Assembly (NCBI GenBank): GCA_961205875.1
Contig: OY540811.1
Span: 35,557,340-35,621,339, forward strand
From: Sialis fuliginosa
Lineage: Eukaryota > Arthropoda > Insecta > Megaloptera > Sialidae
DNA length: 64,000 nt
Reading direction: 5' to 3'
The first letter of the stretch is position 1. Every line of letters starts with the position of its first letter. Position numbers and translations under genes: made by a program. Shown here one piece after another: positions 1 through 64,000 of this stretch. Under the pieces are notes generated by a model. It was not told where the DNA came from. It searched no databases and saw only the letters and a list, made by a program, of their open reading frames with translations.

Positions 1-15
1 TTTAAAAATAAAAAA

Positions 16-702
16 AATCTGCCAAGTAAATGCACAGTGCTTCATCGTGCTAAATTCACCAAAGGTAGTTAATTATTGAACAATTTAAATAAAAACCGAT
101 AATGTTGAGATAAATTGCCTGGAATTGGTTAACCATTTAATTTTTATACAATTTTACTAAAAAATATTAGTTCGAAATTTTTCTCAAGACACACCTGATT
201 ATTTTTTCGTATATTTTTAATTTTTTGACATGTCAATTCAGAAAAACAAAACACGAATTTTTAAAATAAATTGAGATTAATCTTTGTAAGGGAATATTTT
301 ACAACAAACGTTGTAGACCCATATTATAGGAAATTTAATGCTCTGCAAAAAAGATTCTATAAAATTTTCACGTAAAATGTGTAGTTCTTGAGATATCTTG
401 AAAAAATATATATTTTGGAATGTCACCCCTCCCCCTTACACACGATTTTGATGATTTTGAAATGGGACCGTCCTCAAACCAGACCCAACCATCCGACCAA
501 ATTTCAATAATATCGGTGACAAGGATTCAGGGGACAAACGGACGGACGGACGGACGGACAGACAGACAGACACGGAACGAAAAGTGTTTGTCTTGACGTG
601 AAACGGATAAATCAATTTAAAATTTTGAAATCGGAGAACATTTTTTTGTCTCAATCTGAAACAATCACAATGCTTCTCGTATCTTCGATATTGCGAGGAA
701 GC
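16..702 (-). repeat. About 770-bp interspersed repeat with GACG/GACA tract, copy 1
   Basis: Shares its ends with copies at 1796, 2580, 6279 and 7609: ATCTGCCAAGTAAATGCACA on one side and a GCTTCTCGTATCTTCG/GCGAGGAAGC hairpin on the other, with a GACG/GACA microsatellite inside (538-572). It has no coding capacity. Confidence 0.75.
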
Positions 703-1795
703 AAAATTATCTACATGTATAATAATTAATCAATAATATTTCAATTTAAAAGAATCTATTGTTTATTACACAATGCATATAAATGATAAAATATATTTTC
801 TCTCACTGATTACAAAGTTATCAAAGGTACAAAATACCCGATTGATGTAAAAATTTATGCGCACATTGATGTTTTTACCTTTACTGTTTTTGATACAGGG
901 TGTCCCAAGACTGTGTAAAAGTTCAATATTTCATTTATTATAACAAGAAGAAAATTATGTTTTTTTAAATACAAAATGTATTTTTTAATTTATAATCTAA
1001 AAGCATTTCTTTTTTTGGATATTTTGATATAAAGCATGTGTGAAATTATACTGAACGGTTTAGAAATTATGACCATTTTTGTAAGAAAATTGAAATATTT
1101 TCAACACCTTGTAATTTTCTAATTACAGCAACAAAAATTTGTTCTCTGCTAAAATGGTACATGCTCTTTTATTGTGATATTACATCAAACATTTTTTGTA
1201 CAAGATGTATCAAAACTCTGAACCCAACTTTTTTCAAATTTTTCAAATAGAGCACCCTATATATTTTCACATTTTCGAATTGCTTATTCAATTTTAAACA
1301 CTTTTTATAAACTAGGTTCTATACCTAAATTCAGCCGTTAAAAAGTTATTTGAGGATTTAATTTAATTTGAAGTAATTAAAGTAGTCTATTGTAGGTACT
1401 GTTTTGTCTTCTATTCCCGTAATTAAATATAATTAATTAGAAAAAAGTCTTACGTAAGTAACGCTTTGCCCCCACGTGAAGATTCGTAAGGTTTGACGGA
1501 GTGCCTCCCACCTCCTTCAAAGTCCTACGTAATTAATAGCCACTGGAACTGGACACTCCCCTAGTCACTTTTGTATCTTAGCATCTCGATTTTACCACTA
1601 TTGTTTCTAATTTAATCTTTCTTTATTAAATAAGTACCCTCAACGCAGTTTTGAGACGTGCATTGTTGATAAAGAAGGGTAAGTAATTGGCGATACAAGG
1701 TCGACTTTACATTTATCAATTCAAACATAAATCATAGGCACCAACTGTAACGAGCAAGATAGAAGTTTAGAGTATATTGTTAATGTTTTAGTGTT
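703..1795. other. AT-rich spacer, no gene seen
   Basis: No open frame or family match. It holds a fragment of another repeat (ACAGGGTGTCCCAAGAC at about 896) and otherwise anonymous AT-rich sequence. Confidence 0.5.
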
Positions 1796-2560
1796 GCTTC
1801 CTCGCAATATCGAAGATACGAGAAGCTTTATGATCATTTTAGAATGAGACAAAAAAAATGTTCTCCAATTTCAAAATATTAAATTGGTTTTTCCCTTTCA
1901 GGTCAAAACAAACACTTTTCGGTCCGTTTCTGTCTGTCTGTCTGTCTGTGTGTGTGTGTGTGTGTGTCTGTCCCCTGAATCCTTGTCACACGCATAACTC
2001 ATGAACCACTGAACCGATATTATTGAAACTTGGTTGGATGGTAGGGTCTGGTTTGAGGACGGTATCATTTCAAAATCAGCAAAAAATGTATGGGAGAGGG
2101 GTGACATCTCAAAATATTTATTTTTTCAAGATATCTCAAGAACGATACATCTTACGTAAAAATTTTATGGGATCTTTTTTGTAGAGCATTTAATTTCCTA
2201 TAATATACATCTACAACGTATGTTGTAAAATATTTCTTTACAAAGATTTATCTCAATTTAATTTGAAAAATAGTGTTTTGTTTTGTTAAATTGATATTTA
2301 CTTTGACTTTAAATGCCATTTTGACGTTTTAAAAGTCAATTTGACGTTTTAAATGTCATTTTAACATTTGTAAAAAAATTAAAAATATACGAAAAAATAA
2401 TCGAACTAATATTTTTGAGTAAAATTGTATAAAATTTAAATGGTTAACCAATTCCAGGCAATTTATCTCAACATTATCGGTTTTATTTAAATTGTTAAAT
2501 AATTAACTACCTTTGGTGAATTTAGCACGAGGAAGCACTTTGCATTTACTTGGAAGATGT
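1796..2560 (+). repeat. GACG-type repeat, copy 2 (inverted)
   Basis: Opposite orientation to copy 1: starts GCTTCCTCGCAATATCG and ends CGAGGAAGC...CTTGGAAGATG. The internal tract has become CTGT followed by (TG)n at 1929-1969. Confidence 0.75.
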
Positions 2561-2579
2561 TTTTTTTTATGTTTATTTT

Positions 2580-3165
2580 GCTTCCTCGCCATATCGAAGA
2601 TACGAGAAGCTTTGTGATCGTTTTAAAATGAGAAAAAAAATTGATCTCAGATTTCAAAATTTTAACTTGATCTTTCCGTTTTAGGTCAAGATAAACACTT
2701 TTCGTTCCAAATCTGTCTGTCTGTCCCCTGAATCCTTATCACACGCATAACTTATGAACCAAAGAACCGATATTAATGAAACTTGGTTGGGTCTGGCTTG
2801 AGGACGGTCCCATTTCAAAATCATCAAAATCGTGAGTAAATGGATGGAGGGGGGGGGGGGGGGGGTGAAATCCCAAAATATTTATTTTTATGAAGAAATC
2901 TCAAGAACGACGCATACTACGTGGAAATTTTATAAATAGAATATTTATTATATAACATTCAATTTTCTATAATATAGGTCACTACAACATTTGTTATAAT
3001 ATTCCCTTACAAAGATTTATCGTAATTTGCTTTGAAAAACCGTCATTTTTTTTAATTACTATTTACATTGACATATTAAATGCCATTTTGATGTTTACAT
3101 AACAGAAAAATTTAAATTTAGATTGAAATTGTCAAAAATTTAAAAATATACAAAATCATCAGTTT
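2580..3165 (+). repeat. GACG-type repeat, copy 3 (truncated)
   Basis: Starts GCTTCCTCGCCATATCG 20 bp after copy 2 in the same orientation. It is missing the far end and contains a poly-G run (about 2849-2866). Confidence 0.7.
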
Positions 3166-3428
3166 TCTCATTTTTTATAAATAGGGGTTGTTTTCACCCT
3201 AACAAATAAAAAGCACACATTTGCATATGGTCACTTTTGAACTAGAGGGTAAGACGAGCTTAATCCTAAATTTTCATGCAAATCGATGTATGTTCAAATA
3301 ATTCTGAGGTTTTTTAAATATTTTACCTTCATTTACTGGACTAATATTATGTTTGTATGCTAATTACAGAATCTTAAATAAATCTTTTTCAAAGTTATAC
3401 ACCGCAATCAGGCTATTAATTAACCGTT

Positions 3429-4692
3429 ACACTGTTTATTAAGGGCCTCTATACGCCACTAAGTTTAACATCCAATCTGCAGATTAGGTCGTGTATAGAG
3501 TTATTATTTAGTTTTTGTAAACCCTGACATGCAAATGAAGAACTCTATTTAGGATTCCGTAGAAAACTAGAAACCCTTACAGTTTCGCTCTGTCCGTCCG
3601 TCTGTCTATATAAATTTTATACCGATTAAAATTAAATTTGGTATACGGACGTAGATTGATTACCCAAAAACAGAAATGACTTTTTTTAACCCTCTCTTAT
3701 AGACTGAAAAGTGTATTCACATATTTTTTCACTTACCCCATTGAGTGGGGTGTCTAGATAGGTTATTAAAATGCAACAAAAAATGTTATGACCTTTTGAT
3801 TTTAACCCTTCAGTCACAATATATTTGCTTTTAAATGTCATTATCAGAGCGTCTCCCCTTTGATTTCTAAATTATCAATTCAATGAAAATTATAACGAAC
3901 ACTGTAACAAAAATAGTTTATGAAAAATTTTGAAATAACTCTTTTATAAATCGTAATGACTACGGAACCTTTTCATGTACGTGCCCAACACGCACTTGGC
4001 CGTTTTATTTATTTTATTTTATCCCTTTTATTTTTATTTTAAATTCCTAATCGTCACTTTACGTCACTGTTTTTTAACGACCTTTTTTTTAGTCGTCATC
4101 ATTATTACAAAACCCGGATCGAGGTACTTTTTTAGGGCCCGATCTGATCTCTAATAGGTACCATGGGACTTTCTTATACATAATATTGAGAAAAAAGTGT
4201 GGATGAGTCTAAATAATTATATAAAAAAATTATTTCTGAATAATCATAAATGTTGGAAAAAAATGTATGGGAAATAAATTATAGCTAATAATATACTTGA
4301 CATTTTATATCTGAAACATTTTTTCTTATTTCAAAAATAATTCAAAAATTCAAAAATTTGCGGTTAAGTTATTACGTTCAAAAAAATTCATTTTTAAACA
4401 GAATATAGAGAATAATATTATCTATAGTTTATGTCCTATTCATTTAATTATATCTTTTACTAGTTTGTCAAAAATATGTTTTAATAAAATAAGAATCACG
4501 TAGACTGTTCGCTGTCAGGATTACGTATAAGAAAGTCCCGTGGCTTTATATATAATCGCCATGACAGATTGCATGTCAAATTTGGGTGGTGCCTTTACTA
4601 TAACAGTACCCAATTTACTACTACCTTCCTACAAATCGGCCCTACAGATTGGGTGGTGTATAGAGACCTTTATAGTTAATAAACAATGTTTA
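3429..4692. repeat. Foldback element with nested palindrome
   Basis: ACTGTTTATTAAGGGCCTCTATACGCCAC at the left is answered in inverse by GGTGGTGTATAGAGACC...TTAATAAACA at the right. A second inverted pair (GGGACTTTCTTATAC near 4164, GTATAAGAAAGTCCC near 4525) is nested. The part at 3515-4130 resembles the MITE family at 35898 (TGTAAATGAAGAC, CGACC, CCCGG blocks). Confidence 0.55.
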
Positions 4693-5869
4693 TTTTACAT
4701 CGCGGTTACTTGCTTTTTCAGTAGGTATATTATTTACAGGGAGAAATCAAGAGACTCTCTATTCTATACATATGTACATAATATAAAACAGTCCCTCGCC
4801 GCGTCTTTCTGTCTGTGCACAAGTTTCTCAGTAACTAAGTAACTACTGAACGGATTTTATTTAGGTTTTCACTAATGGAGTGTTTTCACGAGGAAGGTTT
4901 AGATCAGGCCACGGGCCGCATTGACGACCTAAAATGTTTCGAGAAACGCTCATAAATAAAAATAATTCTAAAATAGGTTCTTATAATTTGTTTGATATTG
5001 GGTTTTACAACGAATTTCGTACTTTTTGATTTTTTTTTCTAATCACTTTCGTTTTTTGAAGTAAAACTACGTCTTTTCCAATAAATTTTTAGATATTATG
5101 ATGTTTTAAAAAAAAGTGTATATTTTTTTAATTTAGGGGTGGATTTTGGTAAACAAAATTTTCACAAAAATCTTTAAATAACCGCTTTCATTGATTTTTT
5201 TTTTAAATCACACTTGAATTCAATCTTCTACTCTACTATCGAGGGCGGGTTTAGTATTTAAGGATTGATGCTTACCCTTATAATTTATTTGTATTTTTTA
5301 ACATACGATACCCTTGTATACAGGGTTTACTACTAAATTTGTAAATTTCACAGTTTTATCTTTACCTGTGCCCTTCGAATTAATTGTAATATAATGGGGT
5401 TGGAGTAATTAAGGGTAGAAACGTGGTTGGATCTTATTGAAAGTGTAAATTTATATTAACTGTGTTTGTTTCTAACAAATTATGAAGTTTTTTTTTAATT
5501 TGTTTGTAATCTTATTATTTTTTTGTTGAGCTAAACTTAGGGGATGATACCAAAAGGTGAATATGTTAAAATGTTATTGAAATTAATAGGGTGCAAAAAA
5601 GTCATACAAATAATAATTATTGTGAATTTTAGTTTTATTTTGGAATAATTCGTTTTTAAACTTTTTTTTCAATACTTGAAAATGCCATTTTTCATCCCTC
5701 CAAGGATTCTACACCCTCTATCGATGCACGCACAAAGTTGTTACTCTTTGGACTTTGAAACAACACCACATTAATGATTTTTCTGAATTTTTATATTAAT
5801 ATGACAATTTTTAACAAAACTGTGAACATTGAAAAAGTGTCCCACTAATTATGACAAGTAGTGTATTAA
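4693..5869. other. AT-rich spacer with repeat debris, no gene seen
   Basis: Includes a repeat tail with TCTTTCTGTCTGT and CTACTGAACGGATTT (4800-4860), a composition common in insect interspersed repeats. The rest is anonymous. Confidence 0.4.
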
Positions 5870-7171
5870 TAACAAAAATGCAAAGCAGAGTGAAATTATT
5901 AGTGAAGAAAATATGGATGATATCAAGATGTATGAAGTACTAAAAAATGAAAATAAATTTCTGGAAAATAAAAATTTAAAAAAAACTGGTGAGTGAGATG
6001 GATGGTAAATTCATGCTATTAAAAGAAAGAGTTCGGAAAGAAGAATTGAACAAATATAAAAGTGTTTTTAATAATAATGAAAATAGCACTAACAATAAGA
6101 CTGATCAAATAAAAGAAGTGTAGAAAAATGATTCAGTAAACACTAATAGAAATACAAAAGAAGTAAAGCAATCATTCGCGAATATTGTGAAAACAAATAT
6201 TAAAACTAAAAATCAAGGGAATCCAAAAGTATTAGATTATTTACCAAAACAAAATAACATTACTAATGCAACAAAAAAACATCTGCCAAGAAAATGCACA
6301 GTGCTTCCTCGTGCTAAATTCACTAAAACCGATAGTGTTCAGATAAATTGCCTGGCATTGGTTAACCATTTAATTTTTATACAAATTTTACTAAAAAATC
6401 TTAGTTCGAAATTTTTCTTAAAACGCACCTGAATATTTTTTCATATATTTTTTATTTTTTGATAATTTCAATCTAAATCTAAATTTATGCAAATGTCAAA
6501 ATGACATTTAAAACGTCAAAATGACATTTCATATATCCAATCAAATATCAATTTAGAAAAACAAAACACGAATTTTTAAAATAAATTGAGATATATCTTT
6601 GTAAAGGAATATTTTACAACAAACGTAGTAGACCCATATTATAGGAAATTTAATTCTCTACAAAAAATATTCTATAAAATTTTCTCGTAACATGTGTCGT
6701 TCTTGAGATATCTTGAAAAAAGAAATATTTTGAGGTGTCACCCCTCCCCCTTACACACGATTTTAATGATTTTGAAATGAGACCGTCCTCAAACCAAACC
6801 CAACCATCCGACCAAGTTTCAATAATATCGGTTCAGTGGTTCATGAGTTATGCGTGTGACAAGGATTCAGGGGACAGACGGACGGACGGACGGACGGACG
6901 GACGGACAGACAAACAGACACGGAACGAAAAGTGTTTGTCTTGACGTGAAACGGATAAATAAATTTAAAATTTTGAAATTGGAGAATATTTTTTTTTGTC
7001 TCAATCTGAAACGATCACATAGCTTCTCGTATCTTCGATATTGCGAGGAAGCAAAATCTACATCAAACAATAATACACAGGAATTTGACAACGAAGACTA
7101 CATCTTAGTTAGGAAGAAAAATACAAGAAAAAACATAATTACTGAGAAAGGAAACTCAAATTACGGGAAAT
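5870..7171 (+). pseudogene. LINE ORF1 (gag-like) remnant interrupted by a repeat
   Basis: Left part (5900-6275) reads, with frameshifts and stops, as a charged Asn/Lys-rich protein (KQSFANIVKTN, PKVLDYLPKQNN). After a copy of the GACG repeat (6279-7052) the frame resumes with NNTQEFDNEDYILVRKKNTR and stops at 7171. The D/E-D-Y-x-L-V-x-x-K-K pattern is typical of LINE ORF1 N-terminal regions. Not functional as it stands. Confidence 0.45.
6279..7052 (-). repeat. GACG-type repeat, copy 4
   Basis: Full-length copy, AACATCTGCCAAG to GCGAGGAAGC, with a GACG tract at about 6878-6907. It interrupts the LINE ORF1 remnant, which fixes its insertion borders. Confidence 0.8.
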
Positions 7172-7608
7172 AATCGGTACGGCGTATACCTCCATATACC
7201 GTACTGATTTAGTCCGACTTTGAATATTAAAATTTATAACAAGTGGCAACCTATACTGGTTATAGGTTCGACCATGAACATGTAATTAATATTAAAATAA
7301 TATATTAACTTTCTATTTAAGGGTTTACGATTAATTTATTACCATCAATACAAAAATTACTAAATATCTAGAAAAATATTATATTTACCTAAATATGTAG
7401 AAATCTCATGATCGACTAGATCCCTATTACCAAAAAATAAATACATTCTCCCCCTTATTTACGTATAGTGTACAATGAATTACACATTCACTACATTAAA
7501 ATAAATAAATATATTGTAATGAAACTACTTATATTTTTATAAACAAACTTTATTTAATAAATAAATAATATTTTAGATGTAAGTGATGCTAACTGTAAAT
7601 ATACAAAA

Positions 7609-8373
7609 ACATCTGCCAAGTAAATGCACAGTGCTTCCTCGTGCTAAATTCACTAAAACCGATAGTGTTCAGATAAATTGCCTGGCATTGGTTAATCATT
7701 TAATTTTTATACAAATTTTTCTAAAAAATCTTAGTTCGAAGTTTTTCTTAAAACGCACCTGAATATTTTTTCATATATTTTTAATTTTTTGACAATTTCA
7801 ATCTAAATCTAAATTTATGCAAATGCCAAAATGACATTTAAAACGTCAAAATGACATTTAATATATCCAATCAAATATCAATTTAGAAAAACAAAACACG
7901 AATTTTTAAAATAAATTGAGATAAATCTTTGTAAGGGAATATTTTACAGCAAACGTAGTAGACCCATATTATAGGAAATTTAATGCTCTACAAAAAATAT
8001 TCTATAAAATTTTCTCGTAACATGTGTCGTTCTTGAGATATCTTGAAAAAAGAAATATTTTGGGGTGTCACTCCTCCCCCTTACACACGATTTTGATGAT
8101 TTTGAAATGGGACCGTCCTCAAACCAAACCCAACCATCCGACCAAGTTCCAATAATATCGGTTCATGAGTTATGCGTGTGACAAGGATTCAGGGGACAGA
8201 CGGACGGACGGACGGACACACGGACAGATAGTCAGACAGACACGGAACGAAAAGTGTTTGTTTTGACGTGAAACGGATAAATTAATTTAAAATTTTGAAA
8301 TTGGAGAACTTTTTTTTTGTCTCAATCTGAAACGATCACATAGCTTCTCGTATCTTCGAAATTGCGAGGAAGC
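7609..8373 (-). repeat. GACG-type repeat, copy 5
   Basis: Same ends as copy 4 and nearly identical over its length. The tract is at about 8198-8235. 43 bp downstream lies a hAT MITE. Confidence 0.8.
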
Positions 8374-8416
8374 AGGAATGAAATAGGTTTCTATTTCAAT
8401 GTGGAATGCTGTAAAT

Positions 8417-8709
8417 CAGGCTTGCACAACATACGGCCCGCGGGCCACATGCGGCCTACCAGCACCCACTTTGCGGCCCGCGAAGACTTTGGCGAAAATT
8501 CATAATTTTATAAATTAAAAATAACATAAATATTTGTTTCATTTAAAATAATCAATATATTTATTATTATTTTTTGTCAGATGAAAGAAATATTCTTTAT
8601 TATTATTATTTTCTTAATAGCTTTCCCCCCTGTCCTATTTTCTTTCGGCCCGCACAAGTTTTTCATAAAGTATTACGGCCCGCCTTACATTTTGAGTTGT
8701 GCAGGCCTG
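8417..8709. mobile_element. hAT MITE (CAGGCTTGCAC / GTGCAGGCCTG), 8-bp TSD
   Basis: Inverted ends CAGGC...GCCTG with GC-rich subterminal ACGGCCCGC blocks. The 8-bp duplication CTGTAAAT lies at 8409-8416 and 8710-8717. 293 bp, non-coding; a second copy is at 21404. Confidence 0.9.
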
Positions 8710-8917
8710 CTGTAAATATTATTGAGTGGTTTTTTTAAGAACATGTAGAAGTTTGATAAGACAGTACAAAATATTAATCTTTATCTGTTAGTGATAATTT
8801 TACTCGGTTTAATATTATTACAAATTAATCTGACAGTCAGTATGTTTATTCAAATGGTAGAGATCACAACAACTATTTTATGAGTTTAAAATTGTTCTGA
8901 GAAATTAAATTGTGATA

Positions 8918-8969
8918 ATGGTTACCGAGGAAAGTTCGCAGTCTTTGAAGAAAATAAAAGGAAATAAAG
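8918..8969 (+). CDS. SOAT: SOAT exon 1 (start codon)
   Basis: ATG at 8918 opens 17 codons plus one base, followed by the strong donor GTAAGT at 8970. The peptide is short, charged and lysine-rich (MVTEESSQSLKKIKGNK), as expected for the poorly conserved cytosolic N-terminus of this family. The exon lies about 200 bp downstream of a hAT MITE (8417-8709). No clear promoter motif is visible, and upstream untranslated exons cannot be excluded. Confidence 0.7.
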
Positions 8970-11900
8970 GTAAGTTTATACATGTGAAAAATACTTCGTG
9001 ATTTATATTATATTTAAAAATACCCTAATTTAGTCACCAGTGTATATACTTCTATATAAAAATAAAATATTTTGATTTATTTTATTTTAATTTCTATTAA
9101 TTTAAATTATTAATTTGTTTTATATAATCGTATGTTTAATTGTTTTACGGGTGGGGGAAGGGGGGGGGGGTATTCCTAAATTTCCAACTATGAAAATTTT
9201 GTAGAGTATCTATAACAATTATTATTAATTAAATATTATATACATGTTTCTAAATCTTTCATTCAAAACGAAGTAATTAGCAAAATACAAAAATTAATAA
9301 AATATACATAAGCATATATATTTTATTTATAAACAAAGGTCAGAAGTCACAAAAATGCATGGGCGCCTACATCAACGGGTAAAATAAAACACTTTCCCGT
9401 TTTTCTTATCCCATGTTTGTAAATTAATATAATATACAGGCTGGGGCATTTACAGATTTTTAACTCAGAACAAACGCGTTTGAAAAAAAAAAATTTTGTT
9501 GTGAGGGGGTAATCGAATAGTTATATTTATTTGTTATTTTAACGTTGCCTTTAAGGATATTTGAAGGTCAACATTATTTTTTTTTAATGGGAACCTAGTT
9601 TTTATTTAGTAATCTTGTTCTACGTGAAAAAACACGAATCTTTCATTGAAAACATTTTTTTGAATAACCTAAGCTTTCCAAGGTATCTTACAAAATAATT
9701 TCGATAATTTGACCATTTCAGAATTTTTTACTCAGAAATCAACTTTAGAGAAAAAGTACAAAATATAAAAAACGTTTATTTTGGTCTAATAAAATTTGGA
9801 GAATTTTTCTAGTTTTTTTTTCTAACATCTTGTTATTTATTTTTTATTTTTGCTTCAATAAAATAAATTGAAAAAGTTTTTAAATTTTTAAAGTAATTTT
9901 TATTAGACTATAATAAAGATTTTTTGTATCTTGTACTTTTTTTTCTAAAGTTTATGGTTTCTGAGTAAAAAGAGTCTATCCCCATGTGAGGATGACATGC
10001 TGTTATTTCTTTTTGGGTGTTGAAGAACAAAAAAAAAGCTTGAAATATAAAAAAAACATTACATTTTTTTATCTTTTATAAAAAAAATAAACGACAATAA
10101 TATGAAGTTTACCCGCTATTACAAGAGATTGCAATAAAAAATACAATGGTATTTATAAAATATAGATTTTGCTTAAGAATATCAATGTTTAGCCAATGTA
10201 CTGATTCATTTGTTACTCTTTGTCCACGAGCTAGGGGGGTGGGGAAAGTGCCCTCCCTTGCCCATGCCAGGCTACGCCCATGGGTACATACATATCAATT
10301 ATATCTAACTCTAGAGGTGTTAATTGTAATGATAATATTATTGATAAAATACGCATTTTTAATATAACTATTATATTCATTTTACCTAATTACTTAAAGT
10401 TTTTAATTGTTCAAAATATCTTGATTGTATTTTAAACTACGTAAAATGATAAATGTATAAGGTACTTGATATTATTATATTATCTTTTTGTTTTTATTAT
10501 GTACATGATTACCATGAATTATTTAAAATTGATAATAAAACACAATTGTATCATTTCTTTTTAAGTATCTTTAACATGATAATTTTTCTTAAAATATTTT
10601 ACCCAATATAAATCAAAATCTTTCGATAAAAAAATTCAAGGATAATACAAAATTTTTTTAGTTCAAAACATGAATTTCACTTTTGTTTTTTATATTTTTT
10701 TCTAAACATAAATAAGTATGCTCATATTCGAAATTAATTGTCATATTTTCATTTATCTCTTAAAAAAATAAACAGAATATCTAAAACGAGAATAATATTT
10801 GTTCAATAAAAAAAATCGCAACGCTGACTAATAATGTCTAAATTTCACAAAATGTTGCTATAAAAGCGATTTAAAAAACTTTTATTAAATTAAATTATTT
10901 ATTTAATTTTAAGGAATATAATTACATTTCAGATGACGTTAACAAAGAAGAAAAAAATGAAACAGTTCGCCACCAAATTAAAGTAAGTTAAAATAACCTA
11001 AAAATTTTATACCTTACGAGTATTTCTATTCTATGATACTATCATTAAAATATTTATTTTTTCTACAACTGTTTAAAAAAAATGATATTGATATTTCAGT
11101 ACGTAAAGCACAGGCCGTGAAAAAAAAAGTTTTACTTAAAAGTTTTGACTGTTTCTATAGTAACACATGCATTTTTACATTTATTTGCGATTAATGCTTA
11201 GACAAGGAAAGATAAAGGACAAATTATTACCTAGCGAGCGACGCCTAGCGTTGTTACCACTACATAATATAAGTTGTTATTATATCGTTCCACAAGTCAT
11301 TGGCGTATTATTCAGATTTAAAAATAAATTATCAATTGTTTTGAATTATAAAATAATAAATAATAAGTATTTCAGTGACAATTGATTAACAGATAAATGT
11401 CTATTTGGAACTATCATCTCTCATACATACTAAATTCAGTTGTAGCTTATTTGCATATTATAAATTTTTAAGTGATACCTCTGGGATAATATACATGGAA
11501 ATGACGATAATGACATTTAAGAAAAGATGGCCGCCGGAAAATTTTGGTAACAGTTTCATATACGGACTAGCATTTTATGTATCCATAGTCTTTCCTAATC
11601 TAAGGATTAATGATTTAATATTTGTTCCAAAGCAAAAGTTGAATTTTAATATTAATATAGCAAAGTATAAATTATATTCAAATTTATTATCATATTATAT
11701 TATTGTTTTGTTAATATTATACAATACGGTTGTAGAAAAAATGTTTTGTGCACCTTGGGCGTAAAATGCATTTTTCACCCTTGAGTGATTGTTATTCACT
11801 CTCGTTCGAAAAACTGTCATTTTACACCCTAGTTCTAATTAACACAAATAACTATTCTTTTAGAGCATAAAAGACTCCACAATAAAAAAGCTCAATGGTG

Positions 11901-14900
11901 ATATAGACTTAATGATTGATGAAATGATGAAGGAAATCCATACAAATAATGGTTCTAAAGATCCGCACAGTTATCTTAACAATAATATCGAACACCAAAC
12001 AAGAAGGTAAATATAAAATCAAATATTATCAAATATTATGCAGAATGATAAGAAATTCCTTAGAAAAACGTTTTATATACATATGATAATTTTAATATAA
12101 ATTGAAATGTGCGATATTTTATAAAATTATACAATTAATTATACAGGGTGGTCCGGTTTGAGATACAGATATTTTAGAAGCTGATTCCCTGGATCATTGT
12201 GAGTAAAAAAAAAAGTAATTAAAAGGGCGGTTTATCTTCAACACCCTCTGAGCTACAGGATGTTGAAAAAATTCTTTTAGAGTAGTATTTACAAAGATTA
12301 ACTCATAACTTCCAAAGTAACGTAACTATACTCTATTTCATTTAAGAATGCAGTGGTTGCCAGGGTTTTGACGGTACGAATCGTGCATTTTACAGTCAAA
12401 AACGACGGAAACCTCTGCATTCTTAAATGAAATAGAGTATAGAGCAACCATAATGAGTTAGTTTCATAGGTAATTAATAGAGATTGGAAAAATAGTTTTT
12501 CAACTATTGCGTAAAAATGCTTTTATTGTAATTTTTATTACATTCTCCAACGTTTTCAGAAAACTGGTTTGATTGAACACAATTTGAAATCAACTATTTG
12601 CAACTACTATTCTAACTAATTTTAAACTATTTGCGACACTTTTTACTGCTTCGTTTGCACTAGTTATTATTAAATCATAAAAAAAAAAACTATTTAACAA
12701 CTATTTTCCGAAAAAAAATTCAACTAGTAACTATTTCATTGAAAATAACAACTATTTTTCTAATCTCTAGTAATTAACTAACTTATTTTTCAGTATTTAT
12801 TTATGAGAATGACATTTTTCTCCAAAAGTACCTATTTTTATGATTATTTTGGTGCGTCATAATGTTACCTACAAATTCACCCTGCGAAGTTTGGACCTAA
12901 GGCTTACAGTTGTCCAGTTATAATTTATCTAAATTAATCCCCAAAGTGACTATTTAGCTACCTACCCTATTAAATAAAACAGTCATACATTTTGCTTATA
13001 ATTACAAAATTAGTTTTAAAATTATACAAATTACCATTAACAATAAAAATATGTAATATAAAGAAAAAAATTGTATGACTGTTTCATTTAATAGGGTAGA
13101 TAGCAAAATAGTCACTTTGGGGATTAATTTAGATAAATTTATAACTGGTAAACTGTAAGACCCAGGTCCAAACTTTGTGAGGTGAATTTGTAGTAACATT
13201 ATGACACACCAAAATAATGATAAAAAATACCACATATTGTAGGTACTTTTGGAGAAAAATGTCATTCTCAAAAAAAAAATTTTTTTACTTTGATGAGCAA
13301 TAACTCTTAATTAACTGGAAATAATATATGATAATGGTAATACTAAAATATACGTTAGTTAATTACCTATTAAACTGACTCATTGTGGTTGTTTGCGTTA
13401 CGTTACTTTAGAAGTTATGAGATAATCTACTCTGAAGGAATTTTTTCAACACCCTGTAGCCAGCGGTGGATTTACATTTAGTGCCGCCCTGGGCAAAGAA
13501 AATTGCCACCCCTCTACCAAGGAAAAATATAATCTATTTTTTATATATTTTTCAGAATTACCATATGAACTGAAAAGTGATAACTGTTTTTATAAGTGAT
13601 GTAGAAAAATCGTTTTAATAATCGGAATAATTTTTTGTATTCTTATTTTTTTTAGTGTGTTGTATATTAACCTAAAAAAGTTGTATTCTCCCAGAATCTG
13701 CCGCCCCCCAAAATTTTGTCGCCCTGGGCAGTAGCCCATGTTACCCATGCCTAAATCCGTCACTGAGCTCAAAGGCTGTTGAAAATAGGCCCCCTTTTCA
13801 TTACAATGTTTTACTCACAATGGCTCAGAAAATCAACTCTTAAAATATCTGTATCTCAAACCGGACCAACCTGTATAATTAAGGGATAGAGGGGAAAATT
13901 GAATGCTCTATTACAATAATAAAATTAAACATAAATAAATAAATAAACCTTTTTAAAGATTAATATACCTACTTTTTGCAAAGTTAAATTCAATTCATTT
14001 TCCTCAAATGAAGTAATAGGTTTTTAAAGTAAGCCTAAAATTCATATTTTTTGAAAAATTGATCAAGATGGAGGTTAAATAATTTTTTAAATCAAAATTA
14101 CACCTGTTTTCTTTATATTCACATGAACGTTAATTTTCTCAAACTTTAATAGAAATTACAAAAAACAACAAGAATCTTCTGCATAGGAAAATAATATTAT
14201 GTATTTCAGATACCGTAAAATAGTATATTATACCACGAGGCAATAATGATAGCTATTATTACCGAGGATAATTTTCGAACCGAGCCGCGTAGCGGCGAGG
14301 GAGAAGAAATTCCGAGGTAATAATTGCCATTATTGCGAGTAGTATACTGTACTTTATCCACGACTATTTGAATCACTTTCATAAAATACAACAGAATACA
14401 AGGAATGCAAGCTTCAACAAAACGTCATGTAGAAATGAATATGAATAATGATAAAAAAAGGAAACACTTACACATCAACATGTCACTTTTAAAATACTGT
14501 TCACACTCGCGAAGAGGTTTTATAGTCTTTTTCACTACTTCGTACTATAATTTTTGTAAAGAATAAAAAATTACAATAAACTCGCTGTGATATCACACAG
14601 CTGTGAATGTATATGTCGAACGTTAGTTCCGCAAACAGCCACTAGGGAAATTATCTTGTACCAATATTAGCTTCTATCGCATTTTTCGCATGTAATCACC
14701 TATACGTTTCACTCATTTTAATAGACTTTGGAGTTTGTGTATTTTGTTTCCATAGTATTTTTAATATGAAAAATTGTGATTGGTGCACAAGCGGGTATAA
14801 TGACCATTATACCCGCTTGTGCACCAATCACAAGTTCTCAAATTATTCATTATTCCCTCTGTGAATAATATATAGCATTATATAGTAAAAACTACGTATG

Positions 14901-17900
14901 TAATACATGTATTATATATAAGTCGTGGATAAATATATTTAAAATCGAGTGCATTAAGTACAGATGTACTCAAGTTCTCCTAATATTTACTCAATGTTCA
15001 TTTCATATGCGTCATTTCCAGTAAATATTATTCATAATTGAATTCAAAATATATTTTCTTAATATTATACCATATTTTTAGTACAATACATATCTTCTGA
15101 CGACGTTTTGTTCCAAATTATAATGAACCTTTTCAAAAACCTGCAAGTATTGACCTACTCAGGGAAGATAAAAAGCAAATGCCCCCCCCCCCCCTCGCTC
15201 ACAGAAAAAATAAATATTTATAAATATTGGATATTTAACATATCCATATAGGTCGCTATATCTTCGTCTAAAACTGAAAAAAATTGGTCAAGACATACAC
15301 GGATGTATTCGAAGTACATAGTACTGTTTGGAGTCACAGGTGTATTTTTGAAAGTACTGAACATGTAACATGACGCCCTCTAGTAAAATATATACAAATT
15401 TTTCGAAAAAATTATTTTTCAAAGAAGAGGCTAAGACAAAAAATATTTCTTATGCCAAGGCATGTGGCACGTCAAAATGTATAATCAAACCAGTGAAACT
15501 CTTTTTCTTATTTTTTTCTAAATCAAAAATGGCACCTACATGGGGCTTTAATACAAATCTAAAAAAAACAAAAACAAAAAAAATTGTATACCAAGACGTG
15601 TGGGGTATCAAAATGTAGATCTTAATCTCTTTTTTTTCTAACTCAAAAATGACGCCAACTGGGGGCTAAAATCAATCTTTTATTTTGCCCCCTCCCCCTT
15701 TAACTCGGTTACTACGGGCTCAAAAAATCTGAAAAAAATTTGGTAACGAGGCTTTGGTGGGACTACCAACGATAAATACTAAAGTCAACAATATAATTTT
15801 TAATTTTGGAATAATAAGGAGGGGTGTCATAGAATTATTTATTTTTATTTTCATATCATGTAGGGTGTCGAAATATCGATTTCAATTAGTATAATATATA
15901 ATATAATAGGTTGATTGATTGACATAACAAAAAAAGATTTTCAATTATACCAGTGGAGCGCTTTTTCAGTTTTCGACGGGGCGGGGGCGCATACACCTCA
16001 AGCTACGCACTGATCAATATGATTAATATATATTTATCAACAGACGTTCAATATATTGATCGTCTGTTCGAGCCTTTAGAAAAAATATTGTTATTAATGG
16101 AACGATTACTTTATTAAAACTTTTTTTCTTTTGCAGGACTAAAACTGGAAAAATTTTGGATAAAGAGTATATAGCGAGAAATTCACCTTTAGATGATTTA
16201 TTTAAAGCAAAGCATATAGAAACAATTTACCACATCGCTATAACATTTTTAATCATATATTTTACCAATACAACAATTAGTGATTTTAGAAAAACTGGGA
16301 CGTAAGTATGATAATATACGATAAACATAAGGCTAAAGTTTAATAAGATAATACTATGACGTTTTTAACGTAAAATTATACAAGTTTTTTTCTTAATAAT
16401 TACACAGCTACACAAAAAAAAAGTGCGGAACCAAAAAAGCAACCTATATAGCATTGTAGTATTGGTCGAGCATAGACGAAATCCAAATTTTTGGAATTTT
16501 TTTGCTTACCAGTTTTTTTTTATTTGAGCTTGAATTTTAGGATTAACCAACATGGAAAAATTCAACCTAAACCCAAAATTCAAGCTCATATAAAATAAAA
16601 ACTGGTAAGCAGAAAATACCAAAAATTTGGATTTCGACTATGCTCGACCAATACTACAATGCTATATAGGCAGGGGTGTGCAGGAGCCGGCTCGCACCGG
16701 TTGTTAAGATTTTTAAAAATCGGCGAATAAAAGTTTAGACCAATTTTAGGTTTTTCGTTTTCGTATCTGTTGGTTTCGGTTCGGTTCCACGCTCTACCAA
16801 TAAAGCTTTTGTACTATACTTATATGCTACAAACCGTGTTTTGCTCGGTTTCTTAGTTCTGCCAATCGTTTTTAAATTTGTGTTAAAAGAGCTTTAAAAG
16901 TGCATTTTTAAAACATTTTTTCGGTATTTTTGCATAATATCACCGGCCGTTGCAGACGTGCAAGCCTCATGTTTTATATGATTTGATCAGTGACAGGCAA
17001 TGTGAGTAAAGTGTATACTATTATTATATTTATTAGCTCATATTCAGTTGCTATTTTCGGAAATTACAACAGGGCATAAAAAAATTAAAAAATACTAGTA
17101 CAGAATTAATACCCCATTTGAGAGAGCTTGCAAGCTAGCAAATTTTGCGAGCTCCTTTATAATAGCGGACATTAAAACGGAAGATAATTTTGTAATTCTT
17201 CCATATTAATGCTAATATAGATTGTAAAAAAGATTGTATAAAATATAATACATTTGTTGAAACAAGTCTAGCCATTTTTATTCAGCAATGGACAGTATGG
17301 AGTCATCTCTCTCACACAAACACACACACTCTCTTCTCTCCTCGCTGCTTCTATACAGGATGATTCAGTGCTGTCGTGCCAAACTTGAACAGTAAATTAA
17401 GATAAATATTTTAAGCAAAAAACATTATATGAACATGTGTCCGGAAATTTTTCGTAAGGGGGCTACAGCCCTCCAAAGATTTTATTCAAAATAAGTTTTT
17501 ATTTAATATCTGGAGACCCCATTGTGCTAAAGTTATGAAATTTGATACAAGGTTTAGTATTAATAAGTGTTATCGATTTCCAGTATTGAGCAATTATAAT
17601 TTAGGTCAGAGCTGTATGGGGCCAGTGGGTCTATCGATTTTTATCTAGTATTTTTTTGTTCTTTAATTTATTCCTGTGTTAGACATTTGAATAAGACTGT
17701 ATGGCACAAAATACACAAAAATATACTTTGCTCATTTATCATAGGATAAACCGTTTACGAGCAATATCGATGCAAAAGAAAGCATGCAGAATTTTACTTA
17801 ATACGGATGCTTCAAATTAAACAAAATAAATCTATATTCCTGTTCTTTGATTAAAGGTAAGAAAAAAGTTCATGTACATATATCACCTAATACGTGTCCT

Positions 17901-20900
17901 CTTAGACCTATAGCCAGTTCTATTAATGTTGCAAGTAATTTACTAACATAACTAGAAAGCTATACTTAAAATGGCTATTTGTTGGTAAGGATGAATTTTT
18001 GAAGGTATATTTTTATTATTTTTTTGTCTTATTTTTTATCATAGAACAAGAATTTACATTTATTTTTTGTAATTTGAAGCATCCGTATTAAGTAAAATTC
18101 AGCATCCTTTCTTTTGCATCTATATTTCTCGTAAACGGGTTATCCTATGATAAATGAGCAAAGTATATTTTTGTGTATTTTGTGTCAAACAGTCTTATTC
18201 AAATGTCTAACACAGGAAAAAATTAAAGAACAAAAAAATACTAGATAAAAATCGATGGGCCTACTGGCCCCATACAGCCCTGGTCTAAATTATAATTGGT
18301 TAATACTGGAAATCAATAATACTTATTAATACCAAACTCCGTATCAAATTTCATAACTTTAGCATAATGGGTTCTCCAGATATTAAATAAAAACTAATTT
18401 GGAATAAAATTTTTAGAGGGCTGTAGCCCCCTAATGACAAATTTCCGGACACATGTTTATGTAATGGTTTTTGCTTAAAATATTTTTCTCAATCCACGGT
18501 TCAAGTTTGTTCCACCTTATATGACTCACCCTGTATAGTTAACATAAATTTTAAATGTATTGTAACTTACCGTTTGTTTGCTTTTTCTAAGAACTTGTAC
18601 TTATAGCAGCAAACTGAAAACACAGTACTGATGAGAGTTAACTTGCATTTATTTCTATAAAATAAACATGTTGGTTGCTAGACCACATGTTACTAAAATA
18701 GTCCAGTAAAGGAAGCATTTTGAAACGAACTTTTAGGGACAGGCAATTTTATGGTTGATTATTATAGATTTTGGAGCGGAGAATTCGAAAAAAATAACCC
18801 GGACTGGAAAAAAGTGGTGCAACATCCTTAAAAATGGGTTTGAATGGTAAAAACCCCATTTTCAAGCTTTTTTTAAATTTATATCAAAATCTAAATCGTT
18901 GATGGGATATTATTATAGTTGATATTTGTTGGGAACACTCAGACGTATCGATTGAAGAAAGAAAGAAGCATTATTACGTTTTTAAACCCTTTAGAAAGAG
19001 TAATTTTTGGTCAAATATGTGATCCCAATCGATTCGTCTGAGTATCCCCAACAAATATCAACCATAAAAAACCCAATCATCGATTTAGATTTTGAGAAGA
19101 AATGAATAAAAGCTTGGAAACAGAGTTTTCACCCTTCAACCCCATTTTTAAGGGTGTTGCACCACTTTTCTCCAATCCGGGTTATTTTTTTCGAATTCTC
19201 CGCCTTAAAATCTATAATATCAATCATAAAATTACTTGGCCCTAAAAGTTCAATTTTCCTTGACTGGACGAAAATTACAATATGAATAGTAATTTTTGCG
19301 TGCAGGATCGAAATCTATATTATTGATATAGTTTAATTTGTTATACCTAAATCCAAAATTCAAGCTCAAAAATTTATATTATATATTATATTATATTTAT
19401 ATTATAATACTATATATATGAATTATGTATATAATGCTATATATGTACATATATATGTATAATGCCTATATAGGTCGCTTTTTTTGGTACCTCACACTTT
19501 TTTGTGTGGCCGTGTAATTATCTGCAGGTGATCATGGTATCTTTAAAGAGCAAATTATATTAAAAATAATTTAAAATTTAAATTTTTTATTTCCCTTAAA
19601 AAAATTATAATTTCGTAACCCTTTTCACACCATGTTTCGACTATTAGGTATTACCCGAATTACGAGTAAATTTAAAACCTACTCCTTAAAACTGTTGTGA
19701 TTAACCAGTTTTTTTTTTATTTAATAAAATAATATTAATAATTTTGTTTTTTCAGTGTTGATTTGGGTTTCTCGCTAATGGCCCATGGCTTCAACAATAT
19801 AAGTTCAGTTATTGGTATATGGGCAGTTATGACATTTTCAGTCTTTATTGTGTGCCCAACGTTCAAATTTTGGGCAACTGTAAGGGTACAAATGACCCCT
19901 AAATGTAAATATTATCTATTTATATTTATATTGATTGAAAGTACTAATTTTAATACCTTATGTTTTAGCCCAAATGATTAAAATATGGGACCATTTTTGG
20001 ATAGCGGTCTTTTGTTTGTATTTTGCACTTTTCTTGGCCATTCCAGCAAAATTTACTTTCTTATGCCAATTGAAAGCCCCTTCTGCTATGGTCATATTAA
20101 TGGAACAAGTAAGTATTTTTAATGTTTTAGTTTTCCATGTCGAAATCAGTTGAATTATTACAACAAGGTATGAAACAATATTTATAAATAGAGATTGGAA
20201 AAATAGTTGTTATTTTCAATGAAATAGTTGCTAGTTGAATTTTTTTTCGGAAAATAGTTGATAAATAGTTTTTTTACGATTTAATAATAATTAGTGCAAA
20301 CGAAAAGTGTCGCAAATAGTTTAAAAATAGTTTGAAAGGTAGTTGCAAATAGTTGATTTCAAATTGTGTTCAATCAAACCAGTTTTCTGAAAACGGTGGA
20401 GATATGTAATAAAAATTACAATAAATGAATTTTTACGCAATAGTTGAATAACTATTTTTGCAATCTCTATTTATAAATTATTATTTTTCGTGCGTTTTCC
20501 ATGTTTCGTTTCAACACTGGCGTCACGCAACATGGCGCGCAATTGGGAGCTTTTGAAAAGTACCTATTTTTTAAATTTGATATTTTGAAGTCGGGATAAA
20601 CTTTTAGAGTATGAAACAATTGTCTACAATGTTTTTTTACCTCTAAATTACATTAAACAGGTTTTTAGGGGTTTACATTTTTGACCGGATTACTCTATTA
20701 ACCCTCACCCCCCCCCCCCCCACTTACCCTACATAAATTGATATAAATTGTATTATGTTACAAATGTTACAATATAAACACCCTATATTCATTTTTCAGA
20801 CACGTTACCTAATGAAAATGTATGCCTTCGTCAGATCAAATGCTCCTCGTGTTATAGCATACAAACCTCATGCAACGGACACTATTTTACATCCTTCATT

Positions 20901-23900
20901 TGAACAATACTTATACTTTTTGTTTATACCTGCTTTAGTTTATAAAGACCAATACCCCAGGTTTGTACTTACAATCATTTATTTTTAAAATAGCACATTT
21001 ATAACTGAATAAATTCAAATTTAACCTTATATTTCCCAGAACAAAATCAATAAGATGGAACGTCGTATTCTGGTCATTTTCAGAAGTCTTCATTATAATA
21101 ATGTTGCACGGAATATTATTCGGAAAGGTTATATTTCCCAAGTTTGAAAACTTCGGAAAGGAGAAGATGCACTACGCCGACCTCTGTATAGCGATTTTAG
21201 AGAGCGCTTTCCCAGCTATCTGTATATACGTCAGTGGGTTCTATTTAATCTTGCATTGCTGGATGAACGCCTGGGCAGAGTTAATGAGATTCGCAGACCG
21301 TCTTTTCTATCAGGTATTTATTTTAATTGTATCAATAATATTAAGTATTTAACACAAGATAGTTTATCTGGAAAAATAGTAAACCAAAATGCAAGCTTTA
21401 AGGCAGGCCTGCACAACATACGGCCCGCCAGCACCTACCTTGCGGCCCGCGAAGACTTTGGTGAAAATTCATAATATTATAAATTAAAAATAATATTTCC
21501 TAGCTTATTGATTTATAATATTACGAAAGGTATATCGGATGTTTTTTTAAAGATTTTTCAGCGGATTATTTCCAAAATTATGAATTTTCAGAAATGTTTC
21601 AGATAAAAGTTTTATGTTTTGAGGGGGTTAAATATTGACATTATGGGGTGACCTTAGAAAGGTCAATTTAATGGGATTTTAGGTTCAACTTTTCTTTTTC
21701 AAATCTAAACCTATATTTTTTGTTGCATATTCGTAATTTAAGAGATAAATTAAACAACTTTTGTTAGGAATATTTTTTCTGAAAATGTCAATTTTTTATT
21801 GTAAGGAGCAAATCAAAGAGAAATTTCTGGATTTTCCATAATTTTTTTCTCGAAAATGACTAATTTTTAAAAATAATCGCAAGAGGTTTAAAAGTACTTA
21901 GATTTATGCAAAGATTCTGACCATTTTTTTTTTAATATGTAATTCATTTTTTTTTCAAAATTTCAGGATTTTTTTAATAAAAAAGTTGCATAAAAAAAAT
22001 TAACAATAAATTTTAAAAACAATTGTCAGAGAATCCTCAGTTCTTGCTTAGTTCTAAGTATTTTTTTAATTTTATGATTTTTCTTAAATGTTTAGTTTTT
22101 GAGTAAAAAATTATGGAAAATCCAGAAATATCCCTTTAGTTTGCCCCATATCATAAAAAATTGATATTTTCACAAAAAGTTTTTCAAACAAAAGTTGTTT
22201 ATTTTATCTCTTAAGATTTTAAAAAGAAAAGTGGAACCTGAAAATCCATCGAACTGACCTTTCTAAGGTCACTCCATAATGTCAATCTTTAGCTCCCCCA
22301 AAACCATGAAACTTTTGTCCGAAATATTTTTTTTGAAATTTCGTTATTTTGGAAATAATCTGCTGAAAACTCTTTAATAAACACCTGGTATACAGAAAAA
22401 TAATACAAATATTTATTTCATTTTTAAATACACTCATCCAAACAATTAAAGGAACAAGAATTTAAACATTTTTTTTGGGTGTTTTTTGAAGTGCTGTATC
22501 TTTGTGAAAAATGGTCGTATCGAAATAAAACAAAAAGCATTTTAAAGCGTCAAGTTTCTAGTTTTGAGATTTTTTAGCATAATTTTTTTTTGAGTTACAG
22601 TTAACGCGCAATCAAAAGAAATAGTGCGACACAAAAATTTTCCAATTTTTTAAATTTTTTTTAAGGGTCCTCGGGCTTGGGAAATTTTTTTTCAGTTAAA
22701 TCAATGCATTGGTCAGTTAACGTGTTTATTCAGCTTTAATTTGGTTTTTTTTTGTCTCTCTCAATTTTTTTTCGCCGAGATATCTGCCTTTAAATGAAAA
22801 ATGATTCTTTTGTCTTCGATGATCAATATATCAGCAACTAATGATTAAGTAGTAAATTTAAGGGCAGTTTTAAAAACTTGAATAAATTTCCTACAAGACC
22901 CTTTGATGACTTTATTAGAAGAAATTTTTTTTTACCCTCACCATTAGTTTTAAAAAGTACAAAAAAATGACCTTTTATGTTCTTTTAGTAAATCTATCGC
23001 TACTTTACAAATATTGATGAGAAGACTAATGTTGCCAGGTGATTTTACAGCTTAATGTACCCCCAACAGTTCTGTAAATTTTGAAATTGATCCATCCAAC
23101 CGTTTTTCCGAACCGATTGATCAAAGTTTTACAAAACAATTAAAGGAACAAGTGTGTTGTGTAACAGACTGGAACATAACATTGTGTAATCATCATTAAA
23201 ATGAAAAAAAAGATTTTCGATTTTTGATTTTTTTTACAGTTTTGCATAAGTTACTTGTTAAATTTGAAATGGAGAAAAAAAATTCCAAAAAATTAAAAAA
23301 AAAAATTTTTTTTTAATTTTGAATTTTTTTTTTCAAAATTTTTAAAACATTTCAAAAAACAATACTGACTCATTTTTGACACGATTCGGCTTTTGCGTAC
23401 CATAATTTTACTCATCTTGAATTAATTGCATTAATTAATTCTTTCGCAGCGAGAACCGTACGAAATTGTAAAATAATTTTGTCTCGCATGCTGGAATCGA
23501 ATTAATACGCAAGCAAAATTTGATCAATCGGTTCGGAAAAACGGTTCGATGGATCAATTTCAAAATTTACAGAACTGTTGGGGGTACATTAAGCTGTAAA
23601 ATCACCTGGCAACATTAGTCTTCCCATCAATATTTGTAAAGTAGCGATAGATTTACTAAAAGAACATAAAAGGTCATTTTTTTGTACTTTTTAAAACTAA
23701 TGGTGAGGGTAAAAAAAAAATTTTTTCTAATAAAGTCATCAAAGGGTCTTGTAGGAAATTTATTCAAGTTTTTAAAACTGCCCTTAAATTTACTACTTAA
23801 TCATTAGTTGCTGATATATTGATCATCGAAGACAAAAGAATCATTTTTCATTTAAAGTCAGATATCTCGGCAAAAAAAAAATTGAGAGAGACAAAAAAAA

Positions 23901-26900
23901 ACCAAATTAAAGCTGAATAAACAAGTTAACTGACCAATGCATTGATTTAACTGAAAAAAAATTTCCCAAACCCGAGGACCCTTAAAAATTTTTTTAAAAA
24001 TTTGAATATTTGTGTCCCACTATTTCTTTTGATTGCGCGTTAACCGTAACTCAAAAAAAATTATGCTAAAAAATCTCAAAACTAGAAACTTGACGCTTTA
24101 AAATGCTTTTTGTTTTATTTCGATACGACCATTTTTCACAAAGATACAGCACTTCACAAAACACCCAAAAAAAATGTTTAAATTCTTGTTCCTTTAATTG
24201 TTTGGATGAGTGTATAATAATTTAAAAATATTATTATGTTCTTAATAGCTTTCCCCCCTGCCCTATTTTCTTTCGGCCCGCACAAGTTTTTCATAAAGTA
24301 TTACATTTTGAGTTGTGCATGCCTGCTTTAAGGCTTTAAGGCTTGGCATCTAAGAATAACGCTCTGACGCGGCGCGTCGACCTCGAAAATCTGTTGAAGC
24401 GTTATTCTTAAATTTAAAAAAAAAACCCTGTGGCTACAAACAGTCCACGTAGTACTTCGGAACCCAGCGTTTCTCAATCTTTTTGTATTTGTGACCCAAT
24501 TTTCAATCATACTTATCATCGCCCCTCAACCCCCATCATACAATAATTTTATTAACCCTTCTTTCGAAAAACTTTGCTCTACAAGATAGGCTCAAGGGAG
24601 TCACTTATAATTATTATTAATCTTGTTTTTAATTTAATATTGATAAGTTAATTATTAAATACATTGTACAGTAGGTACTGATACAATTCTATTTATCAGT
24701 GTAAATGTAAACGTGTATTTTATTTTTTATTATGTCAGAATGTATTTTATTGCTTTTCTTTTAGTAAATTAAATAAATTTTTTAATAATATTTTTTTCTC
24801 GTTATGCTCGTGCCTCCAGTTAGTTTTATCACGCCCCCCCCCCTAGGGGGGCGCGCCCCATAGGTTGAGAATCGCTGACCGAATTATTAAACAATTTTTT
24901 TTGGGCAGAACAACTTTTTCCGGGTCAACTATATCATAGGTGTCCAACCTTTTCAACCTTCTGGGCCGCATAGCAGAAATTTTATTTAATTTAATTTACT
25001 AAGGGCCGCAGGCCAGAATATAAAACTGAGGACTTTTTTTTTAGTCGTACTAATTTAAATGTAAATTTATTACTTTATAATTTTTTTTATTATTATCCTC
25101 GTGGGCCACACTAAGGCTCCTCATGTGGCCGCATGTGACCCGCGAGCCGCGGGCTGGACAAGCTTGAACTACATCATTATATCAAATCGTAAATATCTCG
25201 GTTTCTATGCGATGTTTTTCCCACTAATACCGGTGGTATTTTTCCCGTCAATTGAATGAAAATAATTCAACCCTCCATACGTGACAGGGAATGAAATATT
25301 AAATTCTTCTTTTGTTTTGCTTTTTATTCATTATACAAAATCGTAAATATCTCGGCTCCTATGCGGGATAGAAGGTTGTTTCCCCCCTAAAACCTAAAAT
25401 GTTATTTTGTTTTTTAATTGTTAATTATTTAATTATATATGCAACTAACTATTTGTAATAACTCGCAATTACAATTAATTGTTAGCAATTTAAAAAGTCA
25501 ATATAATTGTTAATTGCTTTTACAATTAATTTTTGCCCAACACTGTTTACACCAAAGCTAAACTATATGTATAGTTGTATAGCTATGTATGATAGTAATT
25601 ATTAATAATTTTAATAGAATGTATATGTGTAGAAATTGCTTATCTTCTTCATTGCTTTACTAATGATATTGGTGCATTCGAAAAATGTTAAATTAAACAT
25701 TTTAATTATATATGTACATTAGGATGGGCCAAATTGTATAGAAGGTATTTTACCGACCTCGGCTACCCTCCCCTACGTGAAAGTACTCTCAATTCTAAGA
25801 AAAAACGTCCATGGAACTATACCTCTACATTCAACTTTAGTTCGCCGCATTTTTGATTGCAAATTTTAAGTTCCTTGAAATCAATATGTATGTATGTTAA
25901 TATATGTACATGAAAATTTACAATTTGTCATTGATTTTTTTAAGCAAAACACCAACCCAAGGGTTTTTGGGTACGAGGATTCCAAATTTGACATACATTT
26001 ATTTCTTGAGCGCCACCTGGCACCAGTTTTGGAAACAAACTTAAAATTTTCAATCAAAAATGCGGCGAACTAAAGTTGAATGTAGAGTTCCATGGGCGTT
26101 TTTTCTTAGAATTGAGAGTACTTTGAAGTAGAGGGGTAGCAGAGATCGGTTGGAAAATTGGCCCACCCTAATGTACATATGTTCATTTACATTAAGTACA
26201 TTATTTCAATCCTCGACACTTATAATAAACATTTTCATTTTTTTAAAACATATTTACTTACAAATAATTAATTAAAATAATTTGAGGGACAATTTGTTGA
26301 AACATTTTTTTTCTTATTGCTTAATATATATTTTAACACTAATACTAAATATTCATCTTGGTAAATTGTACAGATACAAGAATTATTCATGTATAATAAT
26401 GTATATGGATTAATAACTAACCGACAATGCACGATCTGAGCTTCTGGAATGAGTTTATATAATTTTAGACTTCGAGATATAAGCTGCATTTTTTTTCTTC
26501 TTTGGCCAATGTATAGTTTTCCTCAATAGTAAAACTATACACTGTAAACAAGTACACTCTGCACCGGACGCGAATTACTGTTAGAACGAGAGGTTACCCT
26601 GGGGCGATCAAGGCAAGAGACACTCACGAGGCCCAGGAATAATGGGTTAATTCCTAGGGAACACACATTAGGGTCTAAAATTATAAGCTGCGTTTTCTTG
26701 GTCATAGTATTCGTTTTTAAAAGTGCACTTTCAGTAAAAAAAATGCAGTTTATATCTATACAGTAGATGTTCATTACCTACTGTGAATGTCCATACTGTG
26801 AACCGTGCCGACGCAATCAGTTCTATTATAAACGATAACTGTACAAATATATGCCTTGAGGAGTAAAGCACTTTATCTTTGAAATCCGACAAAATTGTAG

Positions 26901-29900
26901 AATACTTTTTGGTTCTCTATAAAATTACAAAAAAATCTTAACTCGCTACGCTCATTTGTTTCGGAAATTGGTAAATGAAAAATTGACTGAAAATGCTCAA
27001 AGCCACGGAAAATGCCATTTTTTCGTATATCGACTCTTTTTTAATGATTCGGATGAAAAAAATCTTATTTTACATCGATTTTATAGCTCTGGGGACTGGC
27101 TGAACAATAAAATAGATATATACCCATGGAAGAAGTTTTTCTCTATACCATTCTCAGCAGCCCCCCCCCCCCTCCAAAAGAAACATTACATTAATCATAA
27201 AATTAAAAAATAAAAGTAAAATTAAAACTTCCTCTTGGGCGGGGCTGGTGGGGAATAGCATAAATAAAAACTTCTGCTATTTTATAATCCATAACGAAGG
27301 CATACACCGCGCAGCAGAAGATTTCATTCGGTATTTTAGATTTTACAGCATTTTTAAGATTTTGACTCAATTTTGGCTATTTGTAGGCCTAAAGCACCGA
27401 AGTCCCTACATAAAAAATTCTGCTTTTATCTAAGTGTATGTCAAAATAAACATTTTGCACCAGGTCTGGTCCGGTTGCTCCTTAAAATTTTGAAGGGGCT
27501 CCGTAATAAAGTTCCTAGGAAAAAATTTCTGCGGAACATCAAAAACATATTTAATTGGGGTCTACTTTAAGTAACTGTCACTTCCAAGCGGTTGTAACGC
27601 GAAAAATTTGTGCGTATTTTTCGTGGACCCTATCTATTAAACCCCTATAAGCTGCTAGACCGGACACATCGTCTGAATGAGTACTTCAAAGTAACCGCAA
27701 CGGCAGACGGTTGTAAAACCTACACCGATTATACAACTGGCTGCTATAGGGATTCATACTCATAGTATTGAACGTACCGTGCCCAAACCGGTTCACAGTA
27801 TGGAACATGTACTGTACCAGTCAATAATCATTCAGTGTAGTGGACCCAACATTATATAACAAACAAACTTTATGTACACGCGTTAAAAGTTATACTTCTT
27901 TGGCGTGATTGAAAAACAACTACGAATAAGCTTAAATAAGTTTATAAAAATATAACAATATTCTGCTATTTACTTCAAAATTAAAAACTTAATTTAATTA
28001 TAAAATTTAATATGTATTAAATTGTTGAATTTAATTAAGCAAACATAAGGTTCGATTACATTGAGCGAGTTTACAAGCTACAAGCCAGCTTGTTTACAAG
28101 CGAGCGAGTCAGATACAGTAAGATTGTGATGATGACACACAAAACGTTCCACTCGCTCAGTAGCCAACTAGCTAGCGAGTAAACCACGTGTTGTGAATAC
28201 ATTTTATAGACACTGAAACCAGGAATCACCGAGAATACTAGCAGCTAACGAACTATCTACTATGTATGATGACACACAGCTAGTTTACTAGCTAGCGAGT
28301 AAAGTAGCTCGGCTTTCAACTTTTGTAGCAGATTGTTTACAAGCAGCTTGTAAACAAGCTGGCTTGTAGCTTGTAAACTCGCTCAATGTAATCGACGCTT
28401 TTATGATAGAGTACTTATCGAAACTTTTATTGATTTATAAAATAACTAGCGGATTGGACCCGGTGTTACCCGGGGATATTAATTTAATTAAAAAATCATA
28501 TTTTAACTGACGACGCTTTTTTAAATGTTAATACGAAGTGCATTGCGATGAAATCCCTATACTTCGTAGATATGTTACTTACATTTTTTGAGGTTGGCTA
28601 AATAGATATAACTATGCCCATGCAGTTAACACGCATTTTTATTTGTGCTCTATTCCAATTTACTTATGCTATTCTTGTAGATTAGACCAAGAGGAAAAGC
28701 ATAACTAAACCTGATTAGTTATATCGGGTGTAAAACGCCATCTACACAAACTTTTACACCAGGTTTTATTACATCGGTTATTGTAAAACCGGAATAACGG
28801 CGCTGTGTAAACGTACTCATTGTTCCTTGACCATGTAGCATGTCTACTATGCTCCGCGCGCTTTCCGTTGCGTTGCATTATTAAAATATCACCCTCAACG
28901 CGCCTAAAGAAGTATAACTTCAAAAAAATGATATAGTGGGTTAAGAGCAAATTTATATTTTTCTATAGGATTGGTGGAACTCGTCAAAATTCAGTACTTT
29001 CTATCGATTTTGGAATGTTGTGGTTCACGATTGGCTTTATACATACGTCTTCCAAGACGTATCTGACTATATAGTACGTGGACGACGAAACCTATCTGTG
29101 ATCGCCGTTTTTATGCTATCGGCTGTATTCCATGAATTCATATTATCAATGGCGTTTGGATATTTTTATCCAGTTTTATTCACTTCTTTTGTTATCTGTT
29201 CGTTCCCTCTTGTATTTATCGATACATCTAAAAATAAAGTTGTAGGTAATATGTTAGTTTGGTGGTGCATTACCGTCGGTAATGGTATAGTGTATTCATT
29301 ATACACAGTGGAATACTATGCTAGACAGCATTGCCCAATGACTAAATCACCGTTAGTGGACTTCTTCGTGCCAAGAACGTTTAGCTGTGATGCCATTGTA
29401 TATGATACAAATTAATTATCTTTACATTGTACAATGTATTTATTAATTATTAATAAAATAGCATATTTAAAATTTATATGTAATTCAAATTATTATTCCT
29501 GAAATGTACTGAATTAACTTATTTAAATACAGCTGAAGTAAGGATGAAAAATATTAGTGATAAATTATATTTAATCAAGATAGTTAAGGGATGGTAATTA
29601 ACCCGTGTCAATGGTAAAGTACTCGTTGACCTTTTTCGATTTCATTCGATGAGCTTAGTATGTAATTATTTTTTGTAATTTTAAGACTCTGTCAAACAGG
29701 AAGCGGACTGTCCGCACGGACAACCGCAAACTCTATATCGTGTAATGTTTCATTACCATGGTCAAAGAGAAAGCGACCTACCGCGGCGGACAAGTTCAGT
29801 CCGCGGCGAACAGCGAACTGGTTGTAAATATTTACAAAGTTTGTGCGCGAACTGGATGGCAAAATGAGTAAAAGAGAAGATAATAATGAAAAGTTGATTG

Positions 29901-30977
29901 ATCTTGTGCGGTAGTGCAGTTGTTTGTATGACATCGCTTCAGTATTTAGCACGGAAAACAACCCTCTCGAACGTAGAATGCCTAGTCACTATATAGAATG
30001 CCTGCATTATGCACACTGACTATGGCATACCCATTTTTTTTTCGTCTTGCTGCTGAACTCACAGCTAACAAAAGAAGTAATTCTTCTTCGTCAGACGAAC
30101 TGCTGGACACGATGATCACTAGATGAAAAAAGAATTCGCCCTGGTTCGCCGTCACTTGCGCGTTCTATTTGACCACCCTAGTCCGCGGCAGACTGCGGGC
30201 AGTCCGCTTCCTTTTTGACAGAGCCTTTATGGGCATCCAGGAATGCATTTATTGTAATACCATTTCTAGTCTAGATTTAACCGAACCTTGGTTAATAGAT
30301 AAGGTACCCGTGTATCTTCGTATTCTCTCATTTATGTACCTATTAAGATGAAATTTTGTATACGAACGTAGATTGATGACTCAAAAACAAAAATTATGAA
30401 GTTTTTGAAAAACAAATTTTTGGACCCCCCTCCCATAGACTGAAAACTGTACTCAAAAAAAAAAATTTACTTACCCCAGTGAGTGGGGTATTTTTAGATA
30501 AGTCTCCTAAAATGCAACAAAAAAATGTTCTAGGACCTTTTGACTTTAACCCTTTAGTTCACGAGAGCAGAAAAGAAATATAATTAAGAAATTTATCTAT
30601 TTATTTGCAATAATAACAATAGTTCAATCCTACACTTGCCATAATAAAAACACAACCGTTTATAATATCGAAAATTTTACACTGATGTAAAATAACATTT
30701 GCTTTCTATTTACATATTTTCATTGATTTTAAAATGATTGTTGTAAAATAAAAATTAAGGTCACTAACAATAACATTAAGTTTGAAGAATATTCCTCAAC
30801 CTACGACGGTTCGCACTTTTTTCAAAACTTTATTGTACAATAATTCTCAAACACAAATAACAAAATAAATAAAATTCAACAATAGAACTTTTTTTTAAAT
30901 ACACGGCCATGTAACTTAAATAACAAATTGAATTATATATCGAACAATCTTTCTGTTTTTTTTTTTTATGAAACTCG

Positions 30978-31010
<33 letters not shown>

Positions 31011-34000
31011 CATTATTATATGTTGTACATATACTTTGCTTTCTCTTCATTTGCTACATGCGCACCTTTATCGACAATTAATTTAAAATTTTCTTCAGGA
31101 TTGGTGGAACAGTACATCGTACAGTCAGTATTACCGTCTGTGGAACGTAGTCGTCCATGACTGGCTTTACACTTATGTTTACAAAGATACTTTAGAACAT
31201 ACAACCAGCGGAAAACGAAGTCTATCAATGATCGCGGTCTTTATGCTATCCGCTGTATTCCACGAATATATTTTAACTGTCGTGTTCGGATTCTTTTACC
31301 CAATCATGTTTATATCTTTCGGGGGTATTGGTGTTATATGCGCATTTATTAATACGTCTAAACATAAGGCACTTGGAAACGTGTTCTTCTGGTGGAGTTT
31401 GAGCATTGGCAATAGTTGGATGATTGTTTTGTACACGATAGAATACTTCGCCAGACAAAACTGTCCAATAACTAACGAGAATCTGCTCTTAGATTTCTTT
31501 ATACCGCGTACATTTACTTGCGATGCTTTAATATTGTAATGAATTAATAAACAAGTGATGTAATTACATTTCAAAAGCAATATAGTCCAATCAAATTTTG
31601 ATAGGTGACAAATGGAATACATATTCGCCTGGATAATTTTAGTGCCGATCGATGGCTAATAATGTCCTTAATAAAATATTAAATTTGCAAGGTTGTGAGC
31701 CCTCGGGAAATACACAAAAAAAAATAAAAACAAAAAGCTTATGTTTAAATCATCATCGATATAGCGAAAACGATGTGAGCTAGAGCAAAACTGAACAGGA
31801 CCCATTTGATAGAGAATAAAATTTCATATAAAAAATAATATAGTTATTATTATATACTCAAAAACTTATTAACTTTAGAGATATGGTCATCGAAAGTCTC
31901 ACGACTAAAATATAATTTTTGAAAAATGTCGCTTTATGTCTCGATCAGCTGTAAAAAGGGATATTGGTATTTAACGATTAATAAAAAAAATTCATTGTTT
32001 AACTAGGTACTATTAGGAAGTTATTTATGGGTTCAAAATGGTTTTCACTTTGAATTGTAACTATAGGAGCTACATCAAGAGATTTTTTTTGTATTTTTTT
32101 TCCTTCTTTCTAGAGAATAAAATCACCTATAAAATGCATTACATTGTTTTATTCTACGTTGAATAGTTTTTAAAATACGTAATACTCAAAAAAGACAAAA
32201 AAATTACAAAAAAATTCCTTGATGTAGCTCTTATAGTTACAATTCAAAGTGAAAACCATTTTTGAACCCATAAATAACTTCCTAATAGTATCTAGTTAAA
32301 CAGTGAATTTTTTATTAATCGTTAAATACCAATATTCCTTTTTACAGCTGATCGGGACATAAAGCGACATTTTTCAAAAATTACAATTTAGTAATGAGAT
32401 TTTCGACGACCATCACTCAAAAACTATTAACTTTAGAGATATGAACTTTATTAATTTTTTATAGGAAATTTCATTCTCTATCAAATAGGTCCTGTTCAGT
32501 TTTGCTCTAGTTCACATCGTTTTCGCTCCATAGATGATTTAAACATAAGCGGTGGTCAAGTTTTTTGTTTTTATTTTATTTTTTTGTATTTCCCGGGGGC
32601 CCACAACCTTGCAAATTTAATTTAGCCATCGATCAGCACTAAAATTATCCAGGTGAATATTTATTCCAGTTGAATATCTAATTTGGTTGGACTAATACGT
32701 TATAATTGTATAAAATAGTATTTTTATTTAGTAAATTTTATTACATCACTAAATTCAATAAAAATATTATGGAGGCCACACACGCTACGAGAAATCGCTA
32801 CGATGCCACTCTACAGTTCCAACGACACAGTTAAACGTAAATTCATACTGTCTACTAGAGATGGGAAAAATGAGTCTTTTTAGTGACTCGATTTGAATCA
32901 ATTCAGTAATAAGAATCGTTCGTACTGATTCGTTCAGTAAGTCGTTGCAAAAAGAAAAATTGAAGACCTTTTTTTTTTTAATTTTTTTTTGCTCACATAA
33001 AAAAAATTGTTTATATGTATATTGTAATTATTGTACAATATGATACGAATCTTTTCTTTTATATTTTACAATATAATAAAAAAAGAACAATTATTTTTTA
33101 AAATACTGACTCGAGTCGATTCGTTCATCGAAAATAATCGTTCCGAAAGAACGAATCGTTCATGAATTACACATCTCTACACATATTACGACAAAACTGT
33201 ACAGTTATTCATTTAAAAGTCAAAATTTTTAAAAAGCTGACACTGAAAACTACCCAAAAATTGTATAGTTTTTATATATGTGGAACAAAATCAAATCCGA
33301 CCACCTATTAAAAGTTACAGCGATTTTTCTTCTAATAATAAGTTTTTAAAAAGCTGACACTGAAAATTACCCAAAATTTTTATATTTTTTTATCTTATAT
33401 TAGATTTTTTTAAAGTATTTTTATTTGTGTATTTTATAGATTTTTACACGCTGATTTCAAATATGTCGAGCAAAATCAAATCCGACCATTAAATTGCACC
33501 GTTTTCTTCGATAACGATTTATCAATTCAAATTTTGCTATTGCCCCGTTCGACGGTACAGTTCAATAAAATCGTACAAAACTGTTTCTCATACACACGTT
33601 ACAATTTATCGTTGCAGTTCGAAATGTACAGTGCGATCCAACGGCGGATTTAAGCATGGGCAACATGGGCTATTGCCCAAGGCGGCAAAATTTTTTAGTT
33701 TAATACACAACACTAAAAAAAATGAATACAAAAAATTACTCTGATTTTCAAAAAGATTTTTCTACATCTTGTAAAAATTCGCTGACGATTTCAATTGTCC
33801 TCATTTTTCAAATATCGTATCTATCAACTGAACTACTGAGTTAATCAACTTGCTGCCATCTGTGTACCAACTCAATAACTACATCCGCCCATATTTATTT
33901 ACTTCAACAATCGCATATTTGAAATATGTGATTGTTGAAGAAAATAGGTTATATTTTCCCTTGGTAGAGGGGTGGCAATTTTTTTTGCCCAGGGCAGCAT

Positions 34001-35405
34001 TTAACGTAAATCCGCCGCTGGTGCGATCGTAGCGATTTCTCGTGTGGACATTAGTACTAAACGTTAAAATATTCAAGTAATTATAATTTAGATATAGAAA
34101 CTAGTACAAACTAGGGTGTACCTGGTAAAAGACTCTTTTAATATGATTTTACTATTTCTGTTTTTAAGATATTATATAACGCTGATAGTTTTCAAATTCA
34201 GTTAATTAAATTGATTTATATTTAACACTGTATGTACAAAATTAAATAACAATTTTAAATACTGTGATGATGATTATTATTATTATTAAATTAATTTTTA
34301 TTTATTTATTTATTTAATTATTTAATAGCAGAATAAATATAACTGTAGGTAGGTGGAAACCAAATTTTCTGCTTTCATCGCTAAATAATTTTGCTTACAA
34401 TTATGTCCGGTATTATAAAGGAGCTCGCAAATTTTCTAGCTTGCAAGCACTCTCAAATGAGATATCAAACTTATATGACAGTTATCTTTGAGTTTGTTGA
34501 AGACTGACAAGTTTCGCGCACGCGTTGTAGTTAAACACCAACGGTATTAAAACAGTGGTGATATTATGAAAATTATTTTGTACGGTCAAAGTCGCCAACT
34601 GTGTTACAATTAGTTGAAGTATCACTGCTCTAAATTCCATATCTAATCCATAGATACTAGTACAAAATTAATACCCCATTTGAGAGTGCTTGCAAGCTAG
34701 CAAATTTTGCGAGCTCCTTTATAATAACGGACTTTAGTATCACAATTCAAATGAATATTATATCATATAAAAATATATAAATTGTTTGTCATATTTCATT
34801 ATCTTGTACATATTCTTCTGGGATGTAAAAATATCCTCTTTTAATTGCATTTCCATTTTATGTAAATATCAAAATCAATTAGTAATTTATTATGGATATG
34901 AAAAAATATTCTTAATTAATATGCTTGACAAAGTGATTGAATATAATTTTATTTTATTTTTATTTAGGATTGGTGGAATACTGCCGCTTATAAAGACTTT
35001 TATCGAGTTTGGAATGTTCTCGTCCACGATTGGCTAAGCAAATTGGTTTATCAAGATATACTTTTAGTTCATTTTAAATTGAGTCAAACTATGGCAAAAA
35101 TTTTAGTATTCCAGATATCAGCTATAATTCATGAATATATCCTAGTCTTCATGTTAGGCTTCTTTTTTCCAGTATTGTATATCCATTTTGGATTTTTTGG
35201 GACACTTTTCGTATTTGTCAATACATCTAGAAATAAAACATTTGGAAACTTTTTCATGTTGATATCATTATTTATGGGTATTAATATAATTATTTGTTTA
35301 TACACCATAGAACATTTTGCTAGAATTAATTGCCCACTTACCAGAGATCCATTGATAGATTTCTTTATACCAAGATCGTTTTCTTGTAATGCTGCATTAA
35401 ATTAA
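8918..35405 (+). CDS. SOAT: Sterol O-acyltransferase (ACAT/SOAT, MBOAT family), spliced gene with three alternative last exons
   Basis: Membrane-bound ER enzyme family that transfers a fatty acyl group from acyl-CoA to the 3-hydroxyl of a sterol to make storage esters. Eight exons (8918-8969, 10933-10982, 11864-12006, 16137-16301, 19756-19904, 19969-20108, 20800-20960, 21040-21313) join in frame to 378 codons with GT-AG borders. One of three last exons (28969-29415, 31099-31539, 34968-35405) then completes a 526-, 524- or 523-residue protein, close to the roughly 550 residues of vertebrate SOAT1. Seen motifs: KEYIARNSPLDDLF near residue 92, WAT in exon 5, EQYLYFLF in exon 7, HCWMNAWAELMRF in exon 8, the family FYxDWWN motif split exactly by the last intron (FYQ/DWWN), and the catalytic His in HEF/HEY at residue 433. 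The start ATG opens a hydrophilic lysine-rich cytosolic N-terminus. Exon order and phases are read from sequence; isoform use is inferred. Confidence 0.9.
8970..10932 (+). other. SOAT intron 1, with foldback-family fragment
   Basis: Contains a block at about 9437-9980 (CAGGCTGGGGCATTTACAG start) related to the complete MITE at 38373-38709, a poly-G run near 9157 and AT-rich sequence. No gene seen. Confidence 0.5.
10933..10982 (+). CDS. SOAT: SOAT exon 2
   Basis: Acceptor TTTCAG ends at 10932 and donor GTAAGT starts at 10983. The 50 nt restore phase 0 and add DDVNKEEKNETVRHQIK, a charged cytosolic segment with no recognised domain. Support comes from phase compatibility with exons 1 and 3 and strong splice sites. 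Confidence 0.7.
10983..11863 (+). other. SOAT intron 2
   Basis: AT-rich. A 119-codon open frame at 11405-11764 has no recognisable domain and no codon signal. Nothing else seen. Confidence 0.4.
11864..12006 (+). CDS. SOAT: SOAT exon 3
   Basis: Acceptor TTTTAG ends at 11863 and donor GTAAAT starts at 12007. The exon gives 47 codons plus two bases. The peptide includes LMIDEMMKEI, a helical charged stretch like the one preceding the first membrane segment in SOAT proteins, and ends in QTRR. The split codon is completed to Arg by exon 4. Confidence 0.75.
12478..12769. mobile_element. hAT MITE (TAGAGATTGGAAAAATAGTT), 8-bp TSD
   Basis: Inverted ends TAGAGATTGGAAA/TTTTTCTAATCTCTA. Exact 8-bp duplication GTAATTAA on both sides. 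Same family as 20189-20469, opposite orientation. Confidence 0.9.
13461..13765. mobile_element. hAT-like MITE (CAGCGGTGGATTTA)
   Basis: Starts CAGCGGTGGATTTAC and ends CTAAATCCGTCACTG, with GCCGCCCTGGGCA subterminal blocks. Related to 33639-34020. It interrupts one arm of the foldback element; the other arm gives the empty site. Confidence 0.75.
14206..14936. repeat. Palindromic repeat cluster with GC-rich hairpin
   Basis: Inverted pair TTATCCACGACT (about 14354) / AGTCGTGGATAA (about 14922). Beside it is a local inverted block GCAATAATGATAGC...GCGGCGAGG...TTGCCATTATTGC (14240-14340). No coding content. Confidence 0.5.
14774..14833. repeat. Perfect 29-bp hairpin
   Basis: Arms 14774-14802 and 14805-14833 are exact inverse complements (TTGTGATTGGTGCACAAGCG... 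outward) with only two bases, AC, between them. Sits in SOAT intron 3. Confidence 0.95.
15300..15870. repeat. Dispersed repeat shared with 61540-62470
   Basis: Blocks such as ACATGTAACATGACGCCCTC, ATGCCAAGGCATGTGGCACG and TTGGTGGGACTACCAAC recur at 61540-62400. Successive near-repeats of a 'TCTAACTCAAAAATG...GGGGCTAAAA' unit. Non-coding. A poly-C run lies near 15182. Confidence 0.6.
16137..16301 (+). CDS. SOAT: SOAT exon 4 (first membrane segment)
   Basis: Acceptor TTTGCAG ends at 16136 and donor GTAAGT starts at 16302. It encodes KEYIARNSPLDDLFKAKH, the clearest family signature in the N-terminal half (vertebrate SOAT has KEFIARNS in the same place). A hydrophobic stretch, IYHIAITFLIIYF, follows as the first likely transmembrane helix. 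Confidence 0.9.
17356..18533. mobile_element. Foldback element, CAGGATGATTCAG family
   Basis: Ends CAGGATGATTCAGTGCTGTC and ...TATATGACTCACCCTG flanked by TA. The arms are inverted over most of 1.2 kb (for example GATTTCCAGTATTGAGCAATTA and its inverse). Same family as 52460-53589 and related to 40329-45641 and 63041-63798. Confidence 0.8.
18711..19269. repeat. Foldback element (GTCCAGTAAAGGAAG)
   Basis: GTCCAGTAAAGGAAGCATTTT at the left is answered by AATTTTCCTTGACTGGAC at the right. Internal arms share GAGAATTCGAAAAAAATAAC in inverse. Confidence 0.75.
19756..19904 (+). CDS. SOAT: SOAT exon 5, with a competing upstream splice donor
   Basis: Acceptor TTTCAG ends at 19755. The exon contains a hydrophobic helix and the family landmark FKFWAT. 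The frame of exon 6 requires one base left over, which selects the GTAAAT donor at 19905 and keeps VRVQMTPK. The resulting spacing from WAT to the next helix matches vertebrate SOAT (WAT, about 17 residues, then an LFHGF/IWDHF-type stretch). A stronger-looking donor, GTAAGG at 19880, would shift frame and meet TGA within three codons of exon 6. Confidence 0.85.
19969..20108 (+). CDS. SOAT: SOAT exon 6
   Basis: Acceptor GTTTTAG ends at 19968 and donor GTAAGT starts at 20109. It encodes the membrane-rich block from QMIKIWDHFW through PSAMVILMEQ. The end corresponds to the FIIIFEQ stretch of vertebrate SOAT. Only 64 bp separate it from exon 5, giving a very short intron. Confidence 0.88.
20189..20469. 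mobile_element. hAT MITE (TAGAGATTGG), 8-bp TSD
   Basis: Inverted ends TAGAGATTGG/CAATCTCTA with exact duplication TTTATAAA at 20181-20188 and 20470-20477. In SOAT intron 6; sister copy at 12478. Confidence 0.9.
20800..20960 (+). CDS. SOAT: SOAT exon 7
   Basis: Acceptor TTTTTCAG ends at 20799 and donor GTTTGT starts at 20961. It encodes the conserved MKMYAFVRSNAPRV and FEQYLYFLFIPALVYKDQYPR regions, which align directly with VMKAHSFVRENVPRV and QYLYFLFAPTLIYRDSYPR of vertebrate SOAT1. The loop between them is variable in the family. Confidence 0.93.
21040..21313 (+). CDS. SOAT: SOAT exon 8 (last shared exon)
   Basis: Acceptor TTTCCCAG ends at 21039 and donor GTATTT starts at 21314, leaving phase 0. 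It encodes IRWNVVFWSF, two hydrophobic helices and HCWMNAWAELMRFADRLFYQ, the family block ([20 protein letters not shown] in vertebrates). The exon stops exactly between FYQ and DWWN, so any of the three downstream phase-0 exons can be joined to give the intact FYxDWWN motif. Confidence 0.93.
21533..22392. repeat. 860-bp foldback element nested in hAT MITE
   Basis: Left TCGGATGTTTTTTTAAAGA and right TTAATAAACACCTGGTA are inverted. The arms also pair across GGGGTGACCTTAGAAAGGTCA and its inverse. Confidence 0.75.
22431..24212. mobile_element. 1.78-kb near-perfect foldback element, TA target site
   Basis: Ends CACTCATCCAAACAATTAAA and its exact inverse, flanked by TA. The two arms of about 870 bp pair along their whole length with few mismatches around an A/T-rich centre near 23300. 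No open frame. The TA target suggests Tc1/mariner-type mobilisation, but no transposase is present. Confidence 0.9.
24351..24410. repeat. 60-bp inverted repeat
   Basis: Perfect 13-bp arms TAAGAATAACGCT / AGCGTTATTCTTA around a GC-rich middle (GACGCGGCGCGTCGAC). Confidence 0.8.
24465..24877. mobile_element. hAT-like MITE (CAGCGTTTCTCAATC)
   Basis: Ends CAGCGTTTCTCAATCTTTTT and GGTTGAGAATCGCTG, the hAT 'CAGNGNTTCTCAA' pattern. Target duplication not clear. Its interior is related to 39226-39500. Confidence 0.8.
24938..25166. mobile_element. hAT-like MITE (AGGTGTCCAACC)
   Basis: AGGTGTCCAACCTTTTCAACC and GGGCTGGACAAGCTT are inverted ends with GC-rich GGCCGCA/GCGAGCCGC subterminal blocks. Confidence 0.65.
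25710..26180. repeat. Foldback element (ATATGTACATTAGGATGGGCC)
   Basis: Outer ends and the internal TTTAGTTCGCCGCATTTTTG block are present in inverse on the other arm. About 470 bp, non-coding. Confidence 0.85.
26780..27820. repeat. Degenerate foldback element
   Basis: TGTCCATACTGTGAACCG at the left and CGGTTCACAGTATGGAACA at the right are inverted. The middle (26900-27700) is mostly unpaired; open frames there are short and match nothing. Confidence 0.5.
28047..28402. mobile_element. Foldback MITE (CGATTACATTGAGCGAG)
   Basis: CGATTACATTGAGCGAGTTT and its inverse at the right end, with repeated AGCTTGTTTACAAGC palindromes. The sister element at 54250 shows the empty site (CAAACATAATGATAGAG), which confirms the insertion. 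Confidence 0.85.
28490..28815. repeat. Partial copy of the 35433-36228 element
   Basis: Shares GTTAATACGAAGTGCATT, ATGAAATCCCTA, TTTTTGAGGTT and the right end AACGGCGCTGTGTAAACGTA with the full copy. The left half is missing. Confidence 0.75.
28969..29415 (+). CDS. SOAT: SOAT terminal exon A (catalytic C-terminus, isoform A)
   Basis: Acceptor TTTCTATAG ends at 28968. The frame is 148 codons plus TAA. It begins DWWNSSKFSTFYRFWN, continues with VVVHDWLYTYV, then MLSAVFHEFIL with the predicted catalytic His at codon 55 of the exon (nt 29131-29133), YFYPVLF, GNMLVWW, EYYARQHCP and ends in VPRTFSC plus a short tail. AATAAA at 29452 follows the stop by 37 nt. It lies 7.7 kb from exon 8, and its acceptor is about 45 bp past the inverted end of a foldback element (27873-28922). 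It is an intact coding exon with no frameshift. Confidence 0.9.
   Translation, partial: DWWNSSKFSTFYRFWNVVVHDWLYTYVFQDVSDYIVRGRRNLSVIAVFMLSAVFHEFILSMAFGYFYPVLFTSFVICSFPLVFIDTSKNKVVGNMLVWWCITVGNGIVYSLYTVEYYARQHCPMTKSPLVDFFVPRTFSCDAIVYDTN
29452..29457 (+). promoter_or_regulatory. Poly(A) signal for SOAT exon A
   Basis: AATAAA 37 nt after the stop of exon A. Confidence 0.6.
29683..30226. mobile_element. Foldback MITE (GACTCTGTCAAACAGGAAGCG)
   Basis: GACTCTGTCAAACAGGAAGC at the left and CTTCCTTTTTGACAGAGCC at the right are inverted, as are the adjacent GGACTGTCCG/GGGCAGTCCG blocks. Lies between exons A and B. Confidence 0.8.
30290..31098. other. Spacer between SOAT exons A and B
   Basis: Contains a repeat related to 3580-3830 (AACGTAGATTGATGACTC, CCAGTGAGTGGGGTATTTTT) and a (CATA)n tract at about 30984-31012. 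No gene seen. Confidence 0.5.
31099..31539 (+). CDS. SOAT: SOAT terminal exon B (catalytic C-terminus, isoform B)
   Basis: Acceptor TTTTCTTCAG ends at 31098. The frame is 146 codons plus TAA. It starts DWWNSTSYSQYYRLWN and carries VVVHDWLYTYVYKD, then MLSAVFHEYIL with the His at codon 55 (nt 31261-31263), FFYPIMF, EYFARQNCP and IPRTFTC. AATAAA at 31546 follows just six nt after the stop. It resembles exon A over its whole length, and its first 16 residues are the closest of the three to vertebrate SOAT1. No upstream SOAT exons are repeated between A and B, so B is not a separate full gene copy here. Confidence 0.9.
   Translation, partial: DWWNSTSYSQYYRLWNVVVHDWLYTYVYKDTLEHTTSGKRSLSMIAVFMLSAVFHEYILTVVFGFFYPIMFISFGGIGVICAFINTSKHKALGNVFFWWSLSIGNSWMIVLYTIEYFARQNCPITNENLLLDFFIPRTFTCDALIL
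31546..31551 (+). promoter_or_regulatory. Poly(A) signal for SOAT exon B
   Basis: AATAAA six nt after the stop of exon B and 34 bp upstream of a foldback element, so the 3' UTR of this isoform could be very short. Confidence 0.55.
31585..32692. mobile_element. Foldback element (GTCCAATCAAATT), TA target
   Basis: GTCCAATCAAATT and AATTTGGTTGGAC ends flanked by TA. The arms pair over about 500 bp each (for example GGATAATTTTAGTGCCGATC and inverse). Confidence 0.85.
32868..33178. mobile_element. hAT-like MITE (TAGAGATGGG)
   Basis: Starts TAGAGATGGGAAAAATGAGT and ends AATTACACATCTCTA, with GATTCGTTC/GAACGAATC subterminal repeats typical of hAT elements. Confidence 0.7.
33639..34020. mobile_element. 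hAT MITE (CAACGGCGGATTTA), 8-bp TSD
   Basis: Ends CAACGGCGGATTTAAG and CGTAAATCCGCCGCTG; exact duplication GTGCGATC at 33631-33638 and 34021-34028. Same family as 13461-13765. Confidence 0.9.
34407..34733. repeat. Foldback MITE (GTCCGGTATTATAAAGGAG)
   Basis: Left TTATAAAGGAGCTCGCAAAT and right ATTTTGCGAGCTCCTTTATAATAACGGAC are inverted. Half a copy also lies at 17088-17175. Confidence 0.8.
34968..35405 (+). CDS. SOAT: SOAT terminal exon C (catalytic C-terminus, divergent isoform C)
   Basis: Acceptor TTTTTATTTAG ends at 34967. The frame is 145 codons plus TAA. It starts DWWNTAAYKDFYRVWN, then VLVHDWLSKLVYQD, ISAIIHEYIL with the His at codon 55 (nt 35130-35132), FFFPVLY, EHFARINCP and IPRSFSC. 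It is the most divergent of the three: the basic RGRRN/SGKRS segment of A/B is replaced by a more hydrophobic stretch, and WW after GN is lost. The frame is open and family positions are kept, arguing for function. No AATAAA lies before the TA-flanked foldback element at 35433; the first one (35476) is inside that element. Confidence 0.85.
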   Translation, partial: DWWNTAAYKDFYRVWNVLVHDWLSKLVYQDILLVHFKLSQTMAKILVFQISAIIHEYILVFMLGFFFPVLYIHFGFFGTLFVFVNTSRNKTFGNFFMLISLFMGINIIICLYTIEHFARINCPLTRDPLIDFFIPRSFSCNAALN

Positions 35406-35475
35406 TATTTCTATTTTATGTATCATATATTACGTTTACACAGCGCTGTTATTCCGATTTAACTATCACCGATGT

Positions 35476-35481
35476 AATAAA
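35476..35481 (+). promoter_or_regulatory. Candidate poly(A) signal for SOAT exon C, supplied by a transposon
   Basis: First AATAAA after the exon C stop (71 nt downstream); it lies inside the left arm of the 35433-36228 element. Confidence 0.4.
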
Positions 35482-35897
35482 ACCGTTTTAAGTGGTGCTG
35501 TTTACACATGCGATAATAAGTGACGTCAGCTGGAATTATAATTCCGATTTGAAATACGCTATAAGTTCGATGGTGTACCAACAAGAAATCTCAAAAAATA
35601 TTTCGTCTCTTTTATGTCCCACGAATCACGTTTCTTTTGTTTTTCATCTCTTCGTCTCAGGTGTTTTAAACATATTTTAACTGCCAACGCCTTTTCAAAT
35701 GTTAATGCGAAGTGCATTACGATGAAATCCCTATCTTCGTAGATACTTATATTTTTTGAGGTTAGTTAAATATATTTAACTATGTCCATGCAGTTTACAC
35801 ACATTTTTATTCCTGATCTATTCCGGTTTAGTTATGCTATTCCTGTAGAGTAAGAAGAATAACATTACTAAACCCGATTAGTTATGTCGGTTATAAA

Positions 35898-36141
35898 TAG
35901 GGTGACCAGATTTTAGTTTTGGTAAACCCTGAGATGTAAATGAAGACCCCTTTTTTATTTTATCTTATCTTCTTTTTTTTTATTCTTTTTTTTTCATAAA
36001 ATTTGTTACCATAATCTGCACTGTTATTTCCCCTGCTTTTTGACGACCTTTTTTTTTAGCCGTCCTCATTTTTTTTGAGCCCGGAGATCCAGTGTGCAAA
36101 CCCTGAGACTCCGGGTCAAAACCAGAGACCTGATCACCCTA
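35898..36141. mobile_element. MITE (TAGGGTGACCAG), 8-bp TSD
   Basis: Ends TAGGGTGACCAGATTTTAG and GAGACCTGATCACCCTA; exact 8-bp duplication GTTATAAA on both sides. Copies at 48509-48700 and in part near 3515. Confidence 0.85.
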
Positions 36142-36228
36142 GTTATAAAGCGCCATCTACACGAACTTTTACACCCGGTTTTATTACATCGGTTATAGTT
36201 AAATTGGAATAACGACGCTGTGTAAACG

Positions 36229-36643
36229 TACTCATTGGCACCTAATGTTATACATAATATGAAAAGTATTTATTTTAGTTATATGGACTTTTTATTACAA
36301 AACCATTTGTGAAAAGTACAACACAAAAATATGTACAAATGTATTTAATTTTTAAGGCACAATTTTATATTAATTATAGTTATTATTTTATTGAATAAGA
36401 TATAAGGGATATTATCTAAGACAATAATTGAAGTTGGATAGTGAATTTTCTCTACTGTATTAATTACAATAAATACAACTATGTGTAACTAAAACTCATT
36501 ATATTATAATTCGACAATATTGTATACTCGATCATACAATAACATAATTTTTATTATGTATTATGATCTTACAGAATTTTTAAATTATATTAGTTTTTTG
36601 TAAATAAAATTTAAATAAATATTATAATATGTATATTATATTA
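36229..36643. other. AT-rich spacer between the two genes
   Basis: Several AATAAA-like hexamers and AT-rich sequence; no coding content seen. It could hold the distal 3' UTR of the exon C transcript. Confidence 0.4.
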
Positions 36644-37690
36644 GGGTGTTTTTTTTCTCGGTCCCGCTAGTATATGTTTTAGCTTTGGGTCTAAAATTAA
36701 TTATCCCAAAATTTCAGACTTGTAGATGAACCCTGTGGACGGCGCAAAACGATTCTTTTTCCCATTTGATTAACATGGGGAAACATTTTTTTTTGCTTAT
36801 GCGTAAATATCTCATTCAAAATTTTTTTTCTTTATTTCTCACAGCGGCATTTTATAGAGAATTCAATTTACTACAAAAAAGAGCCCTAGTGCTCAATTCA
36901 TAAATCCAATAGTTTTAAAGATATTTTCGTTTAAACATTATCATAAAAATTGGTTTATTCAATAAATTTGCTAAAAAGTTAGATTTATTTTAAAGTTAAC
37001 AATTGTACTATAAAAATTATATTTTACAATAGGGCAAAGAGGGATATAACAGATCTCTGGGGCGAGATGGATCTCTCCAATTTTTTGTAGCTTAGTGGGG
37101 CAAAATGGCTTCAAAAAATTTTGAGCCAAGAACATAAATTGCAGCTCTATACAATTCTTAATAATAATGATTTTCACATTTTAGCGTGCTCTGTATTTCT
37201 TGACACTTTAAACTACTGGTAATGGTATAGTTTCTGATAGATTTTTAATTTTTATTATTATATTAAGTTTTTTACTCACTAAAACCAATGATTTGATTTG
37301 CAGAGATCTGTTATATCCCTCTTTCCCTTATTGTAAAATACAATTTTTATAGTACAACTGTTAATTTATTGAATAAACCAAGTTTTATGATAATGTTTAA
37401 ACGAAAATATCTTTAAAACTATTGGATTTATGAATTGAGCACTAGGGATCTTTTTTGTAGCAAGTTGCATTCTCTATAAAATGCCTCTGTGAGAAATAAA
37501 GAAAAAAAAAATTCAACGAGATATTTACGCATAAGCAAAAAAAAAATTTTCCCCATGTTAATCAAATGGGAAAAAGAATCGTTTTGCGCCGTCCACAGGG
37601 TTCATCTACGAGTCTGAAATTTTGGGATGATTAATTTTAGACCCAAAGCTAAAACATAAGCTAGTGGGACCGAGAAAAAAAAAAAACACC
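36644..37690. mobile_element. 1.05-kb foldback element (GGGTGTTTTTTTTCTCGG), TA target
   Basis: Ends GGGTGTTTTTTTTCTCGGTC and inverse; arms of about 500 bp pair (for example GTGGACGGCGCAAAACGATT and inverse). Confidence 0.88.
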
Positions 37691-37727
37691 CTAATATTAT
37701 ATGTATGTTATTTCGTTATAACTTAAT

Positions 37728-38823
37728 AGACCAGTGCAATTGTAAAAATCATTTGCATTAATTCTTATGTGAAAAAAATAATATTTGGTTGGTACGGGTT
37801 TATTCATTGGGTCAGAAAGAACATTTGTGCATATATGAAATATTGCGCAATTGTTTAAACAATTGTCAAAGTTACATGAATAGCATTATTTTACCTGTTA
37901 CGGCTTACGTAGCGAGAACTAAGCAACATACGAAAAAAATGCCTCAGAACCTTTCTTGTGAATCACAAAATTTTCTACCAAAAAAATTATGACATACAAT
38001 TTTTACATTTTCGTTCATAACAAACCGAAAAATGCATAAAAAGCTTCTAGTGAACGTTAAAAAATTCATTATTCGTTTCTGAAGGTACATGAATTTTTTC
38101 AGAATTTTTGGATAATATTTAAATTGTTTATTTCAATTGTTTGTTAAGCCAGCGCGCTCGGTTAATTTCTCGAGTCGCGCGAAAAACGTACCATTTTGAT
38201 GCGGGCAATCGGGCATCTCTCACGTCTAAACTAAAAAAGTTAGACATATGCTTTCGCTGACTTTTTGGTAGAAAATTTTGTGATTCACAAGAAAGGTTCT
38301 GAGGCATTTTTTCGTATATTGCTTAGTTCTCGCTACGTAAGCCGTAATAGGTAAAATAATGCTATTCATATACAGACTGGGGTATTTAAAGCGTTACAGA
38401 TATTTATCTCAGACCCATCGCATCAAATTATTTTGTTAGATACCTTGGAAAGCTTAGGTTGTTAAAAAAAAAAGTTTTCAATCAAAGATTCGTGTTTTTT
38501 TATTTGGAATAAGATTACTAAATAAAAACTATAGGTTCCTATTTAAAAAAATGATGTTGACCTTCAAATATCCTGGAAGGCCACGTTATAATAGCAAATA
38601 AATATTACTATTCGATTACCCCCTCACAACCAAACATTTTTTGGTTGAAACATCAAATATGCGATGGTTCTGAGATAATAATCTGTAACACTTTAAATGC
38701 CCCACCCTGTATGCATAAATGTTCTTTATGACCTAACGAATAAACCTGCATCAACCAAATAATTTTTTTCACATTAGAATTAATGCAAGTGATTACATGG
38801 GAATCTTCATAACGTTACTGGTC
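37728..38823. mobile_element. Foldback element (GACCAGTGCAATTG), TA target, with nested MITE
   Basis: GACCAGTGCAATTG and CGTTACTGGTC ends flanked by TA. Internal arms include GCTTACGTAGCGAGAACTAA and inverse. A MITE (38373-38709) is nested in one arm. Confidence 0.85.
38373..38709. mobile_element. MITE (CAGACTGGGGTATTTAAAG)
   Basis: CAGACTGGGGTATTTAAAGC and ACTTTAAATGCCCCACCCTG inverted ends, flanked by TA. Related fragment at 9437. Confidence 0.8.
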
Positions 38824-38833
38824 TATAAAACTA

Positions 38834-39889
38834 CCGGGTGGACCATTTTAACCTTTAATGGAAAATAACTCGACCGGTAAGCGAAATATTAAAAAAAGTT
38901 TTATACAAAAATTGTTGGGCAAGGAGGGGGATATACGACCATGACCTTGAATTTGACCTTGAACTTGACCGTAGGGGTTATTTGAAGGCTAAATACAATT
39001 TTTAAAAATGGAAATGCCTGTTTTCGATCCCGGATTCGGGAAGAACGGGAAATTCTACAATAGGATATGTAGATTGATAAGGTCAAATGTCATGTTTTGA
39101 GGTCATTTCAGGGTCAAAAGAAACTTGTACGTGTATTCATGCGAAAATCGTATCTGTTTACGGGGATTTCTAAACGTTGGCGTTGGAAACGAAATAAAGT
39201 GTATTTTTGTTAGGAAAACATTTGAATTTTCCATGGGGGCGTGATAAAACTAAATGGGGGGCGCGGGCATATCGAGAAAAAATATTATTAAAAAAATTTA
39301 TTTAATTTACTGAAATAAAATCAATAAAAACATTCTGACATAACTAAAAATAAAATACACTTATAAATAGGATTGTATCAATGTATTTTATTGCTTTTCT
39401 TTCAGTAAATTAAATAAATTTTTTAATAATATTTTTTCTCATTTTTTCTCGATATGCCCGTGCCTCCTATTAAGTTTTATCACGCCCCCATGGAAAATTC
39501 AAATGTTTTCCTAACAAAATTACACTTTATTTCGTTTCCAACGCCAACGTTTAGAAATCCCCGTAAACAGATACGATTTTCGCATGAATACACGTACAAG
39601 TTTCTTTTGACCCTGAAATGACCTCAAAACATGACATTTGACCTTATCAATCTACATATCCTATTGTAGAATTTCCCGTTCTTCCCGAATCCGGGATCGA
39701 AAACAGGCATTTCCATTTAAAAAATTGTATTTAGCCTTCAAATAACCCCTACGGTCAAGTTCAAGGTCAAATTCAAGGTCATGGACGTATGTCCCCCTCC
39801 TTGCCCAACAACTTTTGTATAAAACTTTTTTTAGTATTTCGCTTACCGGTCGAGTTATTTTCCATTAAAGGTTAAAATGGTCCACCCGG
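38834..39889. mobile_element. 1.06-kb foldback element (CCGGGTGGACCATTTTAACC), TA target
   Basis: Ends CCGGGTGGACCATTTTAACC and exact inverse, flanked by TA. The arms of about 400 bp are nearly identical. The centre (39226-39500) is itself palindromic and related to the hAT-like MITE at 24465. Confidence 0.9.
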
Positions 39890-40954
39890 TATATTCAGAT
39901 TGTATAATACAGTTCGATAAAAGAACTGTCTAAAGACAAAATGAATAAAATAAAATTATTTACACATAGTTACATTATATATTATATTATGTAATCCACT
40001 CCATAACAAAGTTCAGCAATGCAATAACCATGGACACTCATAAGGGTGACGTACATATCCGGTTTTCGACTAGGTTTTCGAATCAGTTTCCCGAACCGTA
40101 CAAACCCCAGCGTTTGATTTTAATTTACCCAGTTCGACAACGAACTATTAGCAATTGCTTTCTTGCTGTCGTAAGAAAGAAAAAGAAAGAACGTCGTTAC
40201 TGGGTACCTACATCTTTTAAGGGGGAACATATGAGTAAACGGCAGAAAAAAATAGATGAATTTTGGGAATTATTATCTCAACAACTATCTGTTCCATTTC
40301 ATAGGTTTATTTTATTCAAAAGTATATACAGGATGATTTACAACTAGTGTAAAAAAAATTTACAGTAGATCGAGGATGTAATTTTAACCAAAAAATCTTA
40401 TGTGAACCTATGTCCGGAAATTCTTCGTGAGGGAGCTACAGTCTTTTACCCAAAATTAGTGTTTATTTAATATCTAGAATCTAGAGAATCCATTGTGCTA
40501 CAGTTATGTAAATTTGATACAGAGATTGGTATTAATAAGTGTTATCGATTTCCAGTATCAAATAATAATAATTTAGACCAGGGGTGTATGGGGCCAGTAG
40601 GCCCGCCGATTTTTAGCAATTATTTTTTTGTTCTTGAATTTTTTCCAGAGTTGTAGAAGATTATATGATACAAAATACACAAAAATATACTTTGTTCATT
40701 TGTCATTCGAAAAATTTTCGAAAAATATCGAAAAAAAAGTACTGCAGAATTTTACGGATGCTTCAAACTACACCAAATAAGTTTATATTCTTGTTCTATA
40801 ATTAAAAATAAGATAAAAAGTTAACATAAATATACCTCCTAATACTTATCATCATAGAGTTATAACCAGTTGTATTACTTTTACACGTATTTTACATTAA
40901 AAAACGAAACTATAAATTGCTGTTTGTTGTTAAATATGCAATTCTGGAGGTATA

Positions 40955-43288
40955 CATGGGGCATTCCACGCCAAATCACTGAGGTCGTGACCCCGACTAT
41001 TTTTGATTTTCCTGATTTTTTTATATCATTTAGTACTTATCCAGAGTAGCTTCTACGATTTTTTTCAGATTTTTATTTTAACACCCCGAAAAGTTACGGG
41101 GACTTGAACATTTTTGAAATTTTTCGATTAACATTTTTCAAATGCCTGTAACTCCGCGAAATATTGAGATATCATCGAATTTTTTTTTTCTTTGTTTTGA
41201 AATGCAGTTTTATAAAAAAAATACAAAAAAGTGAAATTTTTGATTCTTAAATTTTTTTTTTATTTTAAAAACGAAAATTAATTTTTGAAAAAGAGTGCCG
41301 TTTTTTTTTTCTTTCAAAAAATTCTCATAAATTCTTCATTCAATTTGAAACATTTTAAGACTAATCCGGTCGTGGTATCTTTTTTCGTTCTATTTTTTTT
41401 CGAATTTTAAAAATTTTCAAATTTTATATATTTTTCTTTTTTTGCAGGAAATGTACGCTCTTAAACAAAATATAAATTTGGAAGTGATACACGTTTATTA
41501 AAAATACATCAAAAAAAAGATATCCAAAAAAATTTCCCCCACCCCCTTTTTTGGCCGAATAACGATTTTTTTAAGTTATGAAATCGAGATTTATTTCAAG
41601 AATACCTTATTTTTCAAAATACCCCTTATTATGCATGTTATAGAGGCTCATTCTCTTCGTTTTTTATTGATCTTTCATTTAAAACTAGTTTTAGAGCCGA
41701 ATATTCAATTTTGGCCATATGCGGTACCAAAACATTAAATTTGTTTTTTGTCAAAATAATCGTTTTGAAACTGCTGCCAAAAATTTTTGTTTCATTCAAA
41801 ATTATAGGTCATTTTATTTTATTTTTTATGTAGTTTTTAAATATCTTTATATTTTTTTTATTGATCAAAAACTTTTAAAGTTACGTTTGTTTTAAGATGT
41901 TTTATTTTCCAAAAAACGCTCTAGTGGTTATGAGACACTACACTGTTTATAACATTTAAAGTTGTTATTAAATAAATACGAAATAGATGTACAAAGTTTT
42001 TAGTTTTTTGTAAGTTTTGTAATTAGTCTAAAAAAATTAAACCTACATAGATTTGTAAGGAATTTCATAACGATTTAAGTGGTATATTTTGTATTCGATT
42101 ATCAGAAGCCCAGAATTTCAGAAACAAAATTCCTGTAAATTCTTGTTTAATACATGAGTAATGAGTTGTTTTATAAAAATTGTATCTCACTTAGGAGCTT
42201 AATATGAAAAAAAGTTTTTAGAGTATTTTTGGAGGATTAAAAAAATGAACTTTTGGTCAAAATTTGGCACGGTTTGGAGTATGAAAAATTGTTTTATGGG
42301 TGTGAATAAAGCGTTTTTTGGAAAATAAAACATCTTAAAACAAACATAACTTTAAAAGTTTTTGATCAATAAAAAAAATATAAAGATATTTAAAAACTAC
42401 ATAAAAAATAAAATAAAATGACCTATATCGGAATAATTTTGGTTGAAACAAAAATTTTTGGCAGTAGTTTCAAAATCGATTATTTTGACAAAAAACAAAT
42501 TTAATGTTTTGGTACCGCATTCGGCCAAAATTGAATATTAGGCTCTAAAACTAATTTTAAATGAAAGATCAATAAAAAACGAAGAGAATGAGCCTCTATA
42601 ACATGCATAATAAGGGGTATTTCGAAAAATAAGGTATTCTTGAAATAAATCTCGATTTCATAACTTAAAAAAATCGTTATTCGGCCAAAAAAGGGGGTGG
42701 GGGAAATTTTTTTGGATATCTTTTTTTTTATATATTTTTAATAAACGTGTATCACTTCCAAATTTATATTTTGTTTAAGAGCGTACATTTCCTGCAAAAA
42801 AAGAAAAATATATAAAATTTGAAAATTTTTAAAATTCGAAAAAAAATAGAACAAAAAAAGATACCACGACCGGATTAGTCTTAAAATGTTTCAAATTGAA
42901 TTAAGAATTTATGAGAATTTTTTGAAAGAAAAAAAAAACAGCACTCTTTTTCAAAAATTAATTTTCGTTTTTAAAATAAAAAAAATTTAAGAATCAAAAA
43001 TTTCACTTTTTTGTATTTTTTTTTATAAAACTGCATTTCAAAACAAAGAAAATAAAAAAAAAATTCGATGATATCTCAATTTTTCGCGGAGTAACAGGCA
43101 TTTGAAAAATGTTAATCGAAAAATTTCAAAAATGTTCAAGTCCCCGTAACTTTTAGGGGTGTTAAAATAAAAATCTGAAAAAAATCGTAGAAGCTACTCT
43201 GGATAAGTACTAAATGATATAAAAAAATCAGGAAAATCAAAAATAGTCGGGGTCACGACCTCAGTGATTTGGCGTGGAATGCCCCACA
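40955..43288. mobile_element. 2.3-kb near-perfect foldback element (TGGGGCATTCCACGCC)
   Basis: TGGGGCATTCCACGCCAAAT and inverse at the right end. The arms pair for over 1 kb each (GACCTCAGTGATTTGG, GGCCGAATAACGAT and AACGAAGAGAATGAGCC blocks on both strands). No open frame of note. Confidence 0.9.
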
Positions 43289-43419
43289 TATATTAACTTT
43301 ATATGTTATTTTTAATGTATTTTGTATCATATAATTTTCTATAAGAACCTAACTCAGGAAAAAATTCAAGAACAAAAAATAATTGATAAAAATCAGCGAG
43401 CCCACTGGCCCCATACATA

Positions 43420-45385
43420 GTACGTCTGGTACGTAAAAAAAAACCTGCACTTTTTGATTGGGGTATGACAATTTCTGTGCTCATAGATAAGGTCAAAAGA
43501 ATAATTTTCAGATAGGGAGCCACTTTAAAATCCGTGTAGAACACCATTATATCGGCTATTAAAGATGGCCCCCACCGTTTTTATTAAATTGACTGTATCT
43601 GAGCTCCTAGTCATCTGATTTCAAGTTTCTTTTGTTTGTTTTAAAGTTCTTATTAAAAGAAATCTTTTTTATCATCATTCATTTTTCTCTAAATCTTAAG
43701 GGTTCCCCACAATTTTCGAAAATCTTTTTTTTTTTACGAACTTAATTTTTATATAACTTTTTTATTGTGCCCAATATCATTTTTTTACATCATACAAAAA
43801 AGAAAGACATTTTTTTCTGCGTTCCATTGATAACAAGATAATACTGTTTTAATTAACAACTTCTTTGGAAAAAGTGTGTTAAACTAAGAAAAATTGACTA
43901 TTTTTGGATCATTCCATGTCATGTTTACCTTTTATCATATGAAATTTTATGTTGGGATCAATTTTCTCATATGGTATAGCTAAAAAATTGAAAAATCTGT
44001 CATAGATGTCACTGAACTTTCTTATACAATAAAAAAATGTACGTGTATCTACTAATATAAAACAAATAATTTTGGCTTACTGATGACAGATATAAAAAAA
44101 TTAATAGAACATAAAGTATAGATAATAACGTTCTCTACATATTTTGTTATAAACATTTCATTCTGTCATGAACTTGTTAAAAAAAAATGGAAAAAAATAA
44201 AAAATTAAATAAAACAGATTTTTTTTTAATTGGTAAGAGATACAAAAAAATAATGGAACATAAACTATAGAAAATAACGTTCTCTACATTTTTTGTTATA
44301 AACATTTCATTCTGTCATGAACTTCTTCAAAAAAAATGGAAAAAATAAAAAATTAAATAAAAAGAATTTTTTTTAATTGGTAAGAGATACAAAAAAATTA
44401 ATAGAACATAAACTATAGATAATAACGTACTCTACAACTTTTATTTCAATAATTTATTTCTGCTTTAAACCATTTCGAATATAATTGAAAAAAACGATTA
44501 TAACCTCAAAAACTTTTTTTGAGAGGAATTGAACATAACATAAATTATAAATAATAATATTATAAGTAAATTATTATTTAAACATTTTCTTCCAACACGT
44601 ACCGTTTCAGAAATATTTCGAATAATTACAAAAATTACAAGAGTAAATATCCGTTTCCGGTTTTAAAAACATCTGGTTTCCTTTTTTAAAACAAATTAAT
44701 CCTTAATATAAAATTTTACTCCTCTATGTACTGCCATTTTTGAGTTCCAGCGTTTACAGACAAACAGATACACACACAGACAGACAGACAGACATGATGA
44801 TAAAAATAGTCAGAATTGATTCAGGGAAGGTATAAATAGACATTTCCATCAAAATCTCGAATCCGAGAAACCAATACAGGTAAACTTGATTTGGAATGAT
44901 CCAAAAATAATCTATTTTTCTTAGTTTAACACGCTATTTCCAAAGAAGTTGTTAATTAAAACAGTATTATCTTGTTATCAATGGAACGCAGACAAAAATG
45001 TCTTTCTTTTTTATATGAAGTAAATAAAAATTATTGGGCACAATAAACAAGTTATATAACAATTAAGTTTGTAAGAAAAGTGAAATCTTCAGATTTCGGA
45101 AAATTTTAGAAAAATGAATAATGATAAAAAAGATTTCTTTTAATAAGAACTTTAAAATAAACAAAATAAAATTGAAATCGGATGATTAGGAGCTGAGATA
45201 CAGCCAATTTAATAAAAACCGTGGGGGCCATCTTTAATAGCCGATATAACAGTGTTCTACACGGATTTTAAAGTGGCTCCCTATCTGAAAATCTTTCATT
45301 TGACCTTATATATGACCACAGAAAGTGGCATACCCCAATCAAAAAGTGCAGCGTTTTGGCTTTATTTGCCACGAACCAGACGTAC
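43420..45385. mobile_element. 2-kb foldback element (GTACGTCTGGT), TA target
   Basis: GTACGTCTGGT and ACCAGACGTAC ends flanked by TA; arms share GTGGGGCCATCTTTAATAGC-type sequence in inverse. A (CAGA)n tract lies near 44775. A shorter derivative is at 59324-59826. Confidence 0.85.
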
Positions 45386-45643
45386 TAACACCCTTAGTGT
45401 AAATTATTATTATTTGATACTGGAAATCGATAACATTTATTATTATCAAACCCTGTATCAAGTTTCATAATTGTAGCACAAAAACAAAAAAACTCTAGAT
45501 ATTAAATACACTAATTTTGTGTAATAGACTGTAGCTCCCTCAAGAAGAAATTCCGAACATATGTTCACATAAGATTTTTTGCTTAAAATTACATCTTCGA
45601 TTTACTGTAAATTTTTTTTACACTAGTTGTAAATCATCCTGTA

Positions 45644-46035
45644 TATTGAGGTATGTTTAAAAAGTTTTTTATGAACATATATCAACAGCGCTGCTGTCGT
45701 AGCCGGCGTAAAACATGTCCCTTGATGCGGTTCCCAGGATTACTGGCAGTTGGTTAATCTGAAATAGAAATTTTAAAGAGATTCTTAGAAGTTAATGTAT
45801 GATGCTCTTCAGAACGTAGGATTTTTTTTTACTCAATTATTATTTTTTATCAAGCCAGAAGGGTCGGAAATTGTGGTTGAAAAATGAATGTAACGTACAA
45901 TCAGGTGCTATATCGTGAAAAAAAAATTTTTTTCAAAAATTCTACGTTCCGAAGAGAATCATATATTAACTTCTAAGAATCTCATTGAAATTTGTTTCAG
46001 ATAAAAAAAATGTGTAAACATACCTCAATATACAT
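45644..46035. repeat. 390-bp foldback repeat
   Basis: TTGAGGTATGTTTA and TAAACATACCTCAA ends. Arms 45765-45830 and 45935-45995 pair (AGATTCTTAGAAGTTAAT and inverse). Confidence 0.75.
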
Positions 46036-46147
46036 ATATACTTTAGAATAAAACAAACCTGGATGAAATGGAACAAATAGTTTTTGAGATAATAATTCCC
46101 AAAATTCACCTATTTTTTCCGCCGTCTACTCATATGTTCCCCAAAAC

Positions 46148-46754
46148 TTACAGAGTCAATTTTTTTATTTGCCAACTAAATTAAGTGCTTACCCTGAAAT
46201 TTTATGTGATTATTGTAGAATGTTGATAAATTCTTTCGATGAGCTATTTACTTTAATTCAAGGGAAATAACGAAATGAGATAGACTCACAATTAATGCTG
46301 AAGAAAAAGTGATTGTATCTTTAAATATAGATGTTAAATACCACAGTTACACAAGTCCACGCAAAAGGATGCTCGAAAAAATCGTACGTGTGCAGAAACA
46401 ACAGCGAAAGCATGTAAAGTGCAACTTCAGGTTCCTCAATTAGGTTTTCAATCGAATAAGTCAACACAAAGCATTGCGCATGCATTTAGATTGTAGGGGT
46501 CGATCCAGATTATCAAGCCGGTCTTGATCCGATCTCGCTCCAATCAAATATAAATAAACAATGAAATCATTCCTATTATAGGTATCGGTCAGATCTCGGT
46601 CCATTCACGCTCCGATACAACATAGTACAAAGAATATTTTACTGGAGTGTGATTGAACCTGGCATGGAATGTACCCATAGTGTGAATAGGAACTTCAGTT
46701 CGTCTTTGATCATTCTAGTACTGATCACCGAGTAAAGCATGATCTAAACTTGTG
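46148..46754. other. Spacer, part of a degenerate inverted repeat
   Basis: GATCTCGCTCCAATCAAAT near 46535 is loosely answered by GATTGGAACGAGATCAG near 47815, suggesting an old element split by the 46755-47676 insertion. No gene seen. Confidence 0.35.
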
Positions 46755-47676
46755 CAGGGGTCGAAACAAGTTCAGTGTTCAAAAATACTTTCAAAAATGA
46801 CTTTTACAAAACAAAACGCGCCTTGCATTGTATTGTAAAGATGGTGGAGTCGAATCGAATGTATCACAACGCTTAACTTTTCTTAGCCGTATATCTCGAG
46901 AACTATTAGTCCTACGGAAATTGTCTACAGTACTTTTTGTATGTAAAATTAGCTAAAAACAAATTTTATAATAACTAAAATTGTCGTAAAACCAATAGTT
47001 TACGAGATATTTGTAAAAAACCGATTTTCGTGACCTTTGACCTAGAATAACTTTTTTTGGGCACACTATTTTACAATGGAATTTTCAGACGTTATTTCTT
47101 ATGCCTAAATAAAGATAATCCCAGTAAGAAAAATTCATTTGGATTTTTTTCGCACAGCAGTCGTTTTTTCGCCTTATTTTCCTGGACTATAAGTTTATTT
47201 TGGCATTTTTGTACTACATAAATATCAACCATTTACATAATATTATTTGTATACATAAATTCTTAAATTTAGTACAATAAAAAATTTTTTTAGATACTAT
47301 TATTTACGTATACTACGTATGTAATTTTTCTCATCGAACTTGGCATAGCCAGTGCTAGGGCGAGATTATGTTGTTTATATTATGTTCACGTAATACATAC
47401 GTTACAATTATGTCATAAAATATCTTCTAAAAATTGGTAATAAAAATACAAATAATACAAAATAGAACATTATTTATAATTTGAATATATTTTTCACGGT
47501 AATTGTGTCGTTTTGAAGTCAAATAGTGATTTTTTTCACGATAAATAGGGCTCCGATGTGAAAACTATGAGTACCAAACCCAAAAAAACTGACAAAACTG
47601 ACCATTTTTCCAAAAAACTGACTTTAACTGATCGGGTAAGAAAAAAAAGACTTTTACTGACCAGTTTTGACCCCTG
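46755..47676. mobile_element. hAT-like element (CAGGGGTCGAAAC)
   Basis: Ends CAGGGGTCGAAACAAGTTCAG-like and ACCAGTTTTGACCCCTG are inverted and fit the hAT CAGGGGTC pattern. 0.9 kb, no open frame. Confidence 0.65.
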
Positions 47677-48508
47677 CCTGTGCGATAATGTGAATACCAT
47701 GAGATTTAATTGGACTGAGACCAGCTCGTTAATGTGAATATCATAAGATTTGATTAGAGCAAAACCAGACCGAGACCAGCCCGTAACCGGCTCATTAATA
47801 TAAATATCATTAGATTGATTGGAACGAGATCAGCTCGAAAGTTTAACCCTAGAAAGACAACCATATTTTATGGTACATTAAAGATACCCATAATGAGTAC
47901 GTCAATTCGACTTAGGTTATCTAACTAGGGTTAAGACCATACTATATGGAATTTTAACCTGTAGGTGCTGTTGGTAACTGCGTCAGGAAATCTGATATGA
48001 TAACTGTACGTGTACGGCCACCTTAAGACACTTTATAATTATCATTACATTGATGATAATACTTTACTTATATCACTACAAAAAAGATTAGGTAATACTT
48101 TATAGCTAGTAATTTATTTAATTCTCTTTAATTTATTTGAAAATCAATTTACATAATTTATAACTAGATAATTATTTACAAAATACTTACAAAGTCACTA
48201 ATGGAGTCAATTAATATAAGAAGATACTTATTTAATAATAAATAACAATTGTATACATATATACCGGGCGTCCCAAAAAAAGGTATACACACTTTGCTTG
48301 ATTATAAAAACATTATACATTTAGATATAAATACTAGATTGAAAATACAAATTGATGTCTATTTAGATCCAAACACTAGAATCGCAAACATGGTGAATTA
48401 TTTCATTAGGAATTAAAAAAAGTATTTTCTTATTTTAAATCACATCACTCATATAGAACATCCTTATATACACTATAATACACAATATATACATCGTCAT
48501 TCCAAATT
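47677..48508. other. AT-rich spacer
   Basis: No coding content seen. ACCGGGCGTCCCAAAAAAAGG at about 48264 looks like a lone foldback terminus. Confidence 0.35.
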
Positions 48509-48700
48509 TGGGTGACCAGATTTTAGTTTCTGTAAGCCCTGAGATGTAAATGAAGACCTTTTATTTTTATTTTATTTTTGTCGACAAATATCATTTAGAT
48601 TGCTATCATTATTTAAAAAAAAACGGAGAAATTATAACGAAACCCGGAGCCCGGGGAAAAGTATACAAACCCTAAGAAAACCTGAGACCTGATCACCCTA
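48509..48700. mobile_element. MITE (GGGTGACCAG), copy of 35898 family
   Basis: GGGTGACCAGATTTTAGTTT and GAGACCTGATCACCCTA ends. It sits about 140 bp past the bHLH-gene stop, so it may supply that transcript's 3' end (AATAAA-like hexamers on the minus strand near 48565-48580). Confidence 0.75.
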
Positions 48701-48838
48701 ATTATACATATTTTAATTTTTAATACTATTGAGGTTGTGAATATTTGTAACTGCTCTAGAGGATTTTGTAAAAGTATTAAACGGCCCATACGAAGGTTTT
48801 AAATTATTCTAAAAAAATAATTTTGCGTTATATAAAAA

Positions 48839-49003
48839 TCATTTAGTAAGATTTAAATAGAATTGTTGTCTTACTTGTATTGATGCAGCAGGCGGCATCA
48901 AAACTGAATAGTTATTATTTGTAAGTGTGTCATTGGAAACAGATCCAGGAACATAGTTTATTCTTGTTTCGTTATTTATATGCGTTGAACTCATCATATT
49001 AGT
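48839..49003 (-). CDS. bHLH factor probable terminal exon
   Basis: Acceptor TTTTTACAG precedes 49003. The phase-0 frame runs 54 codons to TGA at 48841-48839. It starts TNMMSSTHINNETRINYVPG, similar in composition to the big exon. A consensus donor (CAA/GTAAGA at 48875/48874) lies 12 codons before the stop, so a further downstream exon is possible; I did not find one. It is separated from the previous exon by a 5.6-kb intron that contains the LINE. Confidence 0.55.
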   Translation of the reverse strand, partial: TNMMSSTHINNETRINYVPGSVSNDTLTNNNYSVLMPPAASIQVRQQFYLNLTK

Positions 49004-52000
49004 CTGTAAAAATGAAACAAGAATATAATCAATTAATATAAAATACATACAAATTGAGTATTGAAGATACTAAGAAATATTTTTAAAAAATTATGCGTGT
49101 ACACACATTAGAAGTTATACTTCTTTGGCATGATTGCAATTATGAATATTATATAATACCGGGTGTTCCGAACCACCTGTCCACTATTAAAGATAGAGTT
49201 TTATAATAAAATAATATCGACTCTAAAGAATTTCAGGAAAATATTTTCATCCCCCTAAAACTCCCCTTTGGGGAGTAGTTTGAGGTGTACATGCACGTTT
49301 CTCAGAAATATTTTAATATAAATAAATTACTGCACTTCAACATCCAGTGCCTAAAAAACAAAATTGGAGAAGTGGAAGTATTTATAGAAAAAAACGATTT
49401 TGAAGTGGTGTGCATCTGTGAACATTGGTGTAATTCATCAGAAATTTGTGTAAATTTCTTCCAAAATTATAAACTAGCATCTTTCTATTCTAGGAAAAAT
49501 TACATTCATGGCGGGGTAGCTATATTTACAAAAAGAGAAATTTTATTTAAAGAACTAATCGAACTGGTAAATCTGAGTATAGATAAAGATTTTGAGTGTT
49601 GTGCAATCTTATGTAAACATGTAAAATTAATTATAGTATCATTATATAGATCACCAGAGGGGGATTTTAATTTATTCATCAATAAATTGGATGAGCTCTT
49701 ATATAAAATCACAAAATACAAAATTAACTATTACATTTGTTGCGATTTAAACGTGAACATTTTAGTAAACTCTGATAAATACACTAGACTTAATTTGTTA
49801 TTATCGTCTTATAACACAACATGTTTAGTCAAAGAACCGACTAGAATATCATACAAGTCATCAACTTGCATTGATAATATAATAACAAATTCTAACAATT
49901 CTCACGAAACTATAAATATCTTATCACCGTTATCAGATCATATGGCCATAAGTTTAAATGTATTCACCGAAAGTAACCCTATTAAAAACAATAAATTATT
50001 TAAATATATACGAACATATAACGAAGACGAAATTATACTCTTTAATTACCTACTTTCAAATGAAAATTGGGACTTAATTTTCAATACTATAGACGCTAAC
50101 GAATGTTATAATCACTTTTACGATATTTTTTCTTTCTATTTTAACTTAATTTTTCCGATTAAACGAATTAATATTATAAAAAATACATCAAATAAAACCG
50201 ATAAAACTTGGCTTACACCAGAAATTAAATCACTTTGTAAATATAAATATGATCTTTTTATTATGTTGCGAGATTTTAAAACAAATGGTTTAAATTGTAA
50301 GAATCTTACTTTAAAATACAAAAATATATGTAAAGAAGTATCGACAAAAGTTAAAATTGCAAAGAGCAATTATTACAGTAATATTCTCATTAACTCTGAA
50401 AATAAATCGAAATCAGTTTGGAACATAATAAACAATCTAAATAATACTTCAAAGGTCGGACACTCGTTAGATAAAAAAACTGAAAACTATAATGTCGATA
50501 CTGCAAATGATTTTAACAATTTTTTTATTAATATTTCTAATCATCTAAATCTTGACCAACCACTTCTAGATTACAATTTCAATCTTACAAAAAATTATGA
50601 TAGTATGTTTTTTTACCCCTGTGATAAATCCGAAATAATAAAAGTATGCTACTCTATGAAAAATAAAAAATCTGTAGGATGGGATTCTATACCCACTCAC
50701 ATTTTAAAAAACTGTATTCATTTAATAGCCGAACCTCTTACTTTCATCATCAATAATTGTATGCTACAAGGAGTTTTTCCGGATAAATTAAAGTTAGCAA
50801 TAATTAAACCACTACACAAAAAAGGAGATATCAATTCCTTCGAAAATTATCGTCCCATATCATTGTTATCTAACATATCCAAATTGTTTGAAAAAATTAT
50901 TGTAAATAGAATAAATGACTACTTACTCAAATATTGTATTATAACAGATTGTCAATATGGATTTAGACGTGGTCTCTCCACTAACCTTGCTGTTTTCAAC
51001 ATGATAAATTATATTTTGGAAATATGGAACAAAAAATACTCAAATTTAGGAGTTTTCCTAGATCTCACTAAGGCCTTTGACTGTGTACATATCGATTTAT
51101 TATGTTCTAAATTATACGAATACGGTTTCAGAGGAACAGCACTTAATTTAATAAAATCCTACTTAACCAATAGGTCTCAAAAAGTTCAACTGATTAGTAC
51201 TGAAAATAATACTCAATTACATATACTATCCGACACTAAAGAAATAATTAGAGGAGTACCCCAGGGATCAATTCTGGGCCCGATCCTATTTCTATTGTAT
51301 ATAAATGATCTACCTAACATAACAAACGACAAATTTACATTATTTGCGGACGACACTGCAATTTTATTTACAGAACCATCCAGTAAATTATTAATAAATA
51401 ACTTCAGTGATTCATTAAGCAAAATATTAAACTGGTTTTCTAGCAACAGCTTAAAACTAAATATTGAAAAAACTAAATTTATAAAATTTGGAAACTACGG
51501 GGATATATTAGATAATATAAACATCCAAAATATTGGAAATATAAAATTAGAGGATGAAATAAAATTCTTGGGAATAAATATAGATAAATCCTTAAATTGG
51601 AAAAAACATACTGACTTCATTATTAACAAAACAAATAAATATATTTATACACTGAGAATCTTATATAAACTAGTCCCATTAACAATTTTACTAAACATTT
51701 ATTTTGGTATAATCGAATCACATATGAGATATGGAATTATCCTATGGGGAAACTCTATAAATATAAACAAAATTTTAATATTTCAAAAAAAATGTATAAG
51801 AGTAATTTTAAATGTTGAACCAAGAACATCTTGTAGACCACTCTTTAAAGAGCTAAACATCCTAACTATTATTGATATTTATATTTTAGAATGTGCACTT
51901 TTTTATAAAAAACATCCTCAAATCTTTACAGAAAATAAATTAACACACAATTATAACACACGAAACAAATCCGACCTAATTATAACACAACATACACTCA

Positions 52001-55000
52001 CTGTAATTCAAAAAGGACCGTTAAACTCAATAATAAATATATATAATAAATTACCTAGTTACATAAAAATATTACCTTTCACCCAATTTAAAAATAAATT
52101 AAAATCTATTCTCAAAATCAAATCGTACTACTCGCTAGACGATTTTATGAACGATGATTTAATTTAAAATTTTACTATTATTAGTATAAATACTACTTAC
52201 AATTACTAAAATTCTGCTTTATTTTATGTATTTTGCATTGTTTTTGCTTTATTATTTTTATTTTTGTTTTTTTTATTTTTGTTTTTGTTTGTATTTTGCT
52301 TTTCGTTTTGACTCATTCTATGCAAGTGTAAATTGCTAAAAGAATAAAGATGCATTATTATTATTATTATTATTATTATATCAAATGGAACAGTATATCA
52401 AAAAGTAGATAATTTTAAAGATCATAAAAAACTTTTTTTTAATTTTATTAAAAAATATACAGGGTAATTCAGCACTGTCGTGCCAAACTTGAACGGTACA
52501 ATGAGAAAAATATTTTAAGCAAAAAAAATTATATAAACATGTTGTGTCCGAAAATTTGTCATGAGGGGGCTACAGCCCTCTAAAGATTTTACTCAAAATT
52601 AGTTTATATTTAATATCTTGAGAACCTATTGTGCCATAGTTATGAAATTTGATACAGGGTTTAGTATTAATAAGTGTTATCTATATCCAGTATCAACCAA
52701 TAGTAATTTTGACCAGGGTTGTATGGGCCCAGGAGGTCCGTCGATTTTTATCCAGTATTTTTTATTCTTCAATTTTTCCCTGAGTTAAAAATTTTAATAA
52801 GACTGTATGAGACAAAATACACAAAAATATACTTTGCTCATGCAAAATTTTACTTAATACGGATGCTTCAAATTAAACAAAATAAATTTATATTCCTGTT
52901 CTTTGATTAAAGGTAAGAAAAAAGTTCATGTACATATATCACCTAATACGTGTCCTCTTAGACCTATAGCCAGTTCTATTAATGTTGCAAGTAATTTACT
53001 AACATAACTAGAAAGCGATACTTAAAATGGCTATTTGTTGGTAAGGATGAATTTTTAGAGGTATATTTTTATTATTTTTTTGTCTTATTTTTTATCATAG
53101 AACAAGAATATAAAAATATTTTTTGTAATTTGAAGCATCCGTATTAAGTAAAATTCTGCATCATTTCTTTTGCATCCATATTTCTCGTAAACGGTTTATC
53201 CTATGATAAATGAGCAAAGTATATTTTTGTGTATTTTGTGCCATACAATCTTATTCAAATGTCTAATTCAGGAAAAAATTAAAGAACAAAAAAATACTAG
53301 ATAAAAATCGATGGGCCCACTGGCCCCATACAGCCCTGATCTAAATTATAATTGTTCAATACCGGAAATCATTAACACTTATTAATACTAAACCCTGTAT
53401 CAAATTTCATAACTTTAGCACAATGGGGTCTCCAGATATTAAATAAAAACTAATTTTGAATAAAATCTTTGGAGGTCTGTAGCCTCCTCACGAAAAATTT
53501 CCGGACACATTTTCATATAATGTTTTTTGCTTAAAATATGTCTCTTAATTTATTGTTCAAGTTTGGCACGACAGCACTGAATCACCCTGTATATATATAA
53601 TTTTAAATTAAAAATTTTCTTAACAAAAGTTGTTAATTTAAATATATTTATTAAGATAAAGTACTTTTATATATCGTTCCATTTAAAATTTTTGAATTAT
53701 TCCCTAATTGAAGTTTTGAATTTTTGATATGTCACTTATGACACTTTGAATAATCCAAAATGATACATCATTAGAAAGTTCATTATTTCTACTTTCAAAT
53801 AAAAATTAAAAAATAAAATTTCATTAATATTTAACGAACCAGAGCACTTTTAGTAAAACCCTAAAATTTGGGAACAAGTCACCATATTTTCTAAACAATT
53901 GAATGTATGAAAAAATTTTTTTACAAAAGTTTCTTACTTTTTATGATCTTTAAAATTATCTACTTTTGGATATACCGTTCCATTTGATTTTGCTGAGAAA
54001 CGGGCATGTACCCCTCAAACTCATCCCCAAGAGGGAGTTGAAAATATTTTCTTGAAATTCTTTTAGGTCGATATATATAGTAAATTTTTTATCATAAAAC
54101 TTTATCTTCAATAGTTTAGGCGTAAAACATAGTGGACAGGTGGTCTGGAACACCCGATATAACAATATTCTGCTGTTTGCTTCAAATATAATTTAAAATT
54201 CAATTTGATTACAAAATTTAACGTATTAGTAAATGTATTGGATTCAAGCAAACATAATGATAGAGTACATATCGAAACTATTATTGATTTAATACTTATT
54301 ACCTCAAATATTTACAAATATTATTATGAATTTACCGGTATAAAATATAGACAAAGAGTCATAAACTAATATATATAATCAATTTTGGTTAAAAGGTTAA
54401 AACTATAATGTGTAAAAAAAATTTAAATGTCTATGAATGTCATGATGTCATTATGTCATTCTTTCGTTACCATGTACCGTGTCTACCGTGCTCTATGCAC
54501 ATTCCGTTGCATTACTAAAATTTCACCCTCAACACGCCTAAAGAAGTATAACTTCAAAAAATGAATAAAATTTATATATTACGTACCTTATTAATTTCAG
54601 GAAAAATAGTACTCAAATTAAAATTAGTAAGCGATGATCCTGTTGTATTTCCAATACTCGATGAATACTGTGTAGGAAGATTACTCTTGTTAGACGATAA
54701 AGATATAATTGCTGGCGATGTATATTCTTGATTAGTTTGCAACGACTTAGGATATAACGAATTTTGGGCATTCGGTGGATAGACTTGCGAAGGATTTTGT
54801 AATAAAAAGTTTGTATGAACATGGAACGGATCTTCTGTTAATAAAGGCGAATTGACTGTATTTGGTAACGACAAAAAGTTAATATCAACTAATGCAGAGC
54901 TGTTTGTATTATTTGTAGTATCGTTATTAGATGAATATTTCCTCTTATTACAAGTCCTTTTTGATGGTTCAACTGTACAATGTTGATTGTTGTTTTTCTT

Positions 55001-58000
55001 TTCATTCGAAACCCTATCGATTTTATTTTGTATTGGTGCTCCAGTTCTAGAACAAGTATTCTGTTTACAGTTAGATGACGGCTGAGAATAATTAAAGTTA
55101 TTGAAATTAGGCTCGATATCAGGAACTATTCCAGAAGTGATCATATAGCTTGAAGTAATCGTTGGTGTATTTGATACAATATTATTTGAATGATATACAG
55201 AACTAGCTGTAGTATTAGTAAGCACATTGTTGTGAGCTTGAGAATAATAATGAACGTCAGAAGCGTTCTGGATATCAAACGATGAATAATAAGTTATATT
55301 ATCTCCACCTATTTGAGTGAAATTTTTTAAAGGCTGCGAGCTTGAATACCGTGACTTATTTTTATTTGAAGTTTGATTATCGTTCCTGATGTTATGTCCG
55401 ATTAAAGCTTCAGCAGAATAACTGTTTGAAGAATGTTTGTAGTTGTTCTTTGTAGATTTTCCTGCCTTCATCCAATTTTCTTGTATCATTTTATTTGTAG
55501 ATTCTATACTAGGTACATTGTGATGTGAATGAGAAATGTGTGACTGTATACTCGTAGATATCGTGTTGTTATTATTAATATTATGAACATCGTTTTCTTT
55601 CGATATCTGTTTTGGTATTTTTTGGTTTGAGTTTATTTTCCTGATTTGATTTGGCATTTTTTTAATCGTCCCGGTTGCATCCATTTCAGTTTTATTATGA
55701 TCTACTAACTGACTGACTGACAAGAAATTAGTAGATACATTTTGTTGTGAATTATTATAAATATCTTTACTTTTATGTTTATTTTTCTGCGCTAGACATA
55801 TATTTTTATTACTGGATTCAATATTTGTGTTGAATGATTTAGGTTCGGATCTCCTGTATCCGATATTTGTATTTAAAGCTAAATCGCCAATTAACGTTGG
55901 TAATGTTGACGGAAGTAATAAGTTATGTGAGTTTTCGATTAATGGTGGTACTTTTGAAGGTGACCAAGAGAATTGATTCTCTTCAGGTAAAATATTACTT
56001 GATTGTGAATAATTTGTTTGACTTATAACGTTAAATGGTTGATCTAACATATTCTTTGTATTTGTATTATGACTGTTGTCTGTATTTTGATATGAATTAT
56101 TGCACATATTGAAGAACGAAGGACTTTGATTATTCGTGGTATAAAAATTACTCTGACTATAATCTGTTCCTCTCCCTATAGGTGTGAATATGTTATAGTC
56201 AGATGTCGGTATTTTAATTTCAGGTGTTGTCATCCAGTTGACCGGTGGTTTTTGATTTAAAGTTATTGCAGATGATGATTTTGATTCTGGTAAATGTTTT
56301 TCAGAAGTATTATACACAGTACTTAATGAGTTATTAATATTATAATAACTTGTTTGAGGTAAGTGTTTATTATATGTTTTATTATCTAATAATTTTGTCT
56401 GTGGCGAATTGAAACTAAATGCATCTAACTCGTATAAATTCTGGCAACTTGGTAATGTTTCTGTTTTGTTCACTTTAATATTGTTATCAGTTTTAAGTGT
56501 ATCTGTCATATTTGATAAATTTAATGAAGACGAGTGTGTTGATTTTGAACTAGTGTAATTATAGTTAGATACTGAGTAAGAGAATGGTATAGCAGATAAC
56601 TTTTGGTTATTATTATATGATGATGTTTGACAAGAATTACTTGGCATATTGTAATGTATTGTGTTTAGTGGTTCGTGTAGATCTTTGTGAGAGTTTTGTA
56701 TGAAATTAGATTCGATTTTCTGTGAAATTTTATCATTTGTTTTCGCTAATGAAGACTTGATTTCATTTGAATGATGATAATTGTTTATTGTATTAGATAA
56801 TGAAATATTTGGTACAGACGTTATCGTTTGATAAGTTGTTTGAGAATCCGTTGCTAATGTTGAAGTATTTATTTTAATTTTCTGTTTATTTTCATTACAT
56901 ATTGTCGAATCTCTAATATACCCGTTGGAAGTATACGTTTTGTTAGAACAATTCACAGAATTGTCTGTTGTTCTCACAGCTGCTATAGTGTGTGTTACAG
57001 GAATATGTTCATAGTTAAAAATATTCCCTGCCGTATTATTATTCTGAGATACCCTTATATCTGAGAACAAACAATTGTTGCTAAATGTATCTATATCTAG
57101 GTACATTTTATCCTTTATAATAAGATCCTTATTGGTTTCTTTCTGGGAATAAGGAATGTATTTTATATCGTGGTTTTCAAAATCGAGAAACTTATTATTA
57201 TTATCACAATTCTTTGTTGAAATTATATTTGTATTGAACTTCTGCGACATGTTCGGAAAAGAATCATTAATCATGAATTGATTTGTTTGAGTATCTTTTT
57301 GTGAAAACAAATTTGTAAAATTATCTAATGTTAAGAGATTAGGTGTTAGGTTTTCCATTTGTGACGTTTTTACAGACTCGATATTACCGATCTGAAGCAA
57401 TGTAGGTGTGCCTTGAGGACTATCGGAATTATCATCTTCAATAGCTTCAGTTATTTTTCCTCCGATACCTGTAGATACAAGCGGAAATGCCAAAAGGAAA
57501 GCAGCTGTAGGAGATACTGATTCTGGATGGTGACTACCATTTGGTACGTGAAGTGAAGCAAATATATCATTTGACAATTCTGAATGTTGTTGAATTGATT
57601 CTGACTGTTTTAATAAATTATCTGTACTTGAAACCGGCATACTGTTAGCTTCGGATGATAAACTTTTTTTATTTATCGTTTCATCTAATAATTTATCACA
57701 AACAAAATTTTCTATTTTCTGTTTGTCAGTTTCAGTATTTGTAGTATTTATTACTTTTGTATTAGCACTTTTATCTGTGTCAATATTTGAATTGTTAATA
57801 TTTTTATCGAGTGTTAATTCTTTGGATGTTTTGCATAGAGAATCTATACTGTAGTTACTAACGGGAAGTTTGTGAGATAAGTGGTCTGCTTTTTCTATAA
57901 GTACTATCTTTTTAGAGTTTTCTTCTTGAACAGTGCATTTATTATTTTTAATTATAGTATCACCATCTTTAGTTGCCACAGTTTGTTGTGAGTTTGTATT

Positions 58001-61000
58001 AGATTGTTTATTATTGTCATTTTCTTTTGTATCATCGATTTTTTCAGAATTCAAACTATTTTTATTAACATCATTTACTTCAGTCGATGTTTCATTTTTC
58101 TCGGAAGAAACTGATGCATTATTTGATCCATCTGAACTTGTTTGTGTGTTAGATTTAGATTTTAACTTCTCGACTACTAAATTAATTTTCTTCTTATCTT
58201 TTTTCAAAATGATTTTTGTTGTAAACTTCGGAAGAAGGGCGGGTATCGGAACTTTATTAACAGTAGTTGTTTTAGTTATTCCTATCTTTGGAACTATTTT
58301 TGGAAATGTTTTTACAGGTTTCTGATCAGTTTTCTGTACACTTTTTATAGTTGTAGGATTAGTCACAAAAGTATTATTTGGTTTTAGTTTTGGCGTTGAG
58401 TCTTGAAGAACTAGTATTGTTGATTTTATTGGAGGAGTTGGGTTTACAACTGCAGTTAAAATAGCTGGTTGTTGTTGAATTACCGTTGACTGCGGTGGTA
58501 AAATAGGCATTATCGTACCATTTGAAAATATCAATGCACTAGGACCTATTGTATTCAATGTGTGATTTGTTGGACTTATACCAGTTGCCATTAAAGGTTG
58601 TGATAAAAATTTTGAATTTGTAACAAGACCTGAAATGATCCAGAATGAATAATTAGGTGTGCTTATTTTTAATAAAAGGGAAAAACCACTATGACGGTAA
58701 AAAAATTGTCAATGTTTGGGAATTTTTTTCACAGATATAACTAATTAATTTAGAATCAGGTAAAAGACATTTTATTAAATATATATTCAACTTGTTTAAT
58801 ACCAATTTTTATTGAAAAATATTAAAAATTTACAAAGTTATGAGCCTCGATGTGACGACCAAAAAAAATATTTTTGTCCATGATTCTATCGAAATTTCGT
58901 GATAGGTTATCGGAAAAAAATAAATAAATATTTTATCAATATCTATAAAATATATATATATATATCAATATCTAATAAATGTAGTTATGGTTGTGTGTAC
59001 CTAACTTTTTTTTTTTTTATTGAATTTTTTTTTCATTTTTAAACACCTTCATTCAGTGCTCTTAAAAAATAGTAAATATCAAAATTTAAAAAATCGGCTA
59101 TGCACAAACTTGGCCACGGCGATAATGATAATTTAGAAAAAAATATTTTTAAACAGTTCATTAGTTTTTGAGGAATCGCTGGAACCAGGTCGAAAAAAGT
59201 CGTTTAGAGAAAAACGCATTTAAAGTTTTCTGAGGGTCATAACCAGCCACGCTATCTGCTCTCACTAAATTGATAAATTGAAAAAATCAAAATTTTTTTG
59301 TCACAGTGGCTTTTCCCCTTATAGTACGTCTGGTTCGTGGCAAATAAACTTAATGATCCAAAAATAGTCTATTTTTCTTTGGTTTAACACACTATTTCCA
59401 AAGAAGTTGTTAATTAAAACAGTATTATCTTGTTATTAATGGAACGCTGAAAAAAATGTCTTCTTTTTTATACGAGGTAAAAAAATGATATTGGGTACAA
59501 TAAAAAAAGTTATATAACAATTAAGTTTGTAGGGTAAAATTTTCAAATTTTCAAAAATTGTGGGAAATCCTTAAGATTTAGAGAAAAATTAATAATGACA
59601 AAAAATAATCTCTTCAATAAGAACTTTAAAACAAATAAAAGAAAATTGAAATCGGTTGACTAGGAGCTGAGATACAGCCAATTTAAAAAAACAGTAGGTG
59701 CCATCTTTAATAGCCATGTAATGGTATTCTAAACAGATTTTAAAGTGGCTCCCTATCTGAAAATTATTCTTTTGACCTTATCTATGAGCACAGAAAGTGC
59801 AGTTTTTCTTTACGTACCAGACGTACTATTAAATAAATAATAATAGGAATACATACCACTTTTTGTATTCCATGAATTTGCTGTCACAATTGAAGAATGG
59901 GTAACAGAAATAATTGGAAATTTACAGTTTGATGTAATTTTTGATACAACCGGTAATGGAACGACACTACTCGTTGGCAAAACAGTATAAATATTATTTG
60001 AATGGTGTGCCATTATTGTTTTAATACTTGAGCTATTTAAAACATGTACGATGTTTTTCGTTTTACTTTTTTTCTTTTTAACAAATTTATTATCGGACAC
60101 TACTCGAAGAGTTCTTTTTACTTTTATCAACGTTGATTTTGGAGTTGTTTTCGTTTTCGAAGGTGTCGTTAATTTGCATGTTTTGTTTTTTAATTTTACA
60201 GAAGATACTGCTTCGTTTTCATTACATTTAACTGAAAAAAATATATGTAAAAATATTATACAGTCAAGTCTTTTTTTATGAGGTAGATACATTCCACAAA
60301 AAACCACATATAAAAAATCGTCAGAACAAGATATACACTAGATTAGTGGTTTTTAACCTTTTCAAAGTCACAGAACACTTTTGATTGTAAAAAAAATTGT
60401 GGAGCACTTTCTTAATGAATCATTAAGGTCTTTAAACTAACAATAAAAATATGCAGAACATTTTTTTATTAAGAACTACAGGTAATGCATTAATTTCTAG
60501 TCAAATATAAAAAATATACTACTGGAAAAACTTAAACTAAAAATATACACCTTAACCATAATATAAAACAATGTCACTCGACACGTGTTTCGACTTCAAA
60601 AGAAGTCCTCATCAGGAGCCTTACAGTTCCAGTTTTTCGAGTCTGGAACTGTTAGGCTCCTGATGAGGTATTCTTGTGAAATCAAAACACGTGTCGAGTG
60701 ACATTGTTTTATTGTGGTTAAGGTGTAAAAAAGTAACTCTTGTAAAAATTTTAAATCAAATTTAATGTGATACTTGAGATGCTATTCTCATTTCTTTATC
60801 AATATTCCCAAGTATTTCACTTTTTTAGGGTTCCATCCGTCCTTTTCACTCAAAGCTAAATACCTCGTAAAGTATATAAGCTAGAAACTTGAAATTTTTA
60901 CCGAACATGTAAAATGATGCCCTCTATACTCTATAAAATAATAAAAGTCTCAATGGTCGCAACCGCCTAAGTTCCCGAGGTCTCGCGCAAAGAGCTGTTT

Positions 61001-64000
61001 TGTACCTAATAATGCAATAAAAAATCGATATAGTACAGGACATTTTGAACAAAGAAATTAATTTTTATGTATCGTTTTGCTTATTTAATTTTTAGATTTT
61101 TATGTTGTTAAAGTTTGCAAGTTCTAGCAAATTGTTTTATGGATTATAATAAAGTTTTTATAAAACATGTTAAGGTATGTGTAGTGCCGTCAGCGCCAGC
61201 TACTAGCGATATTATTAAAAATATTAAATTGTAAAATAAAAACAATAGAAAATTAGTTGTCATAAAAATATAACATTGATTTGTAACACACTTATGGGAC
61301 ACCTTATATAAATGTAACTATTTTAAAAATATACTGCTTGTCTAGCCTGACAACTTTTGTATTTAAAGTTTTCTTCCATTTGTTATAATAAATTAAATAT
61401 TGAACTTGGGATATCCTGTACTATATCGATTTTTTTATTGCAGTATTAGGTACAAAACAGCTTTTTGCGCGAGACCTCGGGAACTTAGGCGGTTGCGACC
61501 ATTGAGACTTTTAATCGGGATGATTTAGAGAATATTTTCCAGTTGGTTTCAAAGAGATTGACTGAAAGCCATTGCCCTATCAAAAACTGCGGGGTCCTTT
61601 ATGCCCTCTACAAATTTATTGAAAAAATAATTTTTTAAGTGGGGCACTAAGGAGCTAAAGCTAGGTTAAAAAATATTTTTTTTATACCAAGGCATGTGGC
61701 ACGTTAAAACTTATAACCAAACAAGCGGAATTTGACTCTTTTTCTAACTTTTTTCTAAATCAAAAATGGTGCCTGTAAGGGGCTTTAAAGCAAATTAAAA
61801 AAACAAAAACAAAAAAATTGTATACCAAGACGTGTGGGGTATCAAAATGTCGATCTCAATCAGTAGAATTTGATACTATTTTTTATTTTTAACTCAAAAA
61901 TGGTGCCACCAGGGGGCTAAAAGCAGTATTTTATTTTACCCCCACCCCCCTCTAACTTTGTAACTACTGGCTCTAAAAATCTAAAAAAAATTTGGCAATG
62001 AGGCTTTGGTGGGACTACCAACTACAAATACAAAAGTCGGGGATATCATGTTAATTTTTGGAATAATAGGGAGGGGTGTCATAGAATTTTTTATTTTTAT
62101 TTTCATATCTAGGCATGTGGGGTATCGAAATAGAGATCTCAAATAGTAGAATATGACCATATTTTTTTTTTCTAACTCAAAAATGTCGCCTGTAGGGGGC
62201 TAAAAGCAGTATTTTATTTTGTACACCCTCCCTCTACCTCGGTAACTACTGGCTCAAAAATTCTGAAAAAAAATTGGTAACGAGGTTTTGGTGCGACTAC
62301 TAATGACAAATATTAAAGTCAACAAAATAATTTTTAATTTTGGAATTATAGGGAGGGGCGTCATAGAATTTTTTATTTTGATATCTAGGCAAGTGGGGTG
62401 TCAAAATGTAGATCTCAATAAGTAGAACATGACACTTTTTTATATTTTTTTTCTAACTCAAAAATGCACCTGTGGCTCCAAAGAGTCCACGTAGTACGTA
62501 CTTCGGAATCCTTATGGCATATACCCGTGTATGTCTTCTCCAAATTTTTTAGTTTTGATGTTCGTAAATGTTTCCCAGTTCACATAAATATGATGTTGAA
62601 AACTGTAGCAAAATTGACTGCCTTTATGAAAAGAATTGGGTACTTGGCTTTCATAAAAATCCAAAATTATTCAACCAGATGAATTGTTAGCTTTAATTTC
62701 ATACCCCACTCAAATTTGGATAAAATATCGCACTGCATAATTACAAAACCGTATAAAAAGAGACTGGAGTATAAATATACAATTACCTTTGTTTTCATTA
62801 TTAAGTTTACTCAATATCTCCGCTGATTTTGCTTTAGTAATTTTATTTGTCCATAGACGAGGCACAGAAGGAAACTTTGAAACATATTTTATAGGTATAT
62901 GAATACCTGCTTCATTTAATAAATTTGTTAATTCTTCTGTTCTATTTAATAAATAGGTAATTCTTTTTTGAAGATTCTGTATTTGATTGACTAAAATTAA
63001 TTAATTTAAATTAGAGAATATAATTTTAGTTTATTCTTTATACCGGTGAGTCATATCAGGTGGAACAAACTTGAATAGTTGATCAAGAAAAATATATTAA
63101 GAAAAAAAGTCCATATGAACATGTGTCCAGAAACTCTTCATAAGGGAGCTACAGGCCTCCAAAGATTTAACCTATTTTTCGTAAACGATTTGCAAATCAA
63201 CTAAGTATATTTCCGTATATTTTGTGTCATAATACCTTATAAACAGGGCCGGAGGAAGGCCGGTACGATGTGTGATTTTCACGCAGGTGCCAAACACCGA
63301 AGGCGGTGAAATTTGAATAAAATGCGTGAGAACACCATTATCAGAATTAAGTAAAAAGTGATATGAGGAGTAAATTAAAAGAAAGAGAGCGCAAAAGTAA
63401 ATTTAAGTGGCGGCAAAATCGTAATGACAGTCAAAAAATAGCAGGGACGCAAAAGTGTGGAAAAAAAGGCAGTAATATGAATTTTTCACACACCATCTGA
63501 ATCCCGCCGGTCCTGCTTATAAATATGCCAAACATAGGACAAAATTTAAGAACAAACATACACCCCTGGTCTAAATAATCATTGGTTGTTACAAGAAATT
63601 GATTAATACTAAAACCGATAGTCAAATTTCATTATTGTATCACAATGGGTTCTCCAGATATTAAATAAAAACTAATTTTAGGCAAAATCTCCCTAACGAA
63701 GAGTTCCGAACACATGTTCACATGAACTTTTTTACTTGATATTTTTTCTCGGTCAATTGTTCAAGTTTGTTTCGGCTTTGTTTGACTCATCCTGTATACT
63801 ATAACCTAAAACTTACTTTGACATTTTTCAGCTACAACTCCTCCATCAGATATTTCTTTATTCCGTGTTTGAAGATCTTCGATATACGTTTTTGCTCGCT
63901 GCAAAATTTCTAATTTACTGAGTACTATACTTGGATCGTATGAAGGTAAAACCCGACTTAATGCTTGAAAGCATATTTTAAGACGATCTCGACGTTCTCT
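48839..64000 (-). CDS. bHLH/coiled-coil transcription factor with long Asn/Ser-rich tail, USF3-like (5' partial)
   Basis: Spliced on the minus strand: 64000-63817, 62990-62787, 60231-59857, 58629-54587, 49003-48839. All junctions are GT-AG and phase-consistent, giving 1656 residues with the start beyond the window. The first visible residues, RERRDRLKICFQAL, are the end of a basic region and helix 1. LSKLEILQRAKTYIEDLQ is helix 2, followed by a heptad-patterned leucine/isoleucine stretch into exon 2, so a dimeric E-box-type DNA-binding nuclear protein is expected. The remaining roughly 1500 residues are low-complexity Asn/Ser/Thr with islands such as PSTLPTLIGDLALN. A single bHLH at the N-terminus and a huge disordered tail suggest the USF3 (KIAA2018) group; Myc/Mnt-type proteins are much shorter. 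Family call is inference. Confidence 0.6.
49285..52167 (+). CDS. LINE endonuclease/reverse transcriptase ORF2 (960 codons)
   Basis: Encodes the enzyme for target-primed reverse transcription. From the N-terminus: APE-type endonuclease (LHFNIQCLKNK near residue 16, ICEHW, CDLNVNI near 153, SDHMAIS near 217), a linker, then reverse transcriptase with YRPISLLS, YGFRRGLST, LDLTKAFDCVH, GVPQGSILGPILFLLY near 655 and the catalytic FADDTA near 686. A C-terminal YNTRNKSDL...YNKLPSYIK region is typical of insect CR1/Jockey-like ORF2 proteins. There is no RNase H or integrase. The first ATG and about six codons come from the flanking foldback arm, so the frame start is accidental and the native N-terminus is missing. 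It is open throughout, implying recent insertion. Confidence 0.9.
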   Translation: MYMHVSQKYFNINKLLHFNIQCLKNKIGEVEVFIEKNDFEVVCICEHWCNSSEICVNFFQNYKLASFYSRKNYIHGGVAIFTKREILFKELIELVNLSIDKDFECCAILCKHVKLIIVSLYRSPEGDFNLFINKLDELLYKITKYKINYYICCDLNVNILVNSDKYTRLNLLLSSYNTTCLVKEPTRISYKSSTCIDNIITNSNNSHETINILSPLSDHMAISLNVFTESNPIKNNKLFKYIRTYNEDEIILFNYLLSNENWDLIFNTIDANECYNHFYDIFSFYFNLIFPIKRINIIKNTSNKTDKTWLTPEIKSLCKYKYDLFIMLRDFKTNGLNCKNLTLKYKNICKEVSTKVKIAKSNYYSNILINSENKSKSVWNIINNLNNTSKVGHSLDKKTENYNVDTANDFNNFFINISNHLNLDQPLLDYNFNLTKNYDSMFFYPCDKSEIIKVCYSMKNKKSVGWDSIPTHILKNCIHLIAEPLTFIINNCMLQGVFPDKLKLAIIKPLHKKGDINSFENYRPISLLSNISKLFEKIIVNRINDYLLKYCIITDCQYGFRRGLSTNLAVFNMINYILEIWNKKYSNLGVFLDLTKAFDCVHIDLLCSKLYEYGFRGTALNLIKSYLTNRSQKVQLISTENNTQLHILSDTKEIIRGVPQGSILGPILFLLYINDLPNITNDKFTLFADDTAILFTEPSSKLLINNFSDSLSKILNWFSSNSLKLNIEKTKFIKFGNYGDILDNINIQNIGNIKLEDEIKFLGINIDKSLNWKKHTDFIINKTNKYIYTLRILYKLVPLTILLNIYFGIIESHMRYGIILWGNSININKILIFQKKCIRVILNVEPRTSCRPLFKELNILTIIDIYILECALFYKKHPQIFTENKLTHNYNTRNKSDLIITQHTLTVIQKGPLNSIINIYNKLPSYIKILPFTQFKNKLKSILKIKSYYSLDDFMNDDLI
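49302..52379 (+). mobile_element. Non-LTR retrotransposon (CR1/Jockey-group LINE), 5'-truncated, with (ATT)n tail
   Basis: The element holds an endonuclease/reverse-transcriptase frame, a short 3' untranslated region with AATAAA, and ends in an (ATT)n tract (about 52353-52379). No ORF1 precedes it. The flanks belong to an older foldback element whose other arm (about 53940-54130) gives the pre-insertion sequence: GTTTCTCAG on the left and TCAAATGGAAC on the right are adjacent there. That places the 5' break near 49302, at the start of the endonuclease domain, so it is a 5'-truncated insertion. It sits antisense in the bHLH gene intron. Confidence 0.85.
52460..53589. mobile_element. 1.13-kb foldback element (CAGGGTAATTCAGCACTGTC), TA target
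   Basis: Ends CAGGGTAATTCAGCACTGTC and GACAGCACTGAATCACCCTG flanked by TA; arms pair over several hundred bp. Long stretches (GATGCTTCAAATTAAACAAA, CCTAATACGTGTCCTCTTAG) are nearly identical to 17356-18533. Confidence 0.88.
54587..58629 (-). CDS. bHLH factor 4-kb exon: Asn/Ser/Thr-rich disordered region
   Basis: Acceptor ATTTCAG precedes 58629 and donor GTACGT follows 54587. It encodes 1347 codons without interruption. The composition is extremely rich in Asn, Ser and Thr with a basic LPKFTTKIILKKDKKK stretch near its start. Non-repetitive islands such as PTAAFLLAFPLV, FSWSPSKVPPLIEN, LPTLIGDLALN and NFNLSTIFPEINK look like short conserved interaction motifs. A read-through frame without the splice would end at 54572 after VRNI; the consensus donor and matching next exon make splicing more likely. 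Confidence 0.8.
58630..59323. other. bHLH-gene intron 3, first part
   Basis: AT-rich with a (TA)n tract near 58950-58970; no gene seen. Confidence 0.4.
59324..59826. mobile_element. Short derivative of the GTACGTCTGGT foldback family
   Basis: GTACGTCTGGT and ACCAGACGTAC ends flanked by TA. It keeps mainly one arm of the 43420-45385 type (GTTAATTAAAACAGTATTAT). Confidence 0.8.
59857..60231 (-). CDS. bHLH factor exon: basic, Lys/Ser/Thr-rich
   Basis: Acceptor TTTTTCAG precedes 60231 and donor GTATGT follows 59857. It encodes about 125 residues including a strongly basic stretch (FVKKKKSKTKN) that could serve as a nuclear localisation signal. A small foldback MITE (59324-59826) lies only about 30 bp beyond the donor. 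Confidence 0.7.
60340..60530. repeat. hAT-like terminus fragment
   Basis: TAGTGGTTTTTAACCTTTTC followed by AAAGTCACAGAACAC resembles the CAGTGGTTCTCAACC end of Charlie-type hAT MITEs. No matching right end found. Confidence 0.4.
60548..60728. repeat. Inverted pair of Penelope-type terminal sequences
   Basis: The two halves carry CACTCGACACGTGTTT...CATCAGGAGCC and GGCTCCTGATGAGG...ACACGTGTCGAGTG in opposite orientation, preceded and followed by CACCTTAACCATAAT/GTGGTTAAGGTG. This pattern (CTGATGAG, then an ACACGTGTC block) is known from Penelope-like elements and retrozymes. Confidence 0.7.
60570..60620 (-). ncRNA. Hammerhead ribozyme motif (Penelope-like, minimal stem III)
   Basis: On the minus strand: CTGATGAG (60615-60608), stem II GACTTC/GAAGTC with a TTTT loop (60607-60592), GAAAC (60591-60587), a minimal stem III ACAC/GTGT, then GTC at 60582-60580 where cleavage would fall. 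CTC (60618-60616) pairs with GAG (60579-60577) for stem I. All catalytic-core residues of the hammerhead are present. The plus-strand half (60660-60698) is a decayed version: stem II is mismatched and GAAAC has become AAAAC. Stem III is so short that dimeric action would be expected, as in the known Penelope hammerheads. Confidence 0.75.
60947..61516. repeat. 570-bp foldback element (AAAAGTCTCAATGGTCGC)
   Basis: AAAAGTCTCAATGGTCGCAA and its inverse TTGCGACCATTGAGACTTTT, with CGAGGTCTCGCGC also paired. It interrupts the 60825-62470 repeat. Confidence 0.85.
61517..62470. repeat. Dispersed repeat shared with 15300-15870
   Basis: Several tandem-like units of TCTAACTCAAAAATGGTGCC...GGGGCTAAAA...TTGGTGGGACTACCAACT. 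Non-coding; ends near GTCCACGTAGTACGTACTTCGG, which also recurs at 24443-24460. Confidence 0.6.
62787..62990 (-). CDS. bHLH factor exon: coiled coil and linker
   Basis: Acceptor AATTTTAG precedes 62990 and donor GTAATT follows 62787. The peptide INQIQNLQKRITYLL continues the leucine-zipper-like heptads from helix 2. GIHIPIKYVSKFPSVPRLW follows, an uninterrupted non-repetitive stretch likely to be conserved. Phase fits both neighbours. Confidence 0.7.
63041..63798. mobile_element. Foldback element, CAGGATGAGTC-like family, with nested hAT MITE
   Basis: ACCGGTGAGTCATATCAGG and TTTGACTCATCCTGTA are the ends. It shares ACATGTGTCC, GGGAGCTACAG and GGTTCTCCAGATATTAAATAAA blocks with 17356 and 52460. 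The hAT MITE 63244-63515 is nested. Confidence 0.7.
63244..63515. mobile_element. hAT MITE (CAGGGCCGGAGG), 8-bp TSD
   Basis: Ends CAGGGCCGGAGGAAGGCC and CCCGCCGGTCCTG; exact 8-bp duplication CTTATAAA on both sides. Confidence 0.88.
63817..64000 (-). CDS. bHLH domain exon (cut by window edge)
   Basis: 61 codons plus one base are visible, read from position 64000 downward. The donor GTAAGT lies at 63816-63811. RERRDRLKICF has the end of the basic region (ER.RR pattern) and helix 1; a loop with Pro follows (VLPSYDPS); LSKLEILQRAKTYIEDLQ is helix 2. This is the only recognisable domain of the gene. Confidence 0.75.

Follow-up and report, generated by a model that had tools for sequence, protein, structure and literature searches.

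A sterol O-acyltransferase gene of Sialis fuliginosa with three tandem candidate endings, each encoding the catalytic region

A sterol O-acyltransferase (SOAT) gene of Sialis fuliginosa combines one set of 5′ exons with three homologous, in-phase terminal exons that each carry their own stop codon (exon 1 is too short for the copy test), and we suggest that alternative choice among these endings probably allows the one gene to make up to three enzymes with swapped C-terminal halves. The gene lies in a window of 64,000 nucleotides, by which we mean the whole stretch of DNA that was analysed; the window is located on a chromosome-sized contig (36.8 Mb) of an assembly that amounts to 392 Mb in 20 contigs.

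The shared 5′ part consists of eight exons on the + strand (8918-8969, 10933-10982, 11864-12006, 16137-16301, 19756-19904, 19969-20108, 20800-20960 and 21040-21313), which splice into a single open frame of 1134 nt, or 378 aa, with GT/AG at every intron. Aligned to human SOAT1, these exons extend from the cytosolic N-terminus through M6, and 103 of the 300 aligned residues are identical. Exon 8 ends in phase 0 with ...RFADRLFYQ, and the intron that follows it and precedes the first alternative ending (21314..28968, + strand) is 7.7 kb long; its donor, CAG|gtattt, and that of exon 7 each depart from gtaagt at two positions, compared with at most one position in the other six. When the shared part is joined to the second of the three endings (B), the human proteins that it matches are SOAT1 (1e-101), SOAT2 (5e-94) and DGAT1 (5e-31), and the homology to human SOAT1/SOAT2 (PDB 6p2j, 6vum, 7n6q) runs over residues 76-521 of the combined model. 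Judged by this ranking, with the SOAT match ahead of DGAT1, the gene is a sterol O-acyltransferase of the MBOAT family, the identity that the preliminary description had assigned to it.

The three terminal exons lie on the + strand at 28969-29415 (A, 148 aa), 31099-31539 (B, 146 aa) and 34968-35405 (C, 145 aa), with spacings of 1.7 and 3.4 kb between them. Every one is preceded by AG, starts in phase 0 with DWWN and closes with its own TAA; coordinates and open frame confirm the earlier outline of eight exons followed by three phase-0 DWWN endings with separate stops. The proteins they encode are 56.6% (A/B), 44.4% (A/C) and 49.7% (B/C) identical, with tblastn E values of 3.8e-58 to 8.6e-43, and each ending matches the Pfam MBOAT family PF03062 by itself, at 57 (A), 83 (B) and 63 (C) bits against a cut-off of 27 bits. 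Because of this mutual identity and of the individual MBOAT matches above the cut-off, the endings are not chance open frames. A joint profile of the three matches SOAT1 (1e-46), SOAT2 (4e-43) and DGAT1 (4e-13). When they are aligned to human SOAT1 and read against its topology as given in the available part of PMC7234994, each ending contributes the loop between M6 and helix D, helices D and E themselves, M7-M9 and the CT loop. B looks the least changed of the three: it is identical to human SOAT1 at 72 of 142 aligned residues, compared with 58 in A and 64 in C, and residues that are conserved in the other four sequences are altered at 1 of 37 positions in B, 6 of 42 in A and 8 of 44 in C. 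A six-sequence tree groups A with B in 67% of 100 bootstraps, the placement of C (35%) resting on a near-zero branch.

H460 (in M7), N421 and W420 are named as active-site residues of SOAT; more than 90% of the activity of human SOAT1 is lost when W407, S414, Y416, Y417, R418, W420 or N421 is replaced by alanine/cysteine, and L515 contacts an inhibitor in the chamber (PMC7234994, available part). All three endings retain W407, Y417, R418, W420, N421, H460, Cys528 and Cys546, the last two forming the disulphide of the CT loop; the H425 and E461 positions are retained in all three as well. The FYxDWWN motif is complete in every case, FYQ coming from exon 8 and DWWN from the ending. Together with the Pfam matches, these residues uphold the earlier statement that each ending holds the MBOAT catalytic region. 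Human SOAT1 and SOAT2 have the same W420, N421, H460 and CT-loop cysteines as the gene described here; the difference, the human enzymes being compared as proteins, is that here one exon encodes the segment from D406 to the end and exists in three versions. At the S414, Y416, Y417 and R418 positions of helix D, B keeps four of four residues, A three (F at 416) and C two (K at 414 and F at 416), and the position of L515 is Y in A and I in both B and C. It counts against a model of three enzymes that A and C share F at Y416 and that C also has K at S414, since these are costly sites in human SOAT1. Human DGAT1 carries T at 414 and F at 416, so neither site is invariant across the family at large.

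Codon models returned pairwise omega values of 0.09 (A/B), 0.26 (A/C) and 0.18 (B/C), exact figures that are soft because the synonymous distances (3.8, 2.0 and 2.6) are near saturation; omega = 1 was rejected for every pair (2dlnL 63.0, 22.1 and 30.3, respectively). A three-branch, free-ratio model, for which two starts were used, gave omega as 0.14 for A, 0.05 for B and 0.74 for C and was better than one ratio by a 2dlnL of 7.96 (2 df). Fixing omega at 1 cost about 10.1 in 2dlnL on branch A, an approximate test because one branch length reached its bound in that fit, 9.2 on branch B and 0.1 on branch C, where the two fits were nearly equal (lnL -1396.05 at omega = 1 versus -1395.99 free). 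Relative to its own synonymous rate, C evolved faster than A and B, and by the branch test alone it is compatible with relaxed selection or neutral drift. It is barely credible, in our view, that the enzyme comes from a single ending and that the remaining two are non-functional exon copies: such a reading must contend with three intact frames, with active-site residues that have been kept, and with the rejection of omega = 1 on all pairs and on branches A and B.

The C branch gives more substance to a reading in which only two endings are used, with C either lagging as an exon under relaxed selection or having lost canonical SOAT activity and perhaps serving as a regulatory or non-catalytic subunit. 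Its omega is indistinguishable from 1, the free-ratio model is the better one, and the S414 position is occupied by K; even so, we think this reading unlikely, since C is free of stops over its 145 codons and keeps 36 of the 44 residues that A, B, SOAT1 and SOAT2 have in common. When B was evolved neutrally in simulations, only 1 of 400 sequences was stop-free at 0.35 substitutions per site (the estimate for C at omega = 1), and a mean of 19.2 and a maximum of 31 of the 44 residues were kept. At 0.5 substitutions per site, none of 400 was stop-free and a mean of 14.3 residues was kept; at 0.2, a weaker control, 2.5% were stop-free, with a mean of 26.9 and a maximum of 37 residues. The simulation covered substitutions only, which makes it conservative, and the intact frame and residue retention of C argue against its decay.

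Within the window, the best match of the shared 378 aa outside their own exons had E = 1.8 in a search to E 10. Genome-wide, at E up to 1 over 392 Mb, the same query found its own exons 2-8 and one place on contig C4 (E = 0.086), exon 1 (17 aa) being too short for such a search, which missed it at its true position as well. The search of the assembly turned up no further copy of exons 2-8, in agreement with the claim made at the outset that the N-terminal exons are not duplicated, and since exons 2-8 occur once among these matches, no alternative 5′ part was found for B or C; further N-terminal exons for these endings elsewhere, proposed earlier as a sign of assembly error, did not appear in the whole-assembly search for exons 2-8. 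Searched genome-wide at E up to 1, B and C returned A, B, C, the gene on contig C4 and one weak match each (E 0.80 and 0.47), and a search of the assembly with the MBOAT family gave 10 matches, namely A, B, C, the gene on contig C4 and six on contigs C1, C2 and C11. Against human proteins, the exon on contig C4 matches DGAT1 at 4e-34, SOAT2 at 6e-16 and SOAT1 at 4e-13; because the DGAT1 match beats the other two, we regard that gene as DGAT1-like, and as far as these searches reach, the present locus is the only SOAT gene found in the assembly. Relatives of the endings were also sought in viral and prokaryote contigs, where 4, 12 and 22 pattern matches were obtained and none was confirmed; insects are not expected there. 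The DGAT1-like gene (L003, 1237-1848, - strand) has FY and DWWN within one open frame, and its catalytic region, by eye, is seemingly split by an intron past the active-site His, which differs from the SOAT gene.

These searches bear on two further readings of the locus. B and C could belong to full-length tandem SOAT genes, the assembly having dropped or collapsed their N-terminal exons, and there are repeats around the array; this we hold to be highly improbable, because the window is gap-free, without a single N, and exons 2-8 turned up just once in the search of the 20 contigs (392 Mb). Moreover, a collapse would have to remove N-terminal exons only, A, B and C themselves being just 44-57% identical. 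Alternatively, B and C could have promoters of their own and be joined to exons 1-8 by trans-splicing, for which lola and mod(mdg4) in Drosophila are precedents. Some such joining would be called for if those promoters existed, since B or C by itself would encode no more than a fragment of the enzyme and the search revealed exons 2-8 at no other place, but the simple layout on one strand, with its 1.7 and 3.4 kb spacing, requires no trans-splicing, and we consider this explanation very unlikely.

In the terminal-exon choice that we favor, the last exon of the SOAT gene would have undergone two ancient tandem duplications. Exon 8 would be spliced from 21313 to one acceptor, at 28969, 31099 or 34968, and cleavage and polyadenylation past the chosen exon would terminate the mRNA. 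Because every ending has its own stop, the three predicted proteins would be mutually exclusive, never carrying two endings together. From the DNA we infer the use of all three junctions, a mode of choice in which alternative 3′ splicing and polyadenylation naturally account for the mutual exclusivity, and differences in activity between the isoforms. The cytosolic N-terminus, M1-M6 and the FY of FYxDWWN would be common to the isoforms; the DWWN lid helices and M7-M9, with the catalytic histidine and the CT loop, would be swapped. It seems likely that the isoforms are tuned to different sterol or acyl-CoA partners or to different tissues, B perhaps serving as a general-purpose, ancestral-like form and A and C as specialised ones. 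We give about an even chance to the proposal that this one gene yields three acyltransferases with swapped intramembrane catalytic halves and that C, altered at the helix D serine, possibly has a new acyl-CoA or sterol specificity.

The signals surrounding the endings say less about how a choice would be made. The acceptors of A, B and C score 2.43, 5.73 and 6.87, all inside the wide range, -0.25 to 8.43, that leave-one-out scoring gives for the seven shared acceptors, two of which fall below A. An apparent weakness of the A acceptor was dropped as a candidate feature: the shared acceptors had been scored in-sample, and leave-one-out scoring puts A in range. AATAAA occurs at 29452 after A, at 31546 after B and at 35476 after C, the last being the sole copy within 700 nt of that ending and lying in a repeat. 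This hexamer is expected 1.1-1.7 times per 600 nt locally, so its presence downstream of each exon means little, and poly(A) signals were rejected as evidence. Competing RNA structures were screened for in the first 300 nt of the intron and the 250-nt upstream regions; no 8-mer is shared among the three upstream regions, and the energies of duplexes formed by these regions with that stretch of the intron did not stand out against shuffles, of which 37 of 60 (A), 54 of 60 (B) and 37 of 60 (C) came out at or below the observed value.

PGRP-LC of Drosophila is an immune receptor, and the class I GST gene of Anopheles has alternative 3′ exons that join a common N-terminal half to one of several C-terminal halves. 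The GST is a soluble enzyme whose substrate half is swapped, whereas in the SOAT gene it would be the catalytic half. Tandem homologous terminal exons of which one is chosen at a time are described for Drosophila pip, and the 3′ variable regions of PGRP-LC are mutually exclusive in one pre-mRNA (PMC9013439). The product of pip is a sulfotransferase, with eight clusters that the available part of this source discusses as 3′-UTR exons, whereas the enzyme here is a membrane-embedded acyltransferase. Competing RNA structures that select the ending have been reported for PGRP-LC and pip, and not for all such genes, in the available part of PMC9013439; the PGRP-LC choice involves such structures, whereas our limited screen gave no sign of them here. 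Human UGT1A likewise diversifies one enzyme by a tandem exon array, but its array stands at the 5′ end, with a promoter for each first exon, and the array of the SOAT gene stands at the 3′ end (PMC9013439). The preliminary description had stated that no described SOAT gene was known to have this arrangement. That is partly borne out, in that the matches listed in the open literature (subscription journals lie mostly outside) included no SOAT gene, or other MBOAT gene, whose catalytic terminal exons alternate, but the plan itself is already known from pip and PGRP-LC (PMC9013439). The gene would thereby extend an established splicing plan to a family of enzymes for which we found no report of such a plan.

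Insects are not known to make sterols and depend on storing and mobilising those from the diet. Should the array be in use, the only SOAT locus that we found would diversify the catalytic half of its product with M1-M6 held fixed. The lateral tunnel at M4-M5 falls in the fixed part, as do the M1 and M6 portions of the dimer interface; M9, likewise at the dimer interface, belongs to the swapped part (PMC7234994, available part). MBOAT enzymes are a family with drug targets, and three natural chimeras, if real, would test which residues of M7-M9 and of the cytosolic lid set substrate choice in this family.

Several features of the surroundings deserve mention in their own right. The array of endings is flanked on either side by equally oriented copies of one repeat, at 28494-28822 and 35668-36237, with pieces that are 83-91% identical. 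Two inverted pieces, 35431-35485 and 36176-36230, resemble terminal repeats, and the AATAAA of ending C lies within the former. A neighbouring gene at 54572-58708 (- strand) has an open frame of 1378 aa that is Ser/Asn-rich by eye and has no Pfam match at E 0.001. TTAGG repeats are abundant in the assembly, with 6197 overlapping matches to a 25-mer and none to the reversed control, as befits an insect or another arthropod. An open frame of 962 aa at 49279-52167 (+ strand) contains an RVT_1 reverse transcriptase domain (E 8e-35) and appears to belong to a non-LTR-like element.
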